DNA of 64,000 bases, from assembly GCF_016864195.1 (NCBI RefSeq), contig NZ_CP045202.1, positions 1,891,001 through 1,955,000 on the forward strand, given 5' to 3'. The DNA comes from Dechloromonas sp. TW-R-39-2. Its GTDB lineage: Bacteria; Pseudomonadota; Gammaproteobacteria; Burkholderiales; Rhodocyclaceae. Positions within the stretch are counted from its first letter, which is position 1. Every line of letters starts with the position of its first letter. Shown here piece after piece: positions 1 to 64,000 of the stretch. The notes under the pieces are model-generated. The model saw nothing but the letters and a program-made list of their open reading frames with translations, did not search any database and was not told the DNA's origin. Made by a program: the position numbers and the translations under genes.

Positions 1-1086
1 GCGTTCCGGGTTGTGCAGTTTGTCCAGCCCGAACAGGCCGATGCGGAAGGTCCGGAAATCGGCGGGTTCATCGCATTGCAGCGGTACGCCGGCGGCAGTC
101 TGCAGGCCGATGTTGAGGAATTTCTTGCACGACTGGATATCAGCGTCGCTGGTGTAGCTGACGACGACCCCTGGCGCCTGGAAACCTGCTGCGGCAACGC
201 TGGGGAAGCCGCGGCTTTCGAGCAGGGCGCGTACCTGGCGGCCGAGTTCGTGTTGTTCGGCACAAACCTTGTCAAAGCCATAGGCTTCGGTTTCGAGCAT
301 CACGTCGCGCATCGTCGCCAGCGCATCGGTCGGCATCGTGGCGTGATAGGCGTGGCCGCCGTTCTCGAAGGCTTCCATGATCTGCAGCCATTTCTTCAGG
401 TCGCAGGCAAAGCTGCTGCTCGTCGTTGTTTCTATCCTGGTGCGGGCGCGTTCGCCGAGCATGACCAGCGCGCAGCACGGCGAGCCGCTCCAGCCTTTCT
501 GCGGTGCACTGATCAGCACATCGACCCCGTTGGCCTGCATGTCGACCCAGACTGTGCCGGAGGCGATGCAATCGAGCACAAAAAGGCCGTCGACCGCGCG
601 AACCGCTGCGCTGACGGCTTGCAGGTAATTGTCGGGCAGCATCATGCCGGAGGCGGTTTCGACGTGCGGAGCAAAGACCACGGCCGGCTTTTCCCGGCGA
701 ATGGTCGCGACGACTTCGTCGATCGGCGCGGGTGCGAACGGTGCCTGACTGCCGCTGCCGGTCTGGCGGGCCTTGAGTACGATGCTTTCAGCCGGAATCC
801 GGCCCATGTCGAAAATCTGCGTCCAACGGAAGCTGAACCAGCCATTGCGGATGACCATGACTTTCTGGTCGGTGGCGAACTGGCGGGCAACTGCTTCCAT
901 GCCGAAGGTGCCGCTGCCAGGCACGACGATGGCCGCCTGGGCGTTGTAAACCTTTTTCAAGATCCGCGAAATGTCTTTCATGACGCCCTGGAAGCGCTGC
1001 GACATGTGGTTGAGTGCGCGGTCGGTGTAGACCACCGAGTACTCAAGCAAGCCTTGGGGATCGGGTTGGGGTAGAAGTGACGGCAT
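1..1086 (-). CDS. Aminotransferase class V (alanine-glyoxylate/serine-pyruvate type), 3' end cut off
   Basis: The minus-strand frame is open from an ATG at 1086, preceded by GGAG, to the window edge (362 codons with no stop). It reads as a PLP-dependent class V aminotransferase: a glycine-rich PGSGTFGMEAV segment near residue 56, an aspartate in LDCIAS (Asp172) and the likely Schiff-base lysine in SAPQKGWSG (Lys197). Family members move the amino group of serine or alanine to glyoxylate or pyruvate in the cytosol. The exact substrate cannot be told from sequence. A plus-strand ORF over the same bases is a shadow. Confidence 0.85.
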   Translation of the reverse strand, partial: MPSLLPQPDPQGLLEYSVVYTDRALNHMSQRFQGVMKDISRILKKVYNAQAAIVVPGSGTFGMEAVARQFATDQKVMVIRNGWFSFRWTQIFDMGRIPAESIVLKARQTGSGSQAPFAPAPIDEVVATIRREKPAVVFAPHVETASGMMLPDNYLQAVSAAVRAVDGLFVLDCIASGTVWVDMQANGVDVLISAPQKGWSGSPCCALVMLGERARTRIETTTSSSFACDLKKWLQIMEAFENGGHAYHATMPTDALATMRDVMLETEAYGFDKVCAEQHELGRQVRALLESRGFPSVAAAGFQAPGVVVSYTSDADIQSCKKFLNIGLQTAAGVPLQCDEPADFRTFRIGLFGLDKLHNPER

Positions 1087-1124
1087 GGTTTGTCTCCGCT
1101 GTTGGCTGTTTTGATGTGAAAAAG

Positions 1125-1751
1125 TCAGGCAATGGCCTTGAGGATTTCCTGGCGAACCTGGTGCAGGATTTGCGAAACGCGTCCGCTCGACAACTCGAAG
1201 CGGTGTGCGACTTCGCTGTGTTTTTCGCCATGCAGTTCGCAGGCAATGAAAATGGTTCGATCGCGGACCGGCGTCTGTTGCAGTTGATCGACGGCGCGGC
1301 GCAACAACTGGTTGGCTTCGGCCCGTTGCTCAGGCCCGGGCTGCGGGTCGGCCACGCTGAATTCATCCGGTGACTCATCACCAATATTCAACGCAGGCCG
1401 CCAGGCCATATTGAGCATTTCATCGGCTCTGGCAAGCTCTTCAGGCGAGACTTCGCGTCCCTCGGTAACCGCCTGGCGTGTTTGCTTGGCCTTGTCGTAT
1501 TCGTGTCGCGACATGCCGCCCACGGCGCGGTAGCCGTCAATGATTGCCCCGCGAATATTGATCCCGGCGAATTTGGCGAACTGGGCTTCGCCGGCATCGA
1601 GACGGTTCGAACGAATCGCCCGCAGCAAGCCGATCATGCCATCCTGAATGACGTCGCTTTGATCGAGAAAGGCCGGCTTCATCTGGTTGAGTGCCGATGC
1701 GACGCGCTTGACCAGCGGCATGTATTTTTCGAGCAGCACGCGTTCATCCAT
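1125..1751 (-). CDS. FliA-like sigma-70 family sigma factor
   Basis: About 208 aa. Region 2 is clear near the N-terminus (LVKRVASAL, then QDGMIGLLRAI and FAKFAGINIRGAIIDGYR), as in flagellar/stress sigma-28 factors. The C-terminal region 4 helix-turn-helix contains HSEVAHRFELSSGRVSQILHQ. It should direct RNA polymerase to a dedicated promoter class. I chose the ATG at 1751 because the reading from there fits the family start; an in-frame TTG at 1808 would add 19 residues but has no better ribosome site. No flagellar genes are in view, so it may be a paralogue rather than fliA itself. Confidence 0.8.
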   Translation of the reverse strand: MDERVLLEKYMPLVKRVASALNQMKPAFLDQSDVIQDGMIGLLRAIRSNRLDAGEAQFAKFAGINIRGAIIDGYRAVGGMSRHEYDKAKQTRQAVTEGREVSPEELARADEMLNMAWRPALNIGDESPDEFSVADPQPGPEQRAEANQLLRRAVDQLQQTPVRDRTIFIACELHGEKHSEVAHRFELSSGRVSQILHQVRQEILKAIA

Positions 1752-1999
1752 CGTGTCCGGCGGACGATGGTTCAAGTCATCAGGTGAGTTGGAACTCGGC
1801 TTGATCAAAGCGGTGCGCTGTCAGGTGTTTTCAGTCAAGAAGGCATTATGCGTGAAAAGTTCAAAATTGCTGTCGTGCAGCCGCCTTTCGCTGTATTCCG
1901 ACGGTGCGGGAAAAGCATTTTTCCTGATCATTGGCGCTACAGAATTCGTGGCGGGTGACGTAGATACACTCAGGCAAGTCGCCATCATGGAGGTGTGTG

Positions 2000-2233
2000 A
2001 TGAACGTCATTTACAGCAGTGCCCACTTCTGGATTCTGGCCTACCCGGCGCAACAGGGTTTTGAACTATTCGACAAGGAAGCGTTGCGAACTCTGTACTT
2101 GCAGGGACCATTGGCCTGGCACTTCAGGCATGCGATGGAAGAAATCCCTGAAGCATCGCGTGACGAAGAAACCATCGATGCCTTTCTCGATCATTACTGC
2201 ACCGGCATGGCACGCCCCATCGTCTTCCACTGA
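2000..2233 (+). CDS. DUF3567 family protein
   Basis: 77 aa starting at ATG 2000, six bases after a good GGAGG site; the GTG just before it is a less likely start. The pattern FELFDKEALRTLYLQG near the middle and the PIVFH C-terminus match DUF3567, a small cytosolic family of unknown role common in Burkholderiales and Rhodocyclales. It has no membrane segment or signal peptide. It is followed by another small same-strand gene, possibly co-transcribed up to the terminator at 2519. Confidence 0.75.
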   Translation: MNVIYSSAHFWILAYPAQQGFELFDKEALRTLYLQGPLAWHFRHAMEEIPEASRDEETIDAFLDHYCTGMARPIVFH

Positions 2234-2282
2234 CGTGCTAGAATCGCGGAATTGTCTCGATCAGCTTGAGGAAAGCAGCCAA

Positions 2283-2492
2283 ATGGGTGACGTAAATACG
2301 AGCTACGTGTCTGATCACACGAAGTGGATGAACGAACAACTGGAAAAGAATCCGGCCTGGGTTGAAGATCAAAAGGCCGGGCGCGCTCTGTGGTGGGACA
2401 AAAAACAGGATGTCGATACCTCGACGCGCAATGCCGCTTCCAAGGTGCCGCAGAAGTCTTACCCGTACGATGTGAATTTTTTCGGCGAATAA
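2283..2492 (+). CDS. DUF3460 family protein
   Basis: 69 aa from ATG 2283, seven bases after GAGGAAAG. The central EDQKAGRALWWDK motif and short length match DUF3460, a betaproteobacterial family of unknown function. It is acidic and soluble. A strong hairpin terminator follows 27 bases after the stop, so this gene ends its transcript. Confidence 0.75.
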   Translation: MGDVNTSYVSDHTKWMNEQLEKNPAWVEDQKAGRALWWDKKQDVDTSTRNAASKVPQKSYPYDVNFFGE

Positions 2493-2518
2493 AAACCGCC
2501 CACGAAATTCCAGGACAG

Positions 2519-2546
2519 AAAGCCAGTCGATTGACTGGCTTTTTTG
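2519..2546 (+). terminator. Intrinsic terminator after the DUF3460 gene
   Basis: AGCCAGTC (2521-2528) pairs with GACTGGCT (2533-2540) across a 4-base loop, followed by six T residues. Confidence 0.85.
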
Positions 2547-2580
2547 TTGTCGAAAATATTCCGGATTCCCAGGAAAAAAA

Positions 2581-4344
2581 TTGGCAGATAAAAACTCGCT
2601 GTTCAACGAGGCACAGGCACTTGCCGCCGCCGGACGCTGGCTAGACGCGGTTGAATTATGGCAACGGGTCATCGCACTCGGTAGCCGCGACCCGCAGGCT
2701 TACCGCAATCTCGGTTTGTCGCTGGCTCAGGCCGGCCAGTGGTCGCAGGCGATCGAAGCTTATGCGACGGCCCATGAATACGGTCTTGCGACCGATGAGT
2801 TGTATGTTGGTTTGGGCCTGGTTTTTTCGCTGCGCAATCAATTCGATATCGCCCAGGAAAATCTAGAAACCGCGCTGCGCTGCAATCCGGAAAATCTCGC
2901 TGCCTGGAGCAATCTGATCGTTGCCTATGCCCGTCAAGGGCAATGGCAGAAAAGCCAGGCCGCAGCCAATCATCTGCTCGGTCTGCAGCCGGATAGTCCA
3001 GCCGCATTGAGTGCGCTGGCTTCGGCTCATGGCTTGAATGGCGAGGCGGATAGTGCCATTCGGCTTTTCAGGCAGGTGCTGGCCGGTTCGCCGCATCGGA
3101 TCGACGATGCATCCAACCTGCTCTGGGCCATGTTGCACTCCGATCGTGTCAGTGCGCAGGATATCCTGGCCGAGGCGCGTGCTTTCGAGGCTAGGCTGCC
3201 TCCGGCAGAAGCGCTGCCACAGCCCCTTACGGCTCGATCAAATAAATTGCGCATCGGTTGGGTGAGTGCCGATTTGCGCCGACACCCGGTTGGTCTCTTC
3301 GTGATTCCGATGCTGGCGTGCTTCGATGCCAATCGCTGCGAGCACTTCGTCTATGACAATGCGACATTGCCCGATGCCTTTTCCGAACAGGCAAAAACGC
3401 AGGTTCGTGCCTGGCATGCGATTGCCGCCTTGGGCGACGATGCGGTCGCCGCACTGATTCGCCAGGATGGCATCGATATTCTGATCGATCTTTCCGGTCA
3501 CACCGCCGGTAACCGCTTGCCTCTTTTCGCGCGCAGGCCGGCGCCGGTCCAGATCAGTTGGCTGGGTTCGACAGGAACGACGGGTATCCGGGCGATGGAT
3601 TACATCCTGGCCCCTTCCGACCCCGTGCTGTTGCGTGGTGAATGGTGCAGCGAACAAGCCGTGGCGGTCGATTTGCCGGGTTGCCACTGCGTGCGCGAAG
3701 CAAGCCAGGTTTTTGCGGGGGATAGCTCGCAGCATCCTTTTGAGCAGAATGGTCGAATCAGCTTCGGCAGCCTGAATAATTTCCGCAAGGTCAGTCCAGG
3801 CTGCGTCGCGGCCTGGTCGCGGATTCTGCACCGTGTGCCTGATTCGCGTCTGTTTCTTGCGGTCAACAGTCAGGATGAGCGTTATTTCGATATTGTGAAC
3901 CAGCGTTTTGCCGAGCATGGCATCGCGAGCGAACGTCTGCACATACTGGCCAATATTTCATCCGAGGAATATCACGCCCGTTTCCGCGACATCGATATCG
4001 CGCTGGACCCCTTTCCCTGCAATGGGGGAACCACCACCTTCGATACGCTTTTTGCCGGTGTGCCGCTGATTTGCCTGGCCGGTGACGCGCTGCATTCACG
4101 GATGAGCGCGACTATTGTCAGCCCGCTGGGTCTTGATGAACTGATCGCCGATTCGATTGACGACTATGTCGACAAAGCGGTTCGTCTGGCTGAATCGACG
4201 TCGGCACTGAAAGCGATGCGACAGTCCTTGCCGGTACGAGTCCGGCAAAGTCCATTGACCGATCTGCCCGGTTTCGCCCGGGCCCTGGAAAATCTGCTGC
4301 ATCAACTGCACGCCGCAGGCAGCCGCCAGGATGCTGCTGTCTGA
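2581..4344 (+). CDS. TPR protein with O-linked GlcNAc transferase-like (GT41/SPINDLY) domain
   Basis: 587 aa from a TTG start preceded by AGGA. Residues 1-180 are a run of TPR helices (for example RNLGLSLAQAGQWSQAIEAY). From about 210 the sequence becomes the GT41 catalytic part: RIGWVSADLRRHPVGLF, then DLSGHTAGNRL, and DPFPCNGGTTTFDTLFAGVPL near 480. Bacterial GT41 proteins transfer a sugar from a nucleotide-sugar to protein Ser/Thr, and several act on flagellin or surface proteins. The target here is unknown. It stands alone between two terminators. Confidence 0.85.
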   Translation: MADKNSLFNEAQALAAAGRWLDAVELWQRVIALGSRDPQAYRNLGLSLAQAGQWSQAIEAYATAHEYGLATDELYVGLGLVFSLRNQFDIAQENLETALRCNPENLAAWSNLIVAYARQGQWQKSQAAANHLLGLQPDSPAALSALASAHGLNGEADSAIRLFRQVLAGSPHRIDDASNLLWAMLHSDRVSAQDILAEARAFEARLPPAEALPQPLTARSNKLRIGWVSADLRRHPVGLFVIPMLACFDANRCEHFVYDNATLPDAFSEQAKTQVRAWHAIAALGDDAVAALIRQDGIDILIDLSGHTAGNRLPLFARRPAPVQISWLGSTGTTGIRAMDYILAPSDPVLLRGEWCSEQAVAVDLPGCHCVREASQVFAGDSSQHPFEQNGRISFGSLNNFRKVSPGCVAAWSRILHRVPDSRLFLAVNSQDERYFDIVNQRFAEHGIASERLHILANISSEEYHARFRDIDIALDPFPCNGGTTTFDTLFAGVPLICLAGDALHSRMSATIVSPLGLDELIADSIDDYVDKAVRLAESTSALKAMRQSLPVRVRQSPLTDLPGFARALENLLHQLHAAGSRQDAAV

Positions 4345-4357
4345 GCCTTGAAAATGA

Positions 4358-4386
4358 AAAAGCCCGATGAATTTCATCGGGCTTTT
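4358..4386. terminator. Bidirectional terminator between convergent genes
   Basis: AGCCCGATGAA (4361-4371) and TTCATCGGGCT (4373-4383) form a near-perfect stem flanked by A and T runs, so it can stop transcription of the genes on either side. Confidence 0.85.
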
Positions 4387-4406
4387 GGGGCTTCCTACCT
4401 TCCTGT

Positions 4407-7100
4407 TTAGCCGGTCAGCGGCTTGACGACGCGCTTGACGGCAGTGTCGTCCGGGTGCGGATGGATGGTAAAGCCAAGGCTGGTCATCAGGCGGAACATC
4501 TTGCTGTTGGTCGACAAGACATCACCGACCACGGCACGATAACCCTTCATTCGGGCACATTCGATCAGCGCCGTCATCAGCTTGCGGCCGACGCCGCACT
4601 TCTGCCAGCCATCGCCGACGGCCAGCGCGAATTCGACCGATTCGCCATCCGGATTGACGACGTAGCGGGCGACGCCCATTTGCTGTTCCTTGCCATCTTC
4701 GTCCGGCAGCGTGGCCACCAGCGCCATTTCGCGGTCATAGTCGATCTGCGTGAAGCGGACCAGCATCGTCTGGGTCAGTTCGCGCAAGGTATCCATGAAG
4801 CGGTAGTAGCGCGATTCGTCGGACATGTTCTTGACGAATTCCTGCTCCATGTCGGCATCTTCCGGACGGATCGGGCGGATGGTGACGACCTTGCCGTCGT
4901 TCATCTGCCATTCCTGGATCAGGTGCACCGGGTAGGGATAGATCGACATGTGGGCGTAGCGGTCGCCACTGGCGCCGGCGGCATGGTCGATGACGATACG
5001 GGCATCGGCAGCGATGGCCCCGTTTTCATCGACGATCAGCGGGTTCAGGTCGAGCTCCATGATCCACGGCAGTTCGCAGACCATTTCCGAGATGCAAAGC
5101 AGGACTTCCTTGATCGCTTCGCGGTCGACCGGCGGCATGTTGTGGAATTGGTCGAGGATTTTCGACGCACGCGTCGAGTCGATCAGATCCTTGGCCAGGA
5201 ATTTGTTCAGCGGCGGCAGGGCAACCGAGCGGTCGCTGAAAATTTCGACGTCGAAACCGCCGGCACCGAAAGTGATGACCGGCCCGAAGATCGGGTCGCG
5301 GAAAACGCCGATCATCAGTTCGCGGCCATTCGGGCGGGACAGGAAGGGTTCGATCGAAACGCCGTTGATCTTGGCATTCGGATGGCGCTTGCTGACCGTG
5401 TCGATGATGTCGTGGTAGGCATTGCGCACAGCCGGCGCATTGACGATGTTGAGACGCACGCCGCCGGCATCGGACTTGTGTGGCAGGTCCGGGGAGTCGA
5501 CCTTCATCGCAATTGGGAAACCGATCTGCTCGGCCAGCAGCAGGGCTTCGGTCGCCGTGCGGGCCACCATGGTCTGCGCCACTGGTACCTTGAAGGCGCG
5601 CAGGATGGCCTTGGACTCCATTTCGGAAAGCACCTTGCGGCGCTCGGCGAGCAGGGCCTCGATCAGCATCTTGGCGCCTTCGGCTTCCGGACGGCCGTGC
5701 TGGCGGGTCGGCTCCGGCGTTTGCAGCAGCAGCTTCTGGTTGCGGTAATACTTGGAGATGTGGTGGAACAGCTCAATGGCCGTTTCCGGCATGCGGAAGG
5801 CCGGGATGCCGGCATCTTCGAGCAGTTTGCGGGCCGCAGCGACTTGCTCTTCGCCCATCCAGCAGCAGATCAGCGAACGATTCAGCTTGTCGGCGACTTC
5901 GATGATCGCCTTGGCGACTTCCATCGGTTCGGTCATGGCCTGCGGCGAGAGCATGACTAGCGTGCTGTCGACGCCAGGGTCCTGAGTCACGGCGAGAATG
6001 GTTTCGCGATAACGCTCCGGCGTTGCATCGCCGGCGATGTCGATCGGGTTGCTGTGCGACCAGGTGTTGGGCAGAACCTTGTTCAGCGCCGCCATGGTCT
6101 CGTTCGACAACTGGGCCAGCGGAATACCAAGGTCGCCGGCGCGGTCGGCTGCCATCGCACCCGGTCCACCACCATTGGTGATGATCGCCAGGCGATTGCC
6201 CTGCGGACGGAATTTCGAGGCCAGTGCCTTGGCGGCGTAGAACAGTTGGCCGACGTTCTGGACGCGGACCACGCCGGCACGGCGCACGGCGGCATCGAAT
6301 ACGGTATCGGAGACGGCGGCCATGCCGGAGTGGGTGGCGGTGGCCATGGCGCCCGCTTCGTGGCGGCCAGCCTTGAGCAGGATGATCGGCTTGATGCGCG
6401 CGGCCGAGCGCAGGGCGCTCATGAAGCGGCGGGCGTTACGGATGCCTTCGACGTACATCAGGATGTAGTGCGTGCGGCTGTCGTAGATCAGGTAATCGAG
6501 AATTTCGCCAAAATCGACGTCGGCTGTCATGCCCAGCGAAATCACCGAGGAGAAACCGACCTGGTTGGCCTTGGCCCAGTCGAGTACGGCGGAGCACATG
6601 GCGCCGGACTGCGAGACGAGGGCGAGGTTGCCCGGGTTGGCGGTAATCTTGGTGAAGGTGGCGTTGAGGCCGAGTTCCGGGCGAATGATGCCGAGGCAGT
6701 TCGGGCCCAGGATGCGAACATTGTAGGAACGGGCAATTTCCAGCACCTTGCGTTCCAGCGCCGCACCGATGTGGCCGGCTTCAGAGAAGCCCGAGGCAAT
6801 CACGATGGCGTTGCGTACGCCACTGCGGCCGCATTGTTCGATGATCTGTGGTACGGTTTGCGGGCGGGTGGCGATGATCGCCATTTCGACGCGGGCACCG
6901 ATTTCCTCGATCGATTTGTAGGCCGGCTGACCCTGAATCGTTTCGTGCTTTGGATTGATCGCGTAGAGACGGCCTTTGTAACCCGAGCCGAGAATGTTTT
7001 TGAAAATGACGTTGCCAACCGAGTTTTCACGATCGGATGCGCCAATCACGGCGACCGATTTCGGTTCGAAAAGAGCAGTCAGATAGTGCTGTTCCAGCAT
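4407..7100 (-). CDS. Pat-type protein: acyl-CoA synthetase (ADP-forming)-like domains plus GNAT acetyltransferase
   Basis: 897 aa. The N-terminus is a CoA-binding Rossmann fold (VAVIGASDRENSVGNVIFKN), then a succinyl-CoA-ligase-like part (GPNCLGI, SQSGAMCSAVLDWA) and an ATP-grasp part around 500-700 (GFPIAMKVDSPDLPHKSDAGGV). A GNAT domain lies at about 740-890 (ALAVGDGWQKCGVGRKLM). This is the layout of Salmonella Pat / E. coli PatZ, which acetylates lysines such as that of acetyl-CoA synthetase. In those proteins the synthetase part is regulatory and not catalytic. Whether it is catalytic here cannot be judged. Confidence 0.85.
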   Translation of the reverse strand: MLEQHYLTALFEPKSVAVIGASDRENSVGNVIFKNILGSGYKGRLYAINPKHETIQGQPAYKSIEEIGARVEMAIIATRPQTVPQIIEQCGRSGVRNAIVIASGFSEAGHIGAALERKVLEIARSYNVRILGPNCLGIIRPELGLNATFTKITANPGNLALVSQSGAMCSAVLDWAKANQVGFSSVISLGMTADVDFGEILDYLIYDSRTHYILMYVEGIRNARRFMSALRSAARIKPIILLKAGRHEAGAMATATHSGMAAVSDTVFDAAVRRAGVVRVQNVGQLFYAAKALASKFRPQGNRLAIITNGGGPGAMAADRAGDLGIPLAQLSNETMAALNKVLPNTWSHSNPIDIAGDATPERYRETILAVTQDPGVDSTLVMLSPQAMTEPMEVAKAIIEVADKLNRSLICCWMGEEQVAAARKLLEDAGIPAFRMPETAIELFHHISKYYRNQKLLLQTPEPTRQHGRPEAEGAKMLIEALLAERRKVLSEMESKAILRAFKVPVAQTMVARTATEALLLAEQIGFPIAMKVDSPDLPHKSDAGGVRLNIVNAPAVRNAYHDIIDTVSKRHPNAKINGVSIEPFLSRPNGRELMIGVFRDPIFGPVITFGAGGFDVEIFSDRSVALPPLNKFLAKDLIDSTRASKILDQFHNMPPVDREAIKEVLLCISEMVCELPWIMELDLNPLIVDENGAIAADARIVIDHAAGASGDRYAHMSIYPYPVHLIQEWQMNDGKVVTIRPIRPEDADMEQEFVKNMSDESRYYRFMDTLRELTQTMLVRFTQIDYDREMALVATLPDEDGKEQQMGVARYVVNPDGESVEFALAVGDGWQKCGVGRKLMTALIECARMKGYRAVVGDVLSTNSKMFRLMTSLGFTIHPHPDDTAVKRVVKPLTG

Positions 7101-7190
7101 GGTGAGCCCCTTGTTTAGGCTGTTATTGTGCAGTGCACAATCCTAGCACAAATTGATGATTGAATCCATGTTTCACGTAGGGATAAAGGA

Positions 7191-7598
7191 CTATTCGGCC
7201 AGCTTGCAAGGGAGCATGATCGAGCCGGAAAGCGCGCGGTGAACCGGACATTTGCCGGCAATCTCAAGTAAGCGCTGACGCTGTTCCTGGCTTAGCGGGC
7301 CATCGAGCTTGATTGTCCGGTTGATTTGATCGCGCTTGCTGCCGTCGATCTCGATTTTTTCATGGCTCAGTTCGACCTGGATACCGGTAAGCGGCAAATC
7401 CTTGCGCTCGGCGTACATGCGCAGGGTCATCGAGGTGCATGCGCCCAGACCGGACATCAGGAAATCGAACGGTGCCGGGCCTGCATCGGCGCCGCCCATG
7501 TCGGTCGGTTCGTCGGCAATCAGGCGGTGCTGGCCGGCACGCACTTCCTGCTGGTATCTTCCCAATCCATTTTCCGTTACGACGACCAAACCTGACAT
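7191..7598 (-). CDS. OsmC family peroxiredoxin-like protein
   Basis: 135 aa with GGAGG before ATG 7598. PAPFDFLMSGLGACTSMTLRMYAERK carries the first conserved cysteine (in GACTS), and GKCPVHRALSG carries the second. OsmC/Ohr proteins reduce organic hydroperoxides with this pair. The form here is closest to the YhfA/OsmC-like subgroup, where peroxidase activity is less certain. Its start codon shares the CATG at 7596-7599 with the divergent methyltransferase gene. Confidence 0.85.
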   Translation of the reverse strand: MSGLVVVTENGLGRYQQEVRAGQHRLIADEPTDMGGADAGPAPFDFLMSGLGACTSMTLRMYAERKDLPLTGIQVELSHEKIEIDGSKRDQINRTIKLDGPLSQEQRQRLLEIAGKCPVHRALSGSIMLPCKLAE

Positions 7599-8136
7599 GA
7601 CAGCCTCCGTGAATGAAATCTCCGAAATGATACGCCCCTCGCCGTGGGTTGAGCGCTTTGCCAGGCATATTCCGGTGAATGGCCGGGTGCTCGATCTGGC
7701 TTGTGGCAGCGGGCGACACAGCCGTTTCCTGGCGGCACTTGGGTATTCCGTTCTGGCTGTCGATCGCGATGCCGGTGCGCTGGCTGCTTTACGTGATGTG
7801 CCGGGCGTTGTCGTGCAGGAAATGAACCTTGAAGGGGAGGCCTGGCCGTTGGAGGGCCAGCGGTTTGACGGAATCGTGGTGACGAATTACCTGTGGCGCG
7901 CCCGTTTGAGTGATGTCATGGCACTGCTCGCACCGGGCGGCGTTCTGATTTACGACACTTTCATGCTCGGCAACGAGATTTATGGCAAACCATCGAATCC
8001 GGATTTCTTGCTTCAGCCGGGCGAATTGCGCCAACGGGTTGCCGACGCCGGTTTACGCGAATTGGCCTTTGCCGAAGGGTTGACCGCAGCGCCCAAGCCG
8101 GCAATGCGTCAGTCGGTTTGTGCCGTCTGCGACTGA
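7597..8136 (+). CDS. SAM-dependent methyltransferase
   Basis: About 179 aa, class I methyltransferase. Motif I is VLDLACGSGRHSRFLA, followed by the acidic VDRDAGAL. The catalytic target is not predictable. ATG 7597 overlaps the OsmC start and has no obvious ribosome site; GTG 7609 and ATG 7627 are in-frame alternatives. Its 3' end overlaps the convergent mnmH by 28 bp. Confidence 0.75.
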   Translation: MTASVNEISEMIRPSPWVERFARHIPVNGRVLDLACGSGRHSRFLAALGYSVLAVDRDAGALAALRDVPGVVVQEMNLEGEAWPLEGQRFDGIVVTNYLWRARLSDVMALLAPGGVLIYDTFMLGNEIYGKPSNPDFLLQPGELRQRVADAGLRELAFAEGLTAAPKPAMRQSVCAVCD

Positions 8137-9170
8137 GCGATCCGTTCTGCCAGAGATTGAATGCCGGCTGGCGAAAGGTCATCCGACGCAAAAACAGTCG
8201 GTTTGTCCAAGCCGCCGAAGTTGTGGTTTTGCGAGCGGCGGTAAAGCGGGTCGTAATGCTGTTCAAGCAATTGTTCAACCAATGGTTGCCAATCGCCGGC
8301 GCGCACCAGTTCATGCCAGCGGGTGAGTGTCTCCCGGCTTTGCAGGCCCTGGAGGACGTCGAGTCGCTGGACGAGCAAGTCGGGCAGCGTCAGGAAATAG
8401 TCGTAATCGACCAGCAGGAAGCGAACGCGGGCGGCCAGGCTGGCTTCGATGCTCAGGCATTGGCCGCCGCGGATGCCATCGATCACGGCTTGCGGCAAAT
8501 GCAGGTTGCCGATTTTCCGGCTTTCGGCTTCAACATAAACCGGCCGGCTCTGATCTAGTTTTTGCAAGGCGAGGAGCAGGCTGGTTTCAAACCATTTCTG
8601 GCTGGGTTGCGGTTCGCCGGGCAACACACCGAGTACCGAACCTTTATGACTGGCCAGGCCTTCCAGGTCGAGAATTTGCTCACCCAGATGGCCAATGGCT
8701 TGCAGGATGCGCGTCTTGGCGCTGCCGGTCGGTCCGCAGATGACCTTGAAGCGGAAGGTGGCCGGCAGCTTTTCCAGTTCGGCGATAACGTGGCTGCGGT
8801 AGGTTTTGTAACCCCCTTCCAGTTGGCAGGCTTTCCAGCCGATGGCTCGGAAAATGGTGGTCATCGAGCCACTGCGATTGCCGCCGCGCCAGCAACAGAT
8901 CAGGGGCTTCCAGTCTTTGGGCTTGTCGAGAAAGCGCTCGCGCAGATGCCGTCCGATGTTTTCGGCAACCAGCGCAGCCCCGATTTTCTTGGCCTCGAAA
9001 GGGGACACCTGCTTGTAGAGCGTGCCGACCTGGATGCGCTGTTCGTTATCCAGAACCGGGCAGTTGATGGCTCCGGGAATGTGGTCTTCGGCAAATTCGG
9101 CGGGCGAGCGCACATCGATGATTTCGTCGAATGCGGCCATTTCGGCAAGCGTGGTGCGGACAATGTTCAT
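8109..9170 (-). CDS. mnmH: tRNA 2-selenouridine synthase
   Basis: 353 aa. An N-terminal rhodanese domain carries the catalytic-cysteine segment ICCWRGGNRSG (residues 91-101), and a P-loop GPTGSAKT (146-153) follows. MnmH (SelU/YbbB) converts 2-thiouridine at the tRNA wobble position to 2-selenouridine through a geranylated intermediate, using selenophosphate. It begins 4 bp after the esterase gene stop on the same strand and is probably co-transcribed with it. The selD partner is not in the window. Confidence 0.9.
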   Translation of the reverse strand: MNIVRTTLAEMAAFDEIIDVRSPAEFAEDHIPGAINCPVLDNEQRIQVGTLYKQVSPFEAKKIGAALVAENIGRHLRERFLDKPKDWKPLICCWRGGNRSGSMTTIFRAIGWKACQLEGGYKTYRSHVIAELEKLPATFRFKVICGPTGSAKTRILQAIGHLGEQILDLEGLASHKGSVLGVLPGEPQPSQKWFETSLLLALQKLDQSRPVYVEAESRKIGNLHLPQAVIDGIRGGQCLSIEASLAARVRFLLVDYDYFLTLPDLLVQRLDVLQGLQSRETLTRWHELVRAGDWQPLVEQLLEQHYDPLYRRSQNHNFGGLDKPTVFASDDLSPAGIQSLAERIAQSQTAQTD

Positions 9171-9174
9171 TCGG

Positions 9175-9777
9175 CTATTTTAACAAGGGGCGCAGGGTCG
9201 GCCAGAGATGATTCAGCAGCAGGGGTTGTGCTTCGGCGGTTGGGTGCAGGTTGTCGGCCTGGAAAAAGGTGCTTTGTGCAGCGACCGGCTCAAGCAGGAA
9301 AGGCAGCAGGGCTGTTTTTCGGCTTTGTGCCAGTTGATCGAAACTGTGCTGGAACTGCTGGGTATAGATGCCGTAATTCGGAGGCAGGCGCATGCCGATC
9401 AGCAAAATACGCGCTCCGGCCCGGCGTGAGGCATCAACCATCTTGCCCAGGTTGTCTTGCATCTGGCTGAGCGGCAGGCCGCGCAAACCATCGTTGGCCC
9501 CCAGCACAATGATCACCACGGCAGGTTTGTGCTGCTGGAGCGCCGGTGTTAGGCGGGAAAGTCCGCCGGCCGAGGTTTCGCCGGAAATTGACAGATTGAC
9601 GACGCTATAATCGGAGGCTTGCTCGCTCAGGCGTTTGGCCAGCAGGGAAGGCCAGGCTTGTTCCGGTCGAATGCCATAGCCAGCCGACAGCGAGTCGCCC
9701 ATGATGAGAATGTTTTTGGCGGCCATGGCCGGCAGGGCGGAGAACAGCAGGACGAACAGGAAAAGGGCAAGCCGCAT
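9175..9777 (-). CDS. tesA: SGNH-type arylesterase/lysophospholipase (TesA-like)
   Basis: 200 aa from ATG 9777 with a signal peptide ([19 protein letters not shown]), so it is exported to the periplasm. GDSLSAGYG is block I with the catalytic serine, GANDGLRG is block III, and DNLHPTAEAQ carries the Asp/His pair. TesA enzymes hydrolyse thioesters, esters and lysophospholipids. The start codon overlaps that of the divergent ABC gene, the same tesA-ybbA arrangement as in E. coli. Confidence 0.85.
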   Translation of the reverse strand: MRLALFLFVLLFSALPAMAAKNILIMGDSLSAGYGIRPEQAWPSLLAKRLSEQASDYSVVNLSISGETSAGGLSRLTPALQQHKPAVVIIVLGANDGLRGLPLSQMQDNLGKMVDASRRAGARILLIGMRLPPNYGIYTQQFQHSFDQLAQSRKTALLPFLLEPVAAQSTFFQADNLHPTAEAQPLLLNHLWPTLRPLLK

Positions 9778-10450
9778 GGAAAATGAACCAGTCGTTGAAG
9801 TCGTTGGGCTGGGCAAGACCGTCGATAACGGCGGTACGCCGCTGACCATTTTGCAGGATATTTCCTTTTCGGTCATGCCGGGCGAAACGGTGGCCATTGT
9901 CGGGGCTTCGGGGTCGGGCAAGTCGACTTTGCTGGGTTTGCTGGCCGGACTGGATGTGCCGACGTCGGGCGAGATCCGTCTCGACGGCCTGTCGCTGGCG
10001 GCACTCGATGAAGATGATCGGGCGATTCAGCGCGGCAAGTTGCTCGGTTTCGTTTTCCAGTCATTCCAGTTGTTGCCGGCCCTCAATGCGCTGGAAAATG
10101 TGATGTTGCCGCTTGAATTGGCCGGTTTGAAGACGTCGACCGCGACAGCGCGCGAATGGCTGGAAAAGGTGGGTCTGGCGCATCGCCTGAAGCATTACCC
10201 GAAACACTTGTCGGGCGGTGAGCAGCAGCGTGTCGCGCTGGCCCGCGCTTTTGCCCCTTCACCAAGGCTGGTGCTGGCCGATGAACCGACCGGCAATCTC
10301 GATGCGGCAACCGGCCAGCAAATCATCGAGCTGATGTTCGAACTGAACGCCCGTCAGGGCACAACCCTGATTCTGGTGACCCACGATGAGGCGATCGCCG
10401 CCCGCTGCACGCGGACGTTGCGTATTCAGGGCGGCGGCCTACTTCTCTGA
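9776..10450 (+). CDS. ybbA: ABC transporter ATP-binding protein (YbbA-like)
   Basis: 224 aa from ATG 9776. Walker [10 protein letters not shown], the signature [16 protein letters not shown], Walker [13 protein letters not shown] and the H-loop LVTHDEA are all intact, as in the LolD/MacB/YbbA class. In E. coli the next gene is the permease ybbP. Here a convergent lipoprotein gene overlaps the 3' end, so no permease is in view and the partner must be elsewhere. Confidence 0.85.
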
Positions 10451-11011
10451 TTTTTCTGCTGCGGGAGGTTCGGCGATGTCGTCGAGCGACTCGATCAGGA
10501 CAAACAGCCGCTGGTAGAACGCCGGGTCAGTCACGGTCTCTTCGCCGACCTTGACCAGCGTGCCCTTGTCCGTCGGCCAGGGCAGTGAAACCGAGCCGAT
10601 GCCGGCTACGCTGAGGCCGGTGCTGGTGCCGCTCGATTTCAATTCGTAACGTGTTTGCAGCGCATTGGCGTAGATGGTCGCCCCCTTGCGGCTGCCCAGG
10701 CAGACGAGGCTGATCTTCAGTTGCAGCTGCTGATCCGCTTGCGGCTGAAAGAACTTGGCACCGCGTATCGTCTGCGCATTCATCGTTTCGACTTCATAGC
10801 CCTGGCTGAGCAGGGCGCGTTTGCCCTGTTCGCAAACGATGGTGTAAGGCTGGTCGCTGTGAAACTGGAAGGGCGATTCGGCATCGAACGACTCGGTGCG
10901 GTAAGCCACAGGTGGTTTCGACGAGCAGGCGGCAATCAGCAGGGCGAGACCGGTCAGGCCAAGGCGCGCGATGGGCAGGAACTGTTTTGTGCGGCGAACT
11001 TCAATCTTCAT
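10439..11011 (-). CDS. DUF2242 family lipoprotein
   Basis: 190 aa. A basic N-terminus and hydrophobic stretch end in the lipobox LLIAAC, so it should be lipid-anchored in the envelope. The body fits DUF2242, a family of unknown function. It converges on and overlaps the ABC gene by 12 bp. Confidence 0.7.
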   Translation of the reverse strand: MKIEVRRTKQFLPIARLGLTGLALLIAACSSKPPVAYRTESFDAESPFQFHSDQPYTIVCEQGKRALLSQGYEVETMNAQTIRGAKFFQPQADQQLQLKISLVCLGSRKGATIYANALQTRYELKSSGTSTGLSVAGIGSVSLPWPTDKGTLVKVGEETVTDPAFYQRLFVLIESLDDIAEPPAAEKSEK

Positions 11012-11066
11012 GGGCGCGGATATTAACGCATTGGCCGTGCGTTCGTTGATTGACCGATTACCCGCT

Positions 11067-11279
11067 CTAGTCGAACAGGCTGGGCTGAAGCGGCGCCAGA
11101 TTTTCCTGTTTGACCGTCAGCCGCACCGCAACGCCCTGACGTCCGATCGCTTCGACGATCATCCGGCCACCGCAGGCTTCGGCCACAACGCGGACATTGC
11201 GGATGGTTTTGCTGCTTCGTCCGGCATAGCTGGCAACTGTTCCGGCATTCGGTAACCAGTGGGTCTTTCCTTTATTCAT
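11067..11279 (-). CDS. Small hypothetical protein (70 aa)
   Basis: ATG 11279 follows a purine-rich GGGGGAAAG site. The product is basic, has no membrane segment and is not recognised. A LexA-type operator lies 62 bp upstream and could act on this gene or on the divergent ORF at 11445. Confidence 0.55.
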   Translation of the reverse strand: MNKGKTHWLPNAGTVASYAGRSSKTIRNVRVVAEACGGRMIVEAIGRQGVAVRLTVKQENLAPLQPSLFD

Positions 11280-11330
11280 GCGCTTTCCCCCATGGTTGAT
11301 AACGGTGCCAAGGTTAACCCAGCGCAGTTA

Positions 11331-11370
11331 AATATCCGAATACTGTACATTTATACAGTATTCGGATATT
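11331..11370. promoter_or_regulatory. LexA (SOS) box inside a 17-bp inverted repeat
   Basis: Positions 11341-11360 read TACTGTACATTTATACAGTA, which keeps the CTGT-N8-ACAG core and most of the E. coli consensus. The symmetry extends to 17-bp perfect arms (11331-11347 and 11354-11370). It lies between divergent small genes. Confidence 0.8.
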
Positions 11371-11444
11371 CTGCTTCCAACAGCAGTTTGCGCTGTCGAA
11401 AAACGCAATCTTCACCATCCGATTCATGGCTAGGAGCAAGCAAA

Positions 11445-11609
11445 ATGAAAACATTGCAAAAATGGTTTGATCAGATCGCCGGTGTGGCCGAAGGCGAGCA
11501 GGAGCGTCTGGCTCGTGCCCGGGAGATTTTTTTCGACGAAATGGCGGATGTGTCGAATCTTGAAATACCGGCTTGCTGGCGTCGCCGCAGCCGTATCGGT
11601 CAGCGCTGA
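11445..11609 (+). CDS. Small ORF downstream of the LexA box (54 aa)
   Basis: ATG 11445 follows AGGAG by eight bases. The peptide begins MKTLQKWFDQIAG, is helical and charged, and has a basic end (WRRRSRIGQR). It has no membrane segment and no family I recognise. Its place 85 bp after a near-perfect LexA box makes it a candidate SOS-induced peptide; that is inference. Confidence 0.5.
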   Translation: MKTLQKWFDQIAGVAEGEQERLARAREIFFDEMADVSNLEIPACWRRRSRIGQR

Positions 11610-11633
11610 TCCGATTCTGGCAGCCAGCGTTTT

Positions 11634-12866
11634 TCAGGCTTCGGCGTACCGACTCAATACCTGGTGGGCAGCGCGTAAGCCGCTGCGCACCGCACCTTCG
11701 AGGGTGGCCGGATATTCTGCCCAGGTGTAGTCGCCCGCCAGAAACAGCCGGGGATGCGAGCTTGCACAGGCCGGGCGCGTGATGCCCGGTCGGCATGAAA
11801 AAGTGGCACGCTTTTCTCGCACGACCCTGAACCCGCTGGCCGGCTCACCCAACCCCAGTTCGGACTGCAATTGCGCTGCGAGTGTCGCGTCATCGAGTTG
11901 CGTCCAGTCGCCTTGGCCGCTTTGTACGCAGGCGAACAGGCCATTGCCGCGGTCGACGACCCATTGGCCGTATTTTCCATTCAGGCTTTGCAGGGGAAAG
12001 GGGAGTTTCGTTTCTGGCCGGAATTGCAGGTAGACCGTGGCAATTGGCTCGTAATCGTAATGGGCATCCATCGCCGGCCAGAGGCGGGCAGCGTGTTGCG
12101 GTGCCGTGGCCAGGATGGCGGCGGAGAAATGTTCACCATCCAGCGTGATGCCGCTGCTGTCGGCCAGGATTGATTCGACGCGACAACCGGTACGCAGGCT
12201 GGCCCCCTGACTGCGTAACCAGTGTTCGGCCGGTTCGGGCAGGAGTTCGCCAAACGGTACGCGCGGCAGCAGCAAATCAGTATCGGCACGGCGTGAACTG
12301 CCCAGGCTGTCGCGTAACACATTGGCAAAAAGCTGGGCTGAAGCACGGTCGACCGTGGTATTCAGTGCGGCAAGGCAGAGTGGCGCCCAAAGGTGCTGGC
12401 GCAGGGCACCAGTTTGGCCGGCAGCATCGAGCCATTCGGCGACGGTTTGTTGCGCATCGACCCGAAAGCCTCGTTGCTTGATACCTTCCATCCATAGGGC
12501 GGTGCCCAGTTTTTCGCGCAGGCCGACGCCTTTTGCCGCGAATAGTCCCCAAGCCACATTGAGCGGTGCGGGGAGTTTTGGCAGTGCCATGCTGAAGCCG
12601 CGGTTATCCATGACTTGCAGCGGACGACGGTCGAACAGCTGGTCAGGATCGGCACCAACCCGGCGCATCAGGGCCAGGGTTTCGCTGTAGGCACCGAGCA
12701 GGATATGCTGGCCGTTGTCCAGTGTCCGGCCATCCAGCTGGGTCGACCTGGCCCGTCCGCCGAGGACGCGGCCAGCTTCAAATAGAACGGTTTGTGCGCC
12801 GCCGGTAGTCAGCTCGACAGCCGCAGCGAGGCCGGACCAGCCACCACCGATGACGGCGATTTTCAT
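11634..12866 (-). CDS. hpnE: Hydroxysqualene dehydroxylase
   Basis: 410 aa from ATG 12866, where MKIAVIGGGWSGLAAAVEL starts the FAD-binding Rossmann fold; GGRARS and LDNGQHILLGAY follow. HpnE reduces hydroxysqualene to squalene, the last step of the HpnCDE route to hopanoid precursors. The gene lies 7 bp after hpnD and ends the operon. Confidence 0.9.
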   Translation of the reverse strand: MKIAVIGGGWSGLAAAVELTTGGAQTVLFEAGRVLGGRARSTQLDGRTLDNGQHILLGAYSETLALMRRVGADPDQLFDRRPLQVMDNRGFSMALPKLPAPLNVAWGLFAAKGVGLREKLGTALWMEGIKQRGFRVDAQQTVAEWLDAAGQTGALRQHLWAPLCLAALNTTVDRASAQLFANVLRDSLGSSRRADTDLLLPRVPFGELLPEPAEHWLRSQGASLRTGCRVESILADSSGITLDGEHFSAAILATAPQHAARLWPAMDAHYDYEPIATVYLQFRPETKLPFPLQSLNGKYGQWVVDRGNGLFACVQSGQGDWTQLDDATLAAQLQSELGLGEPASGFRVVREKRATFSCRPGITRPACASSHPRLFLAGDYTWAEYPATLEGAVRSGLRAAHQVLSRYAEA

Positions 12867-12873
12867 TGGCAGA

Positions 12874-13707
12874 TCAGGCAAACATCCAGGTCTTGCAGGC
12901 AATCCAGATTTTACGAACCGGGGTCAGTGCGATGCGCTGGTGCAGTACCTGGAAATTCTCGGCCTTGATTTCATCGAGCAGGGTGCGGTAGATGGCTGCC
13001 ATGATCAGGCCGGGGCGCTGGTTTTTGCGGTCGACGGCCGGTAACTGGGCAAATGCCTGGGCGTAGTATTTTTCGGCACGTTCGGTCTGGAACTTCATCA
13101 GGGCGACGAAGTTGTCCGAATATTTACCGTTGAGAATGTCGGCAGCCGGCACGTTGAATTGCTTGAGTTCATCCATCGGGATATAGATGCGGCCGCGCCG
13201 GGCATCTTCGCCGATGTCGCGAATAATGTTGGTGAGCTGGAAAGCCATGCCCAGGTCGTGGGCGTACTTTTGCGTCTGGCGATCTTCGAAGCCGAAGATC
13301 TCGGCCGCGAGCAGGCCAACCACGCTGGCAACCCGGTAGCAATAGAGCGACAGGCCCTTGAAGTCGAGATAGCGCGACTGCTGCAGGTCCATCTCCATGC
13401 CGTCGATGATTTCGAGCAACTGCTCTTTCGGCAGGTTGAACTGCTTGCTGACTTCTTTCAGTGCCAGGCCAACCGGGTGTTGCGGCTGGCCGTCGGCGAC
13501 GCGTTCGACTTCCTGGCGCCACCAGGCCAGCTTGGTCGAGGCCAACGAAATGTCGTGACATTCATCGACCACATCGTCCACTTCGCGGCAGAAGGCGTAC
13601 AGCGCCATGATGGCACGGCGACGCTCGACCGGCAGGAAGAGGAAGCTGTAATAGAAGGAGGAGCCGCTGGCGGCGCACTTTTCCTGGCAATATTGTTCTG
13701 GACTCAT
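12874..13707 (-). CDS. hpnD: Presqualene diphosphate synthase
   Basis: 277 aa from ATG 13707. The two Asp-rich motifs of trans-isoprenyl synthases are present: DDVVD (residues 44-48) and RDIGED. HpnD joins two farnesyl diphosphates to presqualene diphosphate. It sits in the middle of hpnC-hpnD-hpnE; four bases separate the hpnC stop from its start. Confidence 0.9.
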   Translation of the reverse strand: MSPEQYCQEKCAASGSSFYYSFLFLPVERRRAIMALYAFCREVDDVVDECHDISLASTKLAWWRQEVERVADGQPQHPVGLALKEVSKQFNLPKEQLLEIIDGMEMDLQQSRYLDFKGLSLYCYRVASVVGLLAAEIFGFEDRQTQKYAHDLGMAFQLTNIIRDIGEDARRGRIYIPMDELKQFNVPAADILNGKYSDNFVALMKFQTERAEKYYAQAFAQLPAVDRKNQRPGLIMAAIYRTLLDEIKAENFQVLHQRIALTPVRKIWIACKTWMFA

Positions 13708-13711
13708 GGGG

Positions 13712-14521
13712 CTACATTCTAAAGGAACGGCCGGCAAGTACGACCCAGTCCCATTTGCCGAGCTTGGGCCGGCGGTTGAAAACATCGCCGCGCACCTGGC
13801 GCAGGCGTTCGAGAATACGCAGGCCGCCTTGAATCGTCAGGCGAATTTCCCAGCCAAGCCGGCCGGGCAGGGCATGAACCAGCGGCGCTCCGCGCAGCAT
13901 CAGTGTCTGTGCCCGATCTATTTCAAAGTCCATCAATGCCGCCCAGTTGGCCGACCAGCGGCTGGCGGCGATATCGGCTTCGCTGACCTTAAAATGCGGA
14001 AAATCGGTTTGCGGAATGTAAACCCGGTCTTTTTTCCAGTCGACCGCGACATCCTGCCAGAAGTTGATCAGTTGCAAGGCGGTACAGATGCAGTCCGACT
14101 GCTCCAGATGTTCCGCTTCGGTCCGGCCAAAAAGATGCAGCACCAGGCGACCGACCGGGTTGGCCGAGCGGCGGCAGTAGTCGTGCAGTTCCGGATAGTC
14201 GGCGTAACGCTGTTTGACCACGTCCTGAGCGAAGGCATCGAGCAGGTCGCGAAACAGCTGGATCGGCAATCGATGGGCCTGAATGACGTCGGCCAGATCG
14301 GCAAACAAAGGCGTTTGCGGCGGGCTGCCCGATCCGATCCGGTCCAGTTCGCTGTGGTAGGCCTTGAGATCGGCCAGGCGTTGCCCGGCGGTGGCATCGC
14401 CTTCGTCGGCAATGTCGTCGGCGCTGCGGGCGAAACGGTAAATCACCTCGATCGGTCGACGCAGTTGCGGCGGCACGAGCAGGGAGGCAACGGGGAAGTT
14501 TTCGTAATGATCGACTGGCAT
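13712..14521 (-). CDS. hpnC: Hydroxysqualene synthase
   Basis: 269 aa from ATG 14521. DDIAD (residues 35-39) and NFWQDVAVDWKKDR are the two metal-binding motifs. HpnC turns presqualene diphosphate into hydroxysqualene. It is the first gene of the operon, reading away from the tRNA-Leu gene 53 bp upstream. No cyclase (shc) is in the window. Confidence 0.9.
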   Translation of the reverse strand: MPVDHYENFPVASLLVPPQLRRPIEVIYRFARSADDIADEGDATAGQRLADLKAYHSELDRIGSGSPPQTPLFADLADVIQAHRLPIQLFRDLLDAFAQDVVKQRYADYPELHDYCRRSANPVGRLVLHLFGRTEAEHLEQSDCICTALQLINFWQDVAVDWKKDRVYIPQTDFPHFKVSEADIAASRWSANWAALMDFEIDRAQTLMLRGAPLVHALPGRLGWEIRLTIQGGLRILERLRQVRGDVFNRRPKLGKWDWVVLAGRSFRM

Positions 14522-14574
14522 GGGGCCGCAAGTATAGGGTGGAAGCCGATTGAGTGGTAGAATCCGCGCCGCCT

Positions 14575-14659
14575 GCCCAAGTGGCGAAATTGGTAGACGC
14601 ACCAGATTTAGGTTCTGGCGCCGAAAGGTGTGGGGGTTCGAGTCCCTTCTTGGGCACCA
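14575..14659 (+). tRNA. tRNA-Leu (anticodon UAG)
   Basis: The acceptor stem GCCCAAG pairs with the 3' end before an encoded CCA. The anticodon arm CCAGA-TTTAGGT-TCTGG gives UAG, and a long variable arm follows, as in class II tRNAs. The last 16 bases are the prophage attachment core, and the gene is left intact by the insertion. Confidence 0.95.
14644..14659 (+). repeat. attL core
   Basis: CCCTTCTTGGGCACCA, the 3' end of tRNA-Leu, repeated exactly at attR. Confidence 0.9.
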
Positions 14660-14767
14660 AATAATGTTACTCCGTTAGTCGATGACAACAAAACCCGCGT
14701 CAATACGTGGGTTTTGTTTTTTGTGCGTTACGAATTTTGCTCATTTATCGATAGTTTTATACACTGC

Positions 14768-14788
14768 ACTCCCCATTTTTTACGCACG
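14768..14788 (+). repeat. 21-bp direct repeat near attL (possible integrase arm site)
   Basis: It contains CCCCATTTTTTACGCACG and recurs perfectly at 56074-56094 in the same orientation, 57 bp before attR. Integrases of this kind bind arm sites on both sides of the core. It ends 9 bp before the integrase start. Confidence 0.6.
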
Positions 14789-14797
14789 GGATTACGC

Positions 14798-15796
14798 ATG
14801 GCATCGATCAAGCCGCACAAGGATGGTTACCGCGCGCAGGTGTATGTTCAAGGCGTTCGTGATTCTGCTGTGTTCCGGACGAAGCGTGAGGCTTCGGCCT
14901 GGGCGGCAGCCCGTGAGGTGGAACTCCGGAGTGATGCAAAAAAATCTCCCGCCCAGAAGCTCACGTTGCTGGACATGATGAAGCGATACTCCGAGGAGGT
15001 GTCTCCCGGAAAAGAGAGCGGTGTTCGGGAGCAAAAACGGCTAAAGGCGATGGAGGATCTTTTGCCGGTGGATACTTTGCTGGTCGACATAGGGCCAGAG
15101 CATTTTGCTCAATGGAGGAATGTTCGGCTTAAAACAGTCAAGCCGGCAACGGTAATTCGTGAGTTCAAATTGGTGTCGGCGATGTTTGAGGTCGCTCGAA
15201 AAGAGTGGCGATGGATTTCTGTAAATCCAGTTTCAGACGTTGCCAGGCCGCCACCGCCACCGAATAGAGAGCGAGTTATTTCGTTAAGTGAGATCAGGGC
15301 TATGCTTCGTGCGCTTCATTACCGGCGCGGCCCTGTGCGAAGCGTTTCTCATGCTGTTGCCTGCACTATGCTTTTGGCGCTCCGAACTGGCGCAAGAGCA
15401 GGTGAACTATGCGGATTGACGTGGGATATGGTTTCTGCCGACTACATCACCGTTGGCGACAAGCCCGGCGGCAGAAAAACCGGCATTAGAAAGGTGGCGA
15501 TGACGCGCCAGGCGATGCGCGTCATCGAGCAACTCAAGGGCTATGACCCGCTTTTTGTGGTAGGTCTTAAATCATCTACGCTTGATGCGAACTTCAGAAA
15601 GTACAGAGACAGAGTTGGGCTTTCTGGGTTCACATTCCATGACACTCGGCATACTGCGGCGACATGGATTGCTCAGAAAATTGATGTTCTTGATCTATGC
15701 AAGATGTTCGGGTGGTCAAACCCGAAGATGGCGATGGTTTACTACAACCCAACCGCGTCCGATATTGCTAAGCGGTTGGGTCGTAGGGCAGGGTAG
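14798..15796 (+). CDS. int: Phage tyrosine integrase
   Basis: 332 aa from ATG 14798. The catalytic residues are Arg200 (RTGARAGEL), His281 and Arg284 (HDTRHTAATW), and Tyr315 or Tyr316 (MAMVYYNP). The usual LGHS motif is replaced by FGWSN. The N-terminus looks like a short arm-binding domain (IKPHKDGYRAQVYV). It recombines the tRNA-Leu core. It does not look like an integron IntI: it is of phage type, and I see no IntI-specific extra helix between the second catalytic motifs. Confidence 0.92.
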   Translation: MASIKPHKDGYRAQVYVQGVRDSAVFRTKREASAWAAAREVELRSDAKKSPAQKLTLLDMMKRYSEEVSPGKESGVREQKRLKAMEDLLPVDTLLVDIGPEHFAQWRNVRLKTVKPATVIREFKLVSAMFEVARKEWRWISVNPVSDVARPPPPPNRERVISLSEIRAMLRALHYRRGPVRSVSHAVACTMLLALRTGARAGELCGLTWDMVSADYITVGDKPGGRKTGIRKVAMTRQAMRVIEQLKGYDPLFVVGLKSSTLDANFRKYRDRVGLSGFTFHDTRHTAATWIAQKIDVLDLCKMFGWSNPKMAMVYYNPTASDIAKRLGRRAG

Positions 15797-15804
15797 CCTG
15801 ATTT

Positions 15805-15841
15805 GATATACACCTTTTTAGGTGTCTATAAGGCGTTGGGC
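15805..15841 (+). repeat. Left junction of the cassette array (GTTGGGC core after a hairpin)
   Basis: GTTGGGC at 15835-15841 is a complete integron core site. Its left flank is a simple hairpin (ACACCT-TTTT-AGGTGT), not a full attC, so it resembles an insertion point (attI-like) or a degenerate site. The hairpin may also terminate the integrase transcript and the leftward operon. Confidence 0.6.
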
Positions 15842-16125
15842 GTCAAAATCAGCGCTGGACCATCGGGGTATGTGCTCACGAGATCGCCGCTCTTGTTGCG
15901 GAATGCCGATATTCCGGTCGGAATCGGTTTCTTCGGTGCAGCAACAAACCACGGGCGTCCGCGCAAAATGCACTCGGTGTCATCAACTCGCTGCATTTCT
16001 TCCTGCACCCGTTTTCGGTACTCATCGGGCAGATTGTTCAGTTCCTGCCAGTTGTGCTCCTGTCCGCAGCCATCACAGCCACGCTCGCCATTGCCAAGGC
16101 AGAAATAGGTTTTGCTTTTGTCCAT
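15826..16125 (-). CDS. Cassette A: hypothetical protein (99 aa)
   Basis: Starts MDKSKTYFCLGNGERGCDGCG; the three cysteines may bind a metal. It contains a charged helix (PDEYRKRVQEEMQRVDD). The C-terminal LTPNAL is encoded by the array's left junction, so the gene runs through the core site. AGGAC precedes the start. Not recognised; probably expressed from the phage leftward operon. Confidence 0.7.
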   Translation of the reverse strand: MDKSKTYFCLGNGERGCDGCGQEHNWQELNNLPDEYRKRVQEEMQRVDDTECILRGRPWFVAAPKKPIPTGISAFRNKSGDLVSTYPDGPALILTPNAL

Positions 16126-16150
16126 TTCATTAGTCCTTTCCGGGCGTCAC

Positions 16151-16211
16151 GCCCAACTATTCAATCAACCGGACAGCCCTGACGGGCTTCCGGTTATCTC
16201 AGGCGTTCGGC
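16151..16211 (+). repeat. attC-like site 1
   Basis: GCCCAAC at 16151-16157 and GTTCGGC at 16205-16211 flank the inner arms ATCAACCGGACAGCCC and GGGCTTCCGGTTAT. The left arm has the extra C residues. The inner part is almost identical to site 2. Confidence 0.85.
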
Positions 16212-16483
16212 GTCAATGCAGCCCTCGCCCGTTCTGCTCGTTTTCGGTATTCGTGTGTCGCGCTCCGGATGGCTCGCCAGTATTCGGACACGTCCGATTC
16301 GGCTTGCTCCAACTCAACCAGCGCGGCCGCGCATGCCTCAATGTCAGTTTCATCAACGACCTCGCCACGCTCAATTGCCGCGTGATGTCGGTTCATCGCT
16401 TTCAGCATGTTGTCGCAGCAGGTCGCAAGGTGGTCAGCATCAAACAACGCGCCATGCACAAGCCGTTTCTGTTCATCGGTCAT
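16199..16483 (-). CDS. Cassette B: hypothetical protein (94 aa)
   Basis: Begins MTDEQKRLVHGALFDADHLA at 16483, seven bases after GGAGA; an upstream ATG at 16525 lies inside attC site 2. The protein is helical and acidic. It ends ALTPNA inside attC site 1. No known function; resembles small phage early proteins in size and composition. Confidence 0.7.
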   Translation of the reverse strand: MTDEQKRLVHGALFDADHLATCCDNMLKAMNRHHAAIERGEVVDETDIEACAAALVELEQAESDVSEYWRAIRSATHEYRKRAERARAALTPNA

Positions 16484-16507
16484 TGCTTCTCTCCTTCGTA
16501 AATTGCC

Positions 16508-16568
16508 GCCGAACCCATCAATCAACCGGACAGCCCTGACGGGCTTCCGGTTATCTCAGGCGTTGGGC
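16508..16568 (+). repeat. attC-like site 2
   Basis: GCCGAAC at 16508-16514 is the complement of the site 1 right core; GTTGGGC lies at 16562-16568. The inner palindrome is nearly the same as in site 1, so the two cassettes share a recent attC ancestor. Confidence 0.85.
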
Positions 16569-16738
16569 GTCTTGTTCATTGCTGCGGTCAACATGTCATC
16601 CAGCTCTTTTTTGTCGGCGGCTATCCCGTCTTCAATGCGCTGCGCCTCGGCAATCTTTCCGGCCGCTTCGTCGCGCAATTTCTTCGCCAGTTGCGCGCGC
16701 TCGTTCCACGAAAGCGGCCTCGGGTCATAGAGCGCCAT
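16556..16738 (-). CDS. Cassette C, second ORF: hypothetical protein (60 aa)
   Basis: Begins MALYDPRPLSWNERAQLAKK at 16738, a long charged helix, and ends NKTPNA inside attC site 2. Its ATG overlaps the stop of the ORF before it (TAATG), so translation is coupled. A two-gene cassette is less common than a single-gene one. Confidence 0.7.
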   Translation of the reverse strand: MALYDPRPLSWNERAQLAKKLRDEAAGKIAEAQRIEDGIAADKKELDDMLTAAMNKTPNA

Positions 16739-16980
16739 TACTGCACCGCTTCCTGTTTCCATTTGCCAGCAAATTGCGGCTTCGCAATAAACGCCGCAGT
16801 GCCTTCAAGGCGAGCCACCGCGTCATCTTGTCCAACGGTGGCGCACATCATCACGCCAGCCACACTGCACAACTTCATCAGGGCATTGCCGGCGTCTTCA
16901 ACGGTGTCCAATCCACAGGCGTTCAGGTAGTCCTGCACGTGCTTCTGTGCCAGCTTCTCGGCTTCTTGTTGCGTAACCAT
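16738..16980 (-). CDS. Cassette C, first ORF: hypothetical protein (80 aa)
   Basis: Begins MVTQQEAEKLAQKHVQDYLN after an AGGAA site. Helical, with two cysteines in LCSVAGVMMCATVG. Not recognised. The only partner gene in the same cassette starts at its stop codon. Confidence 0.7.
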   Translation of the reverse strand: MVTQQEAEKLAQKHVQDYLNACGLDTVEDAGNALMKLCSVAGVMMCATVGQDDAVARLEGTAAFIAKPQFAGKWKQEAVQ

Positions 16981-17005
16981 TTCAGTTCCTTTCTGGGCGT
17001 CAACC

Positions 17006-17073
17006 GCCCAACATTTCAGTCAACGCTGACCTTCGCGGCTACGCCGCTCGGCCCGTTACTGCCAGCGTTATGC
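17006..17073 (+). repeat. attC-like site 3
   Basis: GCCCAAC 17006-17012 complements the site 2 right core; GTTATGC 17067-17073. The inner left arm CAGTCAACG has one C more than its partner CGTTACTG, giving plus polarity. Confidence 0.85.
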
Positions 17074-17277
17074 GCCAAGCAAGCGCTCCCTGTTCGCGGA
17101 CCGCAGCAGGTCCATGGCCTCCATGATCTTTCGGCAGGCGTACTGCGCCGGAGCCGCCTCGGCCTCTTCTTCCTCGTCCTCGAAATCGTCAATGTCGCTA
17201 TCGGAAGTTGCCTCCAGCGCGTCGAATGCTTGCTGCAACAGGAGCAACGGCTTGGCGTTGTTGGTGTCGGTGTTCAT
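17068..17277 (-). CDS. Cassette D: acidic hypothetical protein (69 aa)
   Basis: Begins MNTDTNNAKPLLLLQQAFDA after GGAAG. The middle is strongly acidic (DSDIDDFEDEEEEAEAA). The TAA stop is inside the GTTATGC core of site 3. Acidic small phage proteins often act as DNA mimics or inhibitors; that possibility is only an inference here. Confidence 0.7.
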   Translation of the reverse strand: MNTDTNNAKPLLLLQQAFDALEATSDSDIDDFEDEEEEAEAAPAQYACRKIMEAMDLLRSANRERLLGA

Positions 17278-17298
17278 GTTCTTCCTTTCAAAAATGCC

Positions 17299-17358
17299 GC
17301 ATAACACGGCGGTCAAGCGGAGCGCCCTGACGGTCGCCCGCTTACCTCAGCGTTAGCC
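17299..17358 (+). repeat. attC-like site 4
   Basis: GCATAAC 17299-17305 complements the site 3 right core; GTTAGCC 17352-17358. Inner arms GGTCAAGCGG and CCGCTTACC are the classic integron form, with the extra C on the left. Confidence 0.9.
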
Positions 17359-17706
17359 CCCGTCATGCCCGCCACGTTGCAAACACGTAACGGTTACGCC
17401 GTCCGGCGCTTCGATCACCAGCGAAGGCTGGAAGCCGTTGCGGTAGTCCTGCGCCTCAATGCGCATCGGCCAGCGCGGAAAATCGGTGTCGGCAAAATCC
17501 GGGTCCCAATTCGCCACCCCAATCATCCAGCTTCCGCTTTTGCCGGGGCAGTGCTGCCCAGTCACAACTACGCCCATGCCACTTTCCCTGTGCGCAACAA
17601 GGTATTCAATTGGCTCCCCGCTGGCACAGTTGTCGTAGTCGTCTTTCGTGTGCGCTATCTCGCCAAAGGTGTCGTCGCTATAGCCTTCAAATCGCAGTAT
17701 TGGCAT
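17353..17706 (-). CDS. Cassette E: hypothetical protein (117 aa)
   Basis: Begins MPILRFEGYSDDTFGEIAHT after GGAGA. Mixed alpha/beta composition, with two cysteines and GSWMIGVANWDPD in the middle. The TAA stop lies in the site 4 right core. I recognise no family. Confidence 0.75.
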   Translation of the reverse strand: MPILRFEGYSDDTFGEIAHTKDDYDNCASGEPIEYLVAHRESGMGVVVTGQHCPGKSGSWMIGVANWDPDFADTDFPRWPMRIEAQDYRNGFQPSLVIEAPDGVTVTCLQRGGHDGG

Positions 17707-17729
17707 TTCGTTTTCTCCGTTAAAAATCG

Positions 17730-17792
17730 GGCTAACCCGTCGCTCCAGGCGACACGCCGCAAGCGGCGTCCGCCTGATCTAGTGCGTTATGC
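17730..17792 (+). repeat. attC-like site 5
   Basis: GGCTAAC 17730-17736 complements the site 4 right core; GTTATGC 17786-17792. The long central stem is ACGCCGC-AA-GCGGCGT. It is read through as the C-terminal codons of cassette F. Confidence 0.85.
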
Positions 17793-18490
17793 GCCTTCAT
17801 CGCCAAGCGCATCAGTTCGTCCCTAAACTCAATCGGCGTGGCGTTCGCCTCTCTCTTGCCGAGGGTCGGCTTGTTCGCCTCTCTCTTGCCGAGGGTCGGC
17901 TTGTTTGCCTCTCTCTTGCCGAGGGTCGGCTTGTTTGCCGCCTTCCCCCGCTGGTCGTGAAACCCTATCTGGTGCGTGCCTTCTGGCCGCTCCCATCGCA
18001 ATTCAAAAGGCGGGTTCGTGCCGTGGTAGTACAGCCATGTCGCCTTGTTCGCTCTGTGGCCGTAGGCGCTTTGCCAAACCTCGCATACCCATCCGCCATC
18101 GATGGTGCGCTGCCATCCAGTCGCCGCCGGTCGCGCCAGGCCATGCGTCGCCCATGCCTTCGTCTTCGCCGGGTGTTCGAGCACCCCGCCAAACCGCCGC
18201 ACGCTTTTCAAGGCGGCGGCAAAGCATCCGCCGTCATTCCCTGGTCGGTTGTGCTCGCCGCCCCAACGGGCGTAGTTCACCACCGCCATTGCTCCCCACA
18301 GTTGGCACGGCGGGTGCGCTACCACTGGCAGCGGGCCATTGTAGCGCCGTGCGTCTCGGTGCTCCGGCCAGGCATCCACGTCGGGCAGGGCCGCATAGCA
18401 TCCGTCCGGCTGCACAAACAGCGCGGCCAGGCGCATAACATTGCGGTCAAGCGGACGTGCCGCCGTCGTCGCTTCGCTCCTAGTCGTCAC
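17732..18490 (-). CDS. Cassette F: large cassette protein, resembles a phage methyltransferase-like family
   Basis: 252 aa if it starts at GTG 18490, which follows a GGAGG supplied by attC site 6; ATG 18436 inside the site 6 core is the alternative. VVAHPPCQLWG near residue 60 resembles the catalytic PPC motif of cytosine methyltransferases, but no SAM motif is evident, so function is open. Near the end are three copies of ANKPTLGKRE. The last residues (HNALDQADAACGVSPGATG) are encoded by attC site 5. Confidence 0.7.
   Translation of the reverse strand: MTTRSEATTAARPLDRNVMRLAALFVQPDGCYAALPDVDAWPEHRDARRYNGPLPVVAHPPCQLWGAMAVVNYARWGGEHNRPGNDGGCFAAALKSVRRFGGVLEHPAKTKAWATHGLARPAATGWQRTIDGGWVCEVWQSAYGHRANKATWLYYHGTNPPFELRWERPEGTHQIGFHDQRGKAANKPTLGKREANKPTLGKREANKPTLGKREANATPIEFRDELMRLAMKAHNALDQADAACGVSPGATG
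17847..17937 (+). repeat. Three tandem 30-bp repeats in cassette F
   Basis: In-frame repeats that encode ANKPTLGKRE three times, nearly identical at DNA level. The copy number may vary by slippage. Confidence 0.85.
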
Positions 18491-18513
18491 TCCGCTTACC
18501 TCCAGCGTTATAC
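18433..18513 (+). repeat. attC-like site 6
   Basis: GCATAAC 18433-18439 complements the site 5 right core; GTTATAC 18507-18513. GGTCAAGCGGACG opens the left arm and CCGCTTACC the right arm. At 81 bp it is the longest of the set. Confidence 0.88.
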
Positions 18514-18774
18514 ATTCGGGTCAAAATTGCACCCGTACAGCACAACCGTTTGCCGCCCGGCTTCAGTGCCGTCCGCGTTCTCTTTAATCCCGCCATCGTC
18601 ATCGGCGGCAGGAATCCAGCGCGGCCCACTCACGCCAGAGATCGGCAGCATGGTGCAGCCGTCGCTTTCCCGTTGGTCATGGAACGACTCCTTGTCAATC
18701 ACAATGGGCTTCCGTCCGTGGCCTGACTCAATCAAGCCAGTCAGCATTTTGTGCAGCTTATTTACCGTCACCAT
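18508..18774 (-). CDS. Cassette G: hypothetical protein (88 aa)
   Basis: Begins MVTVNKLHKMLTGLIESGHG at 18774, because GGAGG at 18781-18785 is well placed for this ATG and not for the upstream one. IVIDKESFHDQRE and VVLYGCNFDPNV suggest an alpha/beta fold. The TAA stop is in the GTTATAC core of site 6. Not recognised. Confidence 0.75.
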   Translation of the reverse strand: MVTVNKLHKMLTGLIESGHGRKPIVIDKESFHDQRESDGCTMLPISGVSGPRWIPAADDDGGIKENADGTEAGRQTVVLYGCNFDPNV

Positions 18775-18786
18775 TTCAACCTCCAT

Positions 18787-18855
18787 GTATAACTGTGCCG
18801 TCAACTCGGACGGCTTCAAGCTTCGCTTTCGCCGCCCGTTACGGCGGCGTTATGC
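18787..18855 (+). repeat. attC-like site 7
   Basis: GTATAAC 18787-18793 complements the site 6 right core; GTTATGC 18849-18855. Confidence 0.85.
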
Positions 18856-19109
18856 ACCTTGCGCCAGTCGCGGAACTCCAGCGTCCAATCTGCCGATTCT
18901 TCAGGCTCGGACCATTCTGGGCGTTTGCTGCTGTGGTAGGTTTGGCGCCAGACGGCGACGGTTTCCCCGATCCAAAGCAGCGTCAGCTTCGTTTCGTTCC
19001 AGTAGCTTCCGGACTCTTCGCGACCAATGATTGTGTCTCCAACTTCAATGCCAAGCGCCCGGCATTGGTCGGCAACCTCGCCACTATCACTTTCAATCAG
19101 TTCAATCAT
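18816..19109 (-). CDS. Cassette H: phage-type hypothetical protein (97 aa)
   Basis: Begins MIELIESDSGEVADQCRALG after GGAG. TLLWIGETVAVWRQTYHS followed by WSEPEESADWTLEFRDWR has the look of small proteins found in many phage early regions. The last 12 residues are encoded in attC site 7. It is the rightmost cassette, next to the DGR module. Confidence 0.75.
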   Translation of the reverse strand: MIELIESDSGEVADQCRALGIEVGDTIIGREESGSYWNETKLTLLWIGETVAVWRQTYHSSKRPEWSEPEESADWTLEFRDWRKVHNAAVTGGESEA

Positions 19110-19122
19110 GGTTTCTCCTGTT

Positions 19123-19183
19123 GCATAACTGTGCCTTCAACGGCGACCGCCCGTACGGGCGTCGCGTTAAGGCGGCGGTCGAC
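19123..19183 (+). repeat. attC-like site 8 (right end of array, degenerate right core)
   Basis: GCATAAC 19123-19129 complements the site 7 right core and CTTCAACGGCGACCGCCC/GGGCGTCGCGTTAAGG form the inner arms. The expected GTT core reads GGTCGAC (19177-19183), so this end may no longer be active. Confidence 0.75.
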
Positions 19184-19213
19184 GCCAGCGGCACGACCAG
19201 ATTGAATATTCGC

Positions 19214-19588
19214 TCAGTCATGGTGGCCTTGGCCTCCATGAAGCGGGCGAGAAGTGGACTTTCGCCACCCATTTGCCTGCTTTCCGATGCTGGTGCTTTT
19301 TTCGATGGCTTGGGCGTAAGCGCTCGGTGGAATGAGCCGTTTGTCCATCGCCAGACGAATCAGAAGCTCAGCAACCTGCAGCCGCTCCAGCAATTCCATC
19401 AGGTGCGGCTCTTTGTTTTTCGCCACATTGGCGCGAAACACGAGTACCGTGATTTCGATGCACTCGATAGAGATTTTTTCTCCGATCGTGCGCTTGTAGT
19501 CACGGTTCATGTTCTTGACCATGTCAGCCGACAGGCCAAGAAGATCGTAAGCCGCTTTGTAGATCGCCAGGGTAGTGTGGGTGGCCAT
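19214..19588 (-). CDS. avd: Avd-like four-helix-bundle accessory protein of a diversity-generating retroelement
   Basis: 124 aa. LAIYKAAYDLLGLSADMVKN, YKRTIGEKISIECIEI, FRANVAKNKEPHLMELLERL and AEKL-type helices ending in IGKQANGWRKS follow the pattern of Avd proteins, which form a positively charged barrel that binds the DGR reverse transcriptase and template RNA. It lies directly downstream of a gene with a variable repeat, its usual place. No reverse transcriptase follows: attC site 8 starts 31 bp after its stop. Confidence 0.75.
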   Translation of the reverse strand: MATHTTLAIYKAAYDLLGLSADMVKNMNRDYKRTIGEKISIECIEITVLVFRANVAKNKEPHLMELLERLQVAELLIRLAMDKRLIPPSAYAQAIEKSTSIGKQANGWRKSTSRPLHGGQGHHD

Positions 19589-19605
19589 GCTGATAAATGA
19601 CTTAA

Positions 19606-20082
19606 TTACTCAATGATCAATCTGCGGACGGCACGAGCGCGGAGATCGTGGCTCTTGTGGACGCCGCTCTGGTCGCCGTTGTAGAAGCCCTGAGACCAAG
19701 CCCAGCCGGACTCATGGGCTTCGCACGACCAGTAGGCGTGGTCCTCGAATTGATCCTTGAGGTTGGCGTAGAGCAGGGCTTGTTCGCGGCGCGTGGGCAG
19801 GCCTGCAGAAGCATCAAGGCTGCCGCGCTGCGCCGCCCATGCCATGGCCTTATCCCAGCTAATGTCATCAGCCTGCCCTGGGAGAAGCACAAGGTGGTAA
19901 CTCGGCTCGCCGTCCTTGCCGATGATCAGCCCTGCGTAGTGCTCGCCTGGGCGTAGTTCGATGGTTGTTTCCGGGAAGTAAAACTCGACGGCCTTGCTGC
20001 CGGCCTGCGCCTCAAAAGTCGCGATCTTGGATGCCAGCGCATCGGCATCGGCCTTGATCGATTCAAGCGTGATGGGGGTCAT
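19606..20082 (-). CDS. DGR variable protein 1 (DUF1566/C-type-lectin-like)
   Basis: 158 aa from ATG 20082 after AGGA. The C-terminal third has the conserved frame YWSCEAHESGWAWSQG and ends LRARAVRRLIIE, as in C-type-lectin-fold target proteins of DGRs. The middle (YHLVLLPGQADDISWDKAMAWA) aligns with the other two paralogues. No signal peptide, so it acts in the cell. Its 96-bp variable repeat lies at 19618-19713. Confidence 0.8.
   Translation of the reverse strand: MTPITLESIKADADALASKIATFEAQAGSKAVEFYFPETTIELRPGEHYAGLIIGKDGEPSYHLVLLPGQADDISWDKAMAWAAQRGSLDASAGLPTRREQALLYANLKDQFEDHAYWSCEAHESGWAWSQGFYNGDQSGVHKSHDLRARAVRRLIIE
19618..19713 (-). repeat. DGR variable repeat VR1
   Basis: Starts GAGTCCGGCTGGGCTTGG and ends CTCCGCGCTCGTGCCGTC... 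as in VR2 and VR3. The eight variable codons here are GGC, TAC, AAC, GAC, AGC, GGC, AGC and CAC. The GC-rich 3' end resembles an initiation-of-mutagenic-homology site. Confidence 0.8.
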
Positions 20083-20109
20083 TGCTAAGTCCTTTGAATG
20101 ACTGAATGA

Positions 20110-20469
20110 TTAAATGGGCAATCTGCGGACGGCACGAGCGCGGAGCTCGTTGGTCTTGTGGCCGTAGCCCTGGGGGCCGCGGCGGAAGCCCTGAAACCAA
20201 GCCCAGCCGGACTCGGTGTGGTGCGTCTCGTTGCTCCAGTACCAGTCTTTCTTGAACTGATCGCGATGGTTTGCCCAGAGCATGGCTTGCTCGATCCGGT
20301 TGGGCAGATCGCCGCCGATGCTCTTGGCCCATTCGAGCTGCGCTTCGAAGGTGGCATCATCGTTGTCGCCAGGCAGCAGAATGACGTGCTGCAGGTTGCC
20401 GGCTGCGTCGCCTATCGCGCCGACGTAGATTTCGCCTTCGGCAAGTTGTGGGAGTGTGATTTGTTGCAT
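20110..20469 (-). CDS. DGR variable protein 2
   Basis: 119 aa from ATG 20469 after AAGGAG. The same fold as its neighbour: AGNLQHVILLPGDNDDATFEAQ, then YWSNETHHTESGWAWFQG and the LRARAVRRLPI end. It looks like the minimal form of the family, lacking N-terminal additions. The variable repeat is at 20119-20214. Confidence 0.8.
   Translation of the reverse strand: MQQITLPQLAEGEIYVGAIGDAAGNLQHVILLPGDNDDATFEAQLEWAKSIGGDLPNRIEQAMLWANHRDQFKKDWYWSNETHHTESGWAWFQGFRRGPQGYGHKTNELRARAVRRLPI
20119..20214 (-). repeat. DGR variable repeat VR2
   Basis: Same 96-bp length as VR1 with no gaps. The variable codons are GGC, CGC, CGC, CCC, GGC, TAC, ACC and AAC; all keep the third-position C. Confidence 0.8.
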
Positions 20470-20490
20470 GGTTTCTCCTTGGTTGGTTTT

Positions 20491-20772
20491 CTATCGACGA
20501 GACTCGGCAATCGCCGAATCAATCTGTGTCATCGGGATGTTTCCGAGTGCGTTCAAACGGAATGTGCCGGCTTTGACCAGCCTGCCGATCGTCGGCTTGC
20601 TCTTGCCGAGAATGCGTGCGGCTTCGGCCTGGGTAACCGACTCTGGTCGGGCGACGTGCTGGCGGGGAAGCATGGCGCGGGCTTTTGCGACGGCGGCGTC
20701 GGCAGCGGCGTTGATCATGGCGGTGAGTTCGGCTTGCGTCATGATGACGACGGCTTCGGTGGTGGCGATCAT
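20491..20772 (-). CDS. Helix-turn-helix protein (93 aa)
   Basis: GGAGG precedes ATG 20772. VTQAEAARILGKSKPTIGRLVKAG is a clear MerR/excisionase-like helix-turn-helix near residues 45-70. It could be an excisionase or an early regulator. Its start overlaps the previous stop by ATGA. Confidence 0.7.
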   Translation of the reverse strand: MIATTEAVVIMTQAELTAMINAAADAAVAKARAMLPRQHVARPESVTQAEAARILGKSKPTIGRLVKAGTFRLNALGNIPMTQIDSAIAESRR

Positions 20773-21299
20773 GCTGCCTCCTGGTGTTGGGTGCTGGCCC
20801 TTGGCTGTTTTCCCGCAGCCTGCAGACTCCTTTCGGGGGATGCAGTTGGGGCCAGCTTGATCTGGTCAAATGCGGCGCTGATCTGGATTGTCTTGACGAT
20901 GTCGGTGGCTTCGTCAATCGTCAGCCGCAGCGCCTGGCGCTTGCAGGATTCGATGTCGGCATAGACGGTGGCGATGTCTTCCTCGAAGATCGGCGCGGCC
21001 AGGTCGAGTTTGTTGGCGAGTCGGACCATGCCGTCGACCTCGGCTTCAATGCCGTGTCGGGCTTCGGCCAGTTGATGAAACTGGATGACGCCGCGCAGGG
21101 CTGCGACGACTTCGTACCAGCCGCCGCGGCCATCTTCATGGAAGACTGGCCGACCTTGAGCGCAGTCAATCACGCCATCGGCCTGCATGCGGTGCAGCAC
21201 GCGTTCGATCGGTGCAAAAACGGATTGAACCTTCCATGGCTGAGCGGCAAGTTTCAGGCCGTTTGCTACATGGAAACGTCGTTTGCAGCGTTTTCTCAT
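20769..21299 (-). CDS. Phage hypothetical protein (176 aa)
   Basis: A basic N-terminus (MRKRCKRRFHVANGLKLAAQ) resembles a short DNA-binding segment. The rest is helical, with LPIER-type and EEDIATVYADIESCKRQA stretches. ATGA overlaps couple it to both neighbours. Not recognised. Confidence 0.7.
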   Translation of the reverse strand: MRKRCKRRFHVANGLKLAAQPWKVQSVFAPIERVLHRMQADGVIDCAQGRPVFHEDGRGGWYEVVAALRGVIQFHQLAEARHGIEAEVDGMVRLANKLDLAAPIFEEDIATVYADIESCKRQALRLTIDEATDIVKTIQISAAFDQIKLAPTASPERSLQAAGKQPRASTQHQEAA

Positions 21300-21613
21300 T
21301 GTTTATTAACCTCATAGGTATAGCCGGTAGATGGCTTTCCATGCCGAATTACCGCGCCATTGCCAATCAGCGTGAGTAGCGTTTTTTGAATAGGGTCGAC
21401 GGACAGGTTGAGGTCAAAAGCAATGGTGCGAACGGTGTTGTTTCCCCGTTCAATTGACTTAAAAATATCCTTGACCAACTGCTCTCTTGGGCGCTGGCGA
21501 GCGGGGTTAATCGATGGCCAGCGGTTATTGATACGATCCATGCTGTAGGTAGTGACCGTGCCTGCGAAATAGGGCGGTGGAGAGCGGAACAGGATGGCTG
21601 CAGTCAGGCTCAT
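21296..21613 (-). CDS. Winged-helix DNA-binding protein (105 aa)
   Basis: Starts MSLTAAILFRSPPPYFAG at 21613 after GGAGA. The C-terminal half (TVRTIAFDLNLSVDPIQKTLLTLIGNGAVIRHG) is a winged helix. Probably an early regulator of the phage. Confidence 0.65.
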   Translation of the reverse strand: MSLTAAILFRSPPPYFAGTVTTYSMDRINNRWPSINPARQRPREQLVKDIFKSIERGNNTVRTIAFDLNLSVDPIQKTLLTLIGNGAVIRHGKPSTGYTYEVNKQ

Positions 21614-21876
21614 GCTTTTCTCCCGAACTTGCGAACCATCCACGGATGAATCCACATCGAAACAAGAATTCCGCAGGGGCCGCCCAGGCAGTAGGCGGCG
21701 ATTTCAAGACCTTCGGTTGGGCCTGGCATGGTTTTCAGCACGATGATGTTCGATGCGCTGATGCCAAAGCTGGTGATTGCTGCCATCAGCTTGTGGCCGC
21801 CATTGACATTGAGCGACTGAAGGCCGAGAAACAGAACCAGCATGAATGTGGCTGCGAAGAGGGCGAGGGCGGTCAT
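21610..21876 (-). CDS. Small inner-membrane protein (88 aa)
   Basis: Three hydrophobic stretches (residues 3-22, 32-47 and 58-76) separated by short loops, with a basic C-terminus (RKFGRKA), suggest inner-membrane insertion. It overlaps the next gene by ATGA. Function unknown; early-operon membrane proteins can mediate superinfection exclusion, but nothing here shows it. Confidence 0.65.
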   Translation of the reverse strand: MTALALFAATFMLVLFLGLQSLNVNGGHKLMAAITSFGISASNIIVLKTMPGPTEGLEIAAYCLGGPCGILVSMWIHPWMVRKFGRKA

Positions 21877-22625
21877 TGGTTGAATCCGATTGCGGCTTCG
21901 ATTTGCCGATACAGGTCGGCAATCGTGCTGTCGTTGATGAGGATGGATTCGCAGTCAAGCGGGGCAATGCCTTGTTCGCTGGCGTGCTTGGCCGTGCTTT
22001 GGTTAAGGCACTTGCTCTGGCGCGTGATGTGCACCAGATCGCCGCGCTGTCGAATCCATTCGGCTTCGTTGGGAAAACGAATGTCAGTGATGACGATGCC
22101 TTTGAGGCCAAGGTATTTGGCGTTGGCGGTCAGGTGGGCGATGCGCTGGTCGGCCAGGCGTAGCCAAAGGTCGTCGGCCACGTGCTGACGGCCCCATTCG
22201 GTGCCGAGCGTTTGCATCAACTGGCGGGGAGATTTGCCTAGCCAGTAGATCGGCTGCTCTTTCTTGCTGCGGTCGACCAACTCAACCTCGGCCATATCGA
22301 ACATGGCCATGATGCCCTTGCGGATCGGGTCGGCAAGCGCGAACGAGGCAAAGCCGTAGGCGGCGCACAGGTGCAGGGCTGCGGTGTCTTTGCCGGCGCC
22401 GGCAGGGCCAGTGAGGCCGATGATCTTGAGGCGGTGGGTATCGGCCGCCATCGGGGCAACCGGCGCTTTCACGTCTGCCCCGATGGTTTTTTGACCGGCG
22501 CGGTCCTCGACAGGTGTTGCGGGTGCTGCTTGGGAGGTTGTCGATACCGCGCTGCCGGGGTTATTGGCCCCACTCCCGGCTAGGGTCTCACGCTTAATAT
22601 TCGTTTCGGTGTTTGGGTAGGTCAT
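21873..22625 (-). CDS. Deoxynucleoside monophosphate kinase-like protein
   Basis: 250 aa. Walker A GPAGAGKD at residues 73-80, then FALADPIRKG and TDIRFPNEAEWIR, as in phage T4 gp1-type dNMP kinases, which supply dNTPs for phage DNA synthesis. A disordered tail of about 60 residues precedes the domain and is unusual. ATG 22625 overlaps the previous stop (ATGA). Confidence 0.75.
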   Translation of the reverse strand: MTYPNTETNIKRETLAGSGANNPGSAVSTTSQAAPATPVEDRAGQKTIGADVKAPVAPMAADTHRLKIIGLTGPAGAGKDTAALHLCAAYGFASFALADPIRKGIMAMFDMAEVELVDRSKKEQPIYWLGKSPRQLMQTLGTEWGRQHVADDLWLRLADQRIAHLTANAKYLGLKGIVITDIRFPNEAEWIRQRGDLVHITRQSKCLNQSTAKHASEQGIAPLDCESILINDSTIADLYRQIEAAIGFNQ

Positions 22626-22798
22626 TTCGGGAGTGCCAGCGTTAAGGTCGATGAAACAGAAATCAGGCCAACGGAAAAAATCGCGTCAAGGCAGTCGTCA
22701 ATCGACAGTTCAGGATTGGTCTGGATGAGGCTTTCAATGACAGCGCTCAGGGCGTCTTCGTTGCTGACGCGGATGCCGTAGAGGCCGGCTTCGTTCAT
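22622..22798 (-). CDS. Phage hypothetical protein (58 aa)
   Basis: Starts MNEAGLYGIRVSNEDALSAV at 22798, overlapping the stop of the 18-codon ORF before it. Short helical protein with no known family. Confidence 0.65.
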   Translation of the reverse strand: MNEAGLYGIRVSNEDALSAVIESLIQTNPELSIDDCLDAIFSVGLISVSSTLTLALPK

Positions 22799-22851
22799 GA
22801 AGACACCACAAGAACGATGAATGCGATCAAGAGGAGGGCTTCGTTGCTCAT
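22795..22851 (-). CDS. 18-residue membrane micropeptide
   Basis: MSNEALLLIAFIVLVVSS is one predicted membrane helix. ATG 22851 follows GGAG, overlaps the upstream stop (ATGA), and its own stop overlaps the next ATG (ATGA). The unbroken chain of coupled starts is the evidence for translation. Confidence 0.6.
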   Translation of the reverse strand: MSNEALLLIAFIVLVVSS

Positions 22852-23117
22852 GCCGCACTCCAGCGGTTTTGTTTTGCTGTGGCCCGGCGCAGTTGGCGCA
22901 CCTGGTTGCGAGACTCAACTACCGCAAGCGACAGCTGCTTGATGCTGTTGGCCATCGATGCGCGGGTTTTGCTGTCGGCAACATCGGCCAGTGATTCGCA
23001 CTTGCCCTGCAGGCTGATCTCAAGGCTGCGCAGTTGATACAGGGCCATCAGATAGCGGGTGCGCTGGCTTACTGCGGTCAACGCGTTCCGCAAGGTGTTT
23101 TCGATGACGGATTTCAT
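22848..23117 (-). CDS. Phage hypothetical protein (89 aa)
   Basis: Helical and basic: TAVSQRTRYLMALYQLRSLE then SIKQLSLAVVESRNQVRQLRR. It looks like a coiled coil. ATGA overlaps at both ends. Confidence 0.7.
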   Translation of the reverse strand: MKSVIENTLRNALTAVSQRTRYLMALYQLRSLEISLQGKCESLADVADSKTRASMANSIKQLSLAVVESRNQVRQLRRATAKQNRWSAA

Positions 23118-23230
23118 GCTGCGGCCCTCGATGCCATTTCATGGAGTTCGGCCAGCACAAACCGGCGGGCCAGATCGGTGTTGGTATAGGCGCTGTGCAG
23201 CACGCGCTGGAGTTCGTAGTCGATGTTCAT
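23114..23230 (-). CDS. 38-residue phage peptide
   Basis: Starts MNIDYELQRVLHSAYTNTDL after AGGAG at 23230 and is ATGA-linked to both neighbours. Soluble and helical. Not recognised. Confidence 0.6.
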   Translation of the reverse strand: MNIDYELQRVLHSAYTNTDLARRFVLAELHEMASRAAA

Positions 23231-23793
23231 GCTGGCTCCTTGGGTTCGAGCTTTTCAGTCATGCGCTGAGTGATTGACATAACGACCGGGTCTGACTTCT
23301 TGCTTTCGAACTTGGCCATTAGGTCGGCTTCGAAGCTTTCAGCAGAAACTTTGCGGCGGACAATTTCGTAAGCAATGTGGCCGGATAGGTCGCTGCGCGA
23401 CTGGTCGTTCCAGTAGTTCAGTTCCCATGCCAGTGATTTTTTATCGTCAGATTCAGTACGAATGGCAGTGGTCAGCCGATCGAGGCGATTGATGTGCAGT
23501 GCATTGCCGGCCACTTTGTCGAGAATGCTTTCATTCGGCAGCTTGGCGACCAGGGCATTTGATTCGCGGCGCGCCTTCGTGATGTCGCGCTCGTATTGTT
23601 CTTCGGCCGCTTTTTTCTTCTTCGCTTCAACGCTTGTTTTTGCGGCAATACCATCAATGATCTGTGCGCAGGTCAGCATGACGCCGCGGTCGGCAATGGT
23701 CAGCGTGCTGTCGTTGGCCAGATCGCGAATGATGGTTGCTGCGCGTTTGGATGATGCCGATCGGCCTTTGAGGAACTTAGCGGTCGAAAACAT
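23227..23793 (-). CDS. Phage hypothetical protein (188 aa), coiled-coil
   Basis: GAGGGG precedes ATG 23793. Residues 55-90 are a highly charged helix (EAKKKKAAEEQYERDITKAR). The rest is helical. No family recognised; its place ahead of coupled small genes suggests a role in early DNA metabolism, which is inference. Confidence 0.7.
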   Translation of the reverse strand: MFSTAKFLKGRSASSKRAATIIRDLANDSTLTIADRGVMLTCAQIIDGIAAKTSVEAKKKKAAEEQYERDITKARRESNALVAKLPNESILDKVAGNALHINRLDRLTTAIRTESDDKKSLAWELNYWNDQSRSDLSGHIAYEIVRRKVSAESFEADLMAKFESKKSDPVVMSITQRMTEKLEPKEPA

Positions 23794-23811
23794 AACCCCT
23801 CCTGAATTTGC

Positions 23812-23863
23812 TGCCGGCCCGCTTGTCTATCGGTGGGGCCGGCTAAACCGTGTTGCTCGGTTT
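23812..23863 (-). other. Hairpin pair between genes, possible weak terminator
   Basis: GCCGGCCC (23813-23820) pairs with GGGCCGGC (23836-23843), and AAACCG pairs with CGGTTT (23845-23863). There is no clear T run. Confidence 0.4.
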
Positions 23864-23873
23864 AATTGATGAA

Positions 23874-24491
23874 TTACTGAATGGGTAATCTGCGGACGGC
23901 ACGAGCGCGGAGCTCGTCGTCCTTGTGGCCGTAGTACTGGGTGCCGTAGCCGAAGTGCTGAAACCAAGCCCAGCCGGACTCGGAGCGATGTGTCGTGTTT
24001 GACCAGTAGCCGGTCTTTTGAAAGGCTTCCGGAAGAGTTTCGTAAGCCATCAGCAGTTCTGCGCGTGTCGGCAAATCGCCGCCGATGCTTTTTGCCCAAG
24101 CCATCTGGGCAGACCATTTGGCGAAATCGTTGTCGCCCGACAGCAGAATGGTGTGATGGAGGTTGCCGGACAGGTCGCTAAATACGCCGAGGTAGCGCTC
24201 GCCTTCGGAAAGTTCAGGAATGCCGATATTCGACATAGCCGGCTTTGAGTTTGGTTCGGCGTTTGCAATCAGTGCATCAATATCTGCTTCGCTGCTGACC
24301 CGAATAACACGAGCGCCTTCGGGAGCATCGAACGAATCGGCATTGGTGATGTAAAGCGCGCTGATCTTGTGGTCGGTCTTGCCGTCCCAGTTGTCGGCGA
24401 TCATGCTGCAGCCGAGTGCTTCACAGAGGATTCCGCTTTTGCGTGTCTTACCAATTGCTTGCGGCCCGCTGAGAACAACGATATTTCCCAT
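23874..24491 (-). CDS. DGR variable protein 3, fused to an N-terminal P-loop segment
   Basis: 205 aa. The N-terminus has a Walker A (GPQAIGKT, residues 9-16) and about 70 more residues unlike the other two paralogues. From about residue 92 it aligns with them (LSEGERYLGVFSDLSGNLHH, then YWSNTTHRSESGWAWFQH and LRARAVRRLPIQ). Fusion of a P-loop part to a variable lectin-like domain suggests an intracellular recognition protein. Its variable repeat is at 23886-23981. Confidence 0.8.
   Translation of the reverse strand: MGNIVVLSGPQAIGKTRKSGILCEALGCSMIADNWDGKTDHKISALYITNADSFDAPEGARVIRVSSEADIDALIANAEPNSKPAMSNIGIPELSEGERYLGVFSDLSGNLHHTILLSGDNDFAKWSAQMAWAKSIGGDLPTRAELLMAYETLPEAFQKTGYWSNTTHRSESGWAWFQHFGYGTQYYGHKDDELRARAVRRLPIQ
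23886..23981 (-). repeat. DGR variable repeat VR3
   Basis: 96 bp aligned without gaps to VR1 and VR2. The variable codons are CAC, GGC, TAC, ACC, TAC, TAC, GAC and GAC. Confidence 0.8.
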
Positions 24492-24503
24492 GGCATCTAT
24501 CCC

Positions 24504-24677
24504 TTAAATCAAGACCGGCTGAACAGGTGCCGGCTTCCCTTTACTGCTGGCCTTCACGCCGCACTCAAGCGCGGTGCGGATAGCCGGTGTTTGCATCGCC
24601 TTCCCGAAGCTGACGCCCAAAAACGAAAGGCCGGTGCGCTGGTAAAAGGCTTTCAGCTTGGCTTCGTGGTGGGTCAT
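24504..24677 (-). CDS. First gene of the leftward early operon (57 aa)
   Basis: Starts MTHHEAKLKAFYQRTGLSFL at 24677; an in-frame ATG at 24716 lies inside the operators and is less likely. Basic and soluble. Function unknown. Confidence 0.6.
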   Translation of the reverse strand: MTHHEAKLKAFYQRTGLSFLGVSFGKAMQTPAIRTALECGVKASSKGKPAPVQPVLI

Positions 24678-24709
24678 GTCGCTGCTCTGGTTGATGCGAT
24701 AGCAGAACG

Positions 24710-24742
24710 ATAGCAAATGCTATATCAAATAGCAAATGCTAT
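24710..24742. promoter_or_regulatory. Leftward-operon operators (oL-like)
   Basis: Two copies of the palindrome ATAGCAAATGCTAT at 24710-24723 and 24729-24742, 19 bp apart, plus a half site ATAGCA at 24698. The same ATAGCA-NN-TGCTAT element occurs at 27551. Confidence 0.75.
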
Positions 24743-24884
24743 TTTTCAGGGCGCGATTTATGGGCAGCACCGGTTGGCGCCATGGCGTATATGACGAAAG
24801 TGAGGCGTTGAGTTATTCCGATAGCAAGCGCATCATCAAGAAACGATTGTCATAACTTCGATGAACAATTATTCCGGGGGAATC

Positions 24885-26039
24885 ATGATTGCTTTTAAGG
24901 AACGCTTGCTGGCGCATGCCAAGCATGTTGAAAGTGTTGGGGCGCACTGCAGTACAGAAGAGACTACAAAACAGGCGCTGATCCTGCCTTTGCTCGATAT
25001 TCTTGGTTTTAGTCCGTTTGATCCGACGCGAGTCAAGGCTGAGTACGGCGCTGACTTTCCAGGTGCGAAGAATAATGAGCGGGTCGATTACGCGCTTTTC
25101 TGTCACAACGTTCCGGTGATGTATATCGAGGCTAAGCCGTTTGGGGCAAACCTGACGAATCATTCGCCGCAGCTATCGCGTTATTTCAATGCGACGCCGG
25201 AAGTTGCAGTTGCAGCCATCACAAACGGCTCTGAGTGGCGGTTTTTCACTGATTTGAGCAACAAAAACATGATGGATGGCGCGCCATTCTTCAGTTTTTC
25301 GTTTGCTGACATTGATGATGCCGTGGCCAATCGTTTATACCGCTTCCGGCATGATGAATTTCAGCCGGATGCCTTGCGCACACTGGCTGAGGAAAGTGTC
25401 TATATCTCGGCGTTTCAGGAATTGATCAGCGCTGAGCTACGGCAGCCGAGCGCCGAGTTCGTGCGCTACATAGCTGGCCGTGCCAATGTGCAACGTCAAT
25501 TGAATGCCAAGTTTCTCGATAGCCTGACGCCGCTGATTAAGCAGGCTGTCGAGTTAGCGGTTTCTGCAATGGTTGTTTCCGGATTGTCGGCAAAGCCGGT
25601 TGCCCAGTTTGTGCAGCCAGAGGCTGCGCCGGTGATCCGCGAGGATGGCGATATTGTCGATCCTGAAAATGCCAAGATCGTTACAACGGCCGCTGAACGG
25701 CGTCTGCTGGAGGTGCTGCGCCAGATCGTTGGTCCTGAGGATGAGATCGTCGGCAAAGATACCGAAAGTTATTACGCTGCTCTGTATAACGGGAAGAGCA
25801 ACCGCTGGCTGGTTCGGTATTGGGGTGACAAGAAGGTGCCTGCCGTGCAGTGTTGTCTGCCGATGACAACGGAGCGCCGTAGTGATGTCATTCGTGCTGG
25901 CTTGAGCTTTTCAACGGGCGATACGATTAACCTCGGCGCTCCGGAGAACATTCTGCGCTTGGCGCCGCTCATCCTTGAGTGCTTGGGTTACTGCAAGAAT
26001 GATGACAATTTCAGGCGGGCAGGGCAGGCGGTCGACTGA
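24885..26039 (+). CDS. HsdR N-terminal-domain protein (PD-(D/E)XK nuclease-like)
   Basis: 384 aa from ATG 24885, which follows GGGGGAA; ATG 24861 is the longer choice. The nuclease motif is Asp68, then Glu82 and Lys84 in VMYIEAKP, as in the N-terminus of type I restriction subunit R. The helicase domains are absent, and the C-terminal half (residues 220-384) has a separate domain. It is transcribed opposite to the lysis-lysogeny genes around it. It may be a lysogen-expressed defence gene; that is inference. Confidence 0.7.
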   Translation: MIAFKERLLAHAKHVESVGAHCSTEETTKQALILPLLDILGFSPFDPTRVKAEYGADFPGAKNNERVDYALFCHNVPVMYIEAKPFGANLTNHSPQLSRYFNATPEVAVAAITNGSEWRFFTDLSNKNMMDGAPFFSFSFADIDDAVANRLYRFRHDEFQPDALRTLAEESVYISAFQELISAELRQPSAEFVRYIAGRANVQRQLNAKFLDSLTPLIKQAVELAVSAMVVSGLSAKPVAQFVQPEAAPVIREDGDIVDPENAKIVTTAAERRLLEVLRQIVGPEDEIVGKDTESYYAALYNGKSNRWLVRYWGDKKVPAVQCCLPMTTERRSDVIRAGLSFSTGDTINLGAPENILRLAPLILECLGYCKNDDNFRRAGQAVD

Positions 26040-26049
26040 TTGTTATGTG

Positions 26050-26397
26050 CTAAAGCCGAGCGACGGCCATCATCGCTCGGCGCTTTGCGGCAGTGGCTGC
26101 TCTAAACAATCGGATCAATTCTTCTTCTGTTGGTGACAGGGTTATTTCGTCGACAATCACGCTTTGCGAAGTGTGGTCGCGGTCCATCCATCCGGTTGTT
26201 CTTCCTGATCCGCTTTCCAGTGATCGCGCAATTTTATTGCCGACTTGCCGTACTCGGCCGGATGGGAGCTTTGTTCCTGTGAGTATTTGCGAGAGATATT
26301 TTTCACTGACGCCGGCTGCTTCTGCCAGGCTGGTAATGCTGCCGTGTTCGGCAACCAGGGTGATTAAGTTGGTCAGACGGATGTCATTGCGAGTCAT
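26050..26397 (-). CDS. Helix-turn-helix regulator (115 aa)
   Basis: SITSLAEAAGVSEKYLSQILTG is a lambda-repressor-type helix-turn-helix near residues 20-41. The C-terminal part lacks the S24 self-cleavage domain. A palindrome TAGCG-ATA-CGCTA at 26458-26470 upstream could be its own operator. It converges on the HsdR-like gene. Confidence 0.75.
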   Translation of the reverse strand: MTRNDIRLTNLITLVAEHGSITSLAEAAGVSEKYLSQILTGTKLPSGRVRQVGNKIARSLESGSGRTTGWMDRDHTSQSVIVDEITLSPTEEELIRLFRAATAAKRRAMMAVARL

Positions 26398-26700
26398 GCC
26401 GCGATGGTATTCGTCGTTTGATTGTCAGAACACAAGCGCAACGCTGGTTAAAAATGATAGCGATACGCTACCTTTTAAACGGCGGAAATCCTTGCAAATA
26501 GGCTAATAAGCCATCTTTGAATATGACCTTCGTCTAATTGGCATGGGTGGATGTTTTATTGATAATTGCGACTCAATTTTATTGAGTCAAAAAATAACCC
26601 GGGCATTGCCCGGGCGGGAGAGTAGCAAGCAGCGTCCTGCGAGCTGGGGTCGTGGAGCGACCCTGGGGCGCCTATTCTTTGCTTGGCGAAATTATCCCCG
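26398..26700. other. Regulatory gap between two leftward genes
   Basis: It holds the palindrome TAGCGATACGCTA (26458-26470), AT-rich sequence at about 26520-26600, and a hairpin CCCGGGC-att-GCCCGGG (26598-26614). No coding frame is convincing. Confidence 0.55.
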
Positions 26701-26940
26701 TTAATCGTGATCCAGTATGACTGACATGGATAGTTTGGCGAGGTGCATGAGTGCTGCCTCGTTCTTTGCCAGTTTCCCGCCTATTTTTACGCTTGGTTGC
26801 CCTGTCTTGTCGACCAGAATGACGATTACGCCATCTGCGTGAGTGTTCCGTGCATCGGACGCGCAGGAAAGAATAGTTTCGACGGTGTCTTGATGGTTTC
26901 GGCGGGATAGATCGTGAACTCGTAATCTGGCTTTTGTCAC
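26701..26940 (-). CDS. Phage hypothetical protein (79 aa)
   Basis: GTG start at 26940 (no other in-frame start fits; weak ribosome site). ADGVIVILVDKTGQPSVKIG then ALMHLAKLSMSVI suggest a small alpha/beta protein. Function unknown. Confidence 0.55.
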   Translation of the reverse strand: MTKARLRVHDLSRRNHQDTVETILSCASDARNTHADGVIVILVDKTGQPSVKIGGKLAKNEAALMHLAKLSMSVILDHD

Positions 26941-27001
26941 GGGCGGGCGGCCATGATTAGGCCAAAAGTAATAGACCCCGCAATATTACATCACAGCAAT
27001 G

Positions 27002-27496
27002 TTACTTTTGGTGGTTTTCGTTTTCGGCTTGATTTTTGTAAAGACTCGCTCGGAGCATGGCCAGCGATTTTTCAACATCGATAGTTTTTCCAGCGGGACG
27101 GACATCAGTGTCCGGGATGCTTTGTAGTGCCCATTCGACAGCTTGAATGGCAGGATGGTTGGTTGGCAGTGTAAGCAGTTTGCGAATGACCCTGTCAATC
27201 CTGTCGTTTCCCTCATCATCGATTTGATGAGGCTCATGCACAGATTTTGGCGCCTGTTCTGCGGGTGAGTACTGAATTTCAAAAGCGTTTTCCGGAAGAC
27301 CGGCACGCTTTGCCATGTTTCGCCTGGCGATGTCCCTGAATGGCCGATGCCCATTCAGAATTTGAGACACATAGGTCGCGTCGATCTGCTTGTCGGCATC
27401 ATCTTTTGAATGCTGGTCGGCGAATTTTGCTGGGCCGCCAGCATCAGTGACCATCTTCCTGAGTATTTCGACGTTCGGTGTGGGTGGGTATTTCAT
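27002..27496 (-). CDS. Phage repressor (CI-like, no peptidase domain)
   Basis: 164 aa from ATG 27496. The N-terminal half has a helix-turn-helix (DATYVSQILNGHRPFRDIARR). The C-terminal part lacks Ser/Lys catalytic residues of LexA-type repressors, so induction must work differently. It diverges from the Cro-like gene across the operator cluster at 27517-27564. Confidence 0.75.
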   Translation of the reverse strand: MKYPPTPNVEILRKMVTDAGGPAKFADQHSKDDADKQIDATYVSQILNGHRPFRDIARRNMAKRAGLPENAFEIQYSPAEQAPKSVHEPHQIDDEGNDRIDRVIRKLLTLPTNHPAIQAVEWALQSIPDTDVRPAGKTIDVEKSLAMLRASLYKNQAENENHQK

Positions 27497-27516
27497 GGCG
27501 GCATTGTTTCCTTGCG

Positions 27517-27564
27517 ATAGCAAAAGGTAAATTCACGATTGCTATCGCGTATAGCATCTGCTAT
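27517..27564. promoter_or_regulatory. Repressor/Cro operator cluster (oR-like)
   Basis: ATAGCA (27517-27522) and TGCTAT (27540-27545) flank a spacer, and a full palindrome ATAGCATCTGCTAT lies at 27551-27564. It is between the divergent repressor and Cro-like starts and matches the operators at 24710. Confidence 0.75.
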
Positions 27565-27574
27565 CGTCAACGGC

Positions 27575-27799
27575 ATGAACCTGACCGAATACCTTTCTGA
27601 GCGGGGCGCTGTCGTTAGATTGGCAAGCGAAATTGGTGTTGAGCCGCCACTGGTTTCCCAGTGGAAAAACGGCCATCGACCAATTCCGGCTGCGCATTGT
27701 CCAGCTATCGAGCGCGCTACTTCCGGAGTCGTTTCTTGTGAATCGATGCGCCCGGATATTGATTGGGCCTACATCAGAAGCACCGCCAAGGTTGCTTGA
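27575..27799 (+). CDS. Cro/YdaS-like DNA-binding protein
   Basis: 74 aa from ATG 27575. NLTEYLSERGAVVRLASEIGVEPPLVSQWKNGHRPIP is a YdaS/Cro-type helix-turn-helix. It should compete with the divergent repressor and favour lytic growth. Confidence 0.8.
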   Translation: MNLTEYLSERGAVVRLASEIGVEPPLVSQWKNGHRPIPAAHCPAIERATSGVVSCESMRPDIDWAYIRSTAKVA

Positions 27800-27868
27800 A
27801 ATGCTCATTGTTTTTCCCTTTGTCTCAAACCCGGTCCGTGTTTCCTCCCTCGCGGATTCCGGTCTTTT

Positions 27869-27902
27869 GCCGGGGTCAGTTAGCGCTGATCCCGGCCTTT
27901 TC
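27869..27902 (+). terminator. Terminator after the Cro-like gene
   Basis: GCCGGGGTCAG pairs with CTGATCCCGGC, then CTTTTC. It precedes the YdaT/CII-like gene, so it may be a site of antitermination or attenuation. Confidence 0.65.
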
Positions 27903-27937
27903 TTGACTTCACTTTAGGTCTCAAAGAGGTAAATGTC

Positions 27938-28501
27938 ATGCGTGATCGTCCGCAAACTCTAATTTCAACTGTGCGTGATGCTGTCGATGCCTGGCGCAAG
28001 CGCGAAAGAATGTCGATCGCCGCTGTTGTTGAATCAATTGTCGAGGTGCATTGCCGTCTTGGTCAGGATGCGCTGACTGAGATTACGTTTGAATCCGACA
28101 GCGATGCTCATCGGCGCATGCAATCGAATGGCGATCGCGTCATGCGATGGCTCGATGACGTTACGAAGCACAGCAACCATCTGCCGGCGAACTTTCTGCC
28201 AAGTGTGATTGCTGCTCTGCCAATGGATCTTCGTATTGAGTGCGTCAATCGAATCCTGTTGCCAACAGCGCTATCTGTTCGCGCTATTGAAACAGTTGAC
28301 GTGCCGAGCGTTGCTCATGTTTTGCAGGCCGTCGCGAAAGAATCTGGCGAGGCAACATCAGCTGTTGCGGCCTTGATTGATGGGGCCACCAAGGACGAGT
28401 TGGTATGCGCCCAACGCGAACTGACCGAAGCGTCAGCCGCCACTGCTACAGCCTTGGCAATGGTTGAGTCGCTAATGCTTCGATGTGCCCCGAATGCATA
28501 A
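27938..28501 (+). CDS. YdaT/CII-position phage regulator
   Basis: 187 aa. AWRKRERMSIAAVVESIVEV, then SNGDRVMRWLDDVTKHSNHL and FLPSVIAALPMDLRIECVNRI resemble YdaT-type proteins that follow YdaS in lambdoid prophages. The place, first after Cro, is that of CII. Whether it activates transcription or inhibits growth is unknown. Confidence 0.6.
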   Translation: MRDRPQTLISTVRDAVDAWRKRERMSIAAVVESIVEVHCRLGQDALTEITFESDSDAHRRMQSNGDRVMRWLDDVTKHSNHLPANFLPSVIAALPMDLRIECVNRILLPTALSVRAIETVDVPSVAHVLQAVAKESGEATSAVAALIDGATKDELVCAQRELTEASAATATALAMVESLMLRCAPNA

Positions 28502-28547
28502 CAACAATCCCCGCTCCCCTATGGATCGTATGGGCGAAGTGGCAGCA

Positions 28548-28571
28548 GATGTTCAGTTGCTACTGAACATC
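28548..28571. promoter_or_regulatory. 10-bp perfect inverted repeat before the primase gene
   Basis: GATGTTCAGT-tgct-ACTGAACATC, with no T run. Candidate operator or processing hairpin. Confidence 0.5.
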
Positions 28572-28686
28572 AATGAGCCAGCTTGTGGGTCCTCCTGGGC
28601 TATCCCTATCGAGGGTAATTCGCGCCCCGATTGGTGTGTAGGTAGTGGGCGGGAAGCATAGTGAACAATAAGGGAGAGGTCGCAGC

Positions 28687-31299
28687 GTGAATATCGCGAT
28701 CAACTATGATGACGTGGTCAAGCAACTCGAAGCTGCGGGGCTGATCCTCGACCTGCCGCTCAAGGTTGCCACTTCGAAAAAGTCGGTGCGCTGCAAGGTT
28801 GATGGCGGGTCGAAAGAGAAGAGCGGCTGGTACCGCATCCATGAATGGATGAATTCTTCGGGCCAGATCATGCTGGTCGGCAGCTATGGTGTGTTTTCCG
28901 GGGATGACCCGGGAACATTGAAGATTGAACTGACCAAGCGCTGCAATGGCTGCGGTCGTGAAATCGGATTTCGCGAGAAGGTTTGTCCAGGCTGTGGCAG
29001 CAAGGACATTCAAAAGCGCGAACTGACCGACGAGCAGAAAGCGGCCATCCGAGAAAAGCAGGCGCAGGACAAGAAACGCGCCGAAGCTGAGCGTCAGGAT
29101 GAAATCGACCAGGCTTCGCAGTGGGCGTCGGCAGTCTGGCGGAAGTGCCGCGATGCCGAGCCGGGCGAACATGATTACCTGGTCCGCAAAAAGCTGACAG
29201 GTACTGGCGGTGCGCGCATCTTCGAAAGCAACGACGGCGTTGTTCTGGTTGGTGCAGAAAAGGACGACTACAGTTACCTGGCCACATTCCATGGGGCACT
29301 TGTCGTTCCGATGCAGAATGCGGCCGGGAAAATATTCGGGCTGCAGTTCATCCTCAGCCGCGCCGTGCATAAAGAACGGATCTCGCGCACCGGCCGGGAC
29401 AAGGAATACTGGCCAGCTGGCCTGTCAAAAGATGCCAACTACTGGCTGATTGGCAGCACGCCGGGCCGCTGCGGTCTGGTCGCCGAGGGATACGCCACTG
29501 CGATGTCCTTGCACATGGCCAGCGGCCAGCCGGTTGCGGTGGCGTTCGATGCCGGAAACATGCCGAAAGCGGCCAAGGTGCTGAAATCTGCCTACCGCAA
29601 AACGCACTGGGCCATGGCCGCCGATGATGACTGGCTGCAGAAGTGCAAGGAATGCGGGACATATACCCGAGTTGAGCACGAAAACTGCGAACACTGTGGC
29701 AAGCCGCACGGAAAATCCAATGCCGGGAAACAGCGCAGCCACGAGGCCGCCACCGCCATCGACGGTAGTTGGTTTCCCCCTGTTTTCACCGTCGACCGCC
29801 CGGTCGACCGCAAAGGTCCGACTGATTTCAACGACCTGCATAACCTCGAAGGTCTGGATGTCGTTCGGCTCCAGTTCGAGGCCGCCATGCGTGCCGCCGG
29901 AATCGACCTTGCTCCGGCTACGCCTTCCCGCACCGCGGGGAATGCCCAACGGGGGGGAGGGGAAAAGGGTGAGCGCCGAGCAGCGGTTTCCGTGCTCCCG
30001 GTTGATGAGGTGGTGGAGCGTTTCGTCCCGCTGGATGATGGGACGGGCGACTACGTCTTTGACACATGGACCAACAAGGTCGCCAAGAAAACACAAATGC
30101 TGGCTCTGCTGCCGGCCGGCGTGCGCGGTGACGACATCAAGCGGCACCCATACTGGGTCAGTCGTGGCGCCTACTACCTGGATCAAGTCGGATTCGATCC
30201 ATCCGGAAAAGACCGCAACGTCAAACTCAATACCTGGCAGGGATGGCCGATGCTGCCGAAAGAGGGTAGCTGCGACAAACTGCTCGAATTGATTGAATAC
30301 CTCTGCGGGAAAGAAAGTAACAGCCGTGAAGTATTCCAGTGGCTGCTCTGCTGGCTAGCCTACCCGCTGCAGAATCCGGGGGCCAAGATGGCCAGCGCGG
30401 TCATCATGCACGGCCCGCAAGGCACCGGCAAATCAACGGTTTTCCAGACAGTTGCCAAGATTTACGGCGATTACGCCACGGTGCTTAACCAGCGCGGTCT
30501 TGAAGACAAGTTCAACTCGGACTGGTCAGACTCGAAGCTGTTCATCCTGGCCGAAGAAGTCGTGACACGGGCTGAAATGTGGCACATCAAAAACGAGCTC
30601 AAGGAATTGGTCACCGGCGAATGGATCCGGATCAACCCGAAGAACATCGCCGCCTACCGCCAGCGTAACCAGGTCAACATCTGCTACCTGTCGAACGAGA
30701 ACCAGCCGCTTCCGCTGGATAACGATGACCGCCGGCATCTGGTTATCTACACGCCGCCAGCGCTCAGTGAAGCGTATTACGACGACGTGAATATCGAGCT
30801 TGAAAACGGCGGAATCGAAGCCTTCTATCATTTCCTGATCACGCTCGACATCAGCGCCTTCCATCCGAAAAAGCGGCCTCCGATGACGGTGGCGAAACAA
30901 AAGCTGATCGCCTTGAGCGCGGCCAGTGAAGTGCGGTTCGTCAATGACTGGATCGCCGGAGACGCCGGGTTGCCGGTATGCCCCTGTATATCGACAGACC
31001 TCTACGCCGAATATCTTCGCTGGTGCCGATCAAATGGGGAGTCAAGACCCCGGCCAAGCAATCAGTTTTTTGGCGCGATCGAGCATCAGCAGGGGTGGGA
31101 AAAGAAAAAAGCGCAGCTATTTCTAACCGAAGTTTGCGTAAAAACGACTGGCAAGCCGGTTGTCTTCCCGCCTCAGCACGTCCTGGAGGCAAACGGTACG
31201 GCTTGCCCGGTAGGCACGAAGCCAACTGTATGGCTCGGCGAGTGTTCCAGAAAGTTCCAATCCGCAATGTCGGGCCGTGAAGAAAGGTCAGCGGCATGA
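28687..31299 (+). CDS. Phage primase/helicase (TOPRIM-like plus superfamily 3 helicase)
   Basis: 870 aa from a GTG with GGGAGAGG upstream. A zinc ribbon CNGCG...CPGCG lies near residue 82. The TOPRIM-like segment (CGLVAEGYATAMSLH, and AADDDW) is around 260-320, with a second Cys4 cluster just after. The helicase has Walker A GPQGTGKST (about 575-583) and the DUF5906 pattern AYRQRNQVNICYLSNENQPLPL. It should start and unwind phage DNA. The repeat region after its stop may be the origin. Confidence 0.85.
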   Translation: MNIAINYDDVVKQLEAAGLILDLPLKVATSKKSVRCKVDGGSKEKSGWYRIHEWMNSSGQIMLVGSYGVFSGDDPGTLKIELTKRCNGCGREIGFREKVCPGCGSKDIQKRELTDEQKAAIREKQAQDKKRAEAERQDEIDQASQWASAVWRKCRDAEPGEHDYLVRKKLTGTGGARIFESNDGVVLVGAEKDDYSYLATFHGALVVPMQNAAGKIFGLQFILSRAVHKERISRTGRDKEYWPAGLSKDANYWLIGSTPGRCGLVAEGYATAMSLHMASGQPVAVAFDAGNMPKAAKVLKSAYRKTHWAMAADDDWLQKCKECGTYTRVEHENCEHCGKPHGKSNAGKQRSHEAATAIDGSWFPPVFTVDRPVDRKGPTDFNDLHNLEGLDVVRLQFEAAMRAAGIDLAPATPSRTAGNAQRGGGEKGERRAAVSVLPVDEVVERFVPLDDGTGDYVFDTWTNKVAKKTQMLALLPAGVRGDDIKRHPYWVSRGAYYLDQVGFDPSGKDRNVKLNTWQGWPMLPKEGSCDKLLELIEYLCGKESNSREVFQWLLCWLAYPLQNPGAKMASAVIMHGPQGTGKSTVFQTVAKIYGDYATVLNQRGLEDKFNSDWSDSKLFILAEEVVTRAEMWHIKNELKELVTGEWIRINPKNIAAYRQRNQVNICYLSNENQPLPLDNDDRRHLVIYTPPALSEAYYDDVNIELENGGIEAFYHFLITLDISAFHPKKRPPMTVAKQKLIALSAASEVRFVNDWIAGDAGLPVCPCISTDLYAEYLRWCRSNGESRPRPSNQFFGAIEHQQGWEKKKAQLFLTEVCVKTTGKPVVFPPQHVLEANGTACPVGTKPTVWLGECSRKFQSAMSGREERSAA

Positions 31300-31569
31300 T
31301 ATTCCGGGTTCAAAACACCACTATTCCGGGTGCACGGAATGCCGAAGAACCCCACCAAATGGTCGGTATTCCGGGTATTCCGGGTATTCCGTGCTTATGC
31401 GCCCGTGTGCGTGTAGCGCGACGTTCACGTGCACGTTCGCGCACGCGCTCAATAAATATTCTCCCGCGTGTACACACAAGGAATACCCGGAATACCCGGA
31501 ATAGTTCTTGTGCCACAACGGTTTCGAGAATTCCGGGTACCCGGAATACAAAACCCATACCCGGAATAG
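31300..31569. repeat. Iteron-like TATTCCGGG repeats with a 24-bp perfect inverted repeat
   Basis: About ten copies of TATTCCGGG or its complement. Forward copies lie at 31300-31390 and reverse copies at 31480-31569. Positions 31367-31390 and 31480-31503 are perfect 24-base complements with an 89-base loop. It lies between the primase gene and the next ORF and has no convincing coding frame. Likely an origin or a regulatory RNA structure. Confidence 0.7.
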
Positions 31570-31571
31570 TC

Positions 31572-31922
31572 ATGACCAAGCCCCTGCGCACAGCCATGCC
31601 GATCATCACGGCGTTCATTGACGACTTCCGTGCCGCCTTTGGCGACCAGGTTGTCTTGCCTATCAAAGCCGGCATGGAAGGTCAGCAAACCTTCTGGGCG
31701 CGCGAAAACGGGCATGAGGTAGGCACACGCTGCACCGAGCAAGAAAAGCCTGCTGTGCGTCCGTCCTGCGCTGCCTGTGCGCACTGGTGCCGCTCTGGAT
31801 CACCAGCCGGGTACTGCGGTTCTGGACGTTCTGACCTGTCATACGCCTATAGCGAAGGCCATCCGCTTCGGAAAATCCCAAGCGACAAGGGCGCGAACTG
31901 CGCCGAATTCAAGGAGCAATAA
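31572..31922 (+). CDS. Phage hypothetical protein (116 aa)
   Basis: Starts MTKPLRTAMPIITAFIDDFR at 31572, after the repeat region. The second half has a Cys-rich segment (CAACAHWCRSGSPAGYC) that may bind a metal. Its stop is directly followed by the next ATG. Confidence 0.7.
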   Translation: MTKPLRTAMPIITAFIDDFRAAFGDQVVLPIKAGMEGQQTFWARENGHEVGTRCTEQEKPAVRPSCAACAHWCRSGSPAGYCGSGRSDLSYAYSEGHPLRKIPSDKGANCAEFKEQ

Positions 31923-32126
31923 ATGGACGACGTTGAACTGGCGCAAAAGCATGAAGAAATGTTCCGCGATATTGCGCTGCGTAATGCTGCTGCAGCGCCA
32001 GCCCGCGACTATCCGGGCGAAATCTGCACCGGCTGCGCCTATGCCAGCAAGAGCAGCTTCGGAAAAACCTGCGAAGCCTGGGTGGAATGTCTCGAAGACC
32101 TGCAGCGGCGGGAGCGCAAGCAATGA
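31923..32126 (+). CDS. Small zinc-finger-like protein (67 aa)
   Basis: CTGCAYASKSSFGKTCEAWVEC has four cysteines spaced like a zinc knuckle. It may be TraR/DksA-like or simply a zinc-ribbon phage protein. ATGA overlap with the next gene. Confidence 0.6.
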   Translation: MDDVELAQKHEEMFRDIALRNAAAAPARDYPGEICTGCAYASKSSFGKTCEAWVECLEDLQRRERKQ

Positions 32127-33007
32127 AACTTGCATTTGATGTGCTCGGCGTCAGTGCAATTCAGGCGCGCCTTCGTGGGCTGGCTGAAAAGAAAATCAAG
32201 GCTGCGGCCGCCAGCGCATTGAATGTATCGGCCTATGCCGGATCCGAAGAGGTCAAGCGCGAGATGGACCGCGTATTTGATCGCGTTACGCCGTGGGTCA
32301 AAGGCGGGGTCAGGTACGTGAAGGCCGGCGTCGCCGGTAGTTCCATCAGGGTTCCCGGCGCAACGGACCAGTTTGGTGCAGACCTTTATCGGCAGCTGGA
32401 TAGCGACAAACTGACAGCCGTCATCGACTTTGACAAATGGGGCAACAAAACCAATGTCACGGTCGAGAAGGTCCTGTTGGCCGAAATCATGGGCGGTCAG
32501 CGCAAATACAAGCGCCATGAACTCGCGCTGCAACGGGTTGGCGTACTGCCTGCCGGCATGGCTATTGTTCCTGGTCCAGGTGCGAAGCGCGACCAATACG
32601 GAAACATGAAATCAGCCCAGATCGTGCAGATCGTTTCATGGTTTCAGGGGTTCGAGGCAACCGCCGGGGCGCGCCAGAACATGACCGACAAAACAAAGAT
32701 GCAGATCATGAAGGGGCGAAAAGTCAAAGGCGTGAAGCAGCGCGGCTTCGAACTGTTTGTGATCGACAAGCAGTTGGGCAAGCTGCACCCTGGCATCTAC
32801 ATGCGCAAGGATTATGACCGTTCGGCCGGTGCCAGGGTTGCGCATTTGTCACACGGCGGGGCCACGGCGCTGATGTACTTTGTTCAACTGCCGAAGTACC
32901 GCAAGCGCCTTGATTTCTACGGCGTGGCCGAAAAAGTCGCAGTTGCTGAATTCAACAGAGCCTTCCCCCTGTACCTGAACAACATGCTGACGGAGCGCGG
33001 GCTATGA
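32123..33007 (+). CDS. Phage structural-type hypothetical protein (294 aa)
   Basis: Starts MKLAFDVLGVSAIQARLRGL at 32123 (ATGA overlap). KKIKAAAASALNVSAYAGSEEVKREMDRVFDRVT recalls the N-terminus of minor tail protein Z-like virion proteins, but it lies before the terminase genes. Assignment is tentative. Confidence 0.55.
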   Translation: MKLAFDVLGVSAIQARLRGLAEKKIKAAAASALNVSAYAGSEEVKREMDRVFDRVTPWVKGGVRYVKAGVAGSSIRVPGATDQFGADLYRQLDSDKLTAVIDFDKWGNKTNVTVEKVLLAEIMGGQRKYKRHELALQRVGVLPAGMAIVPGPGAKRDQYGNMKSAQIVQIVSWFQGFEATAGARQNMTDKTKMQIMKGRKVKGVKQRGFELFVIDKQLGKLHPGIYMRKDYDRSAGARVAHLSHGGATALMYFVQLPKYRKRLDFYGVAEKVAVAEFNRAFPLYLNNMLTERGL

Positions 33008-33489
33008 GCGACCAAGCCAAAGCGGTATCCCAGGCAGAATTTGCAAGGATTCTCGGCGTCGGTCGCAGCTACGTCACTGCCCTGAAGTCGGCTGGTCGTC
33101 TAGTGCTTGATCGGGACAACAAAGTGCTGGTTGAGGAAAGCAAGGCCAGCATCGCACGCAGCAATGGCGCGCCGGAACGGGCTGCTGTGACCGAAAAAGT
33201 GTTTTCAGATGCCCGGGACAAAAAAGAGCATTACGCCGCCGAACTGTCGCGTCTCGATTACGAAGAACGCTGCGGAAAACTGATGAAAGCAGATGAAGTC
33301 CTGTCGGTCGTCAGCGGTGCAATCGTCACGCTGCGAACTCGTCTGGAAAGCTTCCCGGATGCGCTTGCGCCGCAACTCGCATCAATTGGCGATGAGCAAA
33401 TGATCCGTGCGTTGTTAGCCGACAACATTGAAATGCTACTGGCTGAGTTGTCTCACCAACTATCAACCTTGGGCAAGGGAAGCGAATAA
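33004..33489 (+). CDS. Terminase small subunit (Nu1-like)
   Basis: 161 aa. The N-terminal VSQAEFARILGVGRSYVTALKSAGRL is the winged-helix DNA-recognition part of Nu1-type small subunits. The rest is helical. It binds the packaging site and recruits the large subunit, whose gene starts at its stop. Confidence 0.8.
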   Translation: MSDQAKAVSQAEFARILGVGRSYVTALKSAGRLVLDRDNKVLVEESKASIARSNGAPERAAVTEKVFSDARDKKEHYAAELSRLDYEERCGKLMKADEVLSVVSGAIVTLRTRLESFPDALAPQLASIGDEQMIRALLADNIEMLLAELSHQLSTLGKGSE

Positions 33490-35453
33490 TGTACGCCTCT
33501 GCCTCCGGCCAGATTTGCGCAGCAATGTCCCGCGGGTTGGCGCCGCGCAAGCCGCTGACGGTCAGCCAGTGGTCTGATCTGGAGCGCCGGCTGTCGAGCA
33601 AGGGAAGTGCGGAGCCAGGGCGCTGGAGAACAGATCGGAATCCGCCATTACGTGAGCCAATGGATTGCCTGTCGGCGCGGTCGACGGTCAAGGACGTAGC
33701 ACTGATGTTCCCGATTCAGTTCGGTAAAACAGAGGTCGCCGTCAATGCGCTTGGCTACACCATGGACCATAACCCGGGGCCGGTCATGGTCTGTTTGCCA
33801 GGCGAAGTCTCGATGAATAAATGGGTTGCCCAGAAGCTGAACCCGATGATCGAGGAAACGCCGGCTGTTCGCGCCACGCTGACCAGTACGGACAGCCGTA
33901 ACGGCAGTAATCGGCGGGAGTTCAAGGATTTTGACGGCGGCCAGCTTTATCTGGAGCATGCCGGCAGCCCGGCGCGCCTCAAGTCGACCACGGTCAGAAC
34001 CCTGATTGTTGATGAGCTCGATGAATTCTCGGCCAACCTTCAGGGAGGTGACGACCCTGTTTCATTACTCGAAGGCCGAACATCGGCATTCCCGGCAACC
34101 TACAAGCGTCTGTACATCAGCACGCCGCAGATTCGCGGCATGTCGCGCATTGAATTTGCCTATCTGAAGTCAGACCAGCGCCGCTACTTTGTACCTTGCC
34201 CGCATTGTGGCGAAATGCAGCATCTTGAATGGTCCGGTCTGCGCTGGGGGCCAGGCGGCACTGGCGTAGCCTATGTCTGCCGGGAGTGCGGATCGCTGAT
34301 CGATGAGCACCATAAAACTGCCATGATCGCTGCAGGCCGCTGGATACCAGAAAACCCCGGCGCGAAAACGCGCGGCTACCACATCAATGGGCTTTACTAC
34401 CAGATCGGCCTGGGGCCGCGTTGGGCAGACCTGGTTGAAACGTGGCTCGAAGCACAAAACGACCCGGCAAAGCTGAAAACATTCATCAATGACCGCCTTG
34501 CAGAGCCATGGGAAGACCCGGCCATGCGTGCCGTCAAGCACAACATCATTGCTGACCGCGCTGAGCCGTACCAGCTTCGCATTGCACCTTATGGCACGCT
34601 GGCCATCACGGCGGGGGTCGATACGCAGGATAACCGGCTGGCTGTGCAGATTGTTGGCTGGGGCCGCGGCATGGCCTGCTGGATCATCGATTACATCGAA
34701 CTGCCCGGCGATCCCGCAGATGATGCAGTGTGGCTTTCTCTGGCCGCCTTGATCAACAAAGGCATCGAACATGAATCCGGCCTGGTCATGGATATTCAGG
34801 CGACCTGTATCGACGCCGGTGGCCACCGCACCGAGGCGGTCAAACATTTCGTGCGCTCCGGTGTGGTCGATCCATCCAGCGCCGAGAAAATCCACAAAAT
34901 TCGCCGTTCGCTGGCTATCTTTGGCGCGGTGCCGAACAATGCACCGGTACTTTCAAAAGGCAAGATGCAGGATGTCGATTGGCGGGGCCGCTACGACAAG
35001 CGCGGCGTGCTCATCCAGCACGTTGGCACCGTCGGCATTAAGCACCTGCTGTACTCAAGGCTGTCGACCGACGCCGATAAGGCGCAGGACGCCAGGCTGG
35101 TTCATTTCAGCGATCAATTGCCATCCGAATATTTCGCCGGCCTGATCTCAGAGCAGTACAACCCGAGCAAAAACCGCTTCGAAAAAAAGCGTGGTGCCCG
35201 CAATGAGCCGCTGGACACCTGGGTCTATGCCTACGCCGCCGCGCATCACCCAGAACTTCGCCTGCACCGCGCCACGCGCGCTGAATGGGACCGAATGGAG
35301 GCTAAAATAACGGCCTTCAAGCATCAAAAAATAACCGAAGTCGGCAACGTACCGACAACGGAGCCAGTCACTAGGGAGCAACGTGCCGCCGCACCGGCGC
35401 CAAGGGCAAAATCCTTGCCGGTGGGCAGTAACGACTGGAATAGCCGTCTATGA
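33489..35453 (+). CDS. Terminase large subunit (GpA family)
   Basis: 654 aa. FPIQFGKTEVAVNAL is the Walker-A-like ATPase site near residue 75, LIVDELDEF is Walker B near 175, and the nuclease half follows (TAGVDTQDNRL and CIDAGGHRTEAV). It packages concatemer DNA into the prohead. The GpA type means lambda-like cos cutting. Confidence 0.9.
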   Translation: MYASASGQICAAMSRGLAPRKPLTVSQWSDLERRLSSKGSAEPGRWRTDRNPPLREPMDCLSARSTVKDVALMFPIQFGKTEVAVNALGYTMDHNPGPVMVCLPGEVSMNKWVAQKLNPMIEETPAVRATLTSTDSRNGSNRREFKDFDGGQLYLEHAGSPARLKSTTVRTLIVDELDEFSANLQGGDDPVSLLEGRTSAFPATYKRLYISTPQIRGMSRIEFAYLKSDQRRYFVPCPHCGEMQHLEWSGLRWGPGGTGVAYVCRECGSLIDEHHKTAMIAAGRWIPENPGAKTRGYHINGLYYQIGLGPRWADLVETWLEAQNDPAKLKTFINDRLAEPWEDPAMRAVKHNIIADRAEPYQLRIAPYGTLAITAGVDTQDNRLAVQIVGWGRGMACWIIDYIELPGDPADDAVWLSLAALINKGIEHESGLVMDIQATCIDAGGHRTEAVKHFVRSGVVDPSSAEKIHKIRRSLAIFGAVPNNAPVLSKGKMQDVDWRGRYDKRGVLIQHVGTVGIKHLLYSRLSTDADKAQDARLVHFSDQLPSEYFAGLISEQYNPSKNRFEKKRGARNEPLDTWVYAYAAAHHPELRLHRATRAEWDRMEAKITAFKHQKITEVGNVPTTEPVTREQRAAAPAPRAKSLPVGSNDWNSRL

Positions 35454-35761
35454 ACACTACATCGTCTGTCATCGATACCGACAATGCTGTTGCGCTGCAT
35501 GCCGAGCTGACCGGCATTCTCATCGAAGAAGCCACCATCCCGGAGATAGAAGCCAGCCAGCTTGCCGACGCGCTGATGCGCGGCCTGCGCCGCCGTTTTC
35601 CTGGTGAATCGATCTACATCGCCAAAACGCTCAGTGTGCGCGAGCGTCACGAGCGCGACAACGCCATCCGGCGCGATTTCAACGGCCGCAACATGGCCGA
35701 AATCTGCCGCCGGTGGGGAATCGGCCGGCTTACGGTTTATCGCGCACTGGGCCGAAGATAG
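35450..35761 (+). CDS. Mor-family transcription activator-like protein
   Basis: 103 aa. The C-terminal helix-turn-helix (NGRNMAEICRRWGIGRLTVYRALGRR) and the preceding dimerisation part match the Mu Mor family, which activates middle/late promoters. It is ATGA-coupled to terL and directly precedes the 28-bp repeat at 35761. This is an odd position for a regulator. Confidence 0.75.
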   Translation: MNTTSSVIDTDNAVALHAELTGILIEEATIPEIEASQLADALMRGLRRRFPGESIYIAKTLSVRERHERDNAIRRDFNGRNMAEICRRWGIGRLTVYRALGRR

Positions 35762-35788
35762 TTTCATCCGTCCCTGAACTTGAAACAG
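35761..35788 (+). repeat. 28-bp direct repeat, copy 1
   Basis: Begins GTTTCATCCGTCCCTGAACT and ends TGAAACAG, with GTTTCA/TGAAAC ends as an inverted pair. An identical copy is at 48551-48578, upstream of gpW-portal. Confidence 0.85.
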
Positions 35789-35831
35789 TGAAAACAAGAC
35801 ACTCGCCTCAGTTATTCAACACGAGGCGAGC

Positions 35832-37880
35832 ATGTCGCAATCACAAAAAGGCTGGTTCAGCATTCGCGCTCCCCGCGCTCAGGCCGGGCAGGGCAGCAGT
35901 GCCGAAGTCTTCATTTACGGCGATATCGGCGAAAGCTGGTACGGCGAAACCATTGCCGCCAAGGATTTCGTCAAGGAAATCGCCGCGCTCGATGTCGAGC
36001 AACTGACTGTCCGCATTAACTCTGTGGGCGGGTCTGTTCCTGACGGCCTGGCAATCTACAACGCACTCAAGCGCCACAAAGCGACGGTCACAACCTGTAT
36101 CGACGGCATGGCCATGTCCATTGCCAGCCTGATCGCCATGGCAGGCGATACCGTCGAGATCGCAGACAACGCACTGCTCATGATTCATGCGCCCTGGACG
36201 TATGCCGGCGGCAATAGTGAGCAGTTGCGCGAAACCGCCGATGTGCTCGATACCTGGGCTTCAGCCATGAGCACCAGCTATGCCGCCAAGACCGGCCGCC
36301 CGCAGGACGAAATGCTGGCCCTGCTGACCGATGGCGTCGACCACTACTACACCGCAGAAGAAGCCTTGAAAGAAGGCTTTGTCGACGCCGTTGTCTCGGC
36401 GCTGCCCATTTCTGCCTCCGCCGTTGTTTCGGCGGAAGCCATCGCCCGTTTTCGTCATCCGGCTGCACCGGAAGACACCCCTGCGGCAGCCGCCGCAACC
36501 TTTCAGGAGAAATCCATGCCTCATCCGAATCCGGCGGCTCCGCAACCGACCGCCAAAACCGAAGACGAGATCAAGGCCGCTGTATTGGCCGCAGATCAGT
36601 CTCGTCGTGTCGCCATCGCTGCTTCCTTCGGCGCGTTCGCATCGCACGAAGGCGTCAATGCACTGATGACGCAGTGCCAGAACGATTCCGGCTGCGATGA
36701 AACGGCCGCCAACGCCAAGCTCTTGGCTCACCTGGGCAGCAAGTCCAGCCCGCTGGCCGGTCACCATGTCGTGACGGTCGCTGACGAAACTGACAAGCTG
36801 CGCGAAGCCGGTGTTGAAGCGATTCTAGCCCGCGCCGGCATTCGCAACAGCAAGGGTGAAAAAATCCGGGCGCACGGCTCGAACCCGTTCCGTGCCCACT
36901 CCCTGCTCGACATGGCCCGCGCCGCGCTGGCTCGTGCTGGCATCCGCACGGATGGCATGGACAAGATGCAGATTGTGGCCTCGGCTTTCACCCAGGGCAC
37001 GAGCGATTTCCCGATTCTTCTGGAAAACGCCATGCACAAGACGCTGCAGGCTGCTTATGCCACGGCGCCCGATACCTGGTCGCGCTTCTGCTCGACGGGC
37101 TCTGTCTCCGATTTCCGTGACCATCCGCGCTATCGCGTTGGTTCGCTGGGCAATCTGGATGCGCTGAACGAACTCGGCGAATTCAAGAACAAGTCGATTC
37201 CGGATGGTGAACGCGCCAAGATCAAGGCCGGCACCAAGGGCAACATCATCAACATCAGCCGCCAAGCCATCATCAATGATGATCTGGGCGCCTTCATCGG
37301 CCTTGCACAGATGTTGGCCCGCGCTGCCAAGCGCACGATCGAAGCTGATGTGTATGCGCTGCTCGCGCTGAATTCCGGTCTTGGCCCGTTGCTGGAGGAT
37401 GGTCAAACCCTGTTCCACGCCTCGCACGGCAACATTTCTGCTACCGGCGCGATCTCTTCTTCCGTGTTCGATGACGTACGCGTCAAGTTCGCGCTGCAGA
37501 AGAATGTTGGCGGCAATGACTTCCTCGATCTGCGTCCGAGCGTTCTGCTGGTGCCGACCGCAGCCAAGGGCGATGCCGTTGTGATCAACGGCGCCGAGTT
37601 TGATCCGGATACCGCCAACAAACTCCAGAAGCCGAACAAGGTTCGCGGCCAGTACAGCGACATCGTTGATACCGCCCGCCTATCCGGCACGCGCTTCTAC
37701 TCCTTTGCCGATGCGATGGATGCGCCGGTGATCGAGGTGGCCTTCCTCGATGGCAATCAGGATCCGTACCTCGAAATGGAGCAGGGCTTCACGGTTGATG
37801 GTGCGCGCTACAAGGTGCGCCTCGATTACGGCATCGGCGCGATCGACTATCGCGGTGCTGTGACCTCGGCCGGCGCCTAA
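35832..37880 (+). CDS. Prohead protease (ClpP-like) fused to major capsid protein
   Basis: 682 aa. Residues 1-200 are a ClpP-type S14 protease (VRINSVGGSVPDGLAIYNAL, MAMSIASLIAMAG and a His in LMIHAPWTYA). Residues 300-682 are the capsid part (FTQGTSDFPILLENAMHKTL, then IIDTARLSG-like and YLEMEQGFTVDGARYKVRLDYG). An in-frame ATG at 36516 follows AGGAG, so the capsid half may also be made alone. Confidence 0.88.
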   Translation: MSQSQKGWFSIRAPRAQAGQGSSAEVFIYGDIGESWYGETIAAKDFVKEIAALDVEQLTVRINSVGGSVPDGLAIYNALKRHKATVTTCIDGMAMSIASLIAMAGDTVEIADNALLMIHAPWTYAGGNSEQLRETADVLDTWASAMSTSYAAKTGRPQDEMLALLTDGVDHYYTAEEALKEGFVDAVVSALPISASAVVSAEAIARFRHPAAPEDTPAAAAATFQEKSMPHPNPAAPQPTAKTEDEIKAAVLAADQSRRVAIAASFGAFASHEGVNALMTQCQNDSGCDETAANAKLLAHLGSKSSPLAGHHVVTVADETDKLREAGVEAILARAGIRNSKGEKIRAHGSNPFRAHSLLDMARAALARAGIRTDGMDKMQIVASAFTQGTSDFPILLENAMHKTLQAAYATAPDTWSRFCSTGSVSDFRDHPRYRVGSLGNLDALNELGEFKNKSIPDGERAKIKAGTKGNIINISRQAIINDDLGAFIGLAQMLARAAKRTIEADVYALLALNSGLGPLLEDGQTLFHASHGNISATGAISSSVFDDVRVKFALQKNVGGNDFLDLRPSVLLVPTAAKGDAVVINGAEFDPDTANKLQKPNKVRGQYSDIVDTARLSGTRFYSFADAMDAPVIEVAFLDGNQDPYLEMEQGFTVDGARYKVRLDYGIGAIDYRGAVTSAGA

Positions 37881-37932
37881 CCAGACGGGGCCGGTACGCC
37901 GGCCCCATTGCTGAACACCAGGAGAATCAAAA

Positions 37933-38259
37933 ATGACTTCGAAATACGTTCAACCGGGCAACGTCCTTGACTACACCGCAGGCTCTGCGGTGACCAATGG
38001 CCAGGTATTACTGGTCGGCAAGCGCCTTGCCGTCGCGCTGGTCGCCATTGCGGCAGGCGCTGTCGGCTCCGTCGCAGTTACCGGCGTCTACGCCATTGCC
38101 AAGAAAGCGGGCGATGCGCCGGCTCAAGGCGATCTGCTGTACTGGGATGCCGCCAACAACTACCTGACCACGACTGTAGGCAGCAATACGCTGGCTGGCT
38201 TCGCCGCCGCTGCAGCTGCCGGCGGTGATGCCACGGTCAACCTCAAGCTGAACGGCTAA
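37933..38259 (+). CDS. DUF2190 head decoration-like protein
   Basis: 108 aa after AGGAG. KYVQPGNVLDYTAGSAVTNGQ and GVYAIAKKAGDAPAQGDLLYWD match DUF2190, which in several phages decorates or stabilises the capsid. Confidence 0.8.
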   Translation: MTSKYVQPGNVLDYTAGSAVTNGQVLLVGKRLAVALVAIAAGAVGSVAVTGVYAIAKKAGDAPAQGDLLYWDAANNYLTTTVGSNTLAGFAAAAAAGGDATVNLKLNG

Positions 38260-38262
38260 ACC

Positions 38263-38547
38263 ATGCCGTCGCCGTTTGCCGCAATGCAGTCGCGCATCAA
38301 GTCTGCCTGTCTGGCGAAGTTTGCCAATGTGACAGCGATGATCGACGGCGTTGCGGTCGACGGCACTTTTGATGAAATTCCTGACGCTGCCTTTGGCGAT
38401 CTTGTGCCGGATACCGCGCCTACGTTCTCCTGTGCCGAGTCTGTAGCGCTGTCAGTTGATTCTGTTGTGTCGATATCCGGCACTGAATATCGGGTCGCAT
38501 CGGTCATGCCGGACGGTCGCGGCGCCCTGGTGGCGAGGCTCAAATGA
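38263..38547 (+). CDS. Head-tail joining protein (FII-like)
   Basis: 94 aa. The beta-rich pattern SVVSISGTEYRVASVMPDG, size and place fit gpFII-type neck proteins. Confidence 0.7.
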   Translation: MPSPFAAMQSRIKSACLAKFANVTAMIDGVAVDGTFDEIPDAAFGDLVPDTAPTFSCAESVALSVDSVVSISGTEYRVASVMPDGRGALVARLK

Positions 38548-38933
38548 GTCAGCGTGAAGTTGTCCTTGCCGCCCTGAAACAGGCTTTGTCCGGCTTATGT
38601 TCCGGCCGTGTTTATCGATCCCGCCGTGAGCAGTTTCCGGCCTTGCCGGCGATTGTGATTCGTCCGGATGCAGATGAAGACCAAGGTGAAACGCTGGGCT
38701 ATTCCGACTGGAATCTCACCGCGTCTATCGCCATTTACGCCACCGGTGAAACGCCTGATCAGGCCGCCGACAGCGTGCTGGCAGATGTGCTGGGGATTTT
38801 GAAAGCATCGCCCACGCTTGGGCTGGGCAGCGACGTTCAGGTCATGCCAGCCCGACGTGTCGACTGGGCATTTGAAAACTACGACGACGCAGAAGTCACG
38901 CTGCGAATCCAGATCATTTATCGAGAACTTTGA
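38544..38933 (+). CDS. Tail terminator/minor tail protein U-like
   Basis: 129 aa. Order and the RPDADEDQGETLGYSDWNLT then DAEVTLRIQIIYREL frame fit the gpU family that caps the tail tube. Confidence 0.7.
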   Translation: MSQREVVLAALKQALSGLCSGRVYRSRREQFPALPAIVIRPDADEDQGETLGYSDWNLTASIAIYATGETPDQAADSVLADVLGILKASPTLGLGSDVQVMPARRVDWAFENYDDAEVTLRIQIIYREL

Positions 38934-38941
38934 GGCGTCCC

Positions 38942-39043
38942 ATGGCCGAAAACAACGCACCGCGCCGTCCTGGCGAACCATCCAACAACAAGCCTGCGCC
39001 GGCAGAACAGCCTGCGAAGACTGAAAAGCCCGTCAAGGAGTAA
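38942..39043 (+). CDS. Small Pro/Lys-rich protein (33 aa)
   Basis: ATG 38942 follows GAGG by six bases. NNKPAPAEQPAKTEKPVKE is disordered. It ends 3 bp before the tail tube gene. Probably a real small gene; role unknown. Confidence 0.55.
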   Translation: MAENNAPRRPGEPSNNKPAPAEQPAKTEKPVKE

Positions 39044-39046
39044 GTC

Positions 39047-40012
39047 ATGGGTCGTTACACTCGAAATACAGCCATCCTGGCCAAGCTTGAATCGACCTAC
39101 GGTACCGATGCGACGCCGTCCGAGGCAACCAATGCCCTGCTCGTGTCCAATGCGCAGATCACGCCGCTGGCAGCACAAAACGTCAAGCGCGATCTGATTC
39201 GTCCGTATCTGGGCGGGTCCGAAGAATTGCTCGGCGCTTCGTACATTGAACTCAGCTTTGAGGTTGAGTTGGCAGGCTCCGGCGCGGCCGGCACTGCGCC
39301 GGCCTATGGCCCGCTGCTGAAGGCTTGCGGGTTCTCCGAGACTGTCTCGGCGGGCGTTCGCACTGAATACAACCTGCTGACGCCGGTCGTTGATTCGGTA
39401 TCGGTCTATTACTTCAGCGATGGCGTCAAGCACGTCGCCAAGGGCTGTCGCGGCGACGTTACGTTCAAGCTGAACAGTGGCGGCCGCCCGGCGATGGCAT
39501 TCAAGCTGCAAGGGCTTGATGGTGGCCTGTCTGCGGCAACGCCTGCTGCACTGGCTTTGTCCGGGTTCAAAACGCCGCTGGTCGTCACCGAGGCCAATAC
39601 TGGCGATGTGACTTTTGGCTGCACTTACACCGCTGCCACGCCCACGTTGACTGGTGGTCTTGGCTACCCGTCGCAAGGGCTTGAAGTATCGCTCGGTAAT
39701 TCAGTCAGCCATACGCCGCTGCTGGGTGGCGAAACGGTCGAGATCACCAACCGAGAAGCCAACGGCAAGGTGCAGCTTGACCTGACTGCCGCGCAGGAAG
39801 TGAGCTTTATGGCGTCGGTCCGGAGCAATGCAGTTCAGGCAATCGGCCTGATGCACGGTACGGTGCCTGGCGGCAAGGTCATGTTGTTCATGCCGGCGGT
39901 TCAGCTGGTCAATCCGAGCAAGCAGGATGTCAATGGAAAATTGATGATCGGCTTCGATATGCGTGTCGTTCCGGCCTCTGGCAACGACGAAATCAAGCTG
40001 GTGGTGCACTGA
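39047..40012 (+). CDS. Major tail tube protein
   Basis: 321 aa. The N-terminus MGRYTRNTAILAKLESTYGT and the beta-rich body with an Ig-like end resemble phage tail tube proteins. It is placed between the terminator and the chaperone genes, as in lambda V. Confidence 0.8.
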   Translation: MGRYTRNTAILAKLESTYGTDATPSEATNALLVSNAQITPLAAQNVKRDLIRPYLGGSEELLGASYIELSFEVELAGSGAAGTAPAYGPLLKACGFSETVSAGVRTEYNLLTPVVDSVSVYYFSDGVKHVAKGCRGDVTFKLNSGGRPAMAFKLQGLDGGLSAATPAALALSGFKTPLVVTEANTGDVTFGCTYTAATPTLTGGLGYPSQGLEVSLGNSVSHTPLLGGETVEITNREANGKVQLDLTAAQEVSFMASVRSNAVQAIGLMHGTVPGGKVMLFMPAVQLVNPSKQDVNGKLMIGFDMRVVPASGNDEIKLVVH

Positions 40013-40013
40013 T

Positions 40014-40322
40014 ATGTTCAAGATCAAACCCGCTCCAACCTTCTGGGCGCCCGCCTTGATCCATGTTCCCGGTCAGGGCACTGGCAAGCTCGATATCGAG
40101 TTCCGCTATTTCGATCATGAGCAGCGCAAGGCGTACTCGGACTCGCTGCCGAACAAAACGAACCTTGAAGCACTCACTGAGATCGTCAATGACTGGCGGG
40201 AAGCCGATGTGGCCTTCAGCCCTCAGAAGCTCGAAGAGTTGCTGAATGACTACCCGACCGCGACACAAGGGCTGTTCGATGCATTCTGGGACGAAATCTA
40301 CAAGGCCCCGGTAAAAAACTGA
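40014..40322 (+). CDS. Tail assembly chaperone (gpG-like)
   Basis: 102 aa from ATG 40014. KLDIEFRYFDHEQRKAYSDS matches the phage tail assembly chaperone family. Its last codons GTA AAA AAC form the slippery site of a -1 frameshift that makes the longer product. Confidence 0.8.
   Translation: MFKIKPAPTFWAPALIHVPGQGTGKLDIEFRYFDHEQRKAYSDSLPNKTNLEALTEIVNDWREADVAFSPQKLEELLNDYPTATQGLFDAFWDEIYKAPVKN
40313..40319 (+). promoter_or_regulatory. Programmed -1 frameshift site A AAA AAC
   Basis: The heptamer is in the right phase (A_AAA_AAC) just before the TGA at 40320. The -1 frame is open from here to 40672. Confidence 0.85.
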
Positions 40323-40672
40323 AAGCGGCCGTCCGCTACTGGCTTAGTGGCGGCCGCGACGACAAAGATGGCCTGGTTGCTGCCCTCGAAGCATTTGGTG
40401 CGAGCGCGGAAGACATCAAGCAGGTTGTGAATGCAGGAAGGCATGCTGTTTTTGATCTGTGGCCAGAGAACGACGCGCCGCTGAGTCTGTTGTTGGCCAT
40501 GCAGACGCAGTGGCGGGTTGGTGGAATGAAGGGTGAGCCGTTAGGGCTGGATTACAGCGTCTTGCCATTTGTGATGAAACAGATCGGCGTGGCCGATCGT
40601 GACGAAAGCTCGGTATTTCACGGGCTTCGAATCGCCGAACAGGAAGTCTTGCGAGTTTTGAATGACCGATAA
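40319..40672 (+). CDS. Frameshifted extension of the tail chaperone (gpGT-like)
   Basis: After the shift the frame reads KAAVRYWLSGGRDDKDGLVA... and continues for about 117 residues (DUF1799-like). The GTG at 40427 in the same frame is not needed as a start. As in lambda, gpG and gpGT would chaperone the tape measure protein. Confidence 0.8.
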   Translation: MKAAVRYWLSGGRDDKDGLVAALEAFGASAEDIKQVVNAGRHAVFDLWPENDAPLSLLLAMQTQWRVGGMKGEPLGLDYSVLPFVMKQIGVADRDESSVFHGLRIAEQEVLRVLNDR

Positions 40673-43358
40673 AATCAGAATTCCTCTTGTTGTAGAAGGG
40701 TTCGGCCAGGTTGAAACTACGCTGAATGGCTTGGTTGGCCTGCTCGGCAAGACCGAGGCTGCTGCAAAGACATCGGCCACCGGTACGGCTGCGCACTTCT
40801 CGAAAGTCTCAAGCGAGATGGAGAAGGTCGGCCAGTCGTCAGCGCAGATGAATGCTGCGCTGAGAAACGTTCCAGCCCAGTTCACAGACATCATCACCTC
40901 GCTGACCTCAGGCCAAAGCCCGATGACAGTGTTCATGCAGCAGGGCGGCCAACTCAAGGATATGTTTGGCGGGGCCGGCGCTGCGGCCAAAGCACTGGGC
41001 GGTTACGTGCTCGGGATGATCAACCCGATGACCGCGGGTGCAGCTGCTGCCGCTGCGATTGGATATGCCTATTACCAGGCCGGGGAAGAAGCCAAGGCGA
41101 TGTCCAAGGCTGTCACGATGACCGGCAATGCCATGGGCCTGACTACTGGCCAGATGGGTGAGCGGGTCAAGGGCATCGCCGATTCAACGAAATCAACCTA
41201 CGGCTCTGTATCCGGTGCAGTTGCCTCGCTGGTTTCGACAGGGTCGGTTGCTGAAGGGGCGCTCGACAAGGTGGCCAAGGCCGCCATCTACCTTGAAAAA
41301 TCAGGCGTTCAGGCGTCTGAAGAAACGGTCAAGCAGTTTGCCGAACTGGGCAAATCGCCGGTTGATGCTTCGGCTCGGCTGAACACCCAGTATCACTACC
41401 TGACTGCCAGCGTTTACGCCCAGATCAAGGCTCTGGAAGAGCAGGGCAAAATGACGCAGGCGGCCGCGCTGGCCCAAAACACATTCGCCGACGCAATGAT
41501 CGAGCGCAGCAAGGGCTTGATCGGTGAACTCGGCACGCTGGAAAAGGCGTGGAACTCGGTCATTGGCTCGGCCAAGTCCGCCTGGGACACCATGCTTGGG
41601 GTAGGGCGCAAGGAATCCGATCAGGACCAGCTGGTGCGCCTGAAGAACATGATCGAACTGAAGCGCTCCGGCGTAGCTCGCTTCGATCCGGGAAGTCGCG
41701 CCTACAAAGTAACGAACGATGAACTGAATGCGTTGCTGGAACAGCAGGCCGCCATTGAGAAGCGGGTTGCTGCAGAAAATAACGTCACCAAAGCCAAGGC
41801 TGATCAGAACGCGAAGGACGAAGCCGGTATCAAGTGGCTGCGCGACGGAGAAGCCTTTCAGAGCAACCGTCAGCGCATGGAGCAGGAAGTTGCCAAGGCC
41901 CGTCAAAATGGGCTGGCGGCCGGCATCAGCGAGCTTGAGATTCAGAAGCGAATTGCTGAAATCCGGAAAAAATACGTCGGCGGCGATGACAAATCGGCGC
42001 TTGATGTGGCGATGAATTCGCGCATCAAGGGTGCGAAGCAGGGCGCCAAGGATTCGCTGGATGAAATTGACAGCCTGTTCAAGCGCAAGGAAATCGGCAT
42101 TGATGAATCGCTGGCTCGCAAGTACAGCACCAATGCAGCCAGCCTGGGCAGTGAGTATGGCGCCATTCAGGGGCGTATCGATAAGGGCGCACTTGAGCCG
42201 GCTCAAAAACTGCAACTCATGGAGCGGCAGCGCGAAATCCTGCGCGAGATCGTCATGCTGGAAAAGCAGTACCAGCGCGACGTCGAGGAAACAAACACCC
42301 GGCCGGCAGAACTGATCAAGGAATACCAGCGGCAGAACCAGGTTGTTGTTGAGCGGATCAATCGTGAATCTGAACTGTCGCTGATGACCGAGCGCCAGAG
42401 GGTTGTTGCCGAGGCTTTGTATAAGGTCGAAGACGACGGCGCCAAGGTCCGCAACGACATCATCAAGAACATGCCGGACGGCATCGCCAAGACCAAGGCA
42501 CTGGCCGATGCCGAGGGTGAACTGGCATCCCAGATCGAGCGCGTCTCAGCGGCCACGAGCGAGAGCTACGATCGGTCTCGGTCGTTCGAGTATGGGTTCA
42601 CCAAGACATTCCAGCGCTATCAAGACGAGGCGACCAACGCGGCAAAGACGGCAGAAACAGTATTTGTCGCCTCGACCAATGCCATGGCCGATGCCGGAAC
42701 CAAGTTCGCCATGGGGCAAAAGGTCAGTTTCACAGACATGGCCAGCACCTTCGTTTCTCAGCTGATCAGAATCCAGATGCAGGCTGCTGCCGCCCAGGTC
42801 ACTTCGTCGTCCGGCAAGTGGTTCAGCGCTGCGCTCAGCATGATTGGGTCGTATTTCAGCGGTGGTGCTGGCAGTGGTGGACCGCAAACCGCCTCGGAAT
42901 CTGCTGTCGGTGCCGACATCAACAGCGCCGGTATGGGCGGCTTTGCGAAGGGCGGTGCATTCGGCGCTTCCGGCCTGCATGCCTTCGCCAACGGTGGCAC
43001 CTTCACCAACAAGATTTTCAGCGAGCCGACTTTCTTCAAGTTTGCGAACGGCAGCAAGTTCGGCGTGATGGGCGAGGCGGGCGATGAGGCAGTGATGCCG
43101 CTGGCGCGGGATTCATCTGGTCGGCTTGGGGTTAGGGCGCAGGGCGGTCAGCAGTCAGCCAATCAGGGAATCGGCTCGATTCGAGTCGTGATCGAGAACA
43201 ACGGCACCGAGCAGCAGATTGACTCGGCGAATACCGAGTTCGATTTTGAAGGCATGGTGCTGCATGTCGTAACCAGCGACGTAACCCGTGACGGCAAATT
43301 CGCCCAGACCATGCAGCGTCAATACAACATCAATCGCGCGAACGGAGCCTACGGATGA
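40662..43358 (+). CDS. Tail tape measure protein
   Basis: 898 aa, beginning MTDKIRIPLVVEGFGQVETT, overlapping the chaperone gene by 11 bp. Long helical regions, hydrophobic stretches near residues 105-130 and a Gly-rich C-terminus (GGFAKGGAFGASGLHAFANG) are typical. It sets tail length and helps DNA entry. Confidence 0.88.
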   Translation: MTDKIRIPLVVEGFGQVETTLNGLVGLLGKTEAAAKTSATGTAAHFSKVSSEMEKVGQSSAQMNAALRNVPAQFTDIITSLTSGQSPMTVFMQQGGQLKDMFGGAGAAAKALGGYVLGMINPMTAGAAAAAAIGYAYYQAGEEAKAMSKAVTMTGNAMGLTTGQMGERVKGIADSTKSTYGSVSGAVASLVSTGSVAEGALDKVAKAAIYLEKSGVQASEETVKQFAELGKSPVDASARLNTQYHYLTASVYAQIKALEEQGKMTQAAALAQNTFADAMIERSKGLIGELGTLEKAWNSVIGSAKSAWDTMLGVGRKESDQDQLVRLKNMIELKRSGVARFDPGSRAYKVTNDELNALLEQQAAIEKRVAAENNVTKAKADQNAKDEAGIKWLRDGEAFQSNRQRMEQEVAKARQNGLAAGISELEIQKRIAEIRKKYVGGDDKSALDVAMNSRIKGAKQGAKDSLDEIDSLFKRKEIGIDESLARKYSTNAASLGSEYGAIQGRIDKGALEPAQKLQLMERQREILREIVMLEKQYQRDVEETNTRPAELIKEYQRQNQVVVERINRESELSLMTERQRVVAEALYKVEDDGAKVRNDIIKNMPDGIAKTKALADAEGELASQIERVSAATSESYDRSRSFEYGFTKTFQRYQDEATNAAKTAETVFVASTNAMADAGTKFAMGQKVSFTDMASTFVSQLIRIQMQAAAAQVTSSSGKWFSAALSMIGSYFSGGAGSGGPQTASESAVGADINSAGMGGFAKGGAFGASGLHAFANGGTFTNKIFSEPTFFKFANGSKFGVMGEAGDEAVMPLARDSSGRLGVRAQGGQQSANQGIGSIRVVIENNGTEQQIDSANTEFDFEGMVLHVVTSDVTRDGKFAQTMQRQYNINRANGAYG

Positions 43359-43810
43359 GTATCTGGCCTGATTTCATGCCGGTTTCGTGCCTCGACGGCT
43401 ACGAACTCAAGCGCAAGAGCAGCACGGCAAGAACGCCGATGGAAGCCGGCCCGGCGCGGGTACGGCGACGTTTTACCCGGGTTCCGACACATATCCCGCA
43501 GCGCTGGATTCTCGATCAAAAGCAGTTCGGCTATTTCGAGTGGTGGTTCGACAACTCAGTCGATGAGGGCGCTGGCTGGTTTACCGCGCCACAGAAAAAC
43601 GGCACCGGGATGGTGACGGTGCAATGCCGTTTTGTCGATAGCGAGCAAGGGCCGTACAAAGCCAAACCGTTGAGCAATGGGCTGTGGGAAGTGACGGCAG
43701 AACTTGAAGTGGACGCCATGCCGCGCGGCCAACTGACCGACTTCTGGCCGGATGACGAGCCCACGCTGGTGCTCGACTTCCTGGCCCAAATTTATGAGGT
43801 AGCAGGATGA
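43355..43810 (+). CDS. Minor tail protein (M-like)
   Basis: 151 aa. WPDFMPVSCLDGYELKRKSS start and the WWFDNSVDEGAGWFTAP segment place it in the distal tail group. ATGA overlap with the next gene. Confidence 0.65.
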   Translation: MSIWPDFMPVSCLDGYELKRKSSTARTPMEAGPARVRRRFTRVPTHIPQRWILDQKQFGYFEWWFDNSVDEGAGWFTAPQKNGTGMVTVQCRFVDSEQGPYKAKPLSNGLWEVTAELEVDAMPRGQLTDFWPDDEPTLVLDFLAQIYEVAG

Positions 43811-44307
43811 GTGATTTGATGACCGAGGCGCTGAAAGAAGCATGGGCGGTATGCCCGACCAACCTTGTTGTTTTCGAGACGATCCAGATCGACCACGCGG
43901 ATTTCGATGCGCCGCTGCGGCTGGTCAACGACTATGCCGACCTGACCGCTACGCTGGAAACTGCCGAAACGGTGACGTTCACCCGCTTTGCTTTCGAAAG
44001 CGTTGGGGCTGAAGTCAATGCGCAAGGCTTGCCCGAGGTGGTGATTACGGTCGACGGTGCATCCGCTGAAATTGCCGAAGCACTGGATGCAATCTCCGAC
44101 AGCGCCGATGCCTTGTCTGTCACGATGCGCACCTTTCGGTCAGACGATCTGAGCGCACCGGCTGGCCGCAATGTTCCGGGTGAGGTGCGTAATATTTCAG
44201 TTGAGGATGTGCGCGTCACGCTGCGCATTGGATTCGGCGAGATCGCCAACCGGCCTTTCCCTTCCGAGCTTTACACGCCGCGCCGCTTTCCGGGGCTGGT
44301 GCGATGA
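43807..44307 (+). CDS. DUF1833 minor tail protein (L-like)
   Basis: 166 aa. FETIQIDHADFDAPLRLVND and the C-terminal PFPSELYTPRRFPGL fit DUF1833, part of the tail tip hub. Confidence 0.75.
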   Translation: MSDLMTEALKEAWAVCPTNLVVFETIQIDHADFDAPLRLVNDYADLTATLETAETVTFTRFAFESVGAEVNAQGLPEVVITVDGASAEIAEALDAISDSADALSVTMRTFRSDDLSAPAGRNVPGEVRNISVEDVRVTLRIGFGEIANRPFPSELYTPRRFPGLVR

Positions 44308-44708
44308 TGCACTGGGCCATGAAGTATATGGGCCGTGCCTGGCAGCGTGCCGAGCATGATTGCTGGGGTTTTTTCCGAACCGTGCAGCGCGAGCAGTTCG
44401 GGCGGGATATTCCACAAGTCACTGTCAGCGATTACCGGGCGTTGACCAAGGCAAAATTGCTGGAGACGCACCCGCACCGTTTAGCCTGGCGCGAGATCAC
44501 CCGCGATGAACTGCAGGAAGGCGATGGTGTGCGGATGGCCAGCACCAAGAACCCCGGCCATGTCGGCGTCTGGATCGATATCGACGGCGGCCGTGTGCTG
44601 CACTGCGATGAGCCGTTCGGCGTAATGGCCACGCCGTTGAGCCGTATCACCGATGATTTCTCAGATGTGCGGTTTTATCGCTTTGAGGGTGAGTCATGCC
44701 CACGCTGA
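44304..44708 (+). CDS. NlpC/P60-like tail tip peptidase (K-like)
   Basis: 134 aa. Cys in EHDCWGFFRTVQ and His in NPGHVGVWIDID are the catalytic pair. It should cut peptidoglycan during entry. Overlaps the J gene by 13 bp. Confidence 0.8.
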   Translation: MMHWAMKYMGRAWQRAEHDCWGFFRTVQREQFGRDIPQVTVSDYRALTKAKLLETHPHRLAWREITRDELQEGDGVRMASTKNPGHVGVWIDIDGGRVLHCDEPFGVMATPLSRITDDFSDVRFYRFEGESCPR

Positions 44709-47700
44709 TCAAGGAAATCAACCCGTTCGATCCGCTTGAACGGTCGGTCGAGCACATCCCGAAAAACCGCAAGATATCGGCGCTCTGCCCGAAATCGGAT
44801 TTTCCGGTGATCTGCATCTACAACGGGAAGCCCTTGCTCAGAAAAGGCTGGGGCCGGCGCGTCAAACATGGGGATGTGATTGTTTTCATTGCCCGGCCAA
44901 GAGGTGGCGGTGGGATTCAAAAATGGCTGATCGTCATTGTGGCCGCGATTTACGGGATTTATACCGGTGACTACACGTGGTTGATCACCACATTGGTCGG
45001 CGCCGCCATCTCGGCCATGACGCCAACCCCGAAAATGCCCTCGATGGTGCAGCAGAGCATGGATATGGCGGCGGCTTCGCCGACCTACACCATCGGCGCG
45101 CAGGGCAATGCGGCACGCCTTGAGCAGCCGATCCCCGTGCATTACGGCCGGCACATTGCCTTTCCGGATTACGGCGCGACGCCGTATCAGGAATACAGCG
45201 ACAACGACCAGTATCTGTACCAGTTGTTCGTCGTCGGTCAGGGCGCTTACGAGGTTGAAGAAATTCGCATCGAGGACACACCGATTCAGAACTTTGACGG
45301 GGTGACAACCGAGATTGTCGGCCCCGGCCAGGTGGTGACCCTGTTCCCCTCGGCGGTGGTGCAGTCGGATGCGGTGACCGGCGTTGAACTGGTGACGGCC
45401 AGTGCGGCCGGGCCTTTCATCGTCGGCGCGGCCGGCGAGGTAGCCAACTATATCGGCCTTGATCTGGGTTGCCCGAGCGGCCTGTATTACGCCAATGACC
45501 AGGGCGGGCTGGATGGCAGTTCGGTGACTGTGCGTTTCGAGGCTCAGGCAGTTGATGATATGGGCGACCCGGTCGGCGGCTGGATCGTACTCGGTACCGA
45601 GACAATCAGCGGCGCGACCAATACCGCTATCCGCAAGAGCTACCGTTATGCGGTGGCACCGGCGCGTTACCAGATCAGGGCGATTCGCACCAATGCCAAG
45701 GACACGCGCAGCCGTGCGGCGAACGCCGTGTATTGGGGCGGCCTGCGGGCTTATCTGCCCGAAGAAAGCGATGCCGGCGGGGTTACCAGACTGGCCGTGC
45801 GGATCAAGGCGACTGACCAGCTTTCGCAGCAGGCGAGCCGCAAGATCAACTTGACGGCGACTCGCATGTTGCCGACCTGGCACCCGTCGACCGGTTGGTC
45901 CGCACCGGTGGCCACGCGCAGCATTGCCTGGGCGATTGCCGATATTTGCCGCGCCAGCTACGGCGCGAACATGGCCGATGACCGGTATGACCTGGCCGGG
46001 CTGTATGCCCTGAATGCGGTCTGGACGGCGCGCGGAGATACCTTCGATGCCCGGCTGGATAGCAAAATGACTGTTGGCGAAGGGTTGACCGTGGCATGCC
46101 GGTCCGGGCGTGCAAAGTGGTATCAGCAGGCTGGTCAGGTGCGCTTCTGGCGCGATCAGCCGCAAACGTTGCCAACGGCCATTTTTCAGCCGCGCAACAT
46201 CAAGCCCGGTTCGTTTTCGATGAGCTATGTGCCGGCCGTGACTGACACGTCGGACGCCATTCGCGCCACGTATTTCGATGAGCGGTACTGGAAGCAGCGC
46301 GACGTGGTGTGTGCTGCCGCCGGCAGCGCGGCCGCCAAGCTGCAGGACATCAATATGTTCGGCATGGTGCAGCGCCGACAGGTGATCGACGAAGGCACGC
46401 ACATTGCCAACGAGGGCCGATATCGGCGGCGGATCGGCAAGTTTGAAACCGAGGCCGAGGGCTATTTGCCGCGCTACGGCGACCTGATCGGCATTTGCCA
46501 CGATGTGCCCAGCTGGGGGCAAAGCGGCGATGTGATCGGCTGGGATGCGGCCACGTTGACCGCAACATTGTCCGAGCCGCCGCGCTGGACATCCGGCCAG
46601 AACCATTACATTCGACTGGTGCAGAAAAACGGCGCACCGACTGTGCCGTTTCAGGTCAGCCAGCATAGCGACAGCCATCGGGTGATTCTCGCGGTCAACC
46701 CCGGTTTTGTGCCGGAAACGGCGGGCATCAAGCGAGAGCGCACGCGCTACACCTTCGGCCCGGCCAATCAGATGGAGAAGCCGGCGCTAGTCCGGCGGAT
46801 CAGCCCGAAGAAAGGCTACGGCGTCGAAATTGAATTCGTGGTCGATGATGAGCGGGTGCATCAAGCCGCCGGCACTTTGCCGGACAGCGGCACCGACCCG
46901 CTGCCAGTCATTCCGGCTGCGCCTGTGGTCAGAGGCCTGCATGTGGTCGAACTGGGTATTCCCTCTGCGCCCATGCAGCTGGCAAGCTGGCCGGCCGCCG
47001 AGGGGGCAGACCATTACTACGTCGAATCGACGACGGACGGCATGAACTGGCGGCGGGAAGGTGAGCCGGTGGGTACCAGTCTGGCGGTGAGCGGTATTCC
47101 TGCCGGGCAGTATCTGGATATTCGCGTCGCGGCGGTCGGCCTGCTGCGTGGACCGTGGGTGCAGTGGCATGGCACCTCCGGGGCCACCGTCTCAGCACCC
47201 GGCGGCCTGGTCGATCTGGCGCTTGAATCGCCGTTCACCGGATCGGAAGCCGCTACGAAGTGGTCGCCGGCGGCTCGGGCCAGCGGCTACCGCTGCGAGG
47301 TGTGGCAGGGCGGGGTAAAGCGTCGGGAGGTGACGATTACCGCGACGCGCTTTGTCTATACGGTCGAGGACGCCATGCAGGACGGCGGGCCGTGGCGGGC
47401 TTTCGAGATCCGCGTGACGCCGGTTGGTGTTGGGGTGGGTGAAACTTCCTCCCTTTCTGTGAGCAACCCGGCCATCGGCCAACTCAACAACATCCAGTTG
47501 GTGAGCATGGCGCAGGGCGCGCTGTGGTCGTGCCAGCCGCCGAGCGCTGAGGATGTGGCCGGTTATGTGGTCTATGCCTCGAAAACAAACGGTTTCACGC
47601 CTGGCCCGGCCAATTTGATCTACGAAGGCAAAAGCGCGTTGCGCCAGTTGCCGCTGGAGCCGAACAAGGTCTGGTACATCCGCTGTGGGGCTTACGACGT

Positions 47701-48523
47701 GTGGGGCAAAGATGGGCTGCAACTGAGCGGCCAGATCACCGTCAATACCGGCGCGGTGCAAGCCGAGCACATCAGCGTGGCCAGCCTCTCGGCCATTGTT
47801 GCCAACCTGGGCGAAATCATCGCCGGGCGGATGCATTCGGCGGATAACGCAGTCGACTTCGATCTGGATGCCAAAAGGCTGCGGGTGAATGACCCGATGG
47901 GGCAGGAGCGCGTCAAACTCGGCCTGCTTTCAACAGGGAATTACGGCTTGAAGGTCACGAGCGGAGACGGTGCAAAGAGCACGGTCATTTCGGCCAATAT
48001 CGGCACAATTGTCGCGATGGGCGAGGCATGGATGCCGACCACGCTGAACGCCGATGGCACCTACGGCATTGAAGTGACGCTTGACCGCGCTTACGACTTT
48101 GCCGATCTGATTGTCTTGCCGACGCTGGTTGAAGACGTTGCGCCGCAGATCAACGAGTTTCACCAGTCGCTGGTCGCCGGATGGGGCGCGAACTGGACGC
48201 CCATCTACTGGAAGCGGGTGTTTCAGGCGGTGCTGGCACCGGGCAGCACCGTCAAGGAACGCGACGGCGTAACCGCCTCTGGCCGGGCAACCTACAAAAC
48301 CCACACGATTGCCGATACCGGATCGGACGGCCACGCGATCATTGCGGTGCGCAACTTCACGCGCTGGGATAAGGGCGATGCGACGAGCGGCGACAAGATC
48401 TACATCAGCGCCGTGAAGGCATTGAGCATCGCCGAGGGCTCGGGCGGCATCAAACACTGCATTGAAATCGGATGGCCGCTGAAGGTGAGTTACGCGGTGA
48501 TCGTGCGCAATTACCAGGGCTGA
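44696..48523 (+). CDS. Host-specificity tail tip protein J
   Basis: 1275 aa. The N-terminus includes two hydrophobic stretches and TYTIGAQGNAARLEQPIPVH; the middle has fibronectin-like repeats (VVELGIPSAPMQLASWPAAE); the C-terminal third should bind the host receptor. It is followed by a strong terminator. Confidence 0.88.
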   Translation: MPTLIKEINPFDPLERSVEHIPKNRKISALCPKSDFPVICIYNGKPLLRKGWGRRVKHGDVIVFIARPRGGGGIQKWLIVIVAAIYGIYTGDYTWLITTLVGAAISAMTPTPKMPSMVQQSMDMAAASPTYTIGAQGNAARLEQPIPVHYGRHIAFPDYGATPYQEYSDNDQYLYQLFVVGQGAYEVEEIRIEDTPIQNFDGVTTEIVGPGQVVTLFPSAVVQSDAVTGVELVTASAAGPFIVGAAGEVANYIGLDLGCPSGLYYANDQGGLDGSSVTVRFEAQAVDDMGDPVGGWIVLGTETISGATNTAIRKSYRYAVAPARYQIRAIRTNAKDTRSRAANAVYWGGLRAYLPEESDAGGVTRLAVRIKATDQLSQQASRKINLTATRMLPTWHPSTGWSAPVATRSIAWAIADICRASYGANMADDRYDLAGLYALNAVWTARGDTFDARLDSKMTVGEGLTVACRSGRAKWYQQAGQVRFWRDQPQTLPTAIFQPRNIKPGSFSMSYVPAVTDTSDAIRATYFDERYWKQRDVVCAAAGSAAAKLQDINMFGMVQRRQVIDEGTHIANEGRYRRRIGKFETEAEGYLPRYGDLIGICHDVPSWGQSGDVIGWDAATLTATLSEPPRWTSGQNHYIRLVQKNGAPTVPFQVSQHSDSHRVILAVNPGFVPETAGIKRERTRYTFGPANQMEKPALVRRISPKKGYGVEIEFVVDDERVHQAAGTLPDSGTDPLPVIPAAPVVRGLHVVELGIPSAPMQLASWPAAEGADHYYVESTTDGMNWRREGEPVGTSLAVSGIPAGQYLDIRVAAVGLLRGPWVQWHGTSGATVSAPGGLVDLALESPFTGSEAATKWSPAARASGYRCEVWQGGVKRREVTITATRFVYTVEDAMQDGGPWRAFEIRVTPVGVGVGETSSLSVSNPAIGQLNNIQLVSMAQGALWSCQPPSAEDVAGYVVYASKTNGFTPGPANLIYEGKSALRQLPLEPNKVWYIRCGAYDVWGKDGLQLSGQITVNTGAVQAEHISVASLSAIVANLGEIIAGRMHSADNAVDFDLDAKRLRVNDPMGQERVKLGLLSTGNYGLKVTSGDGAKSTVISANIGTIVAMGEAWMPTTLNADGTYGIEVTLDRAYDFADLIVLPTLVEDVAPQINEFHQSLVAGWGANWTPIYWKRVFQAVLAPGSTVKERDGVTASGRATYKTHTIADTGSDGHAIIAVRNFTRWDKGDATSGDKIYISAVKALSIAEGSGGIKHCIEIGWPLKVSYAVIVRNYQG

Positions 48524-48551
48524 ACAAAACCCCGCTTCGGCGGGGTTTTTG
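48524..48551 (+). terminator. Terminator after gene J
   Basis: AAAACCCCGC-TTCG-GCGGGGTTTTT, a stable tetraloop hairpin with a T run. Confidence 0.9.
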
Positions 48552-48578
48552 TTTCATCCGTCCCTGAACTTGAAACAG
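48551..48578 (+). repeat. 28-bp direct repeat, copy 2
   Basis: Identical to 35761-35788. It lies between the J terminator and the gpW-like start. Confidence 0.85.
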
Positions 48579-48599
48579 GCCGGTCTGTACCGTGCGAGC

Positions 48600-48833
48600 A
48601 TGAGTACAGCCACCGACATGCTCGCGAAATACATGGCCGCCGAGCAGGCCATTCTTGACGGCAAGGAAGCCCGCTGGGGTGACCGCATGCTGCGCATGGA
48701 AGACCTCTCCGAGATCCGCAAAGGGCGGCAGGAATGGGAAGCCCGGGTGCGCCAAGAGGCTAGCCCGTCGGCCGCCAAGGTGACCAATCGGATTGGCGGC
48801 GCCACCTTTTCTGTGGCGAGGCTCGACGGATGA
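48600..48833 (+). CDS. gpW-like head-tail joining protein
   Basis: 77 aa from ATG 48600. STATDMLAKYMAAEQAILDGKEAR fits the gpW family, which normally lies between terL and portal. ATGA overlap with the portal gene. Confidence 0.75.
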   Translation: MSTATDMLAKYMAAEQAILDGKEARWGDRMLRMEDLSEIRKGRQEWEARVRQEASPSAAKVTNRIGGATFSVARLDG

Positions 48834-50344
48834 AAAACCCGGTCGACGCAATCATTGAGTTCTTTTCGCCTGTCGCCGGCCTGAAGCGTCGGGCGGCACG
48901 CGGCGTTCTCGGTGCGTATGAAGCTGGCCGCCCCGGGCGCTTGCGCAAGTTCCATCGGGATACTGGCAGTGCGAACAATGATGTGCAGCGCGGCGCGGTT
49001 CCTGTACGCGTTCAGGCACGGCATCTTGAGCAAAATCACGATATTGCCCGCGGTGCGCTTCGGGTGCTGGTCAATAACGTGGTCGGCCCGAGCGGCATTG
49101 GCATTGAGCCGCAACCGCGCCGCGCCGATGGCACTATTCACGCCGAATATGCAGCGGCCTTGCGCTCCGCTTATCGCGATTGGTGCAAGAAACCGGAAGT
49201 TACCCACCGGCACCACTGGGCGCGTGCGCAGCGTCTTGTTGCGCGCACCTGGCTGCGCGATGGCGAAGCGTTTGCCCAGACCATCATCGGCCAGATTCCA
49301 AGCCTTGACCACGGCACCAGAGTGCCATTTTCGCTGGAGTTGATGGAGCCGGACATGGTCCCGATGCACCACAACAACGGCGACAGGATTCGGCAGGGCG
49401 TCGAGCTCAACGCCTGGGGCAAGACGGTTGCATTCTGGGTACACAAACAGCACCCGGGTGAATGGGTTGCCGGGCAGGGCATTGGCGATTTGAAGCGAGT
49501 CGCAGCCAGCAACATGCTCCATATTGCCGCGATAGATCGCATGCACCAGGTGCGCGGCGTTTCCGAGTTTGCCAGCGTGATTACCCGGCTCGAAGACATC
49601 AAGGACTACGAAGAGTCTGAGCGTGTCGCCGCCAAGATTGCCGCGATGCTGACAGGGTTCATCCGCAAAGGAACGCCCGACCTCTACAGCCCGGACGGAC
49701 TTGAAAAGGACAGCGAAGGCAACCCGCTGCCGCGCGAGATTGCATTCCAGCCCGGCATGATCATCGACAACCTCGGCATGGGCGAAGAAATTGGACTGAT
49801 CGACTCCAAGCGCCCGAACCCGAACGTGGTCACCTTCCGTCAGGGGCAGTTGCGCGCTGTGGCTGCCGGCCTGGGCGGCAGTTATTCGAGCATCAGCCGC
49901 GACTACGACGGCACGTATTCAAGCCAGCGACAGGAACTGGTCGAGCAGTGGGTTCACTACGCCACGTTGGCCGATGAATTCACCGGCCTGTTTGTGCAGC
50001 CAGTCTGGGAACGATTTGTAGAGGCTGCGCGCCTTTCCGGCGTTGTGCCTCGCCCGGCAGATGTGGTGCCAGACAGCGCCGACGACGCGTTGTTCATCGC
50101 CCAGAGCATGCCGTGGATCGATCCGCTCAAGGAAGCCAAGGCCTGGAACCAACTGACCAACGATGGCTTTGCCAGCGAAGTTGAAGTGATTCGCAAGCGC
50201 GGCGCCAACCCGCGCGATGTGCTTGAGCAGATCGACAACTGGCGGAAACAGGCCGCAGAAAAAGGGCTGAAGTTCTCTAGCGACGCAGCCAACGACGTAT
50301 CAACCAAAGACATGCCCGCAGGCGGGCAACAGGAGCAACCCTAA
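48830..50344 (+). CDS. Portal protein (lambda family)
   Basis: 504 aa. RGALRVLVNNVVGPSGIGIEPQPRR and the rest match lambda-type portal proteins. It forms the ring through which DNA passes. It is normally next to terminase; here it lies 13 kb later, after J. Confidence 0.88.
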   Translation: MKNPVDAIIEFFSPVAGLKRRAARGVLGAYEAGRPGRLRKFHRDTGSANNDVQRGAVPVRVQARHLEQNHDIARGALRVLVNNVVGPSGIGIEPQPRRADGTIHAEYAAALRSAYRDWCKKPEVTHRHHWARAQRLVARTWLRDGEAFAQTIIGQIPSLDHGTRVPFSLELMEPDMVPMHHNNGDRIRQGVELNAWGKTVAFWVHKQHPGEWVAGQGIGDLKRVAASNMLHIAAIDRMHQVRGVSEFASVITRLEDIKDYEESERVAAKIAAMLTGFIRKGTPDLYSPDGLEKDSEGNPLPREIAFQPGMIIDNLGMGEEIGLIDSKRPNPNVVTFRQGQLRAVAAGLGGSYSSISRDYDGTYSSQRQELVEQWVHYATLADEFTGLFVQPVWERFVEAARLSGVVPRPADVVPDSADDALFIAQSMPWIDPLKEAKAWNQLTNDGFASEVEVIRKRGANPRDVLEQIDNWRKQAAEKGLKFSSDAANDVSTKDMPAGGQQEQP

Positions 50345-50637
50345 TGACTCAGCCGATCCACACTAAAGAAGGCCCTGTTACGCAGGCGACACCGATGCCA
50401 ACGGCCGACAAGACCGGCAGCTTCGGCGTCACTGTCACGACCAATACGGCCGCCGTGTCCGGGAATTTTTCATGCGTTCAGATGCTGACTGACGCGACAT
50501 TCTCGGCCTTTACCGAAACCGGCGCAGCTGGACAGGCGCTGACCGGCCTCACCATTCCCGCCGGCGTCATGCTGTTCGGCAAGATCACCGGTTATCAACT
50601 CACCTCCGGCGCTGTTCGCGCCTACAACGCGAAATGA
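50344..50637 (+). CDS. Phage hypothetical protein (97 aa)
   Basis: Starts in TAATG with the portal stop. Beta-rich (GSFGVTVTTNTAAVSGNFSC). Possible spike or decoration subunit. Confidence 0.65.
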   Translation: MTQPIHTKEGPVTQATPMPTADKTGSFGVTVTTNTAAVSGNFSCVQMLTDATFSAFTETGAAGQALTGLTIPAGVMLFGKITGYQLTSGAVRAYNAK

Positions 50638-52142
50638 GCCTCGCGCTGGCTTTGTCGCTTAGCGGCGCAACGCCGCCCATGGCGCTGCGCGCCTCGCTTG
50701 AGCTTGATTTCCTGAAACAGGCCTTCAGCATGAATCGACAATCGAAAAACTTCGCCGACATCATCACCTTCTCACGCCCGAGCGCCGCGACGCGGGTTAA
50801 TCCGCTGGGATTGATCGAAACCGTCGCAGCGAACGTTCCGTGTATTGATCATTCGCCGGTCAATCTAGCGACCGGGACGGGTGCGCAGACCTTGGCGCTG
50901 GCGAAGGATCGGACTTATGCGATCACGGCCGTGGGTGGCACGGTGGCCGTGGCCGGGGCGGGCGTGAATGTCTCGCAGATGGGCGCGGCGTCGGGCGTGA
51001 TTCAGACGCCGGCCGGCAGCGGGACGGTGGATGTGACTTTTACGCCGGGCGGCAGCGTCACGGCGCTGCATGTGCGGGAGGTGCTGGGGCTTTCGGTTTG
51101 GGAGCAGCGGACGAATCTGCTGCTGAAAAGCAATGACTTCAGTTTTGTTGTGGGTTTTTGGAACAACTGCCCCGGCAATATCAGCGTCGTACTGGACGCT
51201 TTGCAGCAATCTGGTTTGTCCTTACAGGCTGTCGCCAGAACTTCAAACGCATCAAGTTATATTGGAGGTCCGACACTCGCAGCAACCGCCGGAACAACGT
51301 TCACGGCATCTATTTACGCCAAAGCGAAATCAACCGGTAATTATTACGCTCTCCGAATCATTGGCGGATACCCTCGCCGCGTTGACGCGGTAATTAACCT
51401 GCTGACAGGTGCAATTGCTTATTCCGGCAATACCAATTTTACAGGGCTGACCGCTGCCAGCATCCCCATGGGGAACGGTTTGTACCGGTTAATAGTCTCT
51501 GGGGTGTGCCAAACATCCGAAAACATTAATGTGCAGCACGGCCCTCTCGATGCGTCGATTATTAGCGGCGCGTGGGAAGGTTCATCTGCCGTGATGAGCG
51601 ACGCATACGTCGGTGCATGTCAACTCGAAGTTGGCGCATTCGCCTCACCCTACATCCCGACAACGACGTCTCAAGTCACCCGCGCCGCCGATGGCCCGCC
51701 GTCCGAAACGCTAACACCATGGTTCAAGCCGGAAAAGGGAACCGTCATCTGGACTGGCGATGTCTCCGCTACGCCCGCCGGCATTTGGCCGGGGTTATTC
51801 CAATTTGACGATGCTTCCGTCGCAAACAGATTCGGCTGCTATGTCGACGCGAACCGGTACGTGACTTTTGCCAAACGGCTTTCCTATGCGCCGGTTGAGG
51901 TGATGACGACGAACCAATTTGTGGCTGGGCAGCGTTTCAAAGTGGCGGTGTCGTGGGATGCCACAAACATGTACATCAGCCTCAATGGTGGGCCAGTTTC
52001 GACTGTTGCGCACGGTGGGCTGCCAGCCGTGAGCAGGCTTGTGCACGGCAAGTACGACAACATGATCAATGGTCGCGAAGCAGGATTCAAATATCTGCCG
52101 AAATCGACTGTCGGTACCGCTCTTCAAGCTCTCTCCGTATAG
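50634..52142 (+). CDS. Tail fibre/spike-like protein
   Basis: 502 aa. After LELDFLKQAFSMNRQSKNFADIITFSRPS the sequence is beta-rich with two lectin-like parts (GTTFTASIYAKAKSTGNYYAL and FKVAVSWDATNMYISLNGGP). Probable second receptor-binding protein. Confidence 0.7.
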   Translation: MSLALALSLSGATPPMALRASLELDFLKQAFSMNRQSKNFADIITFSRPSAATRVNPLGLIETVAANVPCIDHSPVNLATGTGAQTLALAKDRTYAITAVGGTVAVAGAGVNVSQMGAASGVIQTPAGSGTVDVTFTPGGSVTALHVREVLGLSVWEQRTNLLLKSNDFSFVVGFWNNCPGNISVVLDALQQSGLSLQAVARTSNASSYIGGPTLAATAGTTFTASIYAKAKSTGNYYALRIIGGYPRRVDAVINLLTGAIAYSGNTNFTGLTAASIPMGNGLYRLIVSGVCQTSENINVQHGPLDASIISGAWEGSSAVMSDAYVGACQLEVGAFASPYIPTTTSQVTRAADGPPSETLTPWFKPEKGTVIWTGDVSATPAGIWPGLFQFDDASVANRFGCYVDANRYVTFAKRLSYAPVEVMTTNQFVAGQRFKVAVSWDATNMYISLNGGPVSTVAHGGLPAVSRLVHGKYDNMINGREAGFKYLPKSTVGTALQALSV

Positions 52143-52149
52143 GCCAGCC

Positions 52150-52509
52150 ATGAACCATTTTCTAAAAGCGGCCGATGAGGCCACCCTGCAAGCCGCGCTG
52201 ATCGCTGCCGGCATTCTCGTTGTAGCCACTGTCCCCGTGATCGAGATCATCGAAGGCATACCGACGCAGGTCGGTGAGCAGCCGGCATTCGCGCTGTCCG
52301 GCGGGTTTGCGCTGGATACGATCGGCACGATCAGCAAGCCGACCGGTGCGGTTGTCACGGTCAACGGGCTGGAGGTGCCGGAAATGACCGAGATCCCCGG
52401 TTGTCACGCGAACTTGCTGGGCGAGTTGTCGGACGAGCAGCGGGCGGCGCTCGGTGATGTGCTGCTGCCCGCGCCGCCCACCAATCCATTCCGGGTGTGG
52501 GCGTCATGA
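52150..52509 (+). CDS. Phage hypothetical protein (119 aa), fibre-associated
   Basis: NHFLKAADEATLQAALIAAG start, then a beta-rich half ending NPFRVWAS. Its place right after the fibre gene suggests a fibre assembly or tip protein. Confidence 0.6.
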   Translation: MNHFLKAADEATLQAALIAAGILVVATVPVIEIIEGIPTQVGEQPAFALSGGFALDTIGTISKPTGAVVTVNGLEVPEMTEIPGCHANLLGELSDEQRAALGDVLLPAPPTNPFRVWAS

Positions 52510-52673
52510 AAAAGCCTCACGTTCTGCAGACGGCTGCACTTCTCGCTGTGGCGATGTTGATCCTGCTGTGTGGCTTTCTCGCCGGCTGCGCGCCGACGCC
52601 GTTTGTCACCGGTCGGATTGTGGCTCCGCCGGCTGGCTGTTCCGATGCAAGGGAGCGCGGTCATGACTGTTGA
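52506..52673 (+). CDS. Small phage lipoprotein (55 aa)
   Basis: ATG 52506 (ATGA overlap). Signal peptide ending in lipobox FLAGC, then a short tail. It could be a superinfection-exclusion lipoprotein; role not known. Confidence 0.65.
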   Translation: MKKPHVLQTAALLAVAMLILLCGFLAGCAPTPFVTGRIVAPPAGCSDARERGHDC

Positions 52674-53067
52674 TGTTCGCGCTGTCTTCCAACTTTTTCA
52701 TGCCGCGAAGCACCAGTTTTATTACCAGGCTGACCTCAAGGCGTTCGGCAAGGTTGAGTATTGGATTGGTCCGGCCGAGATCCGCGAGCAGTTGGCGACG
52801 CAGGGGGTTGTGGTCGGGGATTGCGATGATTTCGCGTCGTTGTGCGTGATGCACGCGCGGGCGCAGGGTTTGCCGGCGCGGTTTGTTCTCTGCTTGACCG
52901 AGGCGGGGGAGTCGCACCTGGTTTGCGAAATTGAGGGGTGGGTGCTGGATAACCGGCAGAGCGAGGTCGAGCGGCAGGATGATCTGGATTATTCGTGGTT
53001 GGCGGTGAGTGATTACGTGGCGGGGGGGGATTGGCGAATCGTCGTCAAGGAGGATAAGCATGGCTGA
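52663..53067 (+). CDS. Transglutaminase-like cysteine peptidase (BTLCP-like)
   Basis: 134 aa from ATG 52663. Cys in VVGDCDDFASL, His in ESHLVCEIEGW and Asp in VLDNRQ are the catalytic triad. It may process a virion or host envelope protein. Confidence 0.75.
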   Translation: MTVDVRAVFQLFHAAKHQFYYQADLKAFGKVEYWIGPAEIREQLATQGVVVGDCDDFASLCVMHARAQGLPARFVLCLTEAGESHLVCEIEGWVLDNRQSEVERQDDLDYSWLAVSDYVAGGDWRIVVKEDKHG

Positions 53068-53440
53068 GCCAACGACGAGTACGGGCCTTGGCCTGACCAT
53101 CATTTCTGTTTCTCTGCTCGGTTCAGTGGCCGGGCCTTACGCGCTGATCGTGCTGTCTGCCTTGGCCGGCGCATTGTGGCCGCTGCTGGCTGACAAGACC
53201 GAAACCAAGCCGGATGGCGCGTGGCTGCTGCTGCGCTGCACGCTGACGGCGGTTGTGCTGACGGTGTTTATCGCACAGGTGATTGACCGGCTTTGGGCCA
53301 TCCCGGCCAACGAACTGCTTGGCCCGGTAGCGCTGGCGATTGGCGCGCTCGGCAATGGCTGGCAGGCGGTCTTCGGTGCGGCAGGCTCGGCGCTGCAGGC
53401 GCTGGTGACGCGCCTGGGGGGTAGTCGCAATGACACTTAA
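53060..53440 (+). CDS. Membrane protein, holin-like (126 aa)
   Basis: AAGGAGG precedes ATG 53060. At least three hydrophobic helices (from about residues 12-37, 50-72, 85-105) and no enzyme motifs fit a holin or antiholin next to the endolysin. Confidence 0.65.
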   Translation: MAEPTTSTGLGLTIISVSLLGSVAGPYALIVLSALAGALWPLLADKTETKPDGAWLLLRCTLTAVVLTVFIAQVIDRLWAIPANELLGPVALAIGALGNGWQAVFGAAGSALQALVTRLGGSRNDT

Positions 53441-53774
53441 TGTGATTGTGACGATCCACGAGCTGCTGTGCGTGGCGCTGCTGTATTCGGTGTTCTGCCG
53501 GGCATGCAAGACGTGCGAGAAAGTGCGCACCGACGTGCGCCTGGCATTTGCGCTGCTCGGCTGGGTGGCCTGCGCCGGCATCGCTGCGCCGCTGGTCTGG
53601 GGGTTGGTGCCGGACCTGTTTGGCCTGGCGTTGCTGGCCGCGATTACGGTCGTCCAACTGGTCACAGCACAGCACTGGGAAAAGGGCGTGCCTGACAAGT
53701 TTTATAAAACCGGGCACGCACCGCGCGCCCGGCGCTCATGCGATAGCAAAGGAGGCTGCGGCCATGTCAGTTGA
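53430..53774 (+). CDS. Second small membrane protein, holin-like (114 aa)
   Basis: Hydrophobic helices near 5-25, 38-55, 60-80, basic C-terminus. With the gene before it, it could make a holin/antiholin pair. Confidence 0.65.
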   Translation: MTLNVIVTIHELLCVALLYSVFCRACKTCEKVRTDVRLAFALLGWVACAGIAAPLVWGLVPDLFGLALLAAITVVQLVTAQHWEKGVPDKFYKTGHAPRARRSCDSKGGCGHVS

Positions 53775-54255
53775 TCCTGTGTGGTTGGTGGAGGCGCGCA
53801 AGCACGAAGGTGTTGCCGAGATCCCCGGCCCGAAAACAAATGATTTTATTACCCGCTGGTTGGCGGGGTTGTCGGCTTGGTGGTCGGACGACGAAACGCC
53901 TTGGTGTGGCGTTTTTGTCGCCCATTGCATCAAGACGGCTGGCTTGCCGCTGCCGAAATACTGGATGCGCGCCAAGGCGTGGGCAGACTGGGGTAGCCCA
54001 CTCGCGGCACCGGAGCACGGCTGCGTCGTGGTCTTTGAGCGCGCCGGCGGTGGGCATGTGGGGTTCGTGGTCGGGCGCACGACGAGCGGGAATTTGATGG
54101 TGCTGGGGGGTAATCAGGGCAACCGCGTCAAGGTCAGCGAATTTAAGCGGGACAGGGTCGTCGGCTATTACTGGCCGGACTCGGTGCCGCTGCCGATCCA
54201 CACGGCGCTGATCATGATGTCGTCGACGGGTGAGATTTCGAGGGATGAGGCATGA
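53764..54255 (+). CDS. Endolysin (NlpC/P60-type, TIGR02594-like)
   Basis: 163 aa from ATG 53764. Cys in TPWCGVFVAHCI, His in GGHVGFVVG, and the Asn/Gly-rich GGNQGNRV are the active-site frame. It lyses peptidoglycan at the end of infection. Confidence 0.8.
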   Translation: MSVDPVWLVEARKHEGVAEIPGPKTNDFITRWLAGLSAWWSDDETPWCGVFVAHCIKTAGLPLPKYWMRAKAWADWGSPLAAPEHGCVVVFERAGGGHVGFVVGRTTSGNLMVLGGNQGNRVKVSEFKRDRVVGYYWPDSVPLPIHTALIMMSSTGEISRDEA

Positions 54256-54734
54256 GCTTGCTTGACTGGATACCCGATAAATACCTGTGGCTGGTCAAGG
54301 CCGGCGCTGTGGCGCTGGCGGTCGTGCTGGCGGTGGTCTGGTGGGGCGCACATAACGCGGCGCAGCAGCGGATCGGTTATGACCGGGCGGCTGGCGAGTA
54401 TGCGGCGGCGCTGGCCGAGGCGAAGGAGGGCGCGCTTGTGACTGAGCGCGCCTGGCGTAAAAAACTGGAGGATGCGAGCAATGCCCGAATTGAAGCTGAG
54501 AAACAACTGGCGCTGTCTCGCGCTGCTGCTGCCGCTGCTGATGACCGCTTGCGCAAGTCGGCCAGAGATTTCCGCCAGCGCCTGTCCGGCGCTACCGCCG
54601 AAGCCTGTCGCGCTGCAGCCTCCGCCGCAGCAGGACTACTTGAAGAGTGCTCAGGAAGATATCGAGAAGTGGCAGCTGCAGCTGCAGGACATGCTGCCGA
54701 TGTGATGCGCTGCGAAGGCGCTTGGCCGGAGTGA
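54252..54734 (+). CDS. Rz-like inner-membrane spanin
   Basis: 160 aa. One N-terminal membrane helix (LVKAGAVALAVVLAVVWWGA) and a long coiled coil follow. It pairs with the nested Rz1 to fuse inner and outer membranes. Confidence 0.8.
   Translation: MSLLDWIPDKYLWLVKAGAVALAVVLAVVWWGAHNAAQQRIGYDRAAGEYAAALAEAKEGALVTERAWRKKLEDASNARIEAEKQLALSRAAAAAADDRLRKSARDFRQRLSGATAEACRAAASAAAGLLEECSGRYREVAAAAAGHAADVMRCEGAWPE
54481..54705 (+). CDS. Rz1-like outer-membrane spanin lipoprotein, nested in Rz
   Basis: 74 aa in another frame, ATG 54481 after GGAGG. Lipobox LLMTAC and a proline-rich tail (LPPKPVALQPPP) are the Rz1 signature. Confidence 0.8.
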   Translation: MPELKLRNNWRCLALLLPLLMTACASRPEISASACPALPPKPVALQPPPQQDYLKSAQEDIEKWQLQLQDMLPM

Positions 54735-55205
54735 TTATTTCTGCAGCGCCGCCCAGGTGCTGCGTGCGGTTTCGTTGTCTGGATTGCCCTGCAGCCATTC
54801 GGCGAAGGCATGGCCGTTAAACGACACAAGTTTGACCCTGCCGGGGAACTCGGCAACCAGGGCGGCACAAACAGACTGCTGCGGTCGCCAGAGGATCGGT
54901 TCACGACCCGGCAGGGTTGCCCAGTCGTCCATTGACTCATACCAGATCAGCGCGATGTCGGCTTCTGCCGGTGCCGCGCTGATCTGTTTTACGGCCGCGT
55001 CAATGGCGGATTGACGCCACTCGGCCAGCTTGTCGATGCTGCCGGCTACGTCGTTCGGCGTGGCTCTGTCGCCATCTTCCCACATGCGCCATGCGCGATC
55101 AGAAACGCCGGCAGGGCGTTCGTGGCTCGCGGCGATCATTGCAGCGGCTTCTGGCCGGGAGAAAAACAAAAGGCGCCGTAGCGCCTGGAGGGTTGCTGGA
55201 GTCAT
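54735..55205 (-). CDS. Aca2/YdiL-like helix-turn-helix autoregulator
   Basis: 156 aa from ATG 55205, coupled by ATGA to the gene before. TPATLQALRRLLFFSRPEAA, SDRAWRMWEDGDRATPNDV is the frame of Aca2 (YdiL-like) proteins, which sit downstream of anti-CRISPR genes and repress their promoter. It is longer than usual Aca2; the last 70 residues form an extra C-terminal part. Confidence 0.7.
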   Translation of the reverse strand: MTPATLQALRRLLFFSRPEAAAMIAASHERPAGVSDRAWRMWEDGDRATPNDVAGSIDKLAEWRQSAIDAAVKQISAAPAEADIALIWYESMDDWATLPGREPILWRPQQSVCAALVAEFPGRVKLVSFNGHAFAEWLQGNPDNETARSTWAALQK

Positions 55206-55393
55206 TGCGGCAGGGAAATCAGATACTGTTTGCGGGAAGGATGTGCGATGTCCCAAGTCTTGTCGCCAATCCATGACTTCAGGCCAAGACGCTTGGCAAT
55301 GTTGGCGATGATCAGATTGCGCTGGCCGAATTCGATACCGGCGGTGTCGGCGTGGGCTTGCTTGATCAGTTCGATTTTGTCGGTCAATTTCAT
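55202..55393 (-). CDS. Candidate anti-CRISPR: 63-aa protein upstream of the Aca2-like gene
   Basis: ATG 55393 follows GGAG. The protein (MKLTDKIELIKQAHADTAGI...) is small, basic and helical, and I recognise no family. It is first in a two-gene operon with an Aca2-like repressor and an operator-filled promoter, the layout of known acr-aca operons. Function is inferred from context only. Confidence 0.6.
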   Translation of the reverse strand: MKLTDKIELIKQAHADTAGIEFGQRNLIIANIAKRLGLKSWIGDKTWDIAHPSRKQYLISLPQ

Positions 55394-55445
55394 TTTCACT
55401 CTCCTTAGTGGGGAAGCTGCACTCATTGCTGCTTCCATGACCTCT

Positions 55446-55473
55446 ATTTTAGTTCCGATTTCGGAACAGTCAA
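55446..55473 (-). promoter_or_regulatory. Promoter with operator filling the -35/-10 spacer
   Basis: On the minus strand: TTGACT (55473-55468), then the palindrome GTTCCGA-AA-TCGGAAC (55467-55452), then TAAAAT (55451-55446). A repressor on the palindrome would block polymerase. Confidence 0.8.
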
Positions 55474-55497
55474 GGGGTTTCGGAAATTATTTCGGTG

Positions 55498-55917
55498 TCA
55501 GAATGCAGTAGGTGTCAGGTTCAGTTCTCCGCCGCCACTTAAAGAAATCCTGAATGATCGTTTCTCGCCGAGTTTGATAGTCATTCCTGTCTCGACGATT
55601 CCTGTTTTTATCCCGCAAATCCCATTTGTCTTGGCGCTTAAGATGTAAGCCCCGGGCGGTAGCCAGACAACGGCCTTTTCTGTCTTGTAAATATCGGCCA
55701 CCGGGGCGCCGTCAATGAACACCTTTGTTGAGCACGGAACCCCGAAACTATTGTCGCGCTTGATAGTCACTTCGGATGTTCCTGGTGACGAGATGAACAA
55801 TCGACCGTTGATGCGCTGTTCCGCAGGGATATGCGACGATTCGTCATTCGACATCGGTTGCGATGCGCAGCCAAACAAGGTGACTACGATACTGGCCAGT
55901 AAGAGAGTGTTTTTCAT
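55498..55917 (-). CDS. Moron lipoprotein (139 aa)
   Basis: ATG 55917 follows AAGG. Signal peptide and lipobox TLFGC; the mature part is beta-rich with two further cysteines (GVPCSTKVFIDG and NGICGIKTG). A PEGA-like bead is possible. Last gene before attR; may alter the cell surface of the lysogen. Confidence 0.7.
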   Translation of the reverse strand: MKNTLLLASIVVTLFGCASQPMSNDESSHIPAEQRINGRLFISSPGTSEVTIKRDNSFGVPCSTKVFIDGAPVADIYKTEKAVVWLPPGAYILSAKTNGICGIKTGIVETGMTIKLGEKRSFRISLSGGGELNLTPTAF

Positions 55918-56073
55918 CAATAAACCTTACCAGACTGGCGATCTGTGCGAAATATCACTTATTGGATAGCGTTCGTCGCTGGCGGAGGCTGATAAAATGA
56001 CCGGAAGTTGTAGTAGTGGTGGGCATGTTTCAGCTTTTGATTTGGTTCGGTTCCCGCTGAAATTTTTAAGCAA

Positions 56074-56094
56074 ACTCCCCATTTTTTACGCACG
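56074..56094 (+). repeat. 21-bp direct repeat near attR (possible integrase arm site)
   Basis: Perfect copy of 14768-14788, same orientation. Confidence 0.6.
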
Positions 56095-56130
56095 TCGCCT
56101 TGAAACGACGGTTTGTAGCGGTTCACGTGG

Positions 56131-56146
56131 CCCTTCTTGGGCACCA
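56131..56146 (+). repeat. attR core
   Basis: CCCTTCTTGGGCACCA, exact repeat of the tRNA-Leu 3' end. Confidence 0.9.
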
Positions 56147-56178
56147 GTCGCATATTGCGATTGGCATGGTAATTTTCA

Positions 56179-56213
56179 GAGGCCGCTTTAATCCGAGGAT
56201 TGGCGGCCTTTTT
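56179..56213 (+). terminator. Displaced tRNA-Leu terminator
   Basis: GGCCGC (56181-56186) pairs with GCGGCC (56203-56208), then TTTTT. Before phage insertion it would have followed the tRNA-Leu gene by about 35 bp. Confidence 0.7.
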
Positions 56214-56237
56214 GATTCTGTTCAGAGTTTCTGCGCC

Positions 56238-57164
56238 ATGATCATCCGTCCGCGTCACCATTGGTTCCGACTCCTTTTCGTCTGGCGAGGCTCGGTCCTG
56301 CCGGACATCATCGGGCGCCTGTTGCTGGTCCTGTTTGTTTCCATCCTTGCCGTACTCAGTCGTGAGTGGTGGATGGGCGCGCATGCCGATTCGGCCTTGA
56401 GCATTCCGCCGTTTACCTTGATGGGCGTGGCGCTGGCCATCTTCCTCGGTTTTCGCAACTCGGTCAGTTACGAGCGTTTCTGGGAGGCGCGCAAGCAGTG
56501 GGGCGGTTTGCTGGTTGCCGCGCGCACTCTGGTTCGTCAAGTGGGGAGTGTCACGGTCGACGGTCAAAAACCGGTATTTTTGCTGTCCGTTGTCCGTGCT
56601 GTTTCGGCCTTTGCCTTCGCACTTAAACACCAGTTGCGCCAGAGCGATGCGAGCCATGATCTTGCCCTGCGGCTCGATGAACCTTTGCTTTCCCAGGTCA
56701 ATCAGGCTGCTTTCAAGCCGCAAATCATTCTTCGTGCCTTGAGTGACTTGCTGGCCGATGCGGCCCGGCAAGGCGCATTGAGTGAAACGCAATGGCTGGC
56801 GATCGATAAAACCCTGACCGTCCTGGGGGACACATCAGGTGCTTGCGAGCGTATTGCCAGCACGCCGATTCCCTACACCTATCGTGTCTTGATGACGCGC
56901 ACGGTGATGGTTTATTGCATGTTGCTGCCCATTGGCCTGGCAACCAGCATCGGTTGGCTGACACCATTGATCGCCACTTTTGTCGCTTACACCTTTCTTG
57001 CGCTGGAAATTATCGGCGAGCAGATCGAGGAGCCTTTCGGTACCGAGCCCAATGACCTGGCGCTCGATGCCATGTGCCATACCATCGAGTTATCGGTCTG
57101 CGAAATGGTCGGCGCCGATGTGCTGGGAGAAGCGCCGCAGGCCAGAAACTTTATTCTGACCTGA
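56238..57164 (+). CDS. Bestrophin family membrane protein
   Basis: 308 aa from ATG 56238. Four hydrophobic helices and FLGFRNSVSYERFWEARKQWGGL then PYTYRVLMTRTVMVYCMLLP fit bacterial bestrophins, pentameric ion channels of the inner membrane. Confidence 0.85.
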   Translation: MIIRPRHHWFRLLFVWRGSVLPDIIGRLLLVLFVSILAVLSREWWMGAHADSALSIPPFTLMGVALAIFLGFRNSVSYERFWEARKQWGGLLVAARTLVRQVGSVTVDGQKPVFLLSVVRAVSAFAFALKHQLRQSDASHDLALRLDEPLLSQVNQAAFKPQIILRALSDLLADAARQGALSETQWLAIDKTLTVLGDTSGACERIASTPIPYTYRVLMTRTVMVYCMLLPIGLATSIGWLTPLIATFVAYTFLALEIIGEQIEEPFGTEPNDLALDAMCHTIELSVCEMVGADVLGEAPQARNFILT

Positions 57165-57179
57165 TGTCTCGGTCAGTCT

Positions 57180-58178
57180 TCAGGGCTGGCCGAGTATTTC
57201 CGTGATAAATTGCGCAAGCGGCAGGCGGAAACCTGCGGCATTCGGATGTCCTCCGCCGTTATAACGACTGGCAATCCGGGCGACATCAAGACTGCCTTTT
57301 GAACGTAGTGACACCTTGGCATCCCCGTCGCCGGCCAATTGCCAGATCAGTGCAAAACCGCCTGTTTTTTCCGCCAGTCGGTTGCCGAGTTCCGAGGCAA
57401 AAAGCCCGTTGGCGTTGATGGCCACGCCGCTCAGCGCATGCCAGCTCTGATTTTCGCTACTGATGACCGGTTGACCGTGACGGACCGCCTGCAAGGCATC
57501 GACAGGCTCGCCGCGCAGGCGGGCGGGCATGACCAGGCGACTATTGGCCAGCAGATCGATTTCCTTGTTGAAAAAATGTTCGATGGCACGTCCTGCAAGC
57601 AACATTTCACCGTAGCGTACGCTTTCTGTCGTCTCGATTTCGGTAAGCAAGGTAGACCAATGCGCCAGATCGAAGGGCTGGAGGCGCAGGGCGTGGCAAA
57701 AGGCGTGCGTGCCGGGCAGGGCGAAGCGCCAGAGATCCTGGTCTTCTATATGCTGAAGTGCCAGCGGCAGCGGTTTACCCGGATGGAAATATTCCCAGCC
57801 AAGGCGAGCGCCCGATTTGTTCAGGTCGAAAATCAGCTTGAGCGGCAGTTTGTCGTGCTGGTAGCTTTCAAGTCCATTTTCATCGCAAGTCAGGAGGTCG
57901 GCCCACGGTTTTCGGGCGGTGCCGTGATGGTCGATCTGGGTTACCGAGGCGGCGATGGCGGCCATCGATTCGAGTGCTTCCCGGGGAAATGAGAAATCGA
58001 GTATGAAAACCCGATGTCCGGCAATTTCGGCCATTTCCCAAGGTTGACCGTGGTGCATCGGCCGAAAGTGGCTTGACGGGCCAAGCTGGCATGCTGCTGC
58101 ATAGGCGGCTCCAAAGCCATCAAGGCAGTCGGCGTGATAGATGACGGTGGTCGGGTTGCCGGGTTGCTCGTTCGCCAT
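57180..58178 (-). CDS. DHH family phosphoesterase
   Basis: 332 aa. Metal-binding motifs HADCLDGFGAAYA, DFS and IDHHGTA, and the C-terminal DHHA1 motif GGGHPNAAGF. Such proteins degrade short oligonucleotides or cyclic dinucleotides. It follows slyX by 2 bp. Confidence 0.85.
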   Translation of the reverse strand: MANEQPGNPTTVIYHADCLDGFGAAYAAACQLGPSSHFRPMHHGQPWEMAEIAGHRVFILDFSFPREALESMAAIAASVTQIDHHGTARKPWADLLTCDENGLESYQHDKLPLKLIFDLNKSGARLGWEYFHPGKPLPLALQHIEDQDLWRFALPGTHAFCHALRLQPFDLAHWSTLLTEIETTESVRYGEMLLAGRAIEHFFNKEIDLLANSRLVMPARLRGEPVDALQAVRHGQPVISSENQSWHALSGVAINANGLFASELGNRLAEKTGGFALIWQLAGDGDAKVSLRSKGSLDVARIASRYNGGGHPNAAGFRLPLAQFITEILGQP

Positions 58179-58180
58179 TA

Positions 58181-58384
58181 TTAATAGTGCGGCGGAATTT
58201 CGTCGCGCAGGCTGTGCTGGTGTTCGTTAGGTTGGGCTGTTTGAACCTGTTCACGCAGCGCCCTGATCTGGGCGATCAGCAGATCGATCTGCTGTTGTTG
58301 CCGATAGACGGTACGGTTGAGTTCATCGACCAGGTCTTCGGTGTAACTGATCTTGATTTCGAGTTCGGTGATTCTTGATTCCAC
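58181..58384 (-). CDS. slyX: SlyX family protein
   Basis: 67 aa from GTG 58384 (AGGG seven bases earlier). ITELEIKISYTEDLVDELNRTVYRQQQQID is the SlyX coiled coil. Function unclear; often next to folding genes. Operon with the DHH gene. Confidence 0.8.
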   Translation of the reverse strand: MESRITELEIKISYTEDLVDELNRTVYRQQQQIDLLIAQIRALREQVQTAQPNEHQHSLRDEIPPHY

Positions 58385-58612
58385 GGTTTTTCCCTGGTTG
58401 ATAACTGTATTTTGACTTGAGGGAGCGAATATTACTGTCTTGGTCTTTGCCTGTCCCGTTTGTTGATGCATGAAATGCCAACTGTCTGGGTGAAGCAAAA
58501 AAACTATTGTTTATCCGATAATTAGAGTTCGTCAGGCAAGTTTTTTCTGTTCCTCTGAGGTATTCAAATCCTCGTTGTGCCGCACTAAATCAGTGTCTTT
58601 GGTAAAAAAGTG

Positions 58613-58640
58613 TTGACGTCCGGAAAATTAAGTCTATAAT
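58613..58640 (+). promoter_or_regulatory. Sigma-70 promoter of tRNA-Val
   Basis: TTGACG (58613-58618), 16-bp spacer, TATAAT (58635-58640), then a GC-rich discriminator GGGCACC. Confidence 0.85.
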
Positions 58641-58652
58641 GGGCACCTCTTT

Positions 58653-58729
58653 AGGCGGTTAGCTCAGTTGGTTAGAGCGCCACGTTGACATCGTGGAGGT
58701 CGTTGGTTCGATTCCAATACCGCCTACCA
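58653..58729 (+). tRNA. tRNA-Val (anticodon GAC)
   Basis: AGGCGGT/ACCGCCT acceptor stem, encoded CCA, and anticodon arm CCACG-TTGACAT-CGTGG. Confidence 0.95.
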
Positions 58730-58815
58730 AATTCCTAACGGAGCAAATTTGATGTTTTTCCGAACTAGCCTGTTTGCTGTTCAGAATTAATAATCGAGTT
58801 TGCATTCGTTTGATC

Positions 58816-58848
58816 AAAAAAGTGCGGCTCATACCCGCACTTTTTTTT
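58816..58848 (+). terminator. Terminator/attenuator just before thrS
   Basis: AAAAAAGTGCGG pairs with CCGCACTTTTTT with a 7-base loop, then TT. It ends 16 bases before the thrS ATG, leaving no space for a promoter. Confidence 0.8.
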
Positions 58849-58864
58849 CGTCCAGAGTTCTGCC

Positions 58865-60781
58865 ATGCCTAATATCAAACTGCCCGACGGTTCCATTCGT
58901 TCATTTGAGCAAGCGGTCACGATTGCCGAAGTCGCTGCCAGCATCGGTGCCGGTCTGGCCCGTGTTGCACTGGCGGGTAAGGTTGATGGCGTTCTGGTCG
59001 ATACTTCTTTCCTGATCGAGCGCGATGCTGATCTGGCCATCGTCACCGATCGCGATGCTGAGGGTCTTGAGTTGATCCGCCATTCGACGGCGCACTTGCT
59101 GGCGTATGCCGTCAAGCAACTCTTTCCTGATGCCCAGGTAACGATTGGTCCGGTCATTGAAAACGGCTTTTACTACGACTTCGCCTACAAGCGCCCGTTT
59201 ACGCCGGAAGATTTGGTGGCGATTGAAAAGCGCATGGCTGAACTCGCCAAGAAGGATATTCCGGTCAGCCGTGAAGTCTGGGCGCGCGACGATGCTGTCA
59301 AGTTCTTCCTTGATCAGGGAGAAAAATACAAGGCTGAGTTGATTGCTGCCATTCCGGCTGATCAACAGGTTTCGCTCTATCGCGAAGGTGATTTTGTTGA
59401 CCTTTGTCGCGGCCCGCACGTGCCGACCACGGCCAAGCTCAAGGTCTTCAAGTTGATGAAGGTGGCCGGCGCCTACTGGCGCGGCGATCATCGCAACGAA
59501 CAATTGCAGCGCATCTACGGTACGGCCTGGGCCAAGAAGGAAGATCTCGACGCCTATCTGCATATGCTGGAAGAGGCTGAGAAGCGCGATCATCGCCGCC
59601 TCGGCAAGCAGTTCGATCTATTTCATATGCAGGATGAGGCGCCGGGTCTGGTTTTCTGGCACCCCAAGGGTTGGGCGGTCTGGCAGGAAATCGAGCAATA
59701 CATGCGTGCCGTTTATCGCAATAACGGTTACCACGAAGTGCGCTGCCCGCAGATTCTCGACAAGACTTTGTGGGAGAAGTCGGGCCACTGGGAGCATTAC
59801 AAGGACAACATGTTCACGACTTCGTCGGAAAATCGCGATTACGCGGTCAAGCCGATGAACTGTCCGGGTCATGTCCAGGTATTCAATGCCGATCTGCGTT
59901 CTTATCGCGAGTTGCCGCTGCGTTACGGCGAGTTTGGTTCGTGTCATCGTAACGAGCCGACTGGTGCGCTGCATGGTTTGATGCGCGTGCGCGGCTTCGT
60001 GCAGGATGATGGCCATATCTTCTGTACCGAAGATCAGATCGAGGCCGAAGTGACCGCCTTCAATGCGCTGGTCAAGAAGGTCTATGCCGATTTTGGCTTC
60101 AATGACGTTGCCGTCAAGCTGGCTTTGCGTCCGGAGAGTCGTGTCGGCTCCGACGAGGTGTGGGACAAGGCTGAAAATGCGTTGCGTCAGGGCTTGCGTG
60201 CTTCCGCACTCGAATGGACCGAGTTGCCAGGCGAGGGCGCTTTTTATGGTCCGAAGATCGAGTTCCATATCAAGGATGCGATTGGTCGTTCCTGGCAGTG
60301 TGGCACCATGCAGGTCGACTTCTCCATGCCGGGTCGTCTCGGTGCGGAGTATGTTGCTGCTGACGATACGCGCAAAGTCCCGGTCATGTTGCACCGCGCA
60401 ATCCTGGGTTCGCTGGAGCGTTTCATTGGTATTTTGATTGAGAACTTCTCGGGTGCGCTGCCACTGTGGTTGGCGCCGACCCAGGCAGTTGTGCTGAATA
60501 TTTCTGAAAAACAGGCCGATTACGCCGCGGAAGTTGCACAAAAGCTGCATCAGGCGGGCTTCAGGGTCGAGTCGGATTTGCGTAACGAGAAGATTACCTA
60601 TAAAATCCGCGAACATAGCTTGAACCGGCTGCCTTATCAGCTCGTTGTGGGCGATAAGGAAAAAGCGGACGGACTGGTAGCCGTGCGTACTCGCGGTGGT
60701 CAGGATCTTGGACAAATGTCCGTAGATGCCTTGATCAAGCGACTTCAGGAAGAAGTCGCGGCGCGGAGTGGCACGGCTTAA
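58865..60781 (+). CDS. thrS: Threonyl-tRNA synthetase
   Basis: 638 aa. TGS domain at 1-60, the SAD editing domain with [11 protein letters not shown] near 75, class II motifs in the catalytic core ([21 protein letters not shown]) and MNCPGH zinc-site residue, anticodon domain at the end. First gene of the translation operon. Confidence 0.97.
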
Positions 60782-60807
60782 TTTTTGTTGTTTTCGGGGG
60801 TTTTACC

Positions 60808-61329
60808 ATAGCTCAGAACAAGGCGCATCGCCTCAACGAGGAAATCACGGTTCCGGAGATTCGTCTCCAGGGCGCTGAAGGCGAACAACTCGGCATTGTC
60901 AATATTCGTGCTGCACTGCAAATGGCAGAAGAAGCAGGTGTTGATCTCGTAGAAATCGCACCGATGGCCAAGCCGCCGGTTTGCCGGATCATGGATTACG
61001 GCAAGTTCAAGTATCAGGAACAAAAGCGAGCTCACGAAGCCAAGTTGAAGCAGAAGCAGGTGCAGGTGAAGGAAATCAAACTTCGCCCGGGTACCGACGA
61101 AAACGATTACCAGATCAAGCTCAGGAACATGACGCGTTTCCTGGAAGAAGAAGACAAGGTCAAAGTGACCCTTCGCTTCCGTGGTCGCGAAATGGCGCAT
61201 CAGGAATTCGGTATGCGCCAGCTGGAACGTATTAAGGCAGACCTCGAAGCAGTCGGTGTGGTCGAGCAGATGCCGAAGATGGAAGGGCGCCAGATGATCA
61301 TGATCATTGGGCCGGCCAAAAAGAAGTAA
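60808..61329 (+). CDS. infC: Translation initiation factor IF-3, AUA start
   Basis: 173 aa beginning at ATA 60808 after GGGGG; the reading [19 protein letters not shown] is the true IF3 N-terminus. [18 protein letters not shown] and the C-terminal [10 protein letters not shown] are diagnostic. Rare start codons let IF3 repress its own translation (AUU in E. coli). Confidence 0.95.
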
Positions 61330-61419
61330 TTAGTTGTAGCAGTACCTATAAGTGCCTTCGGGTAGAGCAAGCGTTCCCGCCGGGAACCACCTGACAGCAT
61401 GTCATTAAGGAGCATCTAA

Positions 61420-61617
61420 ATGCCCAAAATGAAGACCAAGAGCAGCGCCAAAAAGCGTTTCTCCGTTCGCGCCGGTGGCAGCATCAAGCGCGGTCAAGCC
61501 TTCAAGCGTCACATTCTGACCAAGAAGACCACCAAAGTTAAACGTCATCTGCGCGGTTCCGCTGCAGTTAACGAGCGCGACGTCGCATCCGTCCGCGCCA
61601 TGATGCCCTACGCATAA
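61420..61617 (+). CDS. rpmI: Ribosomal protein bL35
   Basis: 65 aa, [20 protein letters not shown] start, after AAGGAG. Lies between infC and rplT. Confidence 0.97.
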
Positions 61618-61628
61618 GGAGATAGAAG

Positions 61629-61988
61629 ATGCCTAGAGTTAAACGTGGTGTAACGGCGCGCGCGCGTCACAAGAAAATTCTCGTTCAGGCCAAGGGTTAC
61701 CGCGGTCGTCGCAAGAACGTATATCGCGTCGCCAAGCAGGCGGTAATGAAGGCTGGTCAATACCAGTATCGTGACCGTCGTCAAAGGAAGCGCCAGTTCC
61801 GTTCCCTGTGGATCGCCCGTATCAATGCAGCAGCTCGTGAGCTGGGCATGAAGTACAGCACCTTCATGAACGGTCTGAAGAAAGCCAATATCGAAGTTGA
61901 CCGCAAGGTTCTGGCCGATCTGGCCGTCTTCGATCAGCCGGCATTTGCTGCTCTGGCTGCTCAAGCCAAGGCACAGCTCGGCGCCTGA
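61629..61988 (+). CDS. rplT: Ribosomal protein bL20
   Basis: 119 aa, [20 protein letters not shown] start. In many bacteria L20 represses the rpmI-rplT mRNA; the leader at 61330-61419 could host that site. Confidence 0.97.
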
Positions 61989-62002
61989 GCTCAAGCGTAA
62001 TC

Positions 62003-62031
62003 AAAAAAAGGAGGCGCAAGCCTCCTTTTTT
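62003..62031 (+). terminator. Terminator between rplT and pheS
   Basis: AAAAAGGAGGC-GCAA-GCCTCCTTTTT. It would separate or attenuate pheST expression. Confidence 0.9.
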
Positions 62032-62121
62032 AGTTTCGGCCGCCGCTTTGCGGCTTCACGTCGGCTACGCCGATATGAGCCTTCACTGAAACGTGCGTTT
62101 TGTTGGTGGTTTTGTTGGTGA

Positions 62122-64000
<1,879 letters not shown>

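What the first reader, a model, noticed from the sequence alone, without database searches (positions are those of the whole stretch)
15835..19183. Integron cassette array (integrase-less) inside a prophage
Eight cassettes are bounded by attC-like sites with GTTRRRY-type right cores (15835, 16205, 16562, 17067, 17352, 17786, 18507, 18849; the last, at 19177, is degenerate). Every left core is the exact complement of the previous right core, over five different core sequences. That pattern arises only if each cassette has circularised and reinserted through its own core. The inner arms have the canonical extra C. No IntI is present, so mobility would need an integrase from the host or another element. 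I know of no well-described phage that carries such an array in its early operon.
Basis: partly seen in the sequence, partly recalled or inferred. Interest (0 to 1): 0.95.

Follow-up and report, generated by a model that had tools for sequence, protein, structure and literature searches.

The report
Phage integron array with reversed genes
A virus integrated in this bacterial chromosome carries eight swappable gene cassettes of the integron type; unlike in most bacterial arrays, their genes point backwards relative to the recombination sites, and the same reversed layout recurs in many other phage sequences, some with their own integron integrase.

Summary
In detail: a 41.5-kb prophage carries eight attC-bounded cassettes (15835-19183); 8 of 8 left cores are the exact complement of the core at the front of the same cassette. 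An attC model built only from the host's own integron has six of the eight sites as its six best window hits, all on +. The window has no IntI; the host chromosome has one.

The same holds in viral contigs (123 reversed, 6 forward, 48 undecided of 177 clusters) but not in bacterial ones (6 reversed, 56 forward, 13 undecided, 1 tie of 76). Some viral contigs carry complete integrons: a separate IntI clade, a conserved attI with swapped first cassettes, and cassette genes on the intI strand. (2) The array stands where a diversity-generating retroelement's template and reverse transcriptase stand in relatives.

Phage arrays without integrase are published (Qi 2023); I found no report of the reversal. 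Recombination and expression are inferred.

The parts
14644..14659 (+). attL core of the prophage, 3' end of tRNA-Leu (tRNA 14575-14659)
   Evidence: 16-nt direct repeat with 56131-56146; tRNA
56131..56146 (+). attR core of the prophage
14798..15796 (+). phage tyrosine integrase (not IntI)
   Evidence: phrog_1 integrase 190 bits; no IntI match in the window by tblastn
15835..15841 (+). front core of cassette 1, left border of the array
15835..16157 (-). cassette 1; gene 15826-16125 on -
16151..16211 (+). attC 1 (top strand +)
   Evidence: R1 18.1 bits; fold z -4.9
16205..16514 (-). cassette 2; gene 16199-16483 on -
16508..16568 (+). attC 2 (top strand +)
   Evidence: R1 19.0 bits; fold z -3.8
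16562..17012 (-). cassette 3 with two genes, 16556-16738 and 16738-16980, both on -
   Evidence: second gene phrog_3691
17006..17073 (+). attC 3 (top strand +)
   Evidence: R1 14.2 bits
17067..17305 (-). cassette 4; gene 17068-17277 on -
17299..17358 (+). attC 4 (top strand +)
   Evidence: R1 27.0 bits
17352..17736 (-). cassette 5; gene 17353-17706 on - (phrog_10666, weak: 23.4 bits)
17730..17792 (+). attC 5 (top strand +)
   Evidence: R1 17.0 bits
17786..18439 (-). cassette 6; gene on - (phrog_12600, 224 bits; called as 17732-18490, overlapping both neighbouring sites); homologous cassettes in L333-L337 and L342
18433..18513 (+). attC 6 (top strand +)
   Evidence: R1 14.9 bits, 39.1 in the whole-genome search
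18507..18793 (-). cassette 7; gene 18508-18774 on -
18787..18855 (+). attC 7 (top strand +), by cores and arms only
   Evidence: not hit by R1
18849..19129 (-). cassette 8; gene 18816-19109 on - (DUF7241)
19123..19183 (+). attC 8 with degenerate right core, right border of the array
   Evidence: not hit by R1
19184..19252 (-). remnant of the DGR RNA leader (RF03018, RT-15); the hit runs 19252-19122, below the gathering score, and agreement with relatives ends where the array begins
   Evidence: 69.9 bits, gathering 82; compared with relatives
19214..19588 (-). avd, accessory protein of a diversity-generating retroelement
   Evidence: PF22296 48.8 bits, phrog_3206 6e-31
19606..20082 (-). candidate DGR variable protein 1 (variable region at its 3' end)
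20110..20469 (-). candidate DGR variable protein 2
23874..24491 (-). candidate DGR variable protein 3

Best explanation
The region is an integrase-less integron cassette array (a CALIN) of a particular, phage-type kind. Each cassette is mobile: integron integrase excises it as a circle between G and TT of the flanking cores and reinserts it at another attC or attI. Its gene is encoded on the opposite strand to the attC top strand, so that eight cassettes (nine genes, seven of which start 13-26 nt from a core) form one leftward run with the phage's other - strand genes, presumably transcribed from a phage promoter rather than from an integron promoter. The same design occurs in complete form in other phages, where a distinct clade of IntI lies near the end of the operon and the cassette genes lie on the intI strand, mostly reading towards attI and intI. 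In this prophage intI and a recognisable phage attI are absent, and the array stands in the place of the template repeat and reverse transcriptase of a DGR. Shown: attC sites, core rule, reversal here and in relatives, phage IntI clade, attI with alternative first cassettes, homology breaks at the core, DGR remnant. Inferred: recombination in trans by the host IntI or by the IntI of a co-resident phage, expression from the phage operon, and the cause of the DGR loss.
For: Core rule 8 of 8. R1, from host sites only, puts 6 of 8 array sites first, all on +, while all array genes are on -. Viral contigs: own gene reversed at 146, forward at 7, undecided at 54 of 207 sites (phage-trained caller; 139, 8, 60 with the bacteria-trained one). 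Bacterial contigs, same DNA pattern: reversed 12, forward 70, undecided 33 of 115 (bacteria-trained; 16, 68, 31 with the phage-trained one). After clustering: 123 reversed, 6 forward, 48 undecided of 177 against 6, 56, 13 and 1 tie of 76. Independent of pattern and caller: in 80 viral loci fetched by homology to the cassette-6 gene, 26 attC hits (E<=0.3) in 8 loci, all 26 on the strand opposite to that gene. With intI: 70 attC hits in 34 of 80 loci, all on the strand opposite to intI as in ordinary integrons, 67 of them on the intI start side and 3 (L421) behind intI; own gene on the intI strand at 49, opposite at 6, undecided at 15 (43, 8, 19 with the other caller). Nine of nine phage IntI tested exceed the TIGR02249 cut-off. 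All 26 IntI rows labelled reversed lie in one 52-row clade of viral contigs (97/91; 99 SH-aLRT). Contigs with identical IntI carry different first cassettes behind an identical attI, differing from G^TT on.
Against: Not every phage array is reversed: in published phage TJE1 the two R1 sites lie on the strand of the annotated genes, 7 of 207 viral sites and 4 of 4 in L460 are forward. The strand of most cassette genes comes from a simple codon-based caller trained partly on the same loci; it is weak on the host array (7 F, 2 R, 1 undecided of 10 with one training set; 5, 4, 1 with the other). 46 of the 80 intI loci kept had no R1 hit, so their orientation is untested. Two of the eight window attC are not found by R1. 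The window itself has no intI and no phage attI motif, so its descent from a complete phage integron is inferred. Homology breaks near the core are not confined to attC-bearing loci: L343 ends at the core too, and L332 runs 52 nt past it. No recombination or expression was measured.
Confidence: 0.86

Rival explanations
1. The array is a piece of an ordinary bacterial integron (the host's or another's) that was picked up by the phage, as in the Vibrio phages of Qi et al. 2023; nothing about it is phage-specific.
For: The host has a full integron and a second attC cluster. One host attC resembles window sites 1 and 2 by eye.
Against: Cassette genes are reversed in the window but mostly forward in the host's two clusters and in bacterial contigs. 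Relatives of the cassette-6 gene turned up in 147 viral stretches, and one is the first cassette of a phage integron with its own IntI. I did not search bacterial genomes for the eight cassettes.
Confidence: 0.08
2. The reversal is an artefact of mis-assigned attC strand or of antisense ORF calls.
For: High-G+C DNA gives long antisense ORFs; the simple caller errs on the host array.
Against: The same model and caller give the opposite answer on bacterial contigs. The cassette-6 gene, whose strand is fixed by homology, lies opposite to 26 of 26 attC hits. Three of seven cassette proteins called on the reversed strand match PAPS reductase in Pfam above its cut-off (L435, L425, L337). In contigs with intI the attC strand agrees with that expected from intI in 70 of 70.
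Confidence: 0.04
3. Reversal is selected because it puts the recombinogenic attC bottom strand on the lagging-strand template and so raises cassette exchange, rather than because of operon transcription.
For: Bottom strands on the lagging template raise excision and integration (passages of PMC11023631 and PMC8946536).
Against: In the prophage state the opposite holds here: with dnaA at 0.37 Mb the fork would cross the window in + direction, so the bottom (-) strand is on the leading template (terminus assumed opposite to dnaA). Phage replication direction is unknown.
Confidence: 0.15
4. The sites are intergenic hairpins (weak terminators) of a phage operon, not recombination sites.
For: They lie at the gene boundaries between cassettes.
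Against: Core rule 8 of 8, host-derived attC model hits, homology breaks at the core in other contigs.
Confidence: 0.02

Closest known systems
CALINs in phage genomes (Qi et al. 2023, PMC9892861; parts 1-3 of 7 read, plus a term search of the main text)
   Same: attC-bounded cassettes without intI in phages; five of six sites shown there to recombine with attI1 in E. coli
   Different: 17 CALINs and a few integrons in 10,705 phage genomes. The term search of its main text finds no 'reverse' or 'opposite', and I saw nothing on genes reversed relative to attC or on a phage clade of IntI. TJE1 from that paper is forward here; P12002L gave no convincing R1 hit.
Sedentary chromosomal integrons of bacteria (the host's own, L009)
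   Same: attC architecture, core layout, IntI family TIGR02249
   Different: Their genes mostly run with the attC top strand, away from intI; the phage ones run against it, on the intI strand
Spirochaetota integrons with intI in reverse orientation (one passage of PMC9668308; details recalled)
   Same: intI and cassette genes on one strand
   Different: There, as I recall, intI is turned round; here intI keeps its place and the cassette genes are turned round relative to attC
Diversity-generating retroelement with avd (Bordetella phage type, likeness recalled)
   Same: avd, three variable genes, first part of the leader RNA
   Different: Template repeat and reverse transcriptase are missing; the array stands in their place

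Membership tests
CALIN (cluster of attC sites lacking integron integrase) | two or more attC sites close together | tested here: met
   six by host-derived model, eight by cores
CALIN (cluster of attC sites lacking integron integrase) | no intI beside the array | tested here: met
   tblastn of host IntI finds nothing in the window
CALIN (cluster of attC sites lacking integron integrase) | sites recombine with an IntI | not testable with these tools
   needs an attC x attI assay
Complete integron | intI gene next to the array | tested here: not met
   the only match over the cut-off in the genome is at C1:2550051
Complete integron | attI at the array start | tested here: inconclusive
   the left flank lacks the phage attI motif seen in L414, L417 and others; only a short partial likeness, judged by eye
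Phage integron with reversed cassettes (group described here) | cassette genes opposite to attC top strand | tested here: met
   reversed 7, undecided 1 of 8 sites by the caller; all nine genes on -
Phage integron with reversed cassettes (group described here) | IntI of the viral clade | tested here: not met
   no IntI in the window
Diversity-generating retroelement | Avd | tested here: met
Diversity-generating retroelement | reverse transcriptase | tested here: not met
   none in the whole genome with PF00078 (that this model catches DGR RTs was not checked), none in the window by tblastn with a related DGR RT
Diversity-generating retroelement | template repeat | tested here: not met
   the three variable regions match only each other in the window, apart from two chance-length hits of 13 and 17 nt

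The most novel reading that the evidence does not exclude
Phages own a separate integron system: a phage-specific clade of IntI with its own attI, and a pool of cassettes whose genes are turned round so that they are read with intI as one phage operon. Cassettes circulate between phages and are largely closed off from the bacterial cassette pool because each pool's genes are silent in the other's layout. Prophages such as this one hold integrase-less arrays of that pool that can be reshuffled in trans by a host or phage IntI.
Probability: 0.65. Interest if true: 0.92.

Novelty: new variant of a known kind. Interest (0 to 1): 0.85.

Why it matters
Integrons are known as a bacterial gene-capture system read from a promoter next to intI. 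A phage clade with reversed cassettes on the intI strand would mean that phages use the same recombination chemistry as a module of their own, for swapping small genes one at a time. It could explain part of the mosaicism of phage early regions, predicts where new cassettes enter (a definable attI), and makes testable whether phage and bacterial cassette pools are isolated by gene orientation. The window also shows the place of one diversification device (a DGR) taken by another.

Tried and rejected
Considered and rejected: host-integron capture, terminator hairpins and antisense artefact (see rivals). The lagging-strand idea as the reason for the reversal is not supported in the prophage state. 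Two hand-written attC scanners each found only 5 of 8 window sites; the second gave hits in 17 of 20 shuffled windows, so both were replaced by the covariance model. A first arm alignment was shifted by one base in half the rows and was redone. R1 misses long-looped sites: of the 10 host sites it was built from, (filters off) shows 3 over most of their length and 2 in part, all 10; site counts are therefore lower bounds. Rfam gave no attC hit; its RT-15 hit led to the DGR. A paper search for RT-15 found nothing. Isolate-phage searches gave little: no DNA match for 14660-26000, no match for the DUF7241 protein, 13 records with a distant relative of the cassette-6 protein, two of which I opened without testing them for attC. 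Folds of single sites were unequal (z from -4.9 to -0.5) and prove little.

Rows dropped or doubled: 9 of 151 hits (the weakest, and one cut off by a contig end), 1 of 64 (at a locus end), 1 of 26 (cut off) before the caller count, though the strand count 26 of 26 includes it. Of the 120 pattern loci 68 had a usable site; L021 and L040 were added. L093 and L021 hold the same site of the same contig, counted twice in the 207; L187/L447, L210/L459 and L337/L414 are the same contigs in two sets. In one search viral loci were called with the phage-trained and bacterial loci with the bacteria-trained model. L433, called differently by the two models, was left unlabelled in the trees. The second tree left out 26 distant rows of the first (25 viral, L223); its 29 added bacterial rows are among the best-scoring IntI of one class (144 of 369 genomes matched).
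Full report
1. The observation. The region 15835-19183 holds eight cassettes. Front cores and R'' cores were placed by script: 8 of 8 R'' are the exact reverse complement of the core at the front of the same cassette, five distinct core sequences occur, and re-pairing the same cores at random gives 8 of 8 in 0.0003 of permutations. This is the mark that excision and reinsertion between G and TT leave. A covariance model, R1, was built from the arms of ten attC sites of the host's own chromosomal integron. Over the 64-kb window, both strands, filters off, its six best of 11 hits are six of the eight sites, all on +. Sites 7 and 8 were missed. In the whole genome R1 finds the ten host sites, four window sites and four others.

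2. Setting. The prophage runs from 14644 to 56146, between a 16-bp repeat at the 3' end of tRNA-Leu and its copy. It has integrase, TerL of phrog_15, head protease/major head and primase. The window lies in one 3.46-Mb chromosome that also holds a true IntI (TIGR02249, 483.5 bits, cut-off 265) at C1:2550051-2550992 with an array beside it. tblastn with that IntI finds nothing in the window.

3. A retroelement displaced. The gene next to the array, 19214-19588, is the Avd protein of a diversity-generating retroelement. Three upstream genes share a variable 3' end. In 79 of 80 viral contigs with a related Avd the reverse transcriptase follows within 1.2 kb, and the 80th has no RT in the 681 bases left before its contig end; a motif of the template repeat was found behind avd in 57 of 80. 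In the window the sequence agrees with relatives through the leader RNA and then turns into the last attC. No reverse transcriptase is found in the whole genome with PF00078, none in the window with a related DGR RT, and no template repeat in the window. The array therefore stands in the place of template and RT. Whether it displaced them in one step cannot be told; the last right core is degenerate, and the junction does not show a clean target site.

4. The reversal. In canonical sites (layout recalled) and in the host's sites the left arm holds an extra base and the spacers are 7 and 7-8 nt. The window sites have this on + (read), as R1 confirms for six. All nine genes of the array are on -. 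So the genes are turned round relative to attC. In the host's other clusters they mostly are not: 3 of 3 forward in L506, read from the gene list, and in L009 7 forward, 2 reversed, 1 undecided with the bacteria-trained caller, 5, 4 and 1 with the phage-trained one.

5. Is that general? Viral contigs, with L021 and L040 added: 146 reversed, 7 forward, 54 undecided of 207 sites in 70 loci (phage-trained; 139, 8, 60 bacteria-trained). Bacterial contigs: 12 reversed, 70 forward, 33 undecided of 115 in 39 loci (bacteria-trained; 16, 68, 31 phage-trained). Clustered at 70% identity: 123 reversed, 6 forward, 48 undecided of 177 against 6, 56, 13 and 1 tie of 76; loci by majority: 55 reversed, 3 forward, 2 ties, 10 undecided of 70 against 1, 29, 2 and 7 of 39. 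Fisher's test on the unclustered sites gives p about 1e-38, which overstates independence. Genes flanking the arrays lie mostly on the cassette-gene strand in viral loci (323 against 104 on the attC top strand) and the other way in bacterial loci (36 against 71). A test that does not depend on pattern or caller: 80 viral loci fetched by homology to the cassette-6 gene hold 26 attC hits in 8 loci, all 26 on the strand opposite to that gene. A counter-example is phage TJE1, whose two sites lie on the strand of its annotated genes.

6. Complete phage integrons. 120 viral contigs encode relatives of IntI; 80 were kept. R1 finds 70 attC hits in 34 of them, 70 of 70 on the strand opposite to intI, as in ordinary integrons; 67 lie on the side where intI starts and 3, in L421, behind intI. 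The own gene is on the intI strand at 49, opposite at 6, undecided at 15 (phage-trained caller; 43, 8 and 19 with the other). The usual picture is phage genes, cassettes and intI on one strand, followed in the cases looked at by a phage integrase (L425, L420) or ParB (L417). Of 22 such contigs 9 have TerL of phrog_15 and 2 of phrog_2; of all 36 records tested 16 have one of the two. Many records are fragments, and the phrog_2 search also rings in 11 of 14 control genomes. Nine of nine phage IntI tested are above the TIGR02249 cut-off.

7. One clade. In a tree of 88 IntI (80 viral rows, 7 bacterial, the host) all 26 rows labelled reversed lie in a 52-row clade of viral contigs only (97/91). With 29 more bacterial IntI and 26 distant rows left out the clade stays free of all 36 bacterial and host rows (99 SH-aLRT). 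L431 and L469, called forward from one site each, lie inside; L460, forward at 4 of 4, lies outside with bacterial rows. The viral rows outside the clade have, apart from L459 and L460, no R1 site, so their orientation is unknown.

8. attI and swapped cassettes. Upstream of intI most of the 18 loci printed share a motif that ends at the GTT of the first core. An exact form occurs in 17 viral contigs; intI was found beside it in 15, and in 16 of 16 with a called gene the first gene is reversed. Among the 15 with 300 nt behind the site, 1 of 105 pairs of first cassettes is alike. Contigs with identical IntI carry different first cassettes behind the same attI: three kinds among five contigs in one group, two among three in another, and two among two in a third. 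The window's cassette 6 aligns to 24 of 25 loci tried; in L333-L337 and L342 the alignment ends within 3 nt of the core. L346 and L349, which also have attC, end before it; L343, without an R1 site, also ends at the core, and L332 runs 52 nt past it. In L337 this is the first cassette next to intI.

9. How it works, as I read it. The phage operon is read right to left in the window. Cassettes enter and leave by IntI at G^TT; because attC fixes the orientation of entry, only cassettes whose gene is turned round are read with the operon. In complete phage integrons this places cassettes and intI on one strand and probably one transcript. Here intI is absent and must be supplied by the host or another phage. 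Recombination, expression and the source of IntI are inferred.

10. What is known. Qi et al. 2023 (PMC9892861; parts 1-3 of 7 and a term search of the main text) describe phage CALINs and show that five of six sites recombine with attI1; I saw no statement on gene reversal there. Further searches of the held open-access library (listings, with passages read in PMC11551772, PMC9668308, PMC11023631 and PMC8946536) turned up no paper on it; most subscription papers and all bioRxiv preprints are outside that library. The role of the replication strand is from passages of PMC11023631 and PMC8946536.

11. Limits. The gene caller is simple and was trained partly on the same loci. The pattern favours one attC type. 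IMG/VR contigs are predictions and mostly fragments. The link of this array to the phage IntI clade rests on the shared cassette and the shared orientation, not on an intI in the window.

Noticed in passing
19184-24491: Remnant of a diversity-generating retroelement: avd, part of the RT-15 leader and three variable genes are left, template repeat and reverse transcriptase are missing.
   Followed up: yes
17843-17939: Three tandem copies of a 30-nt unit inside the cassette-6 gene; the homolog in L337 shows one copy, and most alignments to relatives break at this place.
   Followed up: no
L009:1136-1435 and 3963-4262: Two identical 300-nt stretches in the host's chromosomal integron, suggesting a recently duplicated cassette.
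   Followed up: no
L506:6578-9084 (G000:C1 about 1.705-1.708 Mb) and L507:8040-8112: Further attC sites in the host chromosome away from the integron; the three in L506 have forward genes, no IntI match in either stretch.
   Followed up: partly
L435:4859-5602, L425:3742-4479, L337:1847-2599: PAPS-reductase-like proteins recur as cassette genes in phage integrons (3 of 7 cassette proteins tested).
   Followed up: no
L040:14695-14755 and L021:4804-4860: Two relatives with an intact DGR also carry a single reversed attC site further down the same gene run.
   Followed up: partly
L421:7583-8624: Three reversed attC cassettes lie behind intI instead of in front of it.
   Followed up: no
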